Assembly (NCBI RefSeq): GCF_036417845.1
Contig: NC_089978.1
Coordinates: 136,828,288-136,892,287, forward strand
Direction: 5' to 3'
DNA length: 64,000 nt
From: Apteryx mantelli
Lineage: Eukaryota > Chordata > Aves > Apterygiformes > Apterygidae
Shown: piece after piece, positions 1-64,000 of the stretch
How positions within the stretch are numbered: the first letter of the stretch is position 1
Layout: each line of letters begins with the position of its first letter
Program-made: the position numbers and the translations under genes
The notes under the pieces: model-generated
Seen by the model: the letters and a program-made list of their open reading frames with translations, nothing else
Told to the model about the DNA's origin: nothing
Database searches by the model: none

Positions 1-3000
1 CCAGCCATCATTCCCCATTCTCATGTACACTCAGCTTTTCATGTACATGTTTTCATGTACATGTTTTTCTTATGTACATTCAGCTATTGGCATTGTTATA
101 CTGCGCACTATGCAGGATTAAGAATGGGAAGAGTATTCAAATCCCTAAGACAAGTGCACATAGCACCAAACACCTCAGAGTAGTAGTCAAAAAATTATGT
201 ATGTCACTGCCACACAGCAAAGTTCACTTCCTTTCACACTAAGGTGATGATTCATCTCACCTACCTTACCTATTTCATCTCAAAATCAGCCATCTCAATC
301 TGAGCTGCTCACCCAAGGCTCCTTTTCAGATCCACTGGAGAGGAAAAGGCACCTGCAAAGAGCAATTCATGTGTCGTCTTAGGAGGAGATGAACTGCCCC
401 CTGCAGGCACCTCCTTCTCTGCGTTGGCCCCAAAGGAAGCCTTGGGTTGAGCAGCTCAGATTGAGATGTCTGACTTTTGGAGGCTTAAATTAGGGCAGAT
501 TAATCCTATTTTACCTGTTTGAATTTGTGGATTACTTCCCACAGTTGCTGCTGGAGAGTCAAAGGCTAAAATAAAAAATGCAAATGGCACAACTTTCTCT
601 AGTTCTCTAACTAAATTTTGTGAAACCAAAAACAGCAGAAACCAAGGAGCTGCACAGAGCTTGAACCTATTATTAAATCATTCAATGACACTGAGTGCTT
701 TACTAGCAGGAAAAGGAAAAGCCACATTTGACAATAATTTGTTGCTAGCCAGAAAGCTTATAAAAAAGAAGATAATATAATTGCCAGTCATTGATATTTT
801 ATTTCATGTTCCTTCTTTGCTCTTGAAGAGGTATTGTACCTCTACGTGTTTCTTCAAGTGTCTTGACCTATCTTACACTTCACCTATAGATGAAATCACC
901 TTTGACCTGATAGTATCAGAAGTCTTTGTTGGATCTTTGTTGGGCTTACTGCTCCCTTCTAGCAGAAGGGAGTTTTCAGCACCAGCACGTGACCTTTCAT
1001 TAAAAGTAAACTGACTGTAAAAATGAAGCCATTAAGTTGGTATTTCATTTGAAAACCTCACAAGTGAAACTATTCATTCTTGGAATTTATTAGAGCAAGA
1101 AAGTCCTCTGTTGCTGGTTTTATTTTTGCTAAGGTTAATTTTGCTAAGGTTAATGTGGCCTCCAAATCTATTTTTTTTTTCCATTTCAGCTCCTGCACAG
1201 GTCATTCTCAGCTGCATCGTAGGCTTTTCCCAGATATTGTTCCCCATTTTGAATTGCTCTGTGCCTGCTGCTTCAAATACATTTTCATGGAAATGATTAA
1301 ATATTCCATGTCTTATTTTGCAGTCTGTCCTTGTGCTAACATTTTCTTGTCTTACTGCTGCAATCTCAGTCGGGCATTTCTGCTTCAATGGGCTACTCCA
1401 GCACACACAATTAGCGGATAAGCATTCATGGAATTCAGCCCCACAATGTGCCAATCCTTTCTCTGATTTATTCTACATAGCATTTTTGTTTTGGCTAAAG
1501 AATAGGCATCATTCTAAGGGTGACGTTAATTTCAGCTAGTCCAATTCCGAATTTAATTGTTATGTATGCCTAAATATTTCAGGCTGTATTTAGAGCTGGT
1601 GCAAACTCTAACTTCTCAATTGGAATCCCTATGGTTGAACTAATCTATCCAGGCTCAGAATATGACCTATCATCTTTCTCCCTGGCCTTTTCTCTTTTTG
1701 CTTTTTGCTCTTAAATATCTCAAAATCCATTTTATGCCATTCATGAAGAAAAAAAAACAATAGATCATGCCACCCCCAGGTAACAGAACTGATAATATTT
1801 TGAGCAATTTTTGTAACTATACAAACTCTTAACCTTTGCTCATAAAGTCAGCAGGGATGAAATCTGCTACTGCAGGTAGGATCAGATATAGATCTTTGCA
1901 CCATATAAATTTTCTTCTGAGTCTCCAGAACAGGCTAAACTGGTACTGAACCACTGTCTAAGCTAGGACTTCCCTCTGCATATGTTTTATTGGAAGAACA
2001 ACTTATAGCAGTAGTGAATAAGAATGGAAAGAATGCTTGAAAGACAAGGGAAGAAATAGGCCAATGAATCACAGAAAAATCAGAACTGCATCTGAGCCAG
2101 AACAAAAGTAAAAAGCAGCTGTAACAAATCTTTGTGTCACTTCCTTTTAGGCATTTTTCTTACTGGGCATAGAGACTTGAAAGTAAGACCATACAGATAA
2201 CCTGTGAGTTCACTACAATTGTCTTATTTATTGCTGATACACAAGGTATGAGTTGGGACTAGCATGCTATTAGGCTAAGCATTAATATCCTCACTAGCCC
2301 TGGCATGGTCAACCAGTGTGTTGAACTAGCCAAGCAATTCTCAGTGAGGTGGGGGAAGTGTTAACTCCCATTGCTCCTTGGAACAGGTTGATCCTCCATC
2401 TTGCTGAGCTTCTGCCTTCCTCCTCTCTGCTCCCTCATGCTGTCATGTCAGTGCCTGTTTTTATAAAACTTTAACAAGTCCATTTGTTAAACCATTACTG
2501 ACTACAATCAACTCACCTCTTGCTTTGTTTCTGCTCTCCCATCCTGCATGGTTTGCTCACAGTATCTTGCTCACAGACTAAGGTAAATGTGACAGGTACA
2601 ACTCATCATTGACTTGTTTCAGATAAAGCTGGACCTTGGGTCACACAGTAATATAAAGTAGGAAGAAATCAACAGCATTTCAATATCTGCTAGGCAGCCT
2701 CTGCGTATAAACACTGTAAGGTCACTTAATTTCATGATAGTAGGTGTAGAAGTTCTGCATACTTAGAGAGATGAAAGAGTAGGAATTTTACAGGTAATCA
2801 AATCAGTAGTGAAGATCTTGTGTTGCTGAGATCATAACTGAAGAACATAATATTATGAAGGCTACTATTTGTTTTACAGATCCATATTCTATTTGCATTG
2901 TCCTTGAGACTGCTCCAGTGACTGAGGCACCCTGAAAACCTCAATTTCAGCAGAGAAAGGTTCTGCAGGAACTAAATCCACCCAGAATTAAATTCCTCCC

Positions 3001-3244
3001 GAGGAGAAGAACCCAGCACAAGGCTCATTCATTATTTAGCTCTTCAGAAGATGGCTTAGATGGGAGCTGAGCAGCACACAGGTTTCTGCTGAGTTTCTGC
3101 CAGGGTTGGCTTCCATTCTAAGACAGCAAAAAGCTAAAGAATTCAGTGTAAAGCTAAATACACAGTGAGCATATCATGCAGCATACAATGAGAAAATGAC
3201 AGGCTGTAGCTAGTTCTGAGAATCAAGGTCTGGATGTGTTTCCT
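1..3244. other. Region downstream of the TCAF pseudogene; no gene recognised
   Basis: No exon-like or RNA-gene signal was recognised here. The part next to 3245 should be the former 3' UTR of the minus-strand TCAF gene. A minus-strand AATAAA (plus TTTATT at 2227-2232), about 1 kb past the stop codon, is a possible poly(A) signal, but other T-rich matches exist (for example near 1986), so it is not decisive. Small direct repeats are present: a tandem ATGTACAT-centred unit at about 37-66, and a doubled 'ttttgctaaggttaa' at about 1125-1154. Confidence 0.5.
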
Positions 3245-3490
3245 TCACAGTCTATAGGACTTCACTGGGTCCTGTTCCCAGCTGGGTAAAGAGGACAGTT
3301 CCATGGACAGCTCTTTCTTGATAGGCCATCCCCAGGCCATAAAAAAAGGAGCCAGGTTCCTGTTCACCTGCTGAGAAAACTTCTGTGCCCACAAGTTCAT
3401 CTTAGAAGGGTTGTCCTTTGGAATGGTGGACATTTTCTGGTAGTCAGAGAAGAGATGGATGAAGGGCTCCCAACCAAAGCCCTCCTGCAA
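3245..3490 (-). pseudogene. TCAF (pseudogene): TCAF last exon, intact C-terminus
   Basis: Acceptor 'tccctcag' before 3490. It reads [48 protein letters not shown] and [12 protein letters not shown], then stops at TGA 3247-3245. These 81 codons contain no lesion and match the family's C-terminal segment in length and order. Confidence 0.92.
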
Positions 3491-6400
3491 CTGAGGGACA
3501 AAAATATAGAGTGTAAAAACAATGAAATTCTCATTTCATAGACATTATTCTTGTGTTACAAGTAATAGAAACTTCCACAGGTTTCTGCAGTGTCATTTGG
3601 AAAGGGTGTAAAGTTAGATGAAGTCATCCAACTTTTAGGCTTCAGAGCATAACTTACAGCACTAGCATACAGAAAAAAACACATTTCCACTACACTGGCC
3701 TGCCAGAACAAATGGAGACAAAAGGTACATTGGGAGCAGATAGAAATGTCAGCACTCAGCAGCAACCAACCATGCAAGCTGATGATTTGTGCAGAATAAA
3801 GCTTCTTGTGCAGTGAAAAACCATCAGTAAGGACTCTGAGAGAGAACCTGGACAGAAGGAAGACAAGAGAACAAGGAGTAGTCAGAAAACAGGAAGGAGA
3901 GATTGTGAGCAGAGCATGTTTTGTCTAGGAATAAGAACAAAGGGGATAAAAACAGAAAAACTACTGTTGTATGAGAAATGAGTTTAAAGTAAAGAGGGAG
4001 TAGAAACCTGTTTTGTTGTTCAAGGCGAGGTTAATATGGAGAGCTGAGTTGGAACAATAGCTTGACAGGATGCAGAATGTTTACTGATTGTCAGTGTCAG
4101 TAGTTCATTACCAAGTCAAAGTGCATCACGCTTTGACACTAGTTTGACACTAAAATGTATTCCACAAATCCTCCATCATGCTGGAACAGCTAAGCAGTGG
4201 CAGACAACATTTCTACATTAGGCAGAACAAACAAATGGGTTGTCTGCCTATGATATTCCCATATTCACATGGAAACCCCTGGTGCTGAGACTAGCTATGG
4301 AGTAGGCAATATTTTGGGGTAAGAAGGTTGGAGAGTCATGAGCAGGCTGACCGGAAGGTAGGAAAAGGAAGGGTCTGGTTTTGAACAAGGCCAAAAGCAG
4401 TAAGCCAAGTTATACAGAAGGCTCCTCACCATGTTAAGTTATATCTGACCTGCAGAATGCAGGAGCATCTCCTAGATCCTGAGTTCAAGTATTCACCTCA
4501 GAGAATGGGGAGTTCCCAGCTCCATGTCACAACACGACCAGAATGAAAACTGTCTGTTCACTCCCTTACAGACAGTCTTCTATGGGAAGAAAACACAGGT
4601 ACTTGTGGGGGGCAACTGGATAACTGGGGGAACAAGTACCCTGGAACATGCTGCAAAGTGCTTCTTTTGCCTAGTTTAGACAGAGCTTTGGAGGGCTCTG
4701 ACCTTAGTCCAAAGCAAGTTCCAGAACAGTGAGGAAGTGGAGACAGAACAGTACAGACAGGAATTTTGCTGGCCAATTTAAATCTGTACATCCCTTGGGC
4801 CAATTGATTGATTTTCTAATTGCTTTATATTCTCTTTTCCAAGATCCGTGTTACAGGCTTCAGAGACCACTCTGGAGAGAGAAATGCATGACTAGGCTGA
4901 ACTCTGAGGGATGGTATGCTCTGTCAGGCAATGTCAGGACCAGACAGCACCCTCCTGCCATGCAAGTAAGAGGCAGACAGGATGTGGATCTGAAAGGCCT
5001 GAAGGTCAATGCTGAAGCCTTTCTGGATAAAAGGAATGTGAAAAACATCTAAATGGGATCCAGATGTATGGCTCAAAGCAACATGGAGAGCATTCAATTG
5101 AAGAAAACCCATTATGGCTGGAAGAGGGAAGGTATCTAGACAATAATTATACATAGGTCTTCTGTTTGTCTGTAGAAGGTGTGGTTAGTTTGTAAACTGT
5201 GAGTGTTTCTCATCTGTCTACAAAGCATCTTTGAGGTGTAAATATAGAAATTAGGTATTATGTGCACCTTCCTCTGAGGCATCCCAGACTGCTGTCAAAG
5301 ACCAAGTCAAGGTTGGAAATTCAGCCTGGTACCATCCAGCAGTCTCTCTGTTTCCACACAGGAAGAGCAATACAGAGGCCCTAAACTTTTTCCTTTGCTT
5401 AACACATCCTCTCCCAAGCACGGAAATTCAGCACAGGCTAAGTTATGAGACTAGGTGAGGAAACGGCAACTCATTTTTACTTCTCAGCTAGGGACCTGCT
5501 AATATCACTTTACATCAACCCAACAACTCATCTCTAGGAAGTATTAGGAAAAAAAAAAGCAATGGAAAGAGGGAAGGTGGCTCTTCTTCAGAGGTAAAGC
5601 CCAGGCAGACCTCAGGTAAGGTACCTCAAAACTCCCACTCGGCTGACACCTAAAAACTTATAGGCACCTATCATCCCTGAAACTCATGGTTTTCCAAGTG
5701 AATATGTACTAAAGTATTCAAATCCCGGCCCCAGAGCCCTAGTATAACACCCTGTGGACTCTTTGAGAGTCCCTGATCACTTTGAGAGTCTTGCGGATTC
5801 TCAAAGTAGCTGTAGCATCCTTTGCTAGTCTGATGTTCAGTGCTCAATACCACTATATTTGTTGCACTATAACATCAACTATTTCATGATGACTTTGAGG
5901 GGCACAGTGGGGAAGAAGAGGATTGTTCATTTGTTTGTCCCAACAGTTCTGTCAGTAGCCAGACAGGAGATGGCAGACTCCGGTCCATACTCTGCAAGAC
6001 CTGGAAATCAGATTTGACCCCAAGTTTCCCACCTCCTCAGGCAGTGGCCAAACTGCCAGCCTATAAGGTAATGTGGGTAAATCTCCCCTCTTGAAACTGT
6101 TCCCCTCTGTCTAACTATTTTGATATTCATTGCACCAGAGAAAACAGAAGTTGACTCTGCAGCTTGATGATTCAGGCATTCCTCTGAGATGTGAAAAAAC
6201 AAGAACAAATACTTTGGTATTTGTATGAGATGTAAGAGCTCCCAGAGGAGGGGCTGAGGGATATTCACCTCACAACAGTCAACAGCCTAAGCCATCATAA
6301 CGGACACTCACCTTGAAATCTCAAATTCAAATCAAGTTGAATGCTCTCTCTACTAGACTACTGGCTGCTACAAGAAGAAAGGTAAAGGGGGTAGGGGAAG

Positions 6401-6986
6401 AGCTCTCTCACATGCTTTTCATGAGAGTGCACCTTAATCGAGGACAAGGTTCATGATTTAGAGTCTTGAATGCAGTGAGGCATCTAACTACATTTGGAAG
6501 GGAGAAGATAAGATGAATCCATCCCCTTGCCATTTGATAGACTACACTGGCCCCACTCAGTGCACTGGCTCATATGAACACCCTGGTCTCTCCTTTGTTT
6601 TGTGTAGGGGAGCTCAGCCTTGTAACTTATCAGGATACTACTCTTCTAGAAGTTCTACAGTGCCAAACATTTTTTGCCAGCTAGCCCAAAGTCCACAGAA
6701 AATCTGCAGCAGATTAAAGAACTGTACCGACACTTGATCCTCCTTTTCCCACTCTGTATCAAGAAACAATTCCTGTTTCTCTCCTAGGAAGAAAGATTAG
6801 CACTCGGTTCTCTCTCCACATGGCTGAGGCGAAGTCTTGCAGAGGAAGGGCATCAGGAGACATTAGTGATACACAAACTATCCATGTATCTCTCTGGTGC
6901 TTTCCAGACCTAAGAAAAATCCAGCTTGTAAGCAAACAGTTGCAGTCACTAGGCACTGAGAATGAACCCACCTCTCCCAGAGTCAC
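3491..6986. other. TCAF (pseudogene): Last intron of the TCAF pseudogene
   Basis: This 3.5-kb intron separates exon 6 from the final exon. No coding or RNA gene was seen. A small perfect inverted repeat ('actttgaga' at 5779-5787 against 'tctcaaagt' at 5799-5807) is the only structure noted. Confidence 0.5.
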
Positions 6987-7324
6987 CTGCAGCTATGTCT
7001 CCAGTGCAGTCCACATTTCTCAGTCCTTTAGCTGAGCACCCTTCTTCAGATACCCTCTTATCCTTTCCTCCCCACACTGTGACCTAAGCGCCTTATGGGC
7101 CTGATGCCTGGGAATCCGCAGCACCTTCTCATGCACATAGACAGACCAGAGGTTGCAGGTAGCTTCTGTAGTATGAGGGGGAAATTCCCATGCTTGCTGC
7201 TGTTGATTGTGTCCCAACTCATGGACAGGACCACAAAGACCAGTGGTTTGCATGTGCTTCATATCTACCATCTCCTTCACTGAATCTAGGTGGCCCATGA
7301 TAGGGTAGCCAGCATGCATCCAAC
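6987..7324 (-). pseudogene. TCAF (pseudogene): TCAF exon 6, M60-like metal-site exon with two nonsense codons
   Basis: Acceptor 'tttcctgcag' before 7324 and donor GTGACT after 6987; 338 bases, in phase. It reads [43 protein letters not shown] and [17 protein letters not shown] followed by TTEAT fits the HExxH...E zinc site of the M60 family. Near the end, TGA at 7022-7020 takes the place of a Trp in the family's 'NWNAWTALETYLQ' segment, and TAG at 6995-6993 takes the place of its Tyr. Confidence 0.9.
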
Positions 7325-9107
7325 CTGCAGGAAAAGACAGGTATCAACACACAGCATAAGTGCTTATCCCAGTACCTCTTAGATATAAATGACTGTATTT
7401 TTTCATTTCTCTAGTGCCTTTCCTCCATCTCACATACCATACTTTATCACCATGAGTGACAATCTTTTCCTTTTTTGAGATAAGGAAATACTACAAACTT
7501 CACCTTAACAGACAGTCAAATAAGGGGTGTAAGGGTAACATTGAACTATCAGTTAAGTGCAGTTTTGCCCACTTGCCCTGTTTATACATAAGCGTACGCT
7601 CACATTTGGACTGACACTGATGTTTTAGGTCGAAGAAGAAAGCCTGAACGTTGCCCAGAACACACCTGAACTCTTTCAAACTGAGCACAGTGAGGCCAAT
7701 CCAACCATGCAAAAATGTGATTCAGCACTCTCACAGAGCTTGACTCTTCCTGTGTAAAGTGTGGATATTGCACGTCTGCACTCCAAGAGTTAGCAGTGTG
7801 GAAGAAACACATGGAGATCACAGCGCTCATCACGCTTAACTTCACAGAACAGCTGTTATCTAAACAATTTACCAGCATCATGCTGGGCAAGAATTTGGCA
7901 CTGCAAGGGATTTTACCCATGTCTCCTGGGTGGCTTCATCCCTGATTTGTCCTTCTGGAAGGATCCCAAAACTTTATATGAGAGTCATCCCCCCAAACTC
8001 AAACACCTGTCATAGGATGGGTTAAACAGCCCTTTACACTCACCACAAAGGGAGCCTACATAGCTGGCTTTGACTGAACACAAAGCTTGTAGACTACCCA
8101 AAGTAGAGGACATGAATCACATACTCCTTCTTGCAGAAACTGTTTAAGATCTTGAGCTCCCCTCAAGGGGAGCAACCCTATAGCAATGCCTGGCAACCCC
8201 AAAAGTTCAAGTCCAAAAATGTGAGCCAAACCATTTAGACAATCCAAACCACAAGGGAATCTTGAGTCTGCAGACTATGGTAATTTTAACTGGCATTTTC
8301 CCAGGACAGTAGAATTTCACACTCCGAAGATATGCAACAAATTATTTCCCTGTGGTCTAGCCAGAGGTTAGAACATCAGGGTTCATGCCAAGCCCTTGCC
8401 CTCACTGTGGGATGAAGAATTTAACCAGCTGGCTTTGAAAAACAACTGAATAAAAATGACATTGTAAGGTTCCACATTTACCATCTAACTGACTCTAAAT
8501 CAAATGCACTCGGTTTACAACTTCAGAAGCTAGGGTGGAGATGTGGAGGAGCATCAGTGCAAAACTACAAACTCACAGGCTTTGATAGTGATGCACATTC
8601 TGTTTCTCCTTTGCCTTCAGCTCGGACACATATTTTTTCAGGCTAAGTTTTGCCCACAGTAACTCTTGTGTAGCCTGTCTCCAGCAGGTACAATTGCAAC
8701 TGAATGTAAGCAAACAGTCCTGTGACTGAGGCAGGGGAAAATAGAAATCAGGTCACTATCTCCCAGTTGTACTGTCTCTGCAGTGCATTTAGGAGGGAGA
8801 ATGAGTGAGCCAAAGCCATTGCAGTCAGCAGCTCTGCCTCTCAGAACACTCAGGCAGCAGAAAAGCTGAGTGAGACAATACCAGTTTTGAAAGCAGAGGG
8901 GCAACTGCACCAGTCACTGTGGTTTTTGAAAGCCGTGCCTTACCACATTTCCATCCTGATGGAGTAGCTCACAGTTATGCAAGGCTTGCACCCCTTACAT
9001 AAGTTTGCAGTCCAATTTTAGCACAACAACCTCAAAGAAACAGACATTGCTGCTAGAGGCCACTTTTCTCTGGGCTCCTTGAGAAGGCTATACAGCAATA
9101 TACCTAC

Positions 9108-9346
9108 CACATGAGATCTGGACATCTGTTACAATCCTCTCCAGCCTTGGGAATTTTGTTGGTATGGCTGCCAATGTGCTATTGCCACCATGATCTCATC
9201 CCACAGGCTAAGCAGTGGCTTTGGGTTCTCTATGTGTAGAATGCTGTCAGCTGGTACAGTCAGGATAAGATTCTCAACAGCTAATTCTGCCCAGGGAGCA
9301 GGGTAATGCCGGATACAGGCCTGCCACTGGCTTTCACAGGTCTCCC
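9108..9346 (-). pseudogene. TCAF (pseudogene): TCAF exon 5 with -1 frameshift
   Basis: Acceptor 'gttgatgtag' before 9346 and donor GTAGGT after 9108. It reads GETCESQWQACIRHYPAPWAEL, ENLILTVPAD, ENPKPLLSLWDEIMVAIA, then shifts frame to continue FPRLERIVTDVQISC. The exon is 239 bases where phase requires a multiple of three (240), so one base is missing near 9177-9181. This begins the peptidase-M60-like part. Confidence 0.87.
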
Positions 9347-9859
9347 CTACATCAACACAGAAAATCAATTTTGAGCACACTCCCAGAAGACAAGCCACAG
9401 AAACATGTACTTCAGAAGTCTCTTCAGGGCTCTTTTGTGGATAGGAGACAGAGAGAGAAAAGGACTGTCTTACACCAAAGTAGTAGCACAGCAAGAACAG
9501 ATCTCTGTTTCCTATCTGAGAAAAAGAAGCATCAGACTTCTCCAGCCTCTCTTGATGATCTCATTCCCTGTTCTCCAACAAAGAGATAACAACACTGATT
9601 TTTGTTTAGTTTGACAGAGGAGCAAAAAGAAGTTCCATACAACAAGAGAAACTGATGGAAACATGGGAAACCCACCAGTGGGGAGATTACCGTTTACTGT
9701 AGGGACTGGAGGTGGCCATATGGGGACACCCTAAAGCAGGCATATGGCAAGGCAAGCTTTACCACAACTGAGGTCAGCCTGTATCGCTCCAACACAGTGG
9801 TTTTCATTGAAAATGACAACTCCAATCTCTAAAAAATGTCATTTTGAACAAACATTGCC

Positions 9860-10012
9860 CATTTCATGACAACCCTCTCACCTGCCTCCCGCCACAGAGT
9901 GGTTAAGTGACTTACCCAGAATTCCAGGGGAAGTCAAAGGAATACAAAACAAGAAAGCTAAACCTGGGTATTCCTAAGTCCAGACCAGTGACCCTAAACA
10001 CTGGGCCATCTT
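9860..10012 (-). repeat. MIR-like tRNA-derived SINE relic
   Basis: The stretch has the reverse-strand MIR-type signature: 'ggttaagtgacttaccca', then 'aacctgggtattcctaagtc' and 'cactgggccatc'. This is the tRNA-like head and core of amniote MIR SINEs read backwards. It is strongly diverged and lies in the TCAF intron between exons 4 and 5. The family is inferred from memory of the consensus and the boundaries are approximate. Confidence 0.55.
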
Positions 10013-10084
10013 TCTTTTCAGTCACAAGAATAACAGCATCTATGAGCAGTGCTAAGGAGAAAGACACCAAATAAACAAACCTAC

Positions 10085-10297
10085 CAAGCTTGAAGAAAGG
10101 AGCTCTGACTGCCCCTTCTACAGTGATGGACACTTTCCCCAGGACACTCTTTCCTGGTACTGTGATGTAAATAAGGCCACCCCAGAGGCAGGAAACAGAC
10201 TGTTTGTGGCAGGTAATATCACAGGTGTGTATCACCACTGGGGCCGTTTCAGCTCTGTGGCATGAGACAGGTCATCCGCATGACACCCAATCTGCAC
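10085..10297 (-). pseudogene. TCAF (pseudogene): TCAF exon 4 with -1 frameshift
   Basis: Acceptor 'cttctgtttgccag' before 10297 and donor GTAGGT after 10085. The first frame gives VQIGCHADDLSHATELKRP. The next frame gives VVIHTC, then SVSCLWGGLIYITVPG and GAVRAPFFKLG. The exon is 213 bases where phase requires 3n+1 (214), so one base is missing, most simply from the C-run at 10240-10243. Confidence 0.87.
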
Positions 10298-11273
10298 CTG
10301 GCAAACAGAAGGGTAGGAAGAGCTGGGCAAAATGCTCCAAGTGCAAGCTGACAGGCCACAGCACCCTGAGACCCCTGGTGTGCCTTGTAGGGCACACACA
10401 CAAAAGCAGCCTTCTGACTCCAACCCTACTCAAGCTTTCAGCTTGTGGTGAGCAGAAGCAGCAAAACAAGAAAAAAAAAAAGTTCAGTGCTGTCCCTGTC
10501 ACACAGTCTTACACCTCTACTCCCATTATTACTGAGGTCAGCTACCTCCTTCACTGGCAGCGGAGAGTTCCGCAGTGACTTCCTTCACTAGAATACTGTA
10601 TTGATATTTTCTTCACTCTGCACCAGCATCGAGGTCACATACTAAAAACGTGAGGTGAGGAGATGTGATCACTGCTGGCTTCCCTTCTTGCGCCTCTTCC
10701 CTGGTACTGATACAGTAAAACAGGATGTGGCTGCAAGATCATACAGAAGTACCTGAGTTAACCTTGGGTTTCAGCTACGTGGAGCTTTCTGCAAAAAATA
10801 CCCAAGCAGGTGAGTGCTTGCCTGCTTTGTACTTTACAGATAGCAGGAGCCCAGGTAGCTAGTTTGTATCTGATCTGGATACATCTACATGAGCAACAGG
10901 GACAGCACTATGAAAGTACCTCACGAGAGATCTGGAAAGAGACAACACTAAGTTTGGCGATTAGAAGGACCCAAGCACTTATCCTGGGCCAGGCAACCAC
11001 CTTGATTGTTTCTATCTGCAGGGTAACAAAACAAGCACAGCTGCCTTCAGGTAGCACATTTATCCAAGTAGCACACAGAAACAACAACAGTAAAGAGTGG
11101 GAAACAAGGTAAGAAATCATGATAATGCACTAAAAGTGACATAGGGTGGCAGCAGTAGGCAAGGATTGAAATGGCAGCAAAATTAGTACGGAGAAAAGCC
11201 TTCTGAGGCCTGTATTTGAGTGCCCACCTGACAAATACATCAGTGTACAGTAGCCAAATTCAAGAGAACTTAC

Positions 11274-11369
11274 CTGCAGACCAGCACCAACCACCATGCA
11301 AGTGAATGTTATAACTGCCGTGTGTCCTTCAGGGAGATAAGAGTTCTGTACTCCTCCAGGCTGTCTTGC
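11274..11369 (-). pseudogene. TCAF (pseudogene): TCAF exon 3 with +1 frameshift
   Basis: Acceptor 'aacttttag' before 11369 and donor GTAAGT after 11274. The first part reads GKTAWRSTEL in the incoming frame. The last part reads YLPEGHTAVITF...GAGLQ one base out of register, matching the family's 'LYIPG...LK' segment. The exon is 96 bases where the flanking phases demand 3n+2, here 95, so there is one extra base near 11336-11344. Confidence 0.83.
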
Positions 11370-13362
11370 CTAAAAGTTAAGACTTTCCTGAACAGTCAGC
11401 ACTTTTTCAGCCTAACGTCATGCATTCTGGAGATGTCAAGCTGCAATAAAAGAATCTTCATCCTCTTTTTTGCCTTGCTCTACACTCACAAAACTGTCTT
11501 GTGTTTTACCCAAACTGTCAGAAATACATTTCTAGTTTTAAAGCAAAAGGTGATGTGAACTAGACCGCCAGACAATTAGCATGCTTGCCCACCCAAATTT
11601 GAACTTCTGAAAATGACAAGATTAAACGCACTTACTAACAATTTAAAAATATAAAAAAGAAACCCAAACCCCAACACCTCCACTCAGATTCTCTCACAGT
11701 AAAGCCCTCATAAGAGGTGCATACTGCAGTGATATTAAATACAGTTGAAGATATAATGGTCATAAATCATTTCCTAGATAACAGACAGACAGTAACATCA
11801 GATTTTTCCCTAGAGTCTGGTCAGCACAAGCTGGGGCCCACACAAATTCCCATTCCTAGCAGACTGAAGTTATGAGAAAGCCTAAAAGGTCTGTCTTATC
11901 CTAGGTCTAACTCTAAATTGGGTACCCCATCATTCCAGTACAATTCAGCATGTTTCTAGACAGTCCTTCCGTGGAAATGCAAGTCTCCTCTGCCTAGAAG
12001 ATCTCTGTGGACAGTTGTGACACACAGTGCAAAGTTGATCCATCTCTACTGTACTGTCCAGGCAAAATCCACTCACTAGTTCACAAATAATGTTTTACAC
12101 AAGTGTATTTCAGCACAAACAGTTAACAGTCCTAAAAAGAGCTGTACGGTCATAAAGCACCCTTTCCATAAAGCACCTCCAAGAAAGAATGACCAATTTT
12201 TTCAAGTAAAACTTTCTCCAAGAAAAAATGCAAATTAGACAATATCCGGTTTCACCATATAGCATGTTCACCAAATACCATGTTTCACCAATTCATCTCA
12301 GTTTTGCTTGGCTTGCCCTGATAGCATTTTTGAAATGGTGTTTAATCTTAAATCATGGTTTGCTAGCATTTCTTTATTTTTTATATGAAACTATACAAAC
12401 ACTGAATAATTTCTGGCCAAACAAAACAAGGCATTTAAACCAATGCATTCAATTTAGTCAGTGCTAAACAATTTTCTTCTTTTGTCCTGACTCATTAGAG
12501 AACTGAAAACCAGTGAACAGTTGTTCCACAACTCTTCTTCTCTACATATCCTCTGCACTCAGACATTGCCACTTCAGAACAGTCTATCCTCATTAGAACA
12601 GTTTTCAAACAACTCCTCTCAAACATATTCAAATACAAAAATATAAGGTGAATCTGTCCAGGGAAAAATACCTTACTAGTGGAATTACCTAGACTTTAAA
12701 CATATTATTTACACACAGGAATCTCAGCAGGGTTGTATAGATAAAAAACCTAAGTTTAGACCTCTTACTCAGGATGTGATTACAAAGTACCTTGGCTTTA
12801 GTGACAATGCCAGCTTAAGAAGTTCCCACCTTACTTCTGGACCCCCAAAACCACAACCGGTTGCTCCTTCAGTTGTGCTGATGCAAGTTGTGGGACTGTG
12901 CTATAAATTGGATTGGAATGATTTGGATCAAAAATAGCCCTTTGTGCCTAATTCAGATCTTTTCATAGCACAGCCCCATAGATGGCTGTATCAGCACAAC
13001 TATGGGGATGGCAATCTGCAGTGCAGGGCCAAGACTTTCTTAAGGCAGTTTTCTTGCCAAAACCATTATGTTGCATAATTCCCCCGAAGTGCCTCTGTTA
13101 GGTGGTTCATCTCCCTCAGTGCCCTGTACACCAACAGAGAGGGAGCAGAACTTCCACAGGGTGTTTCAGAGCACTGCACTCCAGGTTGGCCACAACAGGA
13201 GCCTGTCTGTCACTACAGAGAGATCAGCCTCCTCACAAGCCCAAAGCAAAATTGTACAAGTGTCCCCATGTTCAGCCATACGTACACACAGACAAACATG
13301 TGAGGTGAGCCACTGTTCCCAGCAGCAGCATTACTCAAGAGGGAGGGAGATATGCTTCTCAC

Positions 13363-14333
13363 CTGGGTTTGTGCCATCAATTTCTACAGTAACAGGGAGG
13401 TCACAGACCCCACTGGTGGGTTTCTGCACTAAGGCTGCACAGTCCGTCATGGCACAGGACAGCTCAGTTGCCATGCAGAGAAGGGCTGCCTCTTTGGAGT
13501 TGCTCTGGACAGGGCAGTGCCTGCTGACATGTGGGATCCCACTTCTGCGAAGAACTTTGGTCAGGATGCGGTGGAGTGAGGCATATGCAGGGCAGTCTTT
13601 GGCTGAGATGCGCAGAAAGGCAGCACAGTCTTGTGTCAGTCTTTGCAGGCAGTCCTTCAAGGGAGCTTTGAGCTCCTCATCCTTGTCTACATGCCTCTGG
13701 AAAAGAGAGAGCACCTTGCAGAAGTGGTAGTGCTCCCCAGGCACCACGGCTGGGTATTTAGCTGCCTGGACGTTCAGACCCAGAATGCTGAGCCCAAAGT
13801 GGTTGAGGATTTTGTTGCCAGGATATTCTGCCACAGCAGCTTTGTTGTGGTTCTGGGAAGCTCAGTACCAGGCCTGACCTCCAGTCAGCAGACCGCCTCC
13901 CTCTGCCACAAAAGCATGAACCTTCTCCATCTCTCTGTCACTGTAAGAAGGGCAACAGTACACACTCATATCGCTTGTCAGGTGTGACACCTGGAACTTC
14001 ACCTCTCCTTGAGAGAACAGGTTACACAGTCTCTTCAGGCTGACATCCACACCCACCAGCCCCTTCTTCCCCGCATCCAGCCACTGGACAATATTGAGCA
14101 GGAATCCAGCCAACTTTGAGGAGAACAGCTGACTCTCATGAGTTGCCACCACAACACGCCCTTTGCCATAGCACGCTGCAGCTAAGAGGCAGCGGTGTGA
14201 GCTGTCCAGGCAGAGTGGGAAGGAGAAGATACCATGCACCAGCAAGATAGAGGGTACACCCCTTGTCACAACATCCAGCTCTGACACACCACACAGGAGA
14301 AACTCAGCATCAAGGCTGAGATTGGCATGATGT
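13363..14333 (-). pseudogene. TCAF (pseudogene): TCAF exon 2 (second N-terminal half) with in-frame TGA
   Basis: Acceptor 'tttgtag' before 14333 and donor GTGAGA after 13363; the 971 bases fit the flanking phases exactly. It carries SELDVVTRG, SILLVHG, YGKGRVVVATHE, FVAEGGGLLTGGQAWY, then TGA at 13864-13862, then ASQNHNK and EYPGNKILNHFG in the same frame. The equivalent position of the first half (exon 1) is TGG in GGQAWYWA, so the stop most simply arose from a Trp codon by one G-to-A change. The exon ends in DGTNPG. Confidence 0.92.
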
Positions 14334-16621
14334 CTACAAAACCAAGAGACATCCAAGTTAGCCCAAGTCCCAGAATCTTTTAAACACAAGTCTGCCTGGT
14401 CCATCCGTGCCTCTTCTTCCACCCTCACATCACATTGACAGTTCTACCAATTTTAAAAATACCTTCATTTTTCCTTTTAAAGCTTCAGGTTTGGGGGTCA
14501 AGTATCTCTGTAAGAATCTCAGTATTCATTTAAAAAAAACAAGAGAGAAAGAAAGGTCAAAAGGAAGTTTCTAGGCCTGTGACTTTGAAGAGCAGCTTGA
14601 AAATCCCTTCTAAATACATCACAGAAGCTCAAAAATCAGAAGGCCTTTCATATATTTTAATCAGTCTCTTGCAGGTTTAAACCTTGATGTGGGGATTGGC
14701 AAATCTCTTGTAAGGGAAACTTCATCCATTTTATCCTCCCTAGAAATCATCAGCTAACCAAGCCCAAAAGATTTCTCTGTGCTATTTCCTGGCCTCTGTC
14801 ACTGTTCAGAACTGAAGAAAGGATAGCTTGGCTAAATGGACAGATAGGCATACAGACAGTGAGTGACTTGAAGTTGACTTAGGCTCCTAACACATACTCC
14901 TCAAATGCCCATCAGTTGACCTCTACCACATAAAGAGATTTTATTGTGCATGGCCCTCCTCTTATCTCTGCTATTTCCATGTAACTCCTATATGTCACTG
15001 TGGTAAACAGTGTATTGAATTGCTTGGTTTTGCTTTGTTTATATTTTCTCCTGGTTTGGCCATACAGTTTTACCAAACACAGTTTTCACTCTGGCACTGG
15101 AAAGCATCTCATTACGTGGCCATTGCAGCCAACTCAGTGAGAATAAATGATTCAGCCCTTATGCACGCCCACAGGAGAGAAATTAAAACTGCAGCCCTCC
15201 TTTGATTATCACTTTACTCCAATCCTTTGTCACACAGAATAGGTATCCAGGCATACGGCACAGCACCTGCATCAGACCGCAGTCTGATTCTCTGTGGGTT
15301 AAACAAAGGCTAGCAGGAAGGCCCAGATGTACAGAGCTGTTGTGTTGCACTGAAATTATGTATCTAAATTCCTCTGTGGCTCTGGGTCAAAACAAAAACA
15401 CCACAGAAGCACCCTAAACAAGCTCTAATTCACTGTCAGTTACCACTTAAAGCCTTGTCAATTGCTATGTAATTTCTCTCTGGTGAATTTTCCACCCCCC
15501 TCCCTTTCTCATCTGCCTGTGAACTGGAGGTGGGGGAAAAGATCATTCAGAAAATTTTAATTAAATAACTTCATTTGTTGGCTGTGTCCTGAGCACTTTT
15601 CTGAATTCAACAGCAGAGCTTTCTGCTACCTTTACTGGGGCATAAATTCAGCATCCAGGAAGTATCAAATCCAATTATTTGTTGAAATTTAGTATATACA
15701 AGACTGTGATGAATGAAAAAACTTGTAGGGAATTTTATTATAATTGTTGCAGCTTTCAATGCAATGAAATGAAACTGCCACACACAGGAAGCAAAGCAGC
15801 ATGCATGCTCCTCAAAGACCCCACTGCACTTTATGTAACTCTGGAGAAAGCTGTGCTAGGCACAGCTTGGCATGCTAAGTGGGAAGGGGAGATAGAGGAA
15901 GACGGCAGAACAACACCCAAGATTCTGGTGACTTGTCTGCTCTGTCATGTGAGTCACAATAGCCCTGAATTTTATACGTGCTGCTTTGGGTCCCAAAGGG
16001 CCACTCTGGAATCCCAAACTATCTCGGAGCACAGAGGTTTCCTGCCCATGGTCTGTGTCGGGTGCTGAGAAGGGATGTGGCACTGGGCCAGTCTCCTCAG
16101 CTCTGTACTCGCCCTGGGGCTTCACTTACAGAAGTAAATTTCTGCAGCTAACAGGTTGAACAGGTTTAATAGCTGCCAGCCAGAGCCTGGCCCAGAAAGC
16201 TAGCCAGATGTTCCATCTCAAATCTGGTTCTGAACCACAGGAAAGCCACAGTTGCCCTGAATGTACAGTTCTGGGGGCAAAGGAGAGGAGTTACTCTTCA
16301 CTTCCCCAAGTTGCTGTGTGTTGCGCACAGATGCATTTGGTCATATATGCTGTTCTAAACAATGGCTACCTTCATTTCTTGTCCCTGAATGAATTCCCTG
16401 CGCTTTACCCAGCTCCCCTGGAAGCAGTCAGACATCATTCTTTGAGACGGCAAATAGTAAAAAGATCTCTCTTAAATTTCAAGATAAAAATTGCATCCCT
16501 GTCTACAAAAGAACCAGCATTCCTCATCATCCTCATCTCTTACCTCAAGAATCTCCTGTAAACATCTCACCTGTACAGCTTTATCAGCCACTTAAATAGA
16601 GATAGCAATTCAGACACTCAC
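14334..16621. other. TCAF (pseudogene): TCAF intron between the two N-terminal-half exons
   Basis: A 2.3-kb intron with a consensus GTGAGT donor and TTTGTAG acceptor on the minus strand. Open frames here do not resemble known proteins, and no repeat was recognised. Confidence 0.5.
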
Positions 16622-17255
16622 GGGACAAGTAAGGGAATCTTTGGCATCTTCTTCACAACTTTGAAGATCCCCTTTTCCACAGTGTTTCCTGTGAAGTACA
16701 CACCAGCCACACTGGTCACCTGGTTCCCAGGAAATTCAAACAGCACCTTCTCCTTGCCATGTTGACTAGCCCAGTACCAGGCCTGGCCTCCAATGAGCGG
16801 GCACCCACCTTCCTTTACAAAGTGAATCAGGTTTTTTGCATGAGTACTGTCATAGGCATCCATACAGTACACCCCCAGAAGGATGCTGAGCTCTGCCCCA
16901 GCCTGTACTTTGGTGCCAACCCTGAGGAGCAGCTGGGAGAGGGAATCCAAACAATGACGGACCCCAACCAGGGCCCCAAGGGAGGTCTTGAGCCAGTCGA
17001 CAGCATTTATGAGGAACTGGAAAAACTTGGAGTCCTTCAGGATTCCCTCATGAGAAACAACCACCATCCGGCCCTTCCCATACTGTGAAACAGCAATCAG
17101 AACTTGTTTCTGAGAGCTCACAAGCACAGGGTAGGCATCCTTTCCAGTAAGCAGCAGCTCACAAGGAACAAAGCCTCCAGTGAAGTCCCATGGCCCAACA
17201 CCATCCACTAACAGCCCATAGGTGGCAGAGAGTTTCATCTTCAGGTCGCTCTTAT
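16622..17255 (-). pseudogene. TCAF (pseudogene): TCAF exon with the start codon (first N-terminal half)
   Basis: The acceptor 'ctctccaccag' precedes 17255. The most likely start is the ATG at 17238-17236, which opens MKLSATYGLLVDGV and aligns with the family's short N-terminus. The exon holds 617 coding bases and ends in phase 2 at a GTGAGT donor. Motifs include VPCELLLTG, YGKGRMVVVSHE, LLGVYCMDAYD, GGQAWYWA and FPGNQVTSVAGVYFTGN. No lesion is present. Confidence 0.92.
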
Positions 17256-17964
17256 CTGGTGGAGAGAAGACCAACATTCACTACAGGATGGCTCAGCTCT
17301 AAAGAACTGCTATTGACAAAACTGCAGGGTCATTTCTTTGTAGTCTAATAGGAACTCCAAACCAAACAGGAATCATTTACTGGAAGCAACTTCAGGGGCA
17401 CAACTTTTCAGTGACTGGGATTTTTTTTTTCTTGTTTGGTTTTGTTATCACACTATTTACCATTTAAACAGAAGTGATAAGTATATCAAGATGACAGAGA
17501 AAAAGAAAGAGACTTTGTAATAAATTCTCCTATTCATCATGAAGGAGATCAAGTAAATAAAGATGAGTACTTTCCCATTAACAATTTATTTGGAGAGGGA
17601 GGGGTGCTAGAGACTCCAGGAAGTCTACAAAGAACTTCCTTGGTGGAGGCGGTTTACAAGGAAAGTGCCAGAAACTAAAATGATGGAAGCAATACAAAAC
17701 CCAGATGTTGCTGAAGGTAAAGAACTTATCAGCACAATACATGGCATAACTCCAACATGCAGTTCCACTTTTCTTCCTAATTGAATATATATAGAACTAC
17801 ACACGGTTGCTCCCAGACGAGCTTCCAAAGTCATGCTTTTCTATATGCATTAAGACATTGAAAGCAAAGAGTATTACAAGGTACTGGGAGGGAGGAGGAG
17901 GTTCAGTATAAATGATGAAGACAATCAGCACTCCTGGAAGAATAGGGACTTAGAAGAACAGGTC

Positions 17965-18135
17965 TGGGAGCAGGAAATTCATGCCCTAGTTCCTTGCTCT
18001 GAACTGCCACATGATCTCAGGGAAGTCATTTCCCTTTTCTGTAGCTTTGTTTCCTCACCTATAAAGTGAGGTGAATGATACTGACCTCAATTGCCAAGCC
18101 CTTTGAGGTCTATGGGTGAGACGTGCTCTATTTAG
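17965..18135 (+). repeat. MIR-like SINE relic
   Basis: Forward MIR-type order is visible: 'gatctcagggaagtcattt', 'tttcctcacctataaagtga', then the tail-like 'gccctttgaggtctatgg' and 'gtgctctatttagg'. This resembles the core and 3' end of amniote MIR elements. It is old and diverged; ends are approximate. Confidence 0.6.
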
Positions 18136-19850
18136 GCTCCCCCAGTTTGAAAGTTGGTCTTCTTCAGCAAAATTATCCCTGCTACTGAGCCGGGGCTGCT
18201 GTGTAACAGACTGTACAAACAGGATGGTTTTGAGGCGGAGAGTTTAACTTAATCCCACCCAGTTCCTGTCATTCAGGATTCCCAAGGCTGACTCAGAGCA
18301 GAACGCCTATGGCAAGAGAAAGAGCTGCTTTGGGGCGGGCTTGGCCCTCCTCTTGGTCATGTCATATGGCAACACCGGAAAGACACCTGGTCTTCACATT
18401 AATTTCATATGTGCTACCCTGAAAACAGTCCTTAGCGTGCAAACACAGAGAAATGGAGTCATCCTGGAAAAGCAGCATCCTTGATATGGATTTAGTCATC
18501 ACAAGCTGAAAGGTGCTCAGAAACTGTAACTTGACCAAGAATGACAGCATAATTTTCCCTGGCTTGTCCTCCGGACATGCCTGGAAGCTCCTCTTTTTCT
18601 CTGAAACTCTCCTGAGACTCTGGAATTGTTTTAAATCTGACTTTTCAGTGGAAGCTGCTGACTAGCATAGGAAAAAAGCTGTATCACCCAGAAATTTAGC
18701 ACTTGTTTGCTGACTCATTTTGAACTGTTTCCCTGTATTTGAATAAGCCCTAAATTTAAAGGCACTTATTTAGCCAGAACCAGGCACGGCTGTCTGCGGA
18801 AGGATTTTAACTCTCTCTTAACAGAATGTAACTATCACCCTATGCTTAGAATTCCCAATTTCTACGTATTTACAATTTCACCCTTACTATTGTATTAACC
18901 ATTTACTCTCATTTTTGCATAAACATAGAGCTGAAGTACTCAATTGCTTTCAACTAATTCAGCATCTTTATATTGAAGTATTATAACAATTAGCTATAAC
19001 ATGGTTTATATAGGTGCATTTGAGTGCAGCCCAGTTCAAATTCATATTCTTCTTTGGGATGATTAATCAACTAATAAATCTCTGCTCAAACAGCCATGCC
19101 CCTCTTAGAAGTTTACATATCCATTTACAGCTAAGGGAAGATCTGCAGCTTTGTCAGTCTATCCACTTCCCATAGGAAGAATCATTAATTCAAATGTGGG
19201 AGCCTCCTCCACTTACTGCAGTCCTAAATCCCAGAAAGATTTACACTCCCAGTTCAGCTCTGCCACAACGTGCTTTTGACTTGAGGGGGGAGCCACAGAG
19301 AAAGACAGTTACTGAGCAAGCAGGAGTCATGGATGAGGAATTTCTTGCCTTTTTTGTGTGTTGTAAGTTAGTAGGAGTAGGAGCACCAGGGCTGAGGGGA
19401 AACAGTCTAATGAAATCCACCCCATGTTAGAAACCTGAATGTGCACTGTGCAAAATAGTCAGCTTTTCCTCAGACTATTGTTCAATTCTCAATTCCTTAG
19501 CAAGTAAGCTCTACTTCAGATAATTTCTGTGGCCATTCTCATGATTGCTAGTGCCTCCTCATATGAATGGCATTATGTTAAAGCAGTGCATTCATATACT
19601 GGGAGTCAAGCTGAAGTAATAAAACGGTACAACATCTTGAGGAAATTTGAACAGCTTATTTGGCACATACATCAGCTAATTTCTGTTTTTCTCCCTAGTT
19701 TACAGGCAAAACCTCAAAACTGTGAAGTGATATAGACTGTCGAATTACCCAATAATTCCTGCACTAAGCCCAGTAACTGGTCAGGGCTTGCTTGTTTTTG
19801 TGTTCCCACAGCATGCATAGGATTTCAGTGTGGAGAAAAAGAATGTAGCA

Positions 19851-19882
19851 TACCCATTATATGGGTATACCCATTATATGGG
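19851..19882. repeat. 17-bp near-palindromic tandem duplication
   Basis: The unit 'tacccattatatgggta' occurs twice back to back, the second copy lacking its last two bases. Each unit is nearly its own reverse complement, so the stretch could form a small cruciform. No function is implied. Confidence 0.8.
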
Positions 19883-22800
19883 ACTCAGAGCAGACACAAT
19901 GAAAGACAAGCCCTCCTTTGTAGAGAGACAGGAGAGGATGTGGCAGGGAGAGAGAACACCAAGGTCTAACAAGAATTACAGGAAGATGCAGAAGACTGAG
20001 ATGTATGTCATGTGAATTAGGAGGAAACAGCAACTGGTTCTAAGTATGCACAGTGGGAAGAGGATTATCTTGGCTCCCTTATAAACATGGAAGTGCAAAC
20101 TCTCCGGGACAATGTTTGAAATGAGCTGAAGATTCCCCATTCCTTGTCCTCCTCCTGCTCCTTCCACCTCTGATCTCTAGACACTTCTCACTGTCCCCAG
20201 AGTTGAAAATATCAAGAGTAAGGTTTGGTGCATACATTTGTAAATCCTGCCTTTCTTCTGCCTCTGAAAAATGGACAAAAATGGCATGGGAAGGTATCGG
20301 AGCTTCATTAAAAGCAGACTTAAGATTCCATCAACTCCTCTGAAGCCAGGGAGCCATTACAGCAAAGAGAGCAGCCAAGCAAAAGGGATGTGGTACAAAA
20401 GAAGGAAAACCCCTTGGTCCACTGAGGAAGACAGATGGCTGGGGAACTCTAAGGGTGAATATGGGAATAGACTCTGTGTGTCGAATGCTCAGTCACTTTG
20501 GGTTCAATCCTTAAGGGTCCTTCTGAAGCCTGCAAGGATCCACATGGGTAAAATGTTGGGGGTTGTGCGAGGGACGCAACACAAGGCACAGGACAGCCAC
20601 TGGGGATGAATCACTGGCTAGGAACACATGCAACCTGTCCAGTGAGTGAGGAAGACCTGATTCCTACAGATTTGGCTGATATACCTAAATAGGGGAGATT
20701 CTTTGCCCTTTCCTCTCTCTCTGCTTTACAGTCTAGCTGTAAGCACAGTATTCAAGCACCAGTATGCTGCAAGGCCTGCAGATAGTAAAGAATTAGTATG
20801 ATGTGAAGAATGGTGCTGGGCCATTGTCTTTCTAACGTGTTTATTAATAAAATTGAGCAGAGAGGAATGCTGATATTCAGCATTTGCTGAAGAGACAAAA
20901 GGGCTTATATTCATTATGTCCATTCATTATCAAGATGAGAGTGTTTATAGGGGAGAACACACCTTAATTAAGAAACTGAGCAGAAAGAGATTAGATAGAC
21001 TAACAGCTAACCCATAGTCTGGGGCAGAGTGAGAAGGCCCGAGTGGATTCTCCAAAAAAAGTTCTCCTAGGCAGGCAAAACTATTTGGGGATCACTGAGG
21101 GACTTGCAAAGCAGATGGGGGATGTGGCCTTTTAGAATGCTGATGTTTAGAGCTCAGCTAGTCTCTGTGGGCTCCGTTTATTATCAGTGAAAAGAAACAA
21201 GCCATTGGAGGGAGCAATCTCTCTGGCCTACTTTTTAAACCTCTTCTTTAGGGTGACATGGATCACTTCCTACACTCCACTGCCTGGATCTCTCCTAATT
21301 ACAACGGGAGCTCAGGACAATTAGCTCTGATGTAATCCCTTCCAATTAGATGAATCCCGTCTCAGCAGTCCAAGGCCTACACGGAGAAATTAAATGATGC
21401 TGAACTCCAAAAATGCCTTAAATGCCTTTTATCCAAAAGTAGCTAACTTACAACTTGAATTTCAAGGCTTGAGATGTGCCCTTGAGCATGCTGGGCAAGC
21501 ACGCAAAGCTACAGTTTTAACATTCCATGTTCTGTTGCATGACTGTAATTTCGAATCCAGAATAGAAAAATATCATAATCCTGCTCTGCTCATGTGAAAT
21601 TGGTCCTCAAAGCTCCCCCCAGACATTCACCCAGCCCGATCTTAAAATAATTATTCACTGACAACTATTTCCTGCTATTCCAAAATGAAACTAAAAATGC
21701 TAATATTAGCTGCTTCAAAAATCCTTCCCTCCACAGACAGTCTACATCATTCATTCTCACTAGGCTGGGAGGGAAACACAGGAGGGTGACCAATAAAACT
21801 TGGAGACTTCTGTCCTCATAAGCACTGTAGGACTGCTGGTGTCACATGGCAGGCAGGCCCCAGCATCTGTATGGAAACAGTGATCTGCAAGTGCACAACC
21901 TAAAAGATAACCTGAAGGCAAGAAGACACAGGAAATAAGGATGCATTTATGTCAATGCAATCAAAAAAAACCTGAAAACCCTAGAACTTATAATTTGAAG
22001 TGCTTAGGAAATTTGATGGCATATATAATACACGGTGAAGACTTATTTCTTTCTTCTCAGCAAGATCATCTGAGTTCAGTGTGACAATGCCCTTGTTAGC
22101 AAGGGAAGACTCACTAACTCACTGTAAAACTGAGTCACATATGCTTAGTATGCTGAGTAGTGTGAGTGCGAATTTAACACGCAACAACTGAAAGTGCACT
22201 TGAAAGTTCTATTTCAGATTCATATAAAGAAAATCCATGTCTATACAGCAAGAGTAAGTGGGCTCAAGAGTTGGCTTAAGCACACAGGTGATAGCCTGGC
22301 CTGATGTTAGGGCAGTTATGTGCTCAGGCTTTTCCCTGCCAGTGGGTCTGGAACTTGATCTCAGCCTACACTCAATGTGTGCTCACATATGAACATCATT
22401 CAGAGTAACTGGTGATACTTGAGAATGGGCTCAAACCTGTGCTTTCCTGAAGATGGGAACAATGACTTTCTGGACTGCACGTTCCAGTTGTGTTCACATG
22501 CTTCTCCATCCCCCTTCAACACCTGTGAAAGCATAAACACCGTGAAGCCACCAGCAGGGTAGGCTACAGCAGTAAGCCATGAAACTTAAAGACCAACCAA
22601 TGTGCAACAAAGATGAAGAGAAAAAGCACTACAGTTCAAGTGCAACAGACAGAACACAAACAAGAATACAATACCTAAACTCGGGCAACAGCCTTTCCCA
22701 AAGAGCTTATCAAAACTGCTCCAATAGACTATTGGAGATGAAGAAGCTGGAAGCAACCAAGCAATAAAGAACAAACAGAATTAACAGAAGCTTGCATGGG

Positions 22801-25800
22801 AAAGATAAATTAGGAAAAAAACAATAAAGAAATCCCTCTTATGTTACTTAACAATATCAAAGAAACAAAGATAAATACATCACGGGGAAACTAAGAGCCA
22901 GAGAAAAAGTAGGTGAAGTTGTAAAATTAATAATGAGTCTAAAGCAACAATTAAAAGCTGGATTCACCAAGAAAAACATCACAAAAATCTCCAATAGTGT
23001 ATACCTTCCAAAGGTGGCTGTTGATAAAAGTCAGGTAGGGAAAAAATTTAATCCATACAAATTGACAGAACCAGATTATCAAAGACATTTTAAGTCAAGA
23101 AAGCAATTCACTTTTTTTTTTTTTTTACAGTTACTGTGCTGGAGTTACTAGAAAACTGATTAAAAACAAATGCAGTACCATTTTTAGTATGAACACATCA
23201 GAATCAACCAGGCAATCACCTATTTGTAATTACTGACAGTAGTTTCCTATGGCACTTTACAGCAGTAGATCACAAAACACTACAATTTCCAAGCTTAGTA
23301 AAATACTGCTGTGTTTTAATGAAAGAACCAGGAATTGCCCATCCTTTCTGGTGAGGTTAGCATGCATCCATTAGGGTATACTCACTGGCTACCATGCAAA
23401 GAAATAGAAACCTGAGTGTGTAAACATACATCTGCCCAGCAATCTTAATTGCTTTTTAAAGATAAAACCTCAAAAGGAAAGAACAAAATGAAAGCAGCTG
23501 ATGATATTTGTTTGGATAAAATAACTTTGCATTTGGTTTGGAATGGTAATCAAAATCTTAATTCAAATATACTTGACTAGCATCCTATGAACTAAAAATA
23601 GGCTCATAGGCTATGATCAGTAGAGACAGATATACTGAATCAGAAGAAATATCTACACAAGAAAGTGCTAAATTTAGCCTTTTTAATCTGTATCTGTGAT
23701 CTAAAAAAGGGCAGCACCTATCGCATAAATGGAATTCACAGATAATGCTAAACAGAAAGTAGTTATGTGTAGAAGCACAGGAGAAAAAATAATAATTTTA
23801 CCAGAAAATAAAAAAGAAGAGAACTTATATAAATGCAAGTCCTATGGCCTGTACTTTTCAAAAAGTGTTGACATCTGTTGATGAACAATTGGAAGAGCAG
23901 CTTTGAAATCACTGAGAACTGCAGATCCAGAGCCCTTCCATTCCTGCACATTGGAAGGGTTGGGCCTCATTTGCATGCCTGTTATGTAACAGCTCAGATC
24001 ATTTCTCTTTGAATTTTGCTGGGTTTTAAAGTGAGGGATGAGCGTAACACCACTGTTTATATTTGAAAAGGAACATGAGAGGCCTGTGTCTAATGCTTTT
24101 CGATTGGGGGTCATGCCAACCTGCTATAGTCTGTAGTAATGCAGTAAAGGGTAAGGAGGAACACTGACTTCATCTCTTCTCCTGAACCAAAAAGACAACA
24201 TGGGGCTTGTTGTGTTAGATACTGCCAGGAGTAAGGAAAGCAGGTATATCAGGACACCTCGGTGAAGCTGCAGTGGAAGCTTCTCAGGCTCTGGGCTTTT
24301 CAGAGCCCTATGAATGAAGAGCAGTTAGGGTGTAACTTGGCTGGAGGGCAGCGGCTGATACCCTGAGTGGTCTAACATGGGTATTACATACAATAACAGT
24401 GTAGGGTTCCCCTGAAGAAAGCTTGTGCTCTGCTTTGTACTTCAAGGGTCATACCACTGAGAGCAACAAAAAAGTGTGCAAATCAAACAGATTCAACTGT
24501 TTCCTCCTTATTATGCATCATTATATTTTATGCAACAAGCAGAAGTATTACAAGCTATCCTTGATTTTTTAAATCATATTTTCCAACAGGCTACAGCCCA
24601 GCTGTGTCATACTATGCCTATCTTTTCATGGCTTTTTGTCCAAACCCTACAATCTCTGGCAAATCTTTACACAAATCTATTCATAAATGTAGCAAGTTGT
24701 AAACCAACATTAGCTAGGCTTGACCTGTTGGGAGGCTGTTCCAGAGTCTTGCTGCAACTAGTTGTTCTGGTGACATTTGATTGCCCAGGCTACTCTCTGC
24801 TATTCTGGATGTTCATCTTACTTGTCTTTCAGTCTGCATGGAATCTATTGCCAAAACTTTAATTTTCATCACTATTAATCATGCCTCTCAAGCTCTGAAA
24901 CCTTATTTTTGAATTCCCCTCCTTTGCGTAGTTACTGTCTTTACTTTCAAAACTATCAGATACCTCAACTGTATATCTTCTGAAAAAGGTCTCTCATATG
25001 ACTCAGGGTCTTTTCCAATGCCACGGTAATATAAACAAACCTTAAAGGACATTTGAAAAGAGGCTTAAAAGACGGGAGACTCAAACCTCTTTGCATACAG
25101 CAAAAAATTTTAAATCAGCATAGAGCATGATATGAGAAAATCTAGGTAAAAAGAGAGGTCAGGGACCCGATGACTTGGCAGTGCAGAGAACTTGTGTGTT
25201 AGTGCTGACCTGAGACTACAAACCCAGTACAGTATAGACTCATCAGTCAGGGGACAGAGGAAGAATCTCCATGATTTTGCTGTACCTCAGCTAATAAGAC
25301 CTGCTAGACTTGCTGGACCTGAACCCGATTTGATGCTTCTCTGTGCTCCCCAGAGTGTCAAGATCTAGGTTAGCATGCACAGAAACAGCTTTGCACCTCC
25401 CACAGATTTAATCTGCAATCTAAATAACTCATCCATGGGAAACTGAGAGTTGAGCGCGGCTAGAAATTTCTAGACCAAATGCACCCAGAAACCAGTCTTG
25501 TCTTTCTCTCTTACCCTCACCCCCACTTACTCCTCAGATTGAAACTGCACCAAAGCATGTTTATTTTGGGGCTGAAAGGCACGCTTTTTTAGAGGGGAAA
25601 CCTGATGATTTTGCTCTTTATTTAGGCTCTTTCCACTGTTTTCCTTTACCACTGGCAGAGCCAGGCTAAGGGTGCTGAAGTCTTTGTGTACTGTGCACAC
25701 ATGCAGTTTTATATTGGCACAGAGCAACTCCTGGCTCCTTGCAGAGCCAGGACAAACACAGCCTGCCTGTTCACAGACCAACTGCACACACTGCTGCCCA

Positions 25801-26039
25801 CTCCCCTGCAGCCTTCCCAGGCATCCCTTCCAAACTAATGGGGGGGGGGGTCTGAACTGCACGGACCAATGCCATGAGGTGGCAGTGGGGACTGGAAAAC
25901 CAACTCTGGAAGTACCGAGCATCACTCTGCAAGCCTCTTCCCTTCTACCCTCAGCACTGGCTTTTGCCATCGAAGGGTCAAACATCATGTTGAGAAAGCT
26001 AAAGCAGAAAGCGCAAAATACGCAGCTGTCTTTTCCTCG

Positions 26040-26400
26040 GCTCTGGGGCCCATGTACGCCATACGGGCGTTCTCACTCAAAGCCAGCTCTAACTGGGGTC
26101 GGGCCGCCGCAAAGCACCCCTCTCGGCCGGCGGGCGGCCGCGGTTGGGGGCAGCACCGCCGCCGCTGCCGATGTGCGCCGCGCGCAGACAGCAGGGGCCG
26201 CTCTGGGGCAGGCAGAGAGCTTTTGGGGACAGCGCCCGCCCCCAACCACCGCCCAGGGCGCCTCGAGAAAGTGAGAGAACGAAGGAGGAAAAGAAAGTTC
26301 AGGAAGGGTCGGGAGCATGCCAGCAACCTCACAACTCTCACGGACCGCGCGGAGCGGGAAGCACGCAGAGTTGCACACGGTAGTCCAGGGAACCCGGCAT
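26040..26400. promoter_or_regulatory. CpG-rich block, possible separate promoter
   Basis: A dense cluster of CpG dinucleotides and GC-rich runs ('gggccgccgc', 'ggcggccgcgg', 'gccgccgctgccg') lies about 1 kb upstream of FKBP4 and is separated from its promoter by an AT-rich gap of roughly 0.6 kb. It could be the TCAF promoter, since that minus-strand gene needs a 5' exon upstream of 17255. It could also be a distal part of the FKBP4 island. The TCAF link is inference. Confidence 0.45.
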
Positions 26401-26974
26401 TAATGGTTTGCAGTAGAAAGTTTAACGTTGTAAAACCTTAGCTTTTGATTTACTAATTTATGTCAAAATTGCCAGACAGGATCCTGGTCTGATACTACAT
26501 CATTGCAAGTTGCAGATACTTTGGCTGAAGGTAGCACGCAGCACCATAACCTTTGTGCTGATACAAATAAGCGGCAGAATCTGGCCTGCTAATTCCACTA
26601 CACTTGTACTAAAAATCTTCATTTTCAAAGCGGGTTTCTTTTTTAATGAATGCAAATCCACAACAATGCCATCAGTCTGGCAGTGGGTCAATGCACAAAA
26701 CCAGTGGCAGGACTTACCCCCATACAAACGTTTTACAACTCAAAGGTAATTCTTAGCCAAAGAACTTGTGTCAGAAGCACACTAAGCCTGCTTCCACCTT
26801 TCCTGACTCAGTTTTAAGCATATAGTTTTCCAACGAGATTCCCCAGCCTGGCAAGCCAAGAGATGTGCAAGCTACCCCCACTACCGCTTCTGAGAAGGCA
26901 CTTTGCTTTGTACTTATTTGTGCTTTCACATAAATCTAAAATATATAGCAGAAAAAAGATTTGCTGTGCGCTGA

Positions 26975-27357
26975 TGACAACGCGCCCGCCCACTAGGCGA
27001 CTCTTCCCTTCCCCCTTGGCCGCGTAATGCGTACTTTCTCCTCAAGCCCTGGCGCGCTCAGGCTTTTTAAATCCTCTCGTTACCTCTCTAGAAACTTCTT
27101 GGCCCCTCCTCCCCTCCCCTGTCTCCTCCCCTTCCGCATCGAGCTCTGGGCCAGCGCTGCGCTGGAGGTAGAAACGGAGGAGGCGCGCGCCTGCCCGCTG
27201 TCCGCGCGCCGCCGCCGCAGCCAGGGCGCGAGCCGGCCAGCGCGGGAGTCGCGCGCGGCAGCCGCGCGCAGTCGCAGCCAGCGGACGAGGGCTGAGGCCG
27301 CTGCGGACCCCGCGTCGACCCCCCCACACCTCCGCAGCGGTGGCAGAGGCAGGCGGG
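26975..27357 (+). promoter_or_regulatory. FKBP4: FKBP4 CpG-island promoter and 5' UTR
   Basis: GC and CpG content rise sharply from about 26975, with Sp1-like 'cgcccgccc' near 26982 and C-rich Sp1/KLF-like runs at about 27103-27135. High CpG continues past exon 1 to about 27900. No TATA box is obvious next to the start. The start ATG at 27358 has G at -3. A short GAAACTTC at 27091-27098 has the inverted-pentamer layout of a heat-shock element, but a clear third pentamer is missing. The transcription start cannot be fixed from sequence alone. Confidence 0.7.
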
Positions 27358-27441
27358 ATGACGGCGGAGGAGATGAAGGCGGACGGGGCCCCTCTGGAGG
27401 GGGTGGACATCACCCCTAAACGGGATGAGGGCGTTCTCAAG
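27358..27441 (+). CDS. FKBP4: FKBP4 exon 1 (coding part)
   Basis: Encodes 28 residues, [10 protein letters not shown]...DEGVLK, ending in phase 0 at donor GTAACC. The N-terminal MTAEEMKA and GVDITPK match FKBP52; the linker between them is shorter than in human. Confidence 0.97.
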
Positions 27442-30400
27442 GTAACCCGGCGGCTGCTCGGCACCGTTCTCGGCTCTGGCTTGCGGGGCCGGCGGGAGGG
27501 TTTCGTGGACAAGGCGTGAGGTGCCGGTCTGGCGCGGCACCCCGGGGACCCCTGAGCGCGCGCGCTTTCCCCCTGCCCGCCGCCCCGGCGCTTGTCGGGC
27601 TGCGTGATCCCTTTTTTTTCCCCCCTTCCTTCCTTTCTCCCCTTCCTCCCCTAAGGGCACGGCTGTTACCTGGCTACCCGCCGCCCGGTAGACTCGTGCG
27701 GACCTTGCAGTTAAATATTAGCCACGCCGCCCCGGGGCAGCGGGCGGGACGGCGCTCCGCCTTGCGCGCGCAGCCACGTGCGCGTGGGCTTGCGCGGCTG
27801 CGGCGGGGGGGACTCCTCGGACCGGCCAGCGGGCGCCCCCCCCTTACCGGAAAGGAGATACTCTGCTCGCGGCGAACCGGGCTTTCAGCCTCCAGCTGGG
27901 AAGGTTAAAACGGATTGCGAGGAGGAGACGCTGCTCGATGCCTTTAGGTTGCTGCACGACGCGCATGTGGGCGAGGGGGCGATCAGAAAGTTGTGTGCCT
28001 TTGCAGTTCTCCCAGAGTGTGCTTCTGTCCCCACTGCTCGCTTGTTTGGGGGAGTGTTGATTGTTTTTTTTTTTTCTTACAGCATGTGTTCTTGGGGACA
28101 GGGACGTTTAAAAAAAATAAAAATGGAAAAGTATAATGTATATTTTGTATTCATCCGTAATTGGTATAAAGTAATGGTGCTCTTCGAACCTGACCTTAAG
28201 AATCTGAAAAAGAGGCTCTCCATCTTGGTGGGAGCAATTTCTTAAACGTTAGATAGTGCCTTTTCACTTGGTCCTGAAGTAAATGTAGTCTCCATCTCTG
28301 TGGCAAGAGCCAGAAAGGCTGCCTTTTGTTCCATTTCATGGGAAAAATTAGCTATTAGCAAGCTGCAAGTGAGGCTGTTAGTAGCATGGACTGCAGAGCT
28401 AGTTGTGGTCACAGTTTCTGCTGTATATTCAGCATGCCAGTAGCCTGGCTTCTTTCTTCTGTACTTGCAAGACAGTTAATAGAAGCGGCAGAATTCATAT
28501 GAATAAGGGGGGAGTTACATTAACTTCCTCTTTTCTCTAAAATTTCCTATTTCCCAATCTGTAGAAGCTTCTTCAGTCTCTCTAGAAATTTTAATGTTAA
28601 ACAATCACTAGAAGCTTTTCCCCTTCCCCCTCCCCTTTTCCCCTTCCCCCTCCCCTTTTCCCCTTCCCCCTCCCCTTTTCCCCTTCCCCCTCCCCTTTTC
28701 CCCTTCCCCCTCCCCTTTTCCCCTTCCCCCTCCCCTTTTCCCCTTCCCCCTCCCCTTTTCCCCTTCCCCCTCCCCTTTTCCCCTTCCCCCTCCCCTTTTC
28801 CCCTTCCCCCTCCCCTTTTCCCCTTCCCCCTCCCCTTTTCCCCTTCCCCCTCCCCTTTTCCCCTTCCCCCTCCCCTTTTCCCCTTCCCCCTCCCCTTTTC
28901 CCCTTCCCCCTCCCCTTTTCCCCTTCCCCCTCCCCTTTTCCCCTTCCCCCTCCCCTTTTCCCCTTCCCCCTCCCCTTTTCCCCTTCCCCCTCCCCTTTTC
29001 CCCTTCCCCCTCCCCTTTTCCCCTTCCCCCTCCCCTTTTCCCCTTCCCCCTCCCCTTTTCCCCTTCCCCCTCCCCTTTTCCCCTTCCCCCTCCCCTTTTC
29101 CCCTTCCCCCTCCCCTTTTCCCCTTCCCCCTCCCCTTTTCCCCTTCCCCCTCCCCTTTTCCCCTTCCCCCTCCCCTTTTCCCCTTCCCCCTCCCCTTTTC
29201 CCCTTCCCCCTCCCCTTTTCCCCTTCCCCCTCCCCTTTTCCCCTTCCCCCTCCCCTTTTCCCCTTCCCCCTCCCCTTTTCCCCTTCCCCCTCCCCTTTTC
29301 CCCTTCCCCCTCCCCTTTTCCCCTTCCCCCTCCCCTTTTCCCCTTCCCCCTCCCCTTTTCCCCTTCCCCCTCCCCTTTTCCCCTTCCCCCTCCCCTTTTC
29401 CATTACAAAGAAGAAAAGCAGCAGGGCAGTAAAAACAAAATTCTGGCTTTAGCAAGACTTGTCTTCAGGGCACTGCTTCTACTTTCAGGAAAGATTTTTG
29501 GGACCAGACTGAAGATGTGTACCTGGTTCCTGTACCCTACTTTACCCATGTTTCTGCTAGCGTATTTTGGTGAGGGTTTCTAGGTTTCATATACAGCACA
29601 GTATCAAGTTAAAGTTGTCACATACGTGGCTGCCCACAAAGCTGCCTGCTGGTCTGTCATCTCAGCTCCCTGAACATTGTAAAATGCAATGTTATAATGC
29701 CTGTTTTCTTATTGCATGTACTACCTTTTGATGATAGGGGAGAACCAGGTAATAAAAAAGGAAAACACTGGCAAGAGAACTGAGGAAAGGTGTAACTTTG
29801 AACTGAAGAGGTATAAAAGAATGTAGAGGTCATGAAGTTAATCCAGTGTGCCTTTAGGGGTTTTATTTTTGTAGTGATGTAGAAATGCAGAATACACCTA
29901 CAGAAACCAAGGGTCTAACTCTCAACTAGTCTACACCAATCTTGTACTGGTATCATTTCACTGATTCCTGGAAAGTTCTGATTCGTTCATCAGTTTCATA
30001 TCAGGATAGTGTCCAGAGGTTTTTACCCGGTGGTGTTGAATGTACTTGCATCATTTCTAATGTAAGCATTTAAGTTCAGAAATAGAAATGAGTTTGCAAT
30101 CCCAATATGAACAGAAAAGGCAGGATTTTGCATTTGAAAGGGAAGTGGGTTACCCTATTGAAAATACTGAGTATATGAAAAAAAGAAACTTGATTCCTCT
30201 CCAAAACAAATAAAATGTGAAAGAATAACATTATATAAATACTGAAAATGAGATATTCATGACTTTAATGTTGTCTAACTTAATATGACACTTGAAGAAC
30301 CTGGCATTTGAAAGAGCTTAGTAAATTCTCATTAAATGCAGTTACTTCAAAATGATTCCAAGTTGGCTGTCTTAAAACTACTAGTCTCTCCTAACAATTT

Positions 30401-33400
30401 CAGTCCTTTTTTTCCCTTCTCTATTTAAAGCATCATATAGTTCAAATTGGTTACCAGATTCCCATTATTTTCAAATGTGTCTGTTTACTTATCTCTTTCA
30501 GTTACAGTTGCTCGAATTGTCTTCCATGGGAAAAAAAAATTAATAAATTGTCTTAGTTCTGTAGCATTAAGAACTGCTGTAGCATTCAGGTTATGCAGGA
30601 TGAGGGGGTGGTGTAGTTAGATAAGGCATCCCTCCTTACATTGAGCCTTCTGTCTGTAGGTAACTGAGCGGATGTAACTTCTCTTCTGCCTCTACTGAGA
30701 TACTTTCAGCTTGTCAAGACATAAGCTACTGACAGCTTCTATTAAGACAGCTTCTGACAGAAGCTGTTCACATTTGCCTCTGTTTCAGGCTGAGGGTCCT
30801 AGAATTTCACTATCATAGTTGGGGGGGGGCACAAAACAGGAGATTCTGGTAGTAATTGGTTGCAGGAAGTTGCAATTTGGGAGTGAGAGTCCCAAGGGGG
30901 CTTGCACCTTCAGTGCAAACCTGCAATCAGTATAAAAGCATGGAGGAATATGATGTTTTCCAGATATGCATAGATGTAAGCAAGTAAGTTCCCCCATTAA
31001 TTCCCTTTTGCCTAGCTAAAGTAATGCCAAACTTTGGCTAGGAGCCAGGTGGTTTCAGTCAGTATTGGAGAAAAACAGAACTTGAACTTTATAAGTCCTG
31101 TTATTGGCAAGGCCTCGTATCCATGTTGCATGAGAGAAGTGGGCATTTTTCTCTATATACATTTTAAATGAATACCAGAGAGGTTGGATGAACTTGCTTT
31201 TTGTACAGTGTAGACTTAGTTGATGCTGATTTTGTTCACTAACCGGTAGCACCTCTTGAAAAGAATGTCAAATCCTTGCAGTTTTATATGTGAAATAGGG
31301 GTGCTGACAATCCATGTTATAGTTGTGGGGTGCCGAAATTAGTATTACAGTTACAGAATCACTGAGGTTGGAAGGGACCTCTGGAGATCATCTAGTCCAA
31401 CACCCCTGCTCAAGCAGGGTCACCTAGAACACGTTCCACAGGATCGCGTCCAGGCGAGTTTTGAATATCTCCAGAGAAGGAGACTCCACAACCTCTCGGG
31501 GCAACCTCTTCCAGTGCTCTGTCACCCTCGCAGTGAAAAAGTTTCTCCTCATGTTCAGATGGAACTGTCTGTGTTTCAGTTTGTGCCTGTTGCCTCGCGT
31601 TCTGTTGCTGGGCACCACTGAAAAGAGTCTGGCTACATCCTCTTGACACCCTCCCTTCAGATACTTGTACATGTTAATAAGATCTCCTCTCAGCCTTCTT
31701 TTTTCCAGGCTAAACAGGCCCAGCTCTCTCAGCCTTTCCTCATAAGAGAGATGCTCCAGTCCCCTAATCATCTTTGTAGCCCTTCGCTGGACTTGCTCCA
31801 GTAGTGCCACATCCCTCTTGTACTGGGGAGCCCAGAACTGGACGCAGTTCTCCAGATGTGGCCTCAGCAGGGCTGAGTAGAGGGGGAGGCTCACCTCCCT
31901 CCACCTGCTGACAACACTCTTCCTGAGGCACCCCCCTCCCCCCACACCACCCCCCAGGATACCATTGGCCTTCTTGGCCACAAGGGCACATTGCTGCCTC
32001 ATGGTCAACTTGGTGTCCAGCAGCACTCCCAGGACCTTCTCTGCAGAGCTGCTTTCCAGCAGGTCAGCCCCAGCCTGTCCTGCTGCAGGGCCTTATTCCC
32101 CCCCTCGGTGCAGGACCCTGCAATTGCCTTTGTTGAACTTCATGAGGTTCCTCTCCGCCCACCTCTCCAGCCTGTCCAGGTCTCTCTGAATGGCAGCACA
32201 GCCCTCTGGTGTATTGGCCACTCCTCCCAGTTTTGTATTGTCAGCAAACTTGCTGAGGGTGCACTCTGTCCCTTCATCCAGGTCATTGATGAAGAAGTTG
32301 AACAAGACTGGACCCAGGACTGACCCCTGGGGGACACCGCTAGCTACAGGCCTACAACTGGACTCTGTGCCGCTGATCACAACCCTCTGAGCTCAGTTCC
32401 TGATTGTTACTGTGTTAGCTGATAGAACTAACCTGTGTTGGGGTGAAACTGTTATCTTTGTTAAACTATAGAGTAACCTTCAAGAATCTCAAATTCCTTG
32501 CATGCAACATCTATTCTAACAAGGAACTGGTACATTTTTGTTGTTAAAATGCTTTGCGTAGAACATGGAAATTTGGGGTAATGATACAGTGTTGGTAAGG
32601 AAAGTACCATAAGCAGATAAAGTAAAAAAACTTGCCTATGGCTTTATCTACATTTCACAAACATCTAAAATTTGCTGGGGAAGGATAAGTGACATTGTTA
32701 ACTATGGATGCGGAGATCTCTAAGCTAGTGCCAACTGTGGCCATTCAAGTTCTCATATCACAGCAGAGTTGTCTTGAGTGTCCATGCATTTGCAACACTA
32801 CTAATCTGTAATATATTTCCAGTTAACCTGCAAATCTCATATCAACTGAAGATGATAATGTGTACACCTAAATAAATGGAATTAATGTCCAGTTGGCGAA
32901 CTTAGTTTTCATCATCTTAGTGTCACTTACTCTTTTTCTCAGGTTGTCAAGAGAGAAGGCAGTAGGACAGAGTCTCCAATGATAGGTGATAAAGTGACTG
33001 TCCATTATACAGGATGGCTTCTTGATGGCACAAAATTTGACTCCAGTCTGGACAGGAGAGACAAGTTTTCATTTGACTTGGGGAAAGGTAATGTTTGATG
33101 TTGACTAGTCTTAATGATGCTGAGATGAGGATTCCCTGCATGTGTGGCTCCTTTGTATGTTAAAGTTGCTATTTTAACTTGTTCTCAAAATGTAAGGTTT
33201 TTTCTCTTAGAATGGCCCAATCAGAACTGCTTTGAGAACTTTCTGAATTGGAAAAAATATATGCATAACCACTTCATGAGGTTTGTGAAGAATTTGGAGG
33301 ACTTCAGACAAATGACCCCAAGGGAAGCAAACTCACCTTCATGGGAATTCACCCTGAAATGTAATGATAAAAGTTAGTTAAATAGCCAGCATGTGCATTT

Positions 33401-36400
33401 TTTGATCCTTTTTTGGCAAAAGTCTCGTTTAAGTATGCTTAACTGTGACCAATTACTGAGACGGTGTACTTGGGCAACTGTCAACTGCAGTTGAAGAATG
33501 GGGAAATCTATTCCCTCTTTCCCTAAACTTTCAAGTTAATCCAAATCTGGGTATCAAAGTACACCTCTTCATTATCAAAAGCCTTATTTTTTTGGATGCA
33601 AAAAGCATCCTTAGTGTGACAAATCTTACTATTCAGTTTCTTGATTCCCCCTGACAGTTATCCACCTGGTGCCTTTTCTATTTGGGGGATAAATTCTGTA
33701 GTGTACTGAAATTGGGTGATATGAGGGATACCAATTAATACAAGGTTAATACACGGGCTACTTGATGGAGTTGAAAGGAGCAGCAAGTAGGAGAGCTTGA
33801 GTGAGAGAGAGAATTTTGTTACTTTAGGTTCCAGCTTCTGTTCACTTTTGGCTTTACAAGGAATATGTCTTCCCCTTTCCTGTCCCCTTCTGTTACAAGT
33901 GTATGTAACTTTTAGTTACCACTCATGCTGGTCTTTGCCAACTGATAAAGTACAGAGAGAAAAGACTGTTGTTTTGGATTATTTTCAAAATATAAGCAGG
34001 CAATCTATCACCCTAAGACCTTCTTCTTTGAAGAGTTTATTGTTATTTTCTAGCACTTGAGATTGTGCCAGACACTTCAGATATGGTCTGTGTTCAAATG
34101 GCTTGTATTCTCTATAGGGGGAGGAAAAGAATCATTACATTCAGAATGAAGAAATTTTAAGAAATTTCAGATTTGGATCCTCAAGTAGCTTTGTAATTTG
34201 ATTAGAATTTAAACTGATATATGCAAACAAGAGTGAGTGCGATCAAGTCCTTCAGTACTTTTGCTCTGTCTGGCAGATTCTTAAGTTTTGTATGCTAAAA
34301 GTGATGATGCCAAGATTCACAGCTGATGATCACTTTCATATGTGCCTAACAATCATGCGATTGAAATCTGACTTGCATAGGTGAGGTGATCAAAGCATGG
34401 GACATTGCCGTGGCAACTATGAAGGCTGGAGAAATCTGTCGGATTACATGTAAGCCAGAATACGCCTATGGCTCTGCTGGGAGCCCCCCAAAGATACCTC
34501 CCAATGCTACACTGATTTTTGAGGTGAGTGGGAGACAGTCACTAAAACTGTACACTTCAAAAACAGTTACAACAAAAGTGTCTTACTGTAGAAAATGTGT
34601 GATGTAATGTGCTGTGCAACACATAGTTAACCTATTATTTCATTATTTAGAAAGACTGTAGCTGAACAGTTCCTTTTAATGAAATCAGTACAGAATAATT
34701 CTTGTGTCTCAGAATTCAGGATCATCATGTCACAGCTGGATATGAACGTTAGCCTGTTATCCCAGGTAGTCAATCTTGTATTTTTGGAGCAAGAGGCTGG
34801 AGGAGCAAACAATTACAACAACTGTACTGGGTCAGGCCAAAGGTTCGTCCTTCCCCGTGTTGTCTGTGACAGTGGCCATTAATAGGTGTATAAGTTCTAA
34901 TGAGGTTTAAGAAGTGTGGAGTGGCATTGCAACTTGTGGTTGTAAATCTGCTAATGCTAAAATCTGGCAATACAAGTTGGTATTGGACAGCATGATGAGA
35001 TATACATGTCTTGTTTTACAGTAGATCCTACATTCTGCAGCTAGGGATCCTACATTACAGAAGGTCTCAGTGTGCTTTTAAACAGGAGTGTTACGTTTTC
35101 AAAAAAAAAAAAAAAAAAGAAAGAAAATATGATCCACTAAGGAAGGGGGTGCAAAACAGAGATGTACTGGTGATTTGGAAGGTTTGGGGTTCCCTTATTC
35201 TGGAGTTTTTAAAATATTTGAATGTTTCTCTCTTAGGTTTGATCTGACAATTAAAAAAATGATTCCATATAGGAAAATGAAGGTTGAAAAAAGGTGTAAA
35301 AGGCAGGTTGTTAAATATTTTTCAACAGAGGTGGAGAGCTGTATATCATGATTTCACTTAACACATGAGTAAATACAACTGTCTGCTCATAGGCTTGTTT
35401 TTCTTCTGTTTTTATGGATGCCTTACAAGGGGAGCCTGTGGATTCCCAAGGCTTTGTATTTTTTACCAACTGGCTGAAAACTTTCAATGGAAGACTCTCA
35501 GGCTAAGGTTGTGAAGTAGTTGAAAAAAAACAAAAATTTTTTATTCTGTTTTCATTTTGCAAGACTCAAAATAACCATACTTATGTTAAACTTTATTTCA
35601 ACAATAGAAAAGGCAATTAGTGTCCTCAGTCTTGTATTTTTCATATATATGTATGTGTGGGTGGGTTGGTGAGCATTTTTTTCATTTTTTGTTTTGTTTG
35701 GGTTTTTTTTTTGTAACATTAACACAATCTTTTATGAGCTGCTCAGGAAAAAAAGATAACTAGGCTGTGTAAACTGCTAAAATCTATATATTTGAACAGC
35801 CATGAAAGTATGAAGTCTGTTTTCTATAAGACCAGAACATTTTAGGAATCCTTGAAACGCCATAAAAAACAGTTGTTCAGATTCAGGTTGTGTGGTGAAG
35901 ACCAAAGTCTTTCTGTGGCTCCAGGCTTCATTGATCAATCTTACTGTCACAAGCTCATTTGAATATACTTGACCATGAGACAGATCCAGCAGTCTTGAGT
36001 TTGGTGTCTGGGTAACACTAGTTTTACAATTCACATGAAGAGTTCATCTCCTCAGAGGTGAACTCCAAGTATCATCTTAGTATCTTAATAAGCATGGAGC
36101 TGGTTAGGATGAGTGTTTCTTAAATTCTGTCCTCTACTGGGGAGGTTACTTTTCAAGAAACCATGTCAGGTGCCTTCTCTGCCAAGGGTGGTGGAAATAG
36201 CAGTTCTCTTCTGTATTGCTTCAGTAGAGTAGTTTCTCAGAATGCTGAGACCTGTGTTTGATTTCTCATAGTTAGAGAATAATACCAAAGCTCTCCTGGA
36301 GCATGCCCTGACAAACAGCCTGTACAGTGTTCTGGGAGGATATATTTTTCTCATTTTTGAAACTATTCCATTTTCCAAGAAATGCTTCAAAATTAATTGG

Positions 36401-39400
36401 GCTCAAGAGGAGGAGGATGGACTTTTAAAGTATGGGGTTTTTTGTTTGTTTGTTTTAAGCACTTAACCAGTGGAATAGACTCATACTTTTAAGGTGCTTA
36501 CTCTGGGGGCATGAGGGTTCTTGAGTTCTGTTTGATTGCTCTGAGATTGTTTTATCCAAAAACTGAGGAAGGTAAAAACAGTTCTTGGAGTAGGGATCGG
36601 AAGCCAATTTAATTCTAAATGGAAATGATGAGTATCTATTAAAGGTAAAGTAATCAGTGTTGGATACTTGTATTTTTATTTCATTTTTCCATGAACTTGT
36701 GGGTAATAGCATTAGAGATGTATTTTTTTGTGGAAGGATTCAAAAAATACTGCCAGAAAGTAGTATGCCAGGCCCCCAAAGGATGAGCACTTGCTCATTT
36801 CAGGTATGCCAAAATTAATATTATTTGTGCAGTTAATGGTTCAAGAATAATGACTTGTGAACCTCATCTTAAAAACAGGGTTTCTTATAAACCTAAAGAT
36901 AGTCACAGTTCATTTGTATTTGATTGAGCTACACACATGCTGGAATGCACAGTTCTGTGTGCTTTACACCAAGGTAAGTGATACTAAGTGTAACACAGGA
37001 CCAGATTGAAAGGGGAGATAAAAACAGCTCTTGTTCTCCTTCTGCTCACTCTGCTGTCCATGCATGCTGTCTAAAAGCTCAGACTTTCTACCTTGACTGC
37101 ATGGCTGCATAATAAAGCATTCATAAGGGCTTAGTCAGTAGCACACAGGATGGCTACTTAGTTTTTCTTCAACAGTAGATGGTACCTAACCTTTTGATTA
37201 AATAGAAGTACAATTGCAACAAGGGATTTTTCTTCCGAGTACTGCTGAGAAGTACGGAGCTTATCTGATGCAGTCTTGGATTAAATTGGCCCACTCTGTA
37301 GCATTATAAGCTAACAGTTCAGTAAACCACCTATTTAGCTTTGTGGGCTGAAAATTCCAACATGAATCACCTTTCGGTTGAGGTGAAAAGCCTTCTTTCT
37401 AGGTAACTTGTGCAAAATGAGAAGTAGCTGTCCTGAGGTGACTTAGCTTGTTTCAGTCCGAATATTATTTGGGATTAGATATTCATCAAAATACAAAGTG
37501 GGACTTGTTGTGATGAATATCCAATTCCTTTTGTATTCCAGGTATCTGTAAGTCCACTGTCATGAACCTCCACAGCAGTAACCTTGAGCTTTTTTTTTTT
37601 TTTTAAACAATGTACTTAGTCTAAACAATGCTGATTATAATGGCTTGATCTCTTGTGCTCTTTTTACCATTGTCTTACTCAAACATACGATAGCAAAACT
37701 TGTTTTTAGTTTTCTTAATTTCATAGCAGTAATGACAAGTTTCTCTTTTGTGACTGGACAGTTTTTCCATCTTGTCCTGTACTCCCATTTCAAACTATGA
37801 TTTGCACTAAAGACTTTGAAGAGCATGTGAAGTTTCAGGCTGGATAGTCATCTCTTTTACATTAACATCAGCTCTTACAAATTCTAAACAATTTGTTGCA
37901 GCAACAATTTTAGATTAAAGGTGGGCCAGATCTCCCTTTTTTATTGTAAAGTACCTTATTTACATTTCTTTGTTAGCAACTAAATTTAGTCATCTTGGTT
38001 TCTTCTTTGTTTTGGAGATGATTTTTTTTCTGAAGTGATCCCACAATACACAAAGGTCAAACTAGAGGGGAAAATACAACAGGCTTAAAATGAGAACAGT
38101 AATTGTATTGAGATATGCAAGCAGGAATGACACAGAAGTTTTGAAACTATTGTCCTCTAGCACAAGAGTAAGAGGTTGAAGAAATGAGTAGGGAAGAGCT
38201 GAAATCTGAGCAGAAATGATGTTTTTGAATTTGCTTTAATATTGCAGGACAAGCATTAGAAATCAGTTTGGGCTCAATTCTGAGCCCTTTGAAGTTGATT
38301 TGAGTTTGACTGCAGGTGGAAGGGTATGATCAAGCATTAAGGGAAGGATCTCATTTGTATTTAATTTTCCTCCTCCTTTTCTCCATGCGTTACTTAGACC
38401 TTTTTTTGCCTCTTGGATACCATGGCACTACTGATGATTCTGCTCATACTAGACTCTAGCCTGACAGCATGTGAAGGCTGATGATCAATGCATTAGCACT
38501 GATTGGCAGGTGTAAGCAAATCCTTTCTGGCTTTCTGCTGTATTTTTCATATGTTCAAAAGACATTTTCCTTGGCCGGGGGGGGGGGGGGGGGGGGAGGA
38601 GGAATCCTGCATGCAGACATGAGCAAAAATGCTATTAAAGCCTGTAGGAGAAAGGGACAATTTTCTCCATAGTAGTCTTTAAGCATTGTGGGTCATTTAA
38701 GCTTTATTCAGAGGCTAGGCTCACACAGTCCTTTCCATTAAAGATCTTCTCTAATTTATAGTTTTCAGGGCTTTGTTCTCCAGCATCCTCCATCTCTAAA
38801 GGTCTGAATATAATCTAAGATATTTCATCATGTTTCCATCTAGTATCAACTTAATACAGTAGCTGCATAGCCTTAGCTATCTAATATCTTACAGAACCTT
38901 GGATCATCATGCCTAAGATAGTGCCTGCCTAAACAGTTACAGTTCTAAAGATCTCTGGAGAATGAATTCCGTGAGTTATTGAATTGATGCGAATAAATGC
39001 AGGTGTTTTCTTCTCTCTGCAGATAGAGCTGTTTGAGTTTAAGGGGGAGGACCTCACTGATGATGAAGACGGTGGCATAATCCGAAGAATCCGTAAGAAA
39101 GGGGAAGGCTACTCCAAGCCCAATGAGGGTGCACTTGTAGAGAGTAAGTCAGTTACATGAATAGTAACTGGGCTAACCACGTGGGAGGGCAGAACCTTTT
39201 TACCACCCACAACTCTGTCTTGAGAGAGAGGAATACCTGGCTTCTCTTTCCCTTACTAAGTAACTTAGGAGCCAGGCTAGAGTAGCCTTTCATTCTCTTG
39301 TTCCTGGAGAGGTTTAAATTTTCCAGCAGGGATTGAACTTGTGCTCTTCAGAGATTCTGAGTCTGCTCAGGTGCTCACTTGACCAAAAAAGCTAGATAAG

Positions 39401-42400
39401 TCTAATAATGTATTTTCATTTTCTGAGAAACAAGAGGGGAAGTAGTTCTGGCATTTGTTGTTGGAGTGAAAAGAAAACTTGAATTAAAAAAAAAGGGGGG
39501 GGGGTTGCTGGCTTTAGCCAGTGTTTCCAGTTGCTAATACTTGCTTGGGTAGCTACTTTCAAGGAAGACGACTATTTAGATGGAGAATTTGTCATTCCCT
39601 GTATTACCTGTGCTACCTGCCGCTCACTATGCAGGTATCTTCTGATTTGTCTCTGGCTTGTTTTGTTTTTTGTGACCAGTCCAATTTGAAGGCAGATATG
39701 GAGATCGCATGTTTGACAGGCGGGAGTTGCAGTTTGAGATTGGAGAAGGTGACAATTATGATCTGCCTCATGGTCTGGAGAAAGCAATTCAGAAAATGGA
39801 GAAATTGGAGGAATCTGTGTTCTATCTCAAACCCAAGTGAGCTATTTCTGATCTTTTTGATATTTGAAGAGTGTATACTATGCATCTGGCAAGAAAGAAG
39901 TAGCATTCTGTAAAGTCTTTCAGCTTAATCTAATACCATATTAAAGACTTGGTCAGGCCCAAAAGTTTAATGTATGGGAAGTATGAAACTCATTACTTAA
40001 CTGCTAGATTGAGTAGCAAAAAAAAAAAGACCTTAGTCTTTATAGTGTTAATACTAGTGAATATTAAAACAAATACTGTTGTTCTGTTTTTGTAACCTTG
40101 TAATAATGCTGTATAGACATCCCAGACTTGCATGTTTTCTTTGCCTCTAGCTTCTGATGTACAAGCATGGCTATCTGGACAGCTTCAGAGCAGTTTTCTT
40201 CTCTATCTTACAGCTATGGTTTTGGAAGTGCTGGGAAGGAGAAATTTCATATTCCTCCAGATGCAGAGCTACAGTATGAAGTGAAGCTCAAAAGCTTTGA
40301 AAAGGTGGGAATGAGAGATGAAGTCTCAAACAGATTGGGAGGTAGGGAAGAGGTGTTGAACTCAAACAAGAAAGATGAATCTTTGAACTCTGATCTGAAG
40401 TATGGAAGCTACAGCTGTAGTGACAACACACAGAGTACTTGGCTGAAATTGCCCTTGTTCTTACTGAATCCCTGTCTTTTGTGGTCAGTGTCTCTTCTGG
40501 TCTAGCCCAGTTTCCGTTTTCTTCAGTAGCAGTTCACAACTCTCCTTTGCCAAACCTATCTTTACCATACCTGTTAGTGAGAAACAGCATAGCCACGTGG
40601 ATTTCCCCCAGAAGTTGCATCCTTGACTTGAACTCTTTATTTTTGTTTAGGCTAAAGAATCTTGGGAAATGAACACGGAAGAGAAGCTGGAACAAAGCTG
40701 CATTGTGAAGGAGAGAGGCACTCAGTACTTCAAGGTAAATTACAGCCTCCAAGTTCTGTTAGCATTTCTTAACTCATGTCATGAGTTGGTAATGATGATC
40801 TACAGTTTGTCATTTCAGAGTGCTGTTCATGGTATCCTCAGATAGCCTCAGATAGGATTGCACTATCCAAGTATTAGCTGCTCTGCAGGGCTAGCTTTTC
40901 TTTTTTTCCCCTCTCCCCCTCAAAGCTGTTTGCTGTACCTAGAGGTAGCTTTGGGGCATACACTGAGTAGTGGCAAGGTTACAGTATTTGAAGCTGCTGC
41001 TATGAGATAGTGCTGTGAATGAGAAAAATTCATTTAGGGTACAGATGTGTGGAGAAGCTGTGCTTTAAAAGATTTGACCAGCTCATGACAGGCTTTTTCT
41101 GGAAGACTCCCATGATCTTCCTGGTGCAGTGGTAGCCCTGATGTTTTGAGATTGCCTCATCTTCCTTTGTATTTAAAGTTGAGTATAAGGTGGGAGCTCA
41201 GAGCAAAGTATCTGTGCTGGCCTATACCCGCAGCTTTAGTGGGTAGTATGATTCCTAAAGAGTTTCTGGCCCTATGCAGGAATTGCTGACAAATACTGTA
41301 TATTGTTTGATGATAGAAGTTAGTTTGTTTACTTAAAATTGTTTTCTCTGAGGTATGGCTCAAGGTAAGCAGAAGGGGCAAGAGGCAGATAAAGGTTATT
41401 GTCATGAGCTGTGTGGATATTTAAACTGCTGTGTTTACAGGAGGGGAAATACAAACAAGCAACATTACAGTATAAGAAGATTGTGTCATGGCTGGAGCAT
41501 GAATCAGGAGTTTCTGATGAGAATGATACAAAAGCCAAGAGCCTGAGGCTTGCTGCCCACCTTAATCTAGCTATGTGCCATCTCAAGCTGAAGGAATACT
41601 CCCAGGCTTTGGAAAACTGCAACAAGGTAGTAAGAGTTTTTGTATTCTTAAACTCTGTCAGTTTGCTTGTGCAGCTTATCCCTCACTTTAGCAATTTAAG
41701 GGAGACCAGACCTCATGCTGTTCAGCCTATCTTACCAACTGGTGCTTTGGTAGTACCAAATACACAATGTACAAATATTCTACAATACATTTTCGTCATT
41801 ATTCTTGGAATATCTTTTAATAACTTGCTGCTGTATTAACTGAGAACATTCAAGCATTTAGAAAGTAAAAACAGGGAGACGAGGCAAAGACAGTGGTGTT
41901 GGCAAAGATCAAAGAGCTGGTAATAGACCAGGATTAAATATCTGATTTCCTGGTTCTCTGTCTGAAGTCCTACTCTATTCAACCCTCTCTTATTAGTAAG
42001 CCCCGAATTCCAGGAGAGATGTACTTCAGAATCAAAGTCCAGTTTCTAGGCGTCTCTGGTGATTTGGCTGGATTTTATTTTAAAAAAAATCGTGCATTAA
42101 TTGTTTATGCAGGCACTTGAACTGGATAGCAGCAATGAAAAAGGCCTCTTCCGACGTGGGGAAGCCCACCTGGCTGTTAATGACTTTGAATTAGCCCGGA
42201 ATGATTTCCAGAAAGTGATACAACTTTACCCAAGTAACAAAGCTGCCAAAGTGCAACTAGTAACTTGTCAGCAAAAAATACGGGAGCAGCATGAGAAAGA
42301 GAAAAAGATGTATGCCAACATGTTCCAAAGGCTTGCGGACAAAGACTTTAAGGTAAGCAACACTACTCCAGAAAACTGCAAGGTTTGATGTCAAGTGTTA

Positions 42401-45400
42401 GGCAAAGAATAGTGAGTTTTTATTGTATTCAGCTTACTTTTTAGTACAGATAAATAGCACAATGGGAGAGCACTGAAGTAGCTGCCTCTGAAAAATGGGA
42501 ATAGCCAATGCTCTCATGATTTTCAGGCTGTCCTGCCTGAACAAGACAACTAGCAGTACCAAGCGTTGCACGGGATGCTTTTACTTCATTTCAGCTAATC
42601 TTTCAGCAAAGCACTGTTAATATCAGTGAGCAATTGAAATGATGAGATGCAAACATGATAACGTTCAAGAACTGAAAGAAGCACCTTTTCTCCTTAAACT
42701 GATTGTTCTAAAGAATCACAGAATCACAGAATCGCTGAGGTTGGAAGGGACCTCTGGAGATCATCTAGTCCAACACCCCTGCTCAAGCAGGGTCACCTAG
42801 AGCACATTGCACAGGATTGCATCCAGGTGCGTTTTGAATATCTCCAGAGAAGGAGACTCCACCACCTCTCGGGGCAACCTCTTCCAGTGCTCTGTCACCC
42901 TCACAGTCAAGAAGTTTCTCCTCATGTTCAGATGGAACTGTCTGTGTTTCAGTTTGTGCCCGCTGCCTCGCGTCCTGTCGCTGGGCACCACTGAAAAGAG
43001 TCTGGCTCCATCCTCTTGACACCCTCCCTTCAGATACTTGTACATGTTAATAAGATCTCCTCTCAACCTTCTCTTCTCCAGGCTAAACAGGCCCAGCTCT
43101 CTCAGCCTTTCCTCATAAGAGAGATGCTCCAGTCCCCTAATCATCTTTGTAGCCCTTCACTGGACTTGCTCCAGTAGTGCCACATCCCTCTCGTACTGGG
43201 GAGCCCAGAACTGGACACACTACTCCACATGTGGCCTCAGCAGGGCTGAGTCGAGGGGGGGGGGGGAGGCTCACCTCCCTCCACCTGCTGGCAACACTCT
43301 TCCTGATGCACCCCAGGATACCATTGGCCTTCTTGGCCACAAGGGCGCATTGCTGCCTTGTGCTTAACTTGGTGTCCAGCAGCACTCCCAGGTCCTTCTC
43401 TGCAGAGCTGCTTTCCAGCAGCTCAGCCCCCAGCCTGTCCTGCTGCAGGGCCTTATTCCCCCCCTCGGTGCAGGACCCTGCAATTGCCTTTGAACTTCAG
43501 GAGGTTCCTGCCTGCTCATCTCGCCAGCCCCCTCTGACCGGCAGCATGGCCCTCTGCTGCATCAGCCACTCCTCCCCGGTTTGTATCATCAGCAAACTTG
43601 CTGAGGAGGCACTATGTCCCTTCAGCCAGGTCGCTGATGAAGTTGAGCAAGACTGGACCCAGTACTGACCCCTGGCGTGGCGACGCTAGCTACGGGCCTC
43701 CAACTAGATTCTGCACCACTGATCACAACTCTGAGCTCTGCCATTCAGCCAGTTCTCAATCCACCTCACTGTCCACTCATCTAACCCACACTTCCTGTGC
43801 TTGTCTATGAGGATGCTATGGGAGACAGTGTCAAAAGCCTTGCTGAAGTCTAGGTAGACAACATCCACTGCTCTCCCCTCATCTACCCAGCCAGTCATTC
43901 CATCATAGAAGGCTATCAGATTGGTTAGGCATGATTTCCTCTTGGTGAAGCCATGCTGACTACTCCTGATCACCTTCTTTTCCTCCACATGCTTGGAGAT
44001 GGCTTCCAGGATGAGCTGCTCCATCACCTTTCGAGGGATGGAGGTGAGCCTGACTGGCTTGTAGTTTCCTGGGTCCTCCTTCTTGCCCTTTTTGAAGACT
44101 GGGGTGACATTGGCTTTCTTCCAGTCCTCGGGCACCTCTCCTGTCCTCCAGGACCTTGCAAAGATGATGGAGAGTGGCTTAGCAATAACATCCGCCAGCT
44201 CCCTCAGCACTCGTGGGTGCATCCCATCAGGGCCCATGGATTTGTGGGTGTCAAGTTTGCTTAAATGATCTCTAACCCACTCCTCCTCCACCAAGGGAAA
44301 GTCTTCCTCTCTCCAGACTTTCTCTTTTGCCTCCAGGATCTGGGGTTCCTGAGGGCTGGCCTGAGCAGTAAAGACTGAAGCAAAGAAGGCATTAAGTAAC
44401 TCTGCCTTCTCTGCATCATTCGTCACCAGGGCACCCACCCCATTCAGCAGCAGGCCCACATTTTCCCTAGTCTTCCTCTTGCTACTGATGTATTTGAAGA
44501 AGCCCTTCTTCTTGTCCTTGACATCTCTAGCCAGATTTAATTCCAAATGGGCCTTAGCCTTCCTCGTCGCATCCCTGCATACTCTGACAACGTGCCTATA
44601 TTCCTCCCAAGTGGCCTGTCCCCCTTTCCACTTTCTGTATACTTCCTTCTTCAGGTTGAGTTTTGCCAGGAGCTCCTTGCTCAGCCATGCAGGCCTCCTG
44701 CCTCCTTGCTCATAGCGATGCTCCGATCTTGAGCTTGCAGGAAGTGATGCTTGAAAGTAACCAGCTCTCTTGGGCACCCCCCGCTCCTTCTAGGGCCCTA
44801 ACCCATGGGATTCCTCCAAGTAGGTCCCTGAAGAGGCCAAAGTTTGCTCTGCTGAAGTCCAGGGTTGCGATCCTACTTGGTGCCCTGCTGCCTCCTCGCA
44901 GGATACTGAACTCCACCATCTCATGGTCACTGCAGCCAAGGCAGCCCCCGACCTTCACATCTTCCACCAGTCCTTCTTTGTTTGTTAGTATGAGGTCCAG
45001 CAGCACACCTCTTCTTGTTGGCTCCTCCACCACCTGTGTCAAGAAGTTGTCACCAATGCTCTGCAGGAACCTCCAGGACTGTTTGTGCCTAGCTGTGTTG
45101 TCTTTCCAGCAGATATTGGGGTGGTTGAAGTCCCCCATGAGAACCAGGGCCTGGGATCGTGAGGCTACTTCCAGCTGTCTGTAGAAGGCCTCATCGACTT
45201 CCTCATCCTGATCAGGTGGCCTGTAGTAAACACCCACAACAGTGTCACCCATGCTAGCCTGCCCTTTGATCCTTACTCATAAGCTCTCGACTTGCTCTTC
45301 AGCCACCCCGAGGCAGAGCTCAATACATTCCAGTTGCTCTCTCACATAAAGAACAGTCTGTTTTGGTGTCTGCATGGTCCATTCATGCCTCTTGTACTGA

Positions 45401-48236
45401 TGGTCCCAAGCAAAACCTTGAGAATTGTCTTGCTTCTCATGGAGACAAATATAAGATGGAGAGCATCAACCATTAGTGTCACAGATTCATTTTGAAGTGT
45501 TGGTCTTGAGCCATTTCTTTGGGCTATCAGAAGATTCTTTATTCTACTGTATGGATGGTTTTCCTACTAAGTTTTCACTGAAATCTTAGTAAATATTAGT
45601 CCAGTTAACCTGTAATCAAATACTGCCATTATTACAATAGGATATATCAGCTAGCAAGAAACGTTCAGTGTTGCCTGTGAGAATCTCTTATCCCAAGAAA
45701 ATGCTCATCTCTTTCCTTTAAATCTGATGGCCCTGGACTGAGTGACTTCCAAGAGAAATTTGGTGTCTACATTTTACTCAATTTTCTCGTAACACTGAGC
45801 AGTTAGAAGATTGCCTGTCACAAGGTTATTTCCACAGATCTTTACACTTACCTTCCCAGTATGTGCATAGAGAATATAGAAAAAATTGTCCTAGATTCAG
45901 GTATTGGGTATGTCAATTTCCTGTCCCTTAGCCTATGCTTTGCTGTGTCAGTAAGTCTGTCCTAGAGCCCTCTGTCCTCAGATGGATGAGACTATCCTGA
46001 CAGAATTCAGCCATCTCAGATTGCATCAGTTGACTATATGCTACATGAAACGTTTCACAAACCTCTCTTCCTCTTTTCCCCCCCTTCCAGTCCTTCAAAA
46101 TGGGATGTATCTGAAATTAATTTTTAGCCCAGAGACAATGGGAGTTGTATCTCATTCTTCATCTATTTACGCTGTTAAAGTAGTCATATGTTAGGTATGG
46201 GGTAATTGCCCATAGTTGGATGATTTGGTGGGCTGAGTGTTCTATTTTGGGGTGTTTTCTTTTTAAAGAAGAGCAGTGGTACTGTGGATCTGGTTCTCCT
46301 CACGGAGGAGCGTAAACAAAACCATAGAGGCAGATACTCCCCACTGATTCTGCAAGGAAAGTGGCATTACCCATGAGTAAGGTAGTTTAGATATCCAGTT
46401 AAAGCAGCCTAAGATCCACAGCAGTCCTCACTTACTGGAGGCTTTAATAAAATAATCTCAGCAAGATCATTTTAATTTGGTTACTGTATCTTTATTTCAC
46501 TGTTAGGGATCTTCACTTGTGAATTTGCAGTTCTTAATCACCATCAGGCTCTGCTGTTCATGTTTCTTTCAGGTAGTATAACTGCTGGGAATCTGGCTTC
46601 CCACACAGTATGGAACACTGCAAGATCCCTCACTCAAAGAGGCAACTCTCATTCAAAGAGGCAGAGTTGATTACTGAAACAAGTTAGACCCACTATACTT
46701 AAAGTACAAAAGGGTTGTCTTCATGTTTTTTAAAATGTACTCCTCAGCCCCTAAAAAAACAGTTGGCAGAGTTCTGTTAGCAACAGGCAGGCCCATAGGC
46801 GTTGCATACTGTTGGAGATACTGTGAAGACAGCAATCTTTGTTCCAGTTTTCCCATGTACTTTGGGGTAGCATCAGTTTGGTTCATTCTTCTCAGTAGTC
46901 AGACAATCTTGGGAATCTGCATATCGTTACACTGTTTTGGGAGAGCTACTTCAAATTTATGTGGCTTTATATGAAGATGGCATATGGAACTGTAACCAAA
47001 GGACACTTATTCCCTAGGTCTCTCTTGGGGTTTTTTCTTGCAAGAAAAGATGTTTTCCTATTACTTTATCAATTATCTTGCTACCTTACTCTAGTTCCAA
47101 CAGTTCTTGTCTGGTCGGAGAAGTTCAACAGATTTGGAGAAGAGGGTTTGTTCAGCAAATGTCTTCTGATTCCTAAGAAAGCAATTTGGATTATGGTTCT
47201 GAAATTCCTGAAATCTACAGATCTTATAGTCTGCTGGAGTTCAAGACAGCCACTCTTGCAACAGTAATTCTTTCCCTGAATTCAGATATTCACATACATG
47301 GAGTATGAATTTTTAAAGGTTAAGATGTTTATTATGTTATCTTGACCCCAAGATTCCTAGCTAATGTATTTTCTGTGGAGAGGAGATTTTGCTGATGTGC
47401 AATGTCCTACTGTAGAACAGATCTGGTATTCTCACCCCATGGCTCTCTGCCTTCCACACCCTTGTAACAGTTGAAATCCCATCTTCAAGGAGAAGCTCAT
47501 CTTCAAGCAAGGAGAGTTTTTAGAACAGCTGCCTTCTCAGAGAAGATGAGGGAAGTTCTCACTCAATAGGTTTTCTTCTGGCTGTCCTTCAAGAGAGCTT
47601 AGTTAGGTGTCTATCATAGAGTTGAAGTCACTCTTCTACATTCTTTACAAAAGCAGTCTTAGGTTGTGAAGAAGCACCTTGCCAAGTTCAAGTGTGCTGT
47701 GAAGGTGTTTTCCCCCTTCTCCCCTCTAACTTTAAGAGGAAAATAATAGCTGTATTAAAGTTGAAGCAGGACAAAAGCAGTTCTGTGCAGAGATGTCCTA
47801 AATAAATTTGTTTGTGGAAGAACACATTAACAAAGCATTAGGTGGTAAATATACATGCCAGAAGCATGTGCAAGTAATATTAAGAATCATAACCACCTAA
47901 TACCAATATTACTGCTCAGCCCTCTTTATAAAGTGCTCCTGGTTTCTTAGATGCAGAAAAAAATGCAAAGAAATTTTTGGTCTCTCTTGGCTAAGGTTCT
48001 TAATATCTTAATCCAGTCTTGTTGGGAGACTGGGTAGCCTAATGGCTACCAGGCACAATATCAGGTTTGTGGTATTGTTTGCAAATTCTAGCAACTTTGT
48101 ATAACAAAGGAGTATTTTTCTTTGTCTCTCTGTTTAGTCAGCTGATACTCTTCAGACCAGCCACCCTGAAGATGCAGAAATGAAAAATGAGCAGAATGGA
48201 GTGGAAGATAAGCTGGAAGTTGACACAGAAACTTAA
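27358..48236 (+). CDS. FKBP4: FKBP52, peptidyl-prolyl isomerase and HSP90 co-chaperone (10 coding exons, complete)
   Basis: Role (known): immunophilin of steroid-receptor-HSP90 complexes that binds dynein and promotes hormone-dependent receptor activity; cytosolic and nuclear. Joined exons encode 449 residues, against 459 in human; the N-terminal linker is about 7 residues shorter and the C-terminal tail a little shorter. Domains: FK1 PPIase about 42-130 with Y50, D61, F70 and W83 of the drug/proline pocket; hinge with FKGEDLT, where T136 matches the human casein kinase 2 site T143; degenerate FK2 about 159-246; three TPR repeats about 262-379. K347 and R351 in [12 protein letters not shown] match human carboxylate-clamp residues K354 and R358 that hold the HSP90 MEEVD tail. 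The loop [10 protein letters not shown] has Pro where FKBP51 has Leu, so this is FKBP4, not FKBP5. No frameshift, stop or lost splice dinucleotide was found. Confidence 0.98.
28615..29400. repeat. Perfect 20-bp minisatellite, about 39 copies, polypyrimidine on the plus strand
   Basis: The unit 'cccttccccctccccttttc' repeats 39 times without a single difference from 28621 to 29400, plus a partial unit from about 28615. The plus strand has only C and T, the minus strand only A and G. The minus strand has runs of four, five and four G per unit and could form G-quadruplexes. The 'cccctttt cccc' segments are mirror-symmetric, a feature of triplex (H-DNA) formers. It lies in FKBP4 intron 1, 1.17 kb after exon 1. 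Because stop codons need T on one strand and A on the other, the tract is open in all six frames, so the long minus-strand open frame (29455-28547) has no coding meaning. Confidence 0.98.
29401..31349. other. FKBP4: FKBP4 intron 1 between minisatellite and CR1
   Basis: About 1.9 kb of unremarkable AT-leaning intron. A run of nine or ten G near 30822 is the only feature noted; no exon or repeat family was recognised. Confidence 0.5.
31350..32396 (-). mobile_element. CR1 LINE, 5'-truncated (reverse transcriptase C-terminal part and 3' end)
   Basis: The sense strand is minus, so it is antisense to FKBP4. From the 5' side, about 32380-32093 encodes the RT core with [21 protein letters not shown] and FADNTKLGG, the usual FADD catalytic box changed to FADN. 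About 32026-31424 encodes the C-terminal segment with [28 protein letters not shown] and [14 protein letters not shown]. The 3' end near 31350-31410 is the typical avian CR1 terminus (plus-strand 'ctgaggttggaagggacctc'). Frame breaks and truncation make it inactive. It lies in FKBP4 intron 1. Confidence 0.95.
32943..33087 (+). CDS. FKBP4: FKBP4 exon 2
   Basis: 145 bases after acceptor 'tttttctcag', ending in phase 1 before GTAATG. It encodes [12 protein letters not shown]...[18 protein letters not shown] and DKFSFDLGK, the first half of the FK1 PPIase fold including Y50, D61 and F70. Confidence 0.97.
34381..34523 (+). CDS. FKBP4: FKBP4 exon 3
   Basis: 143 bases after acceptor 'acttgcatag', ending in phase 0 before GTGAGT. 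It encodes [34 protein letters not shown] and NATLIFE, the second half of FK1 with the active-site Trp (W83) and the FKBP52-type proline loop. Confidence 0.97.
34820..34886 (+). repeat. Short interspersed-repeat relic, family uncertain
   Basis: 'gtactgggtcaggccaaagg' followed by 'tctgtgacagtggcca' resembles a repeat common in sauropsid genomes ('...tactgggtcagacc... cagtggcca'). I recognise the pattern but cannot name the family with confidence. Confidence 0.35.
38577..38596. repeat. Poly-G homopolymer, 20 bases
   Basis: Twenty consecutive G in FKBP4 intron 3. Such tracts are unstable and often mis-sized in assemblies, so the exact length is uncertain. Confidence 0.9.
39023..39143 (+). CDS. 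FKBP4: FKBP4 exon 4
   Basis: 121 bases after acceptor 'ctctctgcag', ending in phase 1 before GTAAGT. It encodes [18 protein letters not shown], the hinge with the casein kinase 2 site (T136), then [19 protein letters not shown], the start of FK2. Confidence 0.97.
39680..39836 (+). CDS. FKBP4: FKBP4 exon 5
   Basis: 157 bases after acceptor 'tgtgaccag', ending in phase 2 before GTGAGC. It encodes [35 protein letters not shown] and ESVFYLKP of FK2, the domain that lacks isomerase activity in mammals. Confidence 0.96.
40214..40304 (+). CDS. FKBP4: FKBP4 exon 6
   Basis: 91 bases after acceptor 'atcttacag', ending in phase 0. It encodes [20 protein letters not shown] and VKLKSFEK, the end of FK2 and entry to the TPR part. 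The donor GTGGGA is weaker than its neighbours. Confidence 0.96.
40651..40734 (+). CDS. FKBP4: FKBP4 exon 7
   Basis: 84 bases after acceptor 'tttgtttag', donor GTAAAT. It encodes [16 protein letters not shown] and [11 protein letters not shown], the first helix of TPR1. Confidence 0.97.
41441..41626 (+). CDS. FKBP4: FKBP4 exon 8
   Basis: 186 bases after acceptor 'tgtgtttacag'. It encodes [20 protein letters not shown] and [19 protein letters not shown] plus ALENCNK, covering TPR1 and TPR2. The donor reads GTAGTAAG, so a second GT three bases downstream is available. Confidence 0.96.
42113..42352 (+). CDS. FKBP4: FKBP4 exon 9
   Basis: 240 bases after acceptor 'gtttatgcag', donor GTAAGC. It encodes [39 protein letters not shown] and [17 protein letters not shown]3 with clamp residues K347 and R351, and the calmodulin-binding-like helix after it. 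Confidence 0.97.
42713..45355 (-). mobile_element. CR1 LINE, about 2.6 kb, endonuclease end plus reverse transcriptase and 3' end
   Basis: The sense strand is minus, antisense to FKBP4, in intron 9. In sense order: endonuclease C-terminal part (about 45252-44710) with [26 protein letters not shown] and SDHEMVEF; linker and RT (44777-43704) with [20 protein letters not shown]-like [13 protein letters not shown] and [15 protein letters not shown]; then a damaged segment that keeps FADDT in another frame near 43590; then the C-terminal part (43144-42797) with [20 protein letters not shown]. The 3' end at 42713-42733 keeps tandem 'gaatcaca' octamers, the CR1 terminal repeat. An upstream endonuclease stretch (REQLECIEL-like) extends to about 45355. 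Frameshifts and stops make it inactive. It is longer than the intron-1 copy and appears closely related to it. Confidence 0.95.
45356..48137. other. FKBP4: FKBP4 intron 9 after the CR1 copy
   Basis: About 2.8 kb of intron before the last exon. No gene or clear repeat was recognised. Confidence 0.5.
48138..48236 (+). CDS. FKBP4: FKBP4 exon 10 (last coding exon)
   Basis: 99 bases after acceptor 'tctgtttag', stop TAA at 48234-48236. It encodes an acidic 32-residue tail, [20 protein letters not shown] onward to DTET, ending like the human protein in an acidic, Thr-containing stretch. Confidence 0.96.
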   Translation, partial: SADTLQTSHPEDAEMKNEQNGVEDKLEVDTET

Positions 48237-48835
48237 GTGCAAACCCTATTCCATTAGTTTTGTAAACAAAACTTTCCAGTGAATTAGACCTTTATTTTTC
48301 TACCTGGTTGGACAGTGGCTTCAGGGGAGCAGAGGCTGAGGCCACTGTGCCACAGTCAGTTACCGCTTTACATGTCTGTGGAAGAAGCTCAGTGGCAGCA
48401 CAAATCTGGTTTAATCCTAAGGACTTTATTTATTCATTCAACCTGTTATCATTGGGGTTCTGTCAGGATTTATTATGCTTGGTTTCTTTGCAGTTTGTCA
48501 TTGGTGTTTGTCTCTTTCTGGTTCCAATTCACTTTAATCCCAGGTTCTGCTTTCTAAATTTATTTCCTTAGGGTTTTTTGTTTTGGGTTTGTTTTGTTTT
48601 TTTAAGTAATCGAGCTTTTCCAGGAGTCCTCACATGAGACTTGAGAACAAATCACTGCTCCCAGTTCTTCTGGCTTGGTCTTGCCCCTTTCCCTCCTGTT
48701 AAGTAGGAAGTCCCTTCCATTAAGTGTTATAACCTTCCTTGTATGCCCCCTCTTCACACATTGCTGAAGGTGAAGACTGTGAAGTCACAGCTTGAGTAAT
48801 GAAGCTCCAATTAAACTCAAGAAAACAACCTATAG
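48237..48835 (+). other. FKBP4: FKBP4 3' UTR with poly(A) signal ATTAAA
   Basis: About 0.6 kb follows the stop codon. ATTAAA at 48810-48815 is followed about 20 bases later by a probable cleavage site and then GT/T-rich 'tagtgtgtttttattgg', a normal downstream element. The exact cleavage base is inferred. Confidence 0.7.
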
Positions 48836-50384
48836 TGTGTTTTTATTGGAATATGCACAGAATTGAAAGCAAACTTACTCTTCTCTAGTCATTCAGTGTT
48901 TTCTCATCCATGTAGCTGTACAGTAGCCACAGTATCTCTATTTTCTGTTGTTCACTGCTGTAGCAAACTTCCACAATAACCTATACTCTTATTTACCTAT
49001 TTATTTTCAAAAGGAAAGTGGGGTGATGAAAAGTGTAAGGGGAAAGAAGTCTGTAACCTCTGCATAGAACTTTTATATTGCTACCCTCTTTCCCTAAGTT
49101 ATAAAACAGGACCATAAAAACACCATTAATTCAGAACAAAATTCAGACAAAGTAATTGTCTTTAAAGAGAAAAGTAATAGTAATTTAAAATTATGACAAA
49201 TATTTAAAACTCCTAATGAACTATGAACTCTTGAGTGATTCTAATGACAAAAGCCAGTTTAGCAATCCCCATCTCACAGGAAAGCCCTTATTTGATATTC
49301 CTGCTTCTTCCTGAAGTACTTTATTCCATGCTTGCAGGGGTAGAAAAAAAAAAAGTAGCAGTCAAATATATCTGCTCTTGTTTATCCTGGTATCTAGTCA
49401 AACCTTAGTCTCCATTCTGCTCTAGAAGTGGGGATGTTTTGTTTTTTTGCCTACTCTGCAGGACTACAGAAAGCTAGGACAGATAGATTATCTGTTCATT
49501 TCAGATAAAAAGTGGATTTTGTATTCTTGTATGAAAACACAGCTATCTCTAAAGGGGAACATTACTGAACTGGTTAGGACAAGATAAAATAATCTACCAG
49601 TTTGAACTACAACAGGGGAATCTGGGAACACCAGGTTTGCAGAGTCTCATGTACTGCTGTTGCACAGCTTGGGAAAAAGTTCCATGTGAATTTACATGCT
49701 TCTAAGGATTTGGTGGAAAATTTGCTTATTTGGCAAAAAAAAGATAATATGCTTTCCAAGACCCACGTTTCTTTATCAAACCAGGTACTATCACCATAAG
49801 CACTTAGATTGCTTTTCTGTTGTGCCACTATGACCACTTTGGTCATGCAACATGTGAAGAGGCAACTCATCTTTCAGTGTATGCCTTAGTCATTCACATT
49901 TGACAGAGGGAAACAATTATTAAATGATTTGCTTGAAGCTATGTGAGAAATCAAGGTAGACAGCTGGGCACTTAGTATCCCTGATTGCTGCTCCAATACC
50001 TGATAGAGATCAGCAATGCCAGTATTTAAGTTTCCCACCTTCATCATTAAAATGAGGTATGTCCTCATGCAATTGCAAAAATAAGATTCCAAGAATTGGG
50101 GGGCTTAGTTAAAGAAAAGAAAAAGGTGCATTTTTAAACAAATCCATAGATTCAAATAAAGATCATGAACCTGGACTGGCCCTTCCCTTCTCCCTAGTCT
50201 TTCTGGTTGCCCCACAGCTTTCCAGAGCCAGGCTGGGCCCTGTCACGTTCTGAGGCATTAGTGTCATCAGCTGCAGGCACTCAGAAGTCATGAGACGACC
50301 CCATCTCCTCCTCTGCGCTAGCTTCCGAGTGGCACTATGCCTGTCTGTAAGGAATAAAAACGCAGATCTTTTAAAAGGCAGGCA
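48836..50384. other. FKBP4-ITFG2 intergenic gap
   Basis: About 1.5 kb without coding evidence. A diverged MIR-like relic may lie at 49885-50000. The gap ends where the ITFG2 CpG island begins. Confidence 0.55.
49885..50000 (-). repeat. Possible MIR-like SINE relic
   Basis: 'cacatttgacagagggaaac', 'ttaaatgatttgcttgaagc' and 'agctgggcacttagtatccc' follow the order of a reversed MIR core. The match is weaker than for the copies at 9860 and 17965. Confidence 0.35.
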
Positions 50385-50689
50385 GTGGCGCTCTACCTCC
50401 TGAAGCTCTGGCCCCGCCCGGCTGGCAGCAGCGCGGTGCCGCCGCAACGCGCAGGCGCCTACCCACGCCCTCCAGCCGCACGCGCGGCTCCTTTTCACCG
50501 CCCAGAGCCTGGCACGGCCCTAGCCGCTGGCGCCGCCACGTGATTCTGGCGCGTGCGCGCGCGCTCCCCAACCCCCCGCCCCCGTTCAGTTTGGACCTAC
50601 AGGGCCGCCTTAGCGTCTCCACTGCCGTAGCGCGGACAGCGGGCCTGGCCCCGAGCTAGAGGAGGCCCGCCTCTATGGTCGGCGGTGGG
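50385..50689 (+). promoter_or_regulatory. ITFG2: ITFG2 CpG-island promoter with CACGTG E-box
   Basis: CpG density rises from about 50385 and stays high to about 51070, through exon 1 and the start of intron 1, where a GC box 'gggcggggc' lies near 50857. A palindromic CACGTG occurs at 50537-50542 in the context GCCACGTGAT, matching 8 of 10 bases of the GTCACGTGAC CLEAR element used by TFEB/TFE3. No TATA box is evident. The transcription start is not determined. Confidence 0.7.
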
Positions 50690-50785
50690 ATGCGGTCCGT
50701 CAGCTACGTACAATGCGTGGCGCTCGACTTCAGCGGGAGCCTCTTCCCGCACGCCATATGCCTGGGAGACGCCGACAACGACACG
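50690..50785 (+). CDS. ITFG2: ITFG2 exon 1 (coding part)
   Basis: Encodes [20 protein letters not shown] then [12 protein letters not shown], 32 residues, phase 0. The donor is GTCTGG, a poor match beyond the GT. The upstream in-frame ATG at 50675 has T at -3; the ATG at 50690 has G at -3. Confidence 0.94.
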
Positions 50786-53700
50786 GTCTGGGGACAGGCG
50801 GCAGTGCGCCTGTGGGGCGCGGTGTTGGGAGGTGGTGGTGGCTCTGCAGGCAGAGCGGGCGGGGCCTGGCCCGCCTCCGCCCCCGTGTGGGCGGAACGGT
50901 GCTGGCGGCGCAGGGGCGTGTTGCGGGTGCGGAGCGGGACGGCTGCCGGCAGCGGCGCGTGCCCGGGACTGCGGCTTGGCGCCGCCCCCGCGGCAGCTGG
51001 AGCTGCGGGAACCGATCTTCCCTTCTGCTTCCTCTCACTTGGCGTCGTGAGGCCGCACCTGGAGTGCCGGGTCCAGGGGCGCTGACGAACCGGTGGGAGG
51101 CTAGCGCAGACTTGAAGATGCTTAGGGGGCTGGAAAATGTGGCATGTGAGGAGAGGCTGAGGGAACTGCACCTGGTCAGCCTGCAGAAGATGAAGGGAGA
51201 GATCTTACCACTATCTACAATTACCTAATGTGGTTGTAAAGAAAACACAGCCAGGCCATTCTCAGAGATACACAGTGCTAGAACAAGAGGCAGCAGTCAC
51301 AAGTTGCAACAAAGGAAATTAAAAAGGGGGGAAAAATCACCTTGAGGGTGATACAGCACTGGAACAGATGCCTAGAAGAGGCTGTGGGACTTCCATTCTT
51401 GGAGATGCTCAAAGCTTGACAGGGGCCTGAGCTAATGTCAGAGAAGCAAGAGTTGAAACAGATGGAATCCAGAGATCCCTTCCAAACTGAATATTTCTGT
51501 GATTCTGGGCTACAACTGGTCAATGCTTGCATCACCATTAGACCTTCTAGGCACCCTTGATGTGGGCACTGGATGCTGTATAGCCAGCAGAGAGATAAGC
51601 TTTTGCTTCCAAAGAGTCACACTCCTCCTGCCACTGTAGCATGGGTAGGTATATGGAAGCATGGGGAAACAGTCTGTGCTGGGACACAATGAGGTATCTG
51701 CAGGGAACAGGGTCCAGTCAAGACTCTGTGTTTCTTGACCTGTGTGCTTGATGGGGGTGCATCAGGAATGTTGCTGTCAGCCCCACAAAGAGTTACTTCT
51801 GTTGGGTTTAATTTGGCTATAACTAGGAAGAGATTACTGCCCTACCAGATAAATGAAAACTGACCCTTTTCCTCAACAGCCAAATTCTATCACAGCCTTA
51901 CTGGGCAATCCTGAAAAGTATGGTGGCTAGCAATGCAGTGGGCAGCAAAACAGTTTTTCCCATTAGAATTAGTGTAATGGGGGGGGGAATGTATGCAGGG
52001 ACTTATGAAATGCACACAATTTAAATATACAGAGGCATGATGTGGAGGATGGAGTAGCTGGAGTAGGCTTGTAAACTGGAGGAGATGCTGACTTTTCAGC
52101 AGCCTTCTTTTCAGAATAGATCACCATTCTGAAAGATCTTAGGCACTTCATCAGTGAGACAGAACACCCAGTGTAACCTATTGTGAGTGCTCTTGCAACT
52201 TCTTTCTCGATGGTCATGTTTTCATTATTGTCATCAGCTTCCTTGGAAGAATCAAGAAAGATCAAATCAATCTAGATTGAAGGATGGAAGGTGGGGTAAT
52301 GATGATGGTTATCAGAGCAGGATGTTTAATGATTGGTGACAGAACTCTGAAACAATGGCTAGAGAAGCAATGGATAATGGGATGTTGTTATGAGGGGCCC
52401 TAAGAACCACTCTCTCACCCTTTTGACTACTAGAGTAAAATTATGGCTTTTGTTTCCCCAGAGGTTCTCTATTGAATCATAGCTCTCTTTTTAACTTGTT
52501 TCACTTTGCCGATTCTTCCCACAGAATGATTTTAGATACGAATCTTGTAATTCCCGCTGGGATGGGAATGTTGTGTTGCTGTGTAAGTTTCTTCTTATTA
52601 ACCCCCTTCTCTTGTCCAGCTGAATGAGCTAGTGGTGGGGGACACCAATGGGAAACTCTATGTGTACAAGAATGATGACAGCAAACCCTGGACTGTGCGA
52701 TCCTGCCAAGGAATGGTCAGTTTTGGACAAAGTTTTTAAATGGTCTGTGCCTTTTGGGGTATGTGCAGCCTGCTGTCCTTGACTACTGCCTAGGAATGTG
52801 TAGGCCAGAGAGGAAAGGTAGCCAGAACTGGTTTATATGATATAAGACCCTTCTTTTGCCAGCAGCTAACCCCATGGACTAGCTGTGAACCCAGCCTGAA
52901 CAAACAAAGGAACTGTGCTTCTGTTCCACCTTGATCCTGCTCCCATGCACTGTGGATTTTGCCCCAGAACTCTGGGCAATTGTGTGGCAGATCAGATGTG
53001 TTTCTGTCCCTGCCTCAGCTCTTCTTGTCCTTGAAAAGGCTGTTAGAGGTCGAGAGATGCTTTGTGAGGAGAGGTGTAGGGTGTGTTAGCAGAGGTTTAT
53101 CCCAAATGCTGATCTGTGTTGTCTTCTCTCATGTATGGACTCTTAAAGCCTTCTTTTTTCCTGCAGCTCACATGTGTTGGTGTGGGAGACATATGCAATA
53201 AAGGAAAGGTGAGAGCAGCCAAACCCTCCTCAGCCCTGTCTGTAGGGCCTGTGGGTGGTGCTCAGGAGGTTACAGTTATGACATACGCTGAATGTGGAAG
53301 AGAACAGGTGCTTTCTGTCCAGGATCTGCCATAACTCAAGAGTTTTAGCACTACTGTTCTAAAAACGGTTCCTCTGTTTACACATAGCCTGCATGTGCTT
53401 GTGAGCCATATGCAGGCACTGGTAAGCAAAGAAACCCATTCTGTCTTCAGGAAGCATTACTGATTACCACGTCTCCCTGTGTGAGCCCTGTGAGGCTTCT
53501 GTGGTTTGGGGGTTGCTTGCTTTCCCCAGTGGATTTTGCCCTGCTCTATGATGGTCCCTATTATGGACCATGGCCCTTCTGCCATTTGGCTGTGTGCATT
53601 TAAGGTCACCCAAACAAGACCAAGCCACAGAACAGTCTAGACTCCCAAGCAAATTCCAGTGTGTCTAATATGACTCCTTTTGCTGGATTGGTATTTCTGG

Positions 53701-56700
53701 GATTAATGCAGGGCTACCAAGTCCAAAACTGCCAAGTTTAGGCACCCCGCCTAACATACTATAGCTATCTGTGCTCCAGAGGGCAGCGGAGCGGAAGTGA
53801 GGATTGAGAAAGCCATACATTTTTGGGGGACTGCAAGAGCACATCAGCCTACAGACAGGAATGAACAAGAAGGTTGGACTCTGCAGGACCTGAGTAGTTT
53901 GTATGCTGTCCAGAAACTTTACTGTTCCCTCTGTAGCATCTGTTGATCTTGATGGATCTACCTCATTTCTTCCCTTACCTTGCTGTGGGACAGCTTCTAA
54001 AAGAGGAAAAATGAGAAGGTTTTTTCCTTCCCTCTTAGAATCTCGTAGTGGCAGTGAGTGCAGAAGGCTGGTTTCATCTTTTTGACCTGAGTTCTCCAGC
54101 TTTAAAGCACCCAGATGCCTCAGGGCACCATGAGTTGGTGGCAGCAGGAGAAGAGCAGAAGCCAGTGTTCAAGCAGCACATTCCTGCCAACACCAAGGTC
54201 ATGCTGATCAACGACATTGGTGAGCAGGGCAGCTGGGGTGGGAATGCAGGGTGAGGGAGTGTGTGGGTGTGAGGTAGTGGTGGAGGATAGAGAAAGTGTA
54301 TCATAGTTCAGGTGTCAGGATGCAGAAGGAGGTGACTTGCTGAAGTAGGTGTTCTAGCAAATGCAGCCCAGTACTTGAGAGAGGAGTGAGAACTTCAGGA
54401 ATTTTCCTGAAGTGCAAGTTCTTGTTGCAGAATTGGTATCCTCTGAGATGCCATCTGGTGGAAACCAGCACTGTGGTTTCTGAATGTTGGGGATTTGAGG
54501 CTGTGAAAACCTGAGAGCGCTCATCTATCTCTTTGTATTCCCTGCAGATGGAGATGGGAAGTGTGAGTTGGTGGTGGGTTACACCGACAGGGTGGTGCGT
54601 GCCTTCCGCTGGGAGGACTTTTCTGAGAGTTCAGACCATATCTCAGGGCAGCTGCTCCTGCTGAAGAAATGGCTGCTAGAAGGTCAGGTAGGAAACAGGA
54701 TACTTGGAATAGAACAAGCCAAATATAGTCTTCATGAGGTTCCCCAAGGAAAGGGGCATAAAATCTCAGTCCTGTGAACAAAGAAAATTTTTTGGAGAAG
54801 GGATGATTTGAAAGGAGACTTTCCCAGCAATTGTCCTGTGTATGCAGAGCAGCTGGTTGGGATGGTCTGGGAAACAGTCATCAGCTCTCACAGGACTCTT
54901 GAGAGCCTTTTTCACTGGAATGTTCTTAGGTGGCTTTTGGTAGGAGAAGATCCCTTTTGCTGTAATTTAGATATTTTGCCCCTCTAGCTAAATTTGTTCA
55001 GCCCCTGCTTGACTTCTAGTAGAAAATCTACCACCTTCAAATTTTGATACAGGAAGCACAGTGGAGTCCTTTGAGGTGTATGAAGTTCTCGATTTGACTC
55101 GCTCCATGTTTTTCCTGTGCCAGTACAGGTGGACAGCTTGTCTGTGAACCCAGGCCCTGATGGCTCACCTGAGATGATGGTATCTCAGCCTGGCTGTGGT
55201 TATGCCATTCTGCTGTGCACCTGGGACTCTGAGCAGCAGCCCACACCAGAGGGAAGAGACAACTCTGCCCCAGGCAGGTGAGCAGCATATCTGCATGGGG
55301 TAAATAAGGAGAATCTGCTTTAGAGGCCTGTTGCAAGGGAGCACCATCACATCAACTTTCTGTGGGGGGCTGCAGTTCATCTTTAATGTCCTGCTCTGCT
55401 GCTGGGAGTCCATGACTTGTCCCAGTCCCTTAAGCCCACCTGTACCCAAGTACCAAGTGAACTCCTTTTCATGTGTCTATCACAGACACATGCAGCTTTC
55501 CTTGCATCTCACTCTTTACTCCCTGGGTTGCACAAGGAAAGTGGCAAAAACAGCTTACCAAGGCAAGGCAGTATCCAGGGCTAAGGCAGGAAGGAGAGCA
55601 ACTTGTATCTCCAGAGAAAGAGGAGTACGTAATCTGGGCATCTATCTAATGGTGGGGAGTGTGATGGCTGTTAGCTGGGCTAAGCCCAGTAAGTCAGAAG
55701 CCCTGGGACAACGCTGTGGATTCACTGGTTTCTTGCAGATGTGGTAGCTGGAGGTTTTCCTAATGAGACCCTGAGCAAGTGCTGTAAATCACAACCAGAG
55801 CAGTCAGGATGAGCAGGGAGGTTATTGTCCTTGGCACTTCAGGGACCCTCGTTGGGAACTGAGGTGTTCCTGCGGTCTTCTGTGAGACTTTAAGGCTGAC
55901 CCAGAAAACTGTAGTAGGAGGGGATTTATTACTGGGCAGCTTTGCTCTGAGCTGTGTGGCAAAGAGCTGAAGGCATTCATCTCTTGTTGGTGTCCTGGGG
56001 CAAGTCTTCTCCTTGCTTTGTTAGAGACATTAGTAGACAGAGTACCCTTCTAGCCAGGACCCAGGCACATGAACCTGTTCTGCTCCGGGCAAATGTGTGA
56101 ATTTGAGTGAATGGCAGCCAGGATTACATGAAAGTAATGATAAGAATTACTGTTCTTCCCTTGGTTGGAATAGGTTTTTTTCACTGCCTGATTCTTGAGC
56201 TCTTTCCAGTTTTCTCATACATAAAATCATTCTGTTTTGCTTTTTAAACATTAGCAAGTTCCTTTCATACTCAAGGAGGCATGCATTCTTTTTCTTAGTC
56301 TTTATCAGCCCTATCAGTCTTTATCCCTCTGCTAAGCCAGACTGATCTCCTCTGTCACTCTTTGCTGCTGAGTATTTCACTGGAGAGTTAGTCTGTACAC
56401 AGCCTCCATCCACTTCTGGACTTGGAGAGCTCTGGAGTGCACTGCCCATAAGATTGCTCTGGCACAGTCCCTGGCATGATGTCTGTCTCTCTTCTCCCCA
56501 GGGAGGCACCTGTTCGAGATGTTGTTCTCCACCAAACATCTGGTCGTATCCACAACAAGAATGTTTCCACTCATCTAATTGGTAGTATTGGCCGAGGTGA
56601 GAGATAGGAAGCCTTGGGTCTCTGACCCAGCAGTTGTCCCTGATAGAGCTTGTCAATGCATCAGTCCAGCATGAGATCAGATTTCCTGTGATAGAAAGAT

Positions 56701-59700
56701 AATAACTCTGGGAGGCAGCTACAAGAACAGAGGTTGCTCAGTTCATGTTAGCCAGCCCCCAAAGTAGAACAGGTGGGTGTTTGCATTCAAACTTCCTATA
56801 GCCTTTGTTCCTCCCAGAGTAGCTCTTAGCCTTCACCCAGCATAGCAGCTTCTCTGCAGCCCCCACTGCCTTGCATTTACTCATCCTGAATAGCTGCCCT
56901 GCTTCTGCAGATGTCCTTGAGCCTTGTCTTTGTGTGGCTGCAGCTTATGCCCTCTTTTTTACTCCTGAGATGTATCTCCTTCTCTGGACAGCCTCATCTT
57001 CATACTTGCTTTTGTGCTTTGCAGTGCTTGATTCCTGATGCCTGTCCTCCAACAGCTATATCTTGCTCTTCCCTTACATAATTCCAATCCCTCCAGAGCT
57101 GCTTCTCTATTTCAGTGTGCTCTGTGTCCAACCAATGTATTCTGTTCAGCTATCATGCCTAAGCTCTCCACAGATGCTGGCTCCTGTCAGCCCTTATACA
57201 TTGCTGTTTTATTCCGACATTTCTTATGTACTGCCACTGCTTCTCCAGCGCAACTGCTTTGTGCTCTGATTTGTGCCTGAACCCACCTCCTGGACCCTGT
57301 TCTGGCAACTATGGAGAATGTGCAGCTCTCACTCACCCTTGGAGCATGTGGGGTTAATGCAAAGAGGCACAAGATTCCCAGTGTAGATCACTTTCATTCC
57401 TTGTCTGCAGCTGGCTGGAATCCAGCTGCATTTACCCTGTTTGAGTGTTACCCCTGCAGCACTGTCCGAGGAGGACTTAGGCTGTCCTATACAGTTAAAG
57501 CTGGGGGAGATGGACAGCCTACTGAACCTTGCCCTGCCCCCCCAACTCACACAGTGCCCTGTCCTCCCCAATGCCTAAGGCTCTTGCTCAGCCTGTTATG
57601 TTTTCTGCATCTCAGTTGGTACTATGAGCACCATGGGCACCAGGGCATGAAATCAATTATTTCACTGCATGCAAAATGTCATACCTAATCAGAAGAGCCT
57701 GCAAACAAATGGAGGCACACAGAACAAAGAATGAGGGAAGGGTGAAAAAGCCTCTTGTGCTGGACCATCAGTAGTGAAACAGCTAGAGTGCTATTGTGAC
57801 AGGTCTATAAAGAGGGCACAGCAGATCTTTTTAATCGGTGCCTGTCTGGATGAATGTCAGTGAGGGACTGTAAGGCACCCAACCAGCTGACTGTTTCTCT
57901 TAAGATGACCAGCAGAAATAGGACAGTTCCTGTCATAGGGGGGTGCAGGGTGCACTAGCCTGGAGCTGGCCATGGGCGGCAGAAGTAGGTTTGAAGTACT
58001 GTGTCTTTCTGGGAAACTGCCTATTTGCCTTCAGCTCTGCTGTCTTGTCCCTGATTGCCAGGTTTCCTGGGTTTCTAGAGACCCCAGAGAGCATGGGTCT
58101 CTCCTGCCACATTGTCACTGAAAGAATTAAATGGAGCTGTAGTTGAATATAGCTCCAGTGCTCCTCCTGCCAAGTGCGACATACTTTCAAAACCTAACCT
58201 TGCATGTCCTTTCTGTCTGGTGGCTAGGTAGAGAGTGTACAGGAGGGCTGGAGCAACCTGGTGTCCAAGGGAGTCTCCTCTTTAGGTTTAACTAGTCACA
58301 CCTGCCAATGCTGTTTTGCACACAACTGTGTGGTATACAGGCTTTGAAGAGGATACTGTTTGCAGGAAGTTCACAGCTATATGGGCATGGCCCAGGAAAG
58401 CCAGGGGTAAGTGTGCAGATGAGCATGAAGGCAGGTGTCCAATCTGCTCATAAAGCAAGGACTGTGTAACATCTGACCAAAGTCTGCTGGGAGGAGACCA
58501 CAGCTTCTGCACAGTTCTGCTCTAGTGACAACAGTAGAGTTGGTAGCATGGGTCTTGGAGCTTCTCTCCACAGACTCATTCAGGAATTGCCGTGGAGGTG
58601 CTTTTGTGCTAACATGACTAATACTTTATCCCCCTAGTGGGGTCTGTCCTCATTCTCTTGCTCCTTCCTCGAACAGCTGAAGGCTCGGGGATGTTCCCAT
58701 CCCTGAAAGAAATGGTGAGGGTACAGTTGTAATGCTCTGTTTGGCTTCAGCTGTTCTCTACTTTGTCCCTCGTGATGCTCCTGCCTGTGCTTTGGGCATT
58801 TCTGGAGACTGGAGGGGATGTAGTGAAGTTCATTAAAACCAGAATCACGAAGGGCCTACAGCAGGTGCTTATATGGCACAGGCAGACTCCTAGGAGCAGC
58901 CAGCAGAACCAAACAGGCCTACTTCAGTGCAAACGAAAGGTTCGGGATTCTTGTGTTTTGAGATGCCAGTGCCCCACAGATAAAAGCTGTCAGGAAGTAG
59001 GATTAGCTGGAAGACTATGCAGATATCTGTTATGCAAAGTGTCAAGGCTGGGCAGAAAAGGAGAAAGAAGTATGGGTCAGCTTGCTGTTTTGGATCTTTC
59101 CTCAGGAGAGGGAGGGGACAAGACTCACAGAAAAGGCATCAACTCATGTAATTCTCTTCTGCATTTACAGGCTGCTCCAAGGTGAATAGTGGCTCAGGCC
59201 TCTTTGCCCTCTGTACTCTAGATGGTAAGTCCTTCTGCTGTCCTGGGAGAGAGCCCCATGGGGCAGCCAAGGCCTGTCAGTAATTCAAAGCAAGGAACAG
59301 GGGCTCAGTGCTTTTGGTCTTGAAACACAAGGGAATCAGACTTCAGAAACAGCTCCTGGATCAGGCAAGAGAATTTGGTATTGAGACTCTTTCTACTAAT
59401 ATCTGTGTAGGCATGAAAGCTAAGACAGGAGCCAAGGTGTAGGAGTTCTCACTGAGAGTAAGTCCCCCTTAAACCAGGTGTGTGATTGCATGCCTGTATC
59501 TGAGGATATGATAAATCTTGTGAAATTGAACATGTCTTTCTGTTTCTTATTGAATTGAGTACAGTGTTGCACAGGTTTGTTCCCTCCAGGAAACCTGTGG
59601 TGTTTTCTGTTGTTATTAATATTCAGCCTTCTGTCTTCCCTGGTGCAGTTCTTTTATCTGTGGATTTCAAAGCATTTTACAAACATTAATTACTCATATG

Positions 59701-62700
59701 GCCTCATGGCCAATGGGGATGGAAATATTAAAGCCATGCTGCAGTGAGCAGCCTGGAGTATGAAGAGGTTAGGTCATTGGCCCAAAGCGCCACTGCAAGT
59801 TTGAGATAGAAGGTGAGACTAGAAACTTGCAACTGCTGACTCCTAGTTGCCTGCTTAACCCGATGATTAGACAGCTGTTTGAGAGGCTGATTCAGCTGTG
59901 CCATTCATGTAGACAAGAGAATCTAAACCACAGCAGACGTGTCCTTGCACTTGAAGGAACTTGGGTTGTTTCCAGAAGCAGTAAAGGAAATGGATGCTGG
60001 GCTCTGGATGCTCAGACAGGAACCGGCCTTACACAGGCCTAGGAGCCAGGTTCTCCAGGCTAGTACAGGGATTCTGTCCAAAAACCCGCAGTATGACAAC
60101 AAGATGCTGTGCTTCTGTATACCCAAATAGGCAGCCTGGCAGATTTTGGCTGGAAGTCTACCTGTCCTAAGATGTCCAGCCAGGGACTTTATGATTATTC
60201 CTCAGGCCTGAACTCTGATGCTGCTGCATTGGGCAAAGCCTCCAACCTCACCGTGGTTCACTCCTGAGCCTTATTAAGGCTGGAGCGCACTGTGAGGATG
60301 GATTTGTGTTTATGCTCTGATCTGTCTCATGGCCACATGCCCACCACTGCCCTGTACCACCACAGTTTCTCTCTGGATAATAGGAAAATGGAGTGTGCGG
60401 TAAGTGTCCAGTATGGTTCTAGTAGCCAAGAGGCATGTCCATACTGTCAGCCAGCCAGTTCTTAGCTGATACCTGCCAACATGCTTTCCTGAGATTGCAT
60501 GATCTGTGGGACATGGTGAGGAGCTTCTACTTTAAGCACTGTGTCTGATGTGAGATCTGTTGATGTACTGTATTCTGGGAGCCCATTTGGGGCAGTTTTC
60601 TTCCTGTCTTGGAGTACAATCCAATTAGCAGGGCTCCTGCAATTTTTCTTCTCCATCTCCAGTTCCTGCTGACAAGATAATGGACTGTCATACTTCCCAG
60701 AAATGAGGCTGTGCTATATGTTATCAACCACAACCTGCACCACAGGATCCACTACATCTGAAGACCCTGAGTGCAGAGGGAGCGTGCAGGGCCCAATGCT
60801 AGTGGACATCTTGCTCCTTCATAATGTTTTCAAGAAAATCTTTTTTTCCCTTCAGGAACACTGAAACTCATGGAGGGGGCAGATAAGCTGCTCTGGTCTG
60901 TGCAGGTTGATCACCAGTTGTTTGCTCTGGAAAAGCTGGATGTTACTGTAAGTGTCTTTGTTAATGGGATTGGGAGGAAAGGAGTGGGGTGGGAGCAAAA
61001 ACTCCACATGGCTTTCCACATGAACTTAGGAAGGGCAGAGGGAGTATGTCTCAGCTAAAAAATGCTGGGATTGTCCCAGGATGGCATAAAAAGAGCTCTG
61101 ACCATCCCAATGCATTCCATCAGGTCATACAGTCCAGTCATGTCAGTCCATCCACCTGCAAGAGGCTGAGTTGTGTCTGCCTGTTTGACCCAGTGGTTTT
61201 GCTCACTGCTGATATACCTGATTGTGTACAAGCTCTTAGGATGCATAAGGATTAGGACAGAGAAGAGGGAGCTGGCACCAAGTTATGAAAGGAGATGTCT
61301 TGTTCAGTTAATGTTCTGTTTCTGAGCTCTGTTGAATTTTAGTATCCTTTCAGGAAGAATCCTGGGCCAGAAACCATCCTTGTGTGCAGACTTTTAGAAA
61401 GAAGGCAAAGAGGGGAGTGACACAAACATTTCCACAACAGCAAATATTCTAGAAAAGGTGGTTTGGGAGTTGCTGCCTTCGTTCCTTCCTCTTTCTCCTG
61501 TCACATGTCCATTTTCTCTTAGGCTGCTTAATAAAGTTAAAGACATGGGAGGAGAGTGAAACAAGGAAAACTTCATATAGCTCATGGTTTAAATATAGAT
61601 TTGTTGCCATGAAGCAATGTTCAGGTGAAGAATATAAAATGGTTCTAAAAGGGTTCTGGTGTTTATATGACTGTCTAGAATATTTGGAGCTGTCGTAATT
61701 AATTGATGCAACTTTGAGGGAGAGAAGATTCAGGCTTCATGGTGCTGGAGGGACAGAGTATTTTCCATCTGTTTGCTGGGAAACTTTTTTATTTTGATGC
61801 ATTTGGCAGCAGCCACTGTTAGATCCAGAGTCCCAAATCATCTGCATAGTAGGTCTGAGTCCTGTATTCCCTTAGTCTGGAAACTCTCTGGGATCTGGTA
61901 TCCTCAGAGAGTTGGGATTGGGAGGAGGTACTTGGTAGGCAGGAACGGGAGTTGGGAGTAGTTAGTGTGCTTGTGGAAGGCAGAGAAGGAAGCAGTGAAG
62001 AACCAAAGAAAGAGAGGATAAAGCCCAAAGGGTAAGGGAACTGTGGGATGGAACAGTTGGATTCCTCTCTCCTGTGTTTTATACTGTCCTATAGTGTTGC
62101 CTGCTCATGCTCTCACTTTTCAGTTTGTTGCACAGAAAGCCTAGAAGCTTTTCCCAAAGAGAAGAGATTATCTGCCGCTGCAGCTATGAGATTAGTGATT
62201 CCTTTATCAGGGCTCTGCACTGAACACATGCTAAAGCAGTGTGCCAGAATAGATGCTTCTTTCTCCAAGGAAGAAGGATTCCTGCCTGCCTCTGGAAATA
62301 TTTGATGTCTGTGCTAATCAGAGATCTTACGGTTCTCATAGGGCAATGGACATGAGGAAGTGATTGCCTGTGCATGGGATGGCCAGACATACATCATCGA
62401 CCACAATCGGACTGTCGCCAGATTTCAAGCAGATGAGAATGTCAGTGCATTCTGTGCAGGTGGGCAGCTGGACTGCAAAGCCAGCCTCACAGCATTTCTC
62501 CCTCCAGGCTAATGTTCTTCTCTGGAAGACCTGAGACCCTTTGAATGTCTGCAGTGGGGAATAATTCCCCTGGGGTGTGTATACTGCAGGATGCCAAGCT
62601 AGTCTTCCCTCTGGTAGCATCTGGGAAAAGGAATGGTGAAAGGAAGTGATGCTGGGCTGTGTCTGTAATGGAGAATAGTTGGGTTTTTGTTTTTGTTTTT

Positions 62701-63574
62701 TTCTGTCCTGTTTGGGAGTGTTCAGGTGGTCTTTTGTCTTCCTCACCCCTTTTCAATTTGTAAACTAGTAAGCTGTTGCCAGTAGAGATATGGAGCCCTA
62801 CATAGCCAGCCTGACCCTTGGCTTTGCTCTCAGACCTATGAGAAGCAGTGTGCAAATTCCCAAGCTCCATGCATTAATACCCCAGTTCTAGAGACACTTG
62901 CCCATGGTCAGGCTGGTAGGCATCTCTTGTATTATCTCAGAGGGCTTTCACATACCCAAGTTCATGTCTCTGCTATTCACCCTGGCTGCTCACTGCTTTC
63001 TGCTAACAGCTTTGGTACCACATCATGCGAAGCTGCCTAGTTGCTTTCTCTGTCCTTTGTGCAGCAACTCTATCCTTTTGGTTTCTCCAGGCCTCTATGC
63101 ATGCAAAGGAGGAAGTAACAGCCCATGCCTGGTTTATGTCAGCTTCAATCAGAAGATCTATATCTATTGGGATGTGCAGCTGGAGAGAATGGAATCCACC
63201 AACCTTCTGAAAATCCTGGAGAGTGACCCAGAGTTTGGAGACCTCCTGAAGCAGCTGGGTGTAGGTAAGTGCAGAAAGGGAGAGGCTTATGCAGGAAAAA
63301 AGTGAGGAAGGGCTGTTGGCAGGTGGCATGCTAGGAACTAGCGTTCCAGGTACTTCTTGACAAGGAGACTAATCTACTACCTGATGAGGATCCCTACCAA
63401 TCATCTTTCTCTCTTCTTTTTCTAGAAAGAGGTGACGTTTCTTCTGTCAAAGATCTGATTCACAAAACACTGTATTTGCCTGAGAAACAACAGCGCAACA
63501 GCCCCTCACAGTGTCAAGACCATGCTGGAATAGATTCTTCTACCTACCACACTATCATCCATTGCCCCTTATAA
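50690..63574 (+). CDS. ITFG2: ITFG2, FG-GAP beta-propeller subunit of KICSTOR (12 coding exons, complete)
   Basis: Role (known): ITFG2 with KPTN, KICS2 and SZT2 forms KICSTOR, which brings the GATOR1 complex to lysosomes so that mTORC1 is silenced when nutrients fall. Joined exons give 461 residues, against 447 in human. FG-GAP-like blades are visible: [16 protein letters not shown] (about 26-41), [20 protein letters not shown] (about 69-88), [20 protein letters not shown] (137-156) with the Asp-rich calcium-type loop, [18 protein letters not shown] (about 273-290), [20 protein letters not shown] (about 315-334) and [20 protein letters not shown] near the C-terminus. The conserved ERMESTNL precedes a variable tail. 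All junction phases agree and no lesion was found. The start at 50690 fits the family's MRSVSYVQ; an in-frame ATG at 50675 would add MVGGG. Confidence 0.97.
51095..51508 (+). mobile_element. Old CR1 LINE 3' fragment
   Basis: Plus-sense relic in ITFG2 intron 1. It keeps '[15 protein letters not shown]' and '[11 protein letters not shown]', matching the conserved [20 protein letters not shown] segment of CR1. It ends in 'tttctgtgattctg', the CR1 terminal octamer type. It is much more diverged than the two FKBP4 copies. Confidence 0.8.
52620..52715 (+). CDS. ITFG2: ITFG2 exon 2
   Basis: 96 bases after acceptor 'cttgtccag', donor GTCAGT. It encodes [20 protein letters not shown] and [12 protein letters not shown], the rest of the first blade. 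Confidence 0.96.
53167..53208 (+). CDS. ITFG2: ITFG2 exon 3 (42-base small exon)
   Basis: After acceptor 'tttttcctgcag', donor GTGAGA. It encodes only [14 protein letters not shown], 14 residues that match the family between the first two blades. Skipping it would keep the frame. Confidence 0.95.
54039..54219 (+). CDS. ITFG2: ITFG2 exon 4
   Basis: 181 bases after acceptor 'ttccctcttag', ending in phase 1 before GTGAGC. It encodes [26 protein letters not shown] and [19 protein letters not shown]. Confidence 0.96.
54548..54687 (+). CDS. ITFG2: ITFG2 exon 5
   Basis: 140 bases after acceptor 'attccctgcag', donor GTAGGA. It encodes [20 protein letters not shown] and [13 protein letters not shown], the clearest FG-GAP blade. 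Confidence 0.97.
55129..55277 (+). CDS. ITFG2: ITFG2 exon 6
   Basis: 149 bases after acceptor 'gccagtacag', ending in phase 2 before GTGAGC. It encodes [20 protein letters not shown] and [17 protein letters not shown]. An upstream AG five bases earlier would shift the frame, so the downstream one is chosen. Confidence 0.94.
56502..56596 (+). CDS. ITFG2: ITFG2 exon 7
   Basis: 95 bases after acceptor 'cttctccccag', donor GTGAGA. It encodes [20 protein letters not shown] and VSTHLIGS, strongly conserved in the family. Confidence 0.96.
56597..59170. other. ITFG2: ITFG2 intron 7
   Basis: A 2.6-kb intron with only chance open frames. A short perfect inverted repeat ('agagaccc' 58077-58084 and 'gggtctct' 58095-58102) was noted; no gene or clear transposon was seen. 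Confidence 0.5.
59171..59224 (+). CDS. ITFG2: ITFG2 exon 8 (54-base small exon)
   Basis: After acceptor 'gcatttacag', donor GTAAGT. It encodes [17 protein letters not shown]; the [14 protein letters not shown] junction matches the family. Confidence 0.95.
59640..59890 (-). repeat. MIR-like SINE relic
   Basis: Reversed MIR-type landmarks appear in order: 'tttcaaagcattttacaaac', 'gaggttaggtcattggccca', 'ctgctgactcctagttgcct' and 'taacccgatgattagacagc'. This is the best preserved of the old SINE relics. It lies in ITFG2 intron 8 and its ends are approximate. Confidence 0.6.
60856..60947 (+). CDS. ITFG2: ITFG2 exon 9
   Basis: 92 bases after acceptor 'tttcccttcag', donor GTAAGT. It encodes [20 protein letters not shown] and [10 protein letters not shown]. 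Confidence 0.96.
60948..62341. other. ITFG2: ITFG2 intron 9
   Basis: A 1.4-kb intron in which no further feature was recognised. Confidence 0.5.
62342..62459 (+). CDS. ITFG2: ITFG2 exon 10
   Basis: 118 bases after acceptor 'ggttctcatag', ending in phase 1 before GTGGGC. It encodes [20 protein letters not shown] and [19 protein letters not shown]. Confidence 0.96.
63091..63264 (+). CDS. ITFG2: ITFG2 exon 11
   Basis: 174 bases after acceptor 'ggtttctccag', ending in phase 1 before GTAAGT. It encodes [39 protein letters not shown] and LKQLGV. Confidence 0.97.
63426..63574 (+). CDS. ITFG2: ITFG2 exon 12 (last coding exon)
   Basis: 149 bases after acceptor 'ctttttctag', stop TAA at 63572-63574. 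It encodes [20 protein letters not shown] and a divergent tail ending CHTIIHCPL. The tail is longer than the human one as I recall it and is not conserved. Confidence 0.92.
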
Positions 63575-64000
63575 CTTTTTGACACCTTTCATCCTAGCTC
63601 AAACTCTTCATTGACTGGAATCAGGCACTCACATTGCATGAAGATCAGACTGTTCTTTTTTCCCTCTCTGTCAAGGCTTCCAGTCAACTAAGAGTCTACA
63701 GGCCAGGGTTTCAGGGAGGCAAGTGCTTGCCTGTTGGCTTGAGGCACGGTGGCAAGTTGATTTGCTTAGCTGAGGAAGTTATCAGGACAGCAAGAGTCCA
63801 GGGTTCTGTTCATTGGCCTTCCATTGCCTATTTCCGTATTCTGTACTATCCAAAGTCCTTTTCAGGTGACTGTAGAGGAGCTCCGAGGAAACAGATGGGA
63901 GAGAATAGTCAAGCTCAGTCTTGCTTTTGGCCTGTTGTTCTTATAGTTGCTGTAGTGATAATTTCTGAGTTCCTAGTGGGCTCACAGCACAGGAGTTGCA
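63575..64000 (+). other. ITFG2: Start of the ITFG2 3' UTR
   Basis: No AATAAA or ATTAAA was seen between the stop codon and the window end, so the transcript probably continues beyond 64000. Confidence 0.6.

Follow-up and report, generated by a model that had tools for sequence, protein, structure and literature searches.

The TCAF (FAM115) gene of this kiwi looks like a unitary pseudogene, neither a duplicate nor a retrocopy. Six lesions, of which three are in-frame stops and three shift the frame by a net one base, break a gene whose introns are kept, and TCAF has been lost without visible loss of the channel TRPM8. In the explanation that we hold to be very probable, point mutations disabled the single TCAF gene of this bird lineage, after which the broken gene would have become fixed and drifted neutrally. 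Beyond what the initial annotation had noticed, the present analysis finds that TRPM8, the mammalian TCAF partner, is present. The window, meaning the whole analysed stretch of 64,000 nucleotides, corresponds to C1:136828288-136892287 in an assembly of 1.504 Gb and 408 contigs.

Structure of the TCAF gene

We interrogated the exon structure of TCAF using a human TCAF1 query and ten bacterial homologues, which served as frame references both as a profile HMM and, in the case of L028, as a single protein. The human TCAF1 query, including its HELGRN motif and its tryptophan and tyrosine positions, is a provisional version of the protein. With it, tblastn gave a collinear alignment over residues 5-916 of 921, interrupted at 207-210, 543-560, 590 and 700-706, and the identity of the long matches lay between 41% (exon 2) and 65% (exon 6, which is 50% identical to L028). 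The gene and its exons are as follows.

17255-3245, minus strand: TCAF (FAM115) gene, seven coding exons and six GT-AG introns with fitting phases
16622..17255, minus strand: coding exon 1, lesion-free, with the ATG at 17238 and the first of the two N-terminal repeats
13363..14333, minus strand: exon 2, second N-terminal repeat and linker
11274..11369, minus strand: exon 3, phases fitting exons 2 and 4, two frames required
10085..10297, minus strand: exon 4, M60-like_N (PF17291), Pfam E 6.7e-06
9108..9346, minus strand: exon 5, start of PF13402, Pfam E 1.3e-11
6987..7324, minus strand: exon 6, core of PF13402, Pfam E 2.7e-26, HELGHN zinc motif kept
3245..3490, minus strand: exon 7, PF13402, Pfam E 2.4e-14, terminal stop TGA at 3245-3247

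The seven exons and six lesions of the initial annotation are all present in the sequence, and its span of 3245-17255 coincides with the outer exon edges. Its statement that all splice sites are in place also holds, as all six introns are GT-AG and an AG acceptor precedes exon 1. Because these introns are kept, TCAF is not a retrocopy. Exon 1 is open for 205 codons, has an upstream AG acceptor and a GT donor, shares 52% identity with the human TCAF1 query, and aligns to positions 37-232 of the bacterial-homologue HMM. The repeats of exons 1 and 2 are 39% identical to each other (E 1.9e-20) and match the same HMM region. Further downstream, M60-like_N (PF17291) in exon 4 and Peptidase_M60 (PF13402) in exons 5, 6 and 7 score above the Pfam cut-off. 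The zinc motif of exon 6 reads HELGHN, with the downstream E, whereas the human TCAF1 query has HELGRN. The coding total of 2,720 bases is one below 907 codons including the stop. The C-terminus is about 5 residues shorter than in the human TCAF1 query, which we take as normal variation and not as a seventh lesion. An Rfam scan of window positions 3000-20000 gave no match.

Six lesions in the TCAF reading frame

The lesions, numbered in the direction of the gene, are listed below.

13862..13864, minus strand: lesion 1, in-frame TGA at codon 363 counted from the ATG, exon 2
~11339..11341, minus strand: lesion 2, net +1 frame change, exon 3, approximate place
~10245..10249, minus strand: lesion 3, net -1 frame change, exon 4, approximate place
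within 9165..9183, minus strand: lesion 4, net -1 frame change, exon 5, placed to this interval and not to a single base
7020..7022, minus strand: lesion 5, in-frame TGA, exon 6
6993..6995, minus strand: lesion 6, in-frame TAG, exon 6

Each stop can be set against a residue in the references. Lesion 1 stands in the context AWY*ASQ, where exon 1 of TCAF itself reads AWYWASQ and the homologues have W. Lesion 5 falls on a W of both L028 and the TCAF1 query, and lesion 6 on a residue that is F in L028 and Y in the TCAF1 query. The exon 6 match from the whole-assembly PF13402 search likewise contains one TGA and one TAG. The frame changes were located by matches that jump between frames. Exon 3 reads WRSTEL in one frame and YLPEG in another, where L028 has WRSTGLYVPPG, a comparison made by eye because this exon is too short for search scoring. 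In exon 4, tblastn gave two pieces in differing frames (10330-10244 and 10241-10083), and in exon 5 the HMM matches 9443-9180 and 9183-9103 lie in differing frames and join at model position 527, a switch that tblastn shows as well. The places first proposed for the three stops are confirmed, and the interval found in exon 5 covers the earlier 9177-9181.

Translation of a TCAF transcript would end at codon 363 of about 906, ahead of five further exons. A stop so placed predicts nonsense-mediated decay, and such a transcript would probably be degraded in this way or else yield a fragment without the M60 domain. Alternatively, a working protein of about 362 codons, made up of the two N-terminal repeats, might still be produced and kept while the M60 part was shed. 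The distribution of the lesions speaks for this, as exon 1 is fully open, no lesion precedes the first stop over 362 codons (1086 bases, 40% of the frame), and the other five of the six lesions all lie downstream of it. That skew is not significant, however, with a chance of about 0.08, and the stop interrupts the second repeat midway through a 971-bp exon that five more exons follow, so that decay of the transcript is to be expected. We regard a truncated working TCAF as improbable. Recoding of the stops through RNA editing or readthrough is an exceedingly remote prospect: two TGA stops occupy W positions and are in principle open to recoding by A-to-I editing, but the three frame changes are beyond such editing, and we know of no case of either process for TCAF. 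Inactivation of the whole gene by point mutation remains the reading that we prefer.

Control genes and sequence quality

We examined two neighbouring genes in the window as controls, keeping rows at E<0.05.

27358..42352, plus strand: FKBP4, control, 9 distinct exons covering residues 1-424 of 459, no lesion in the matched part
50690..63520, plus strand: ITFG2, control, 12 exon rows, no lesion in the matched part

FKBP4 gave 11 rows, made up of the 9 distinct exons and two cross-matches between its own domains, and its last exon had no match at E<0.05. Three rows, two of FKBP4 and one of ITFG2, contain stops, all of which sit in flanking intron sequence adjoining a GT donor or an AG acceptor. 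The initial annotation had counted 22 intact exons in the two genes; the absence of lesions stands for the matched parts, and the count becomes 21, with the last FKBP4 exon unmatched.

The FKBP4 region also carries repeats of its own. In the first intron, a 20-bp unit is repeated 39.3 times at 28615-29401 with a 100% match, and this perfect identity suggests a very recent expansion. Fragments resembling CR1 retrotransposons, with long open stretches, lie on the minus strand at 31427-32092 in intron 1 of FKBP4 and at 42800-45276, just past the last matched FKBP4 exon; we take both to be CR1 of the avian type.

The lesions were read from one individual's assembly, and an intact TCAF overlaid with assembly or sequencing errors would have to account for all six. 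Half of them shift the frame by a net one base, as long-read errors usually do, and a 2.7-kb stretch at QV30 would hold six or more errors with a probability that is not very small (P = 0.06). At QV40, on the other hand, this chance drops to 4e-7, and no single-base run near the TCAF indels is longer than 4. If errors were spread uniformly across some 8.1 kb of coding sequence (the control length being approximate), all six would fall in TCAF with P = 0.0015. Assembly error is unlikely because three lesions are substitutions to stops and because the matched coding stretches of FKBP4, ITFG2 and TRPM8 are free of lesions; we consider an intact gene behind the errors highly improbable. The clean control genes and the three substitutions bear out the first interpretation of TCAF as a decayed gene rather than bad sequence.

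Copy number in the assembly

A non-functional duplicate with an intact TCAF elsewhere would leave the same broken frame. Some vertebrates carry several PF13402 proteins per species, according to PMC3267712, and an assembly gap or a collapsed near-identical copy could hide a second TCAF. Against this, searches of the 1.504-Gb assembly with PF13402, exon 2 and exon 6 found no second M60 or TCAF gene. Specifically, the PF13402 profile gave three matches at E up to 10, all of them TCAF exons 5-7. The exon 2 protein found itself and the repeat of exon 1. Apart from its own locus, the exon 6 protein matched two places at E 3.9 and 7.4, both interrupted by stops, and we attribute these to chance. The reach of the same search tool was checked with the TRPM family, for which it returned family or domain matches at 25 places on five contigs. 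These searches agree with the earlier description of TCAF as single-copy-looking, and since they reveal no second gene, TCAF seems to be a unitary pseudogene; a duplicate with a working copy elsewhere is very improbable.

Age of the loss

We estimated the age of the loss from the number of lesions. The open segments of TCAF hold 896 codons, where each 1% of neutral substitution should produce about 0.9 stops. The observed three stops and three frame changes correspond to a neutral divergence of 1.7-3.5% (modes, resting on assumed indel-to-substitution ratios of 0.1 to 0.03), and the 95% ranges jointly cover 0.8-7.6%. Bird rates are 1.2-3 x 10^-9 per site and year, which places the modes at about 6-29 million years and the joint 95% ranges at about 3-64 million years. 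The recent loss proposed at first is therefore acceptable in the sense of about 2-4% neutral divergence, which means several to tens of million years, at the level of a lineage.

A divergence of 19%, or 12% with a slow rate, corresponds roughly to the age of all birds. The probability of six or fewer lesions (ratio 0.045) is 2.5e-11 at 19% and 4.7e-6 at 12%. Because so few lesions would be improbable at whole-bird age, the loss is, judged by lesion count, most probably lineage-specific and not a legacy of all birds.

The splice sites and the ATG, 27 bases together, would remain untouched with a probability of 0.44-0.58 at 2-3% divergence. As this is expected about half the time, their intactness is uninformative on continued transcription, and the suggestion that transcription persists, drawn from the intact splice sites, finds no support. 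The lesion number and the untouched splice sites are compatible with one common age.

TRPM8, the partner channel, is kept

TRPM8 lies on C6 near 6.35-6.39 Mb, and all 22 matched stretches are without stops. They span residues 3-1077 of 1104, with a few residues absent between rows; the cut-off used left the final 27 residues unmatched. Nineteen exons joined together give 971 residues that align end to end with TRPM8 chains of solved structures, and the best matches of a 113-residue piece are also TRPM8. Against the deposited chains, the scores were 2094-2162 bits for eight, which we take to be songbird, 1907-1941 bits for six others, presumably mammalian, and 1880 bits for a shorter one. Both these scores and the avian-type CR1 pieces in the window indicate a bird genome. 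As far as its reading frame shows, TRPM8 has survived the loss of TCAF.

Because the partner channel is kept, TRPM8 most likely works independently of any TCAF in this bird. It is reasonable to hypothesize that the loss of TCAF bears on cold sensing, and the persistence of TRPM8 gives this idea a sharper edge. Having the channel but no TCAF, such a bird would be a natural knockout, both for the need for TCAF in non-mammalian cold sensing and for what the single TCAF did before its duplication. A broader proposal, which we raise tentatively and would not lean on, is that birds need no TCAF for TRPM8 and that TCAF was perhaps lost more than once among them. If this is true, the control of TRPM8 by TCAF would be a mammalian elaboration and not an ancestral need.

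Comparison with known systems

The bird gene shares its order of parts with mammalian TCAF1 and TCAF2 (FAM115A/C), namely two N-terminal repeats, M60-like_N (PF17291) and M60 (PF13402). In PMC8387397, the duplication that produced TCAF1 and TCAF2 is placed at the base of mammals, and both mammalian proteins are described as binding TRPM8 and altering its gating or trafficking, with opposite effects, TCAF1 favouring the channel and TCAF2 suppressing it. The mammalian split is absent here: the bird gene is single, and its frame is broken.

According to Nakjang et al. (PMC3267712), the zinc motif has deteriorated in 13 of 36 vertebrate PF13402 proteins; zebra finch has two PF13402 proteins (one with HEXXH) and zebrafish four, and chicken is absent from their table, the protein search of that study having used a database of January 2010. 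That zebra finch is in this table and chicken is not is at most a hint that TCAF occurs patchily among birds. The matches listed in the open-licence literature, as far as their excerpts extend, contain no report of a TCAF loss in birds.

A search with exon 6 also covered other genome contigs, where 27 stretches matched the pattern and 10 of these encode relatives (L028-L037), all bacterial; in viral contigs, two stretches matched the pattern and none was confirmed as a relative. These bacteria are a Deltaproteobacteria MAG, Verrucomicrobia, Lentisphaerae, Kiritimatiellae, Pirellulaceae and Paenibacillus. The relatives match both the N-terminal and the M60 parts, with at most 50% identity in exon 6. 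These M60-like/PF13402 peptidases are like TCAF in that their HMM aligns with exons 1, 2 and 4-7. They differ in being bacterial, with one open frame each, and several have, by eye, a hydrophobic, secretion-like N-terminus. Such single-frame relatives bear on the origin of vertebrate TCAF.

The loss of TCAF is an ordinary kind of event. Like other unitary pseudogenes of vertebrates, the gene keeps its introns, carries several disabling changes and has no working copy that the searches found elsewhere in the assembly. It differs from them in its kept partner channel, TRPM8, which makes it a natural test of the need for TCAF.
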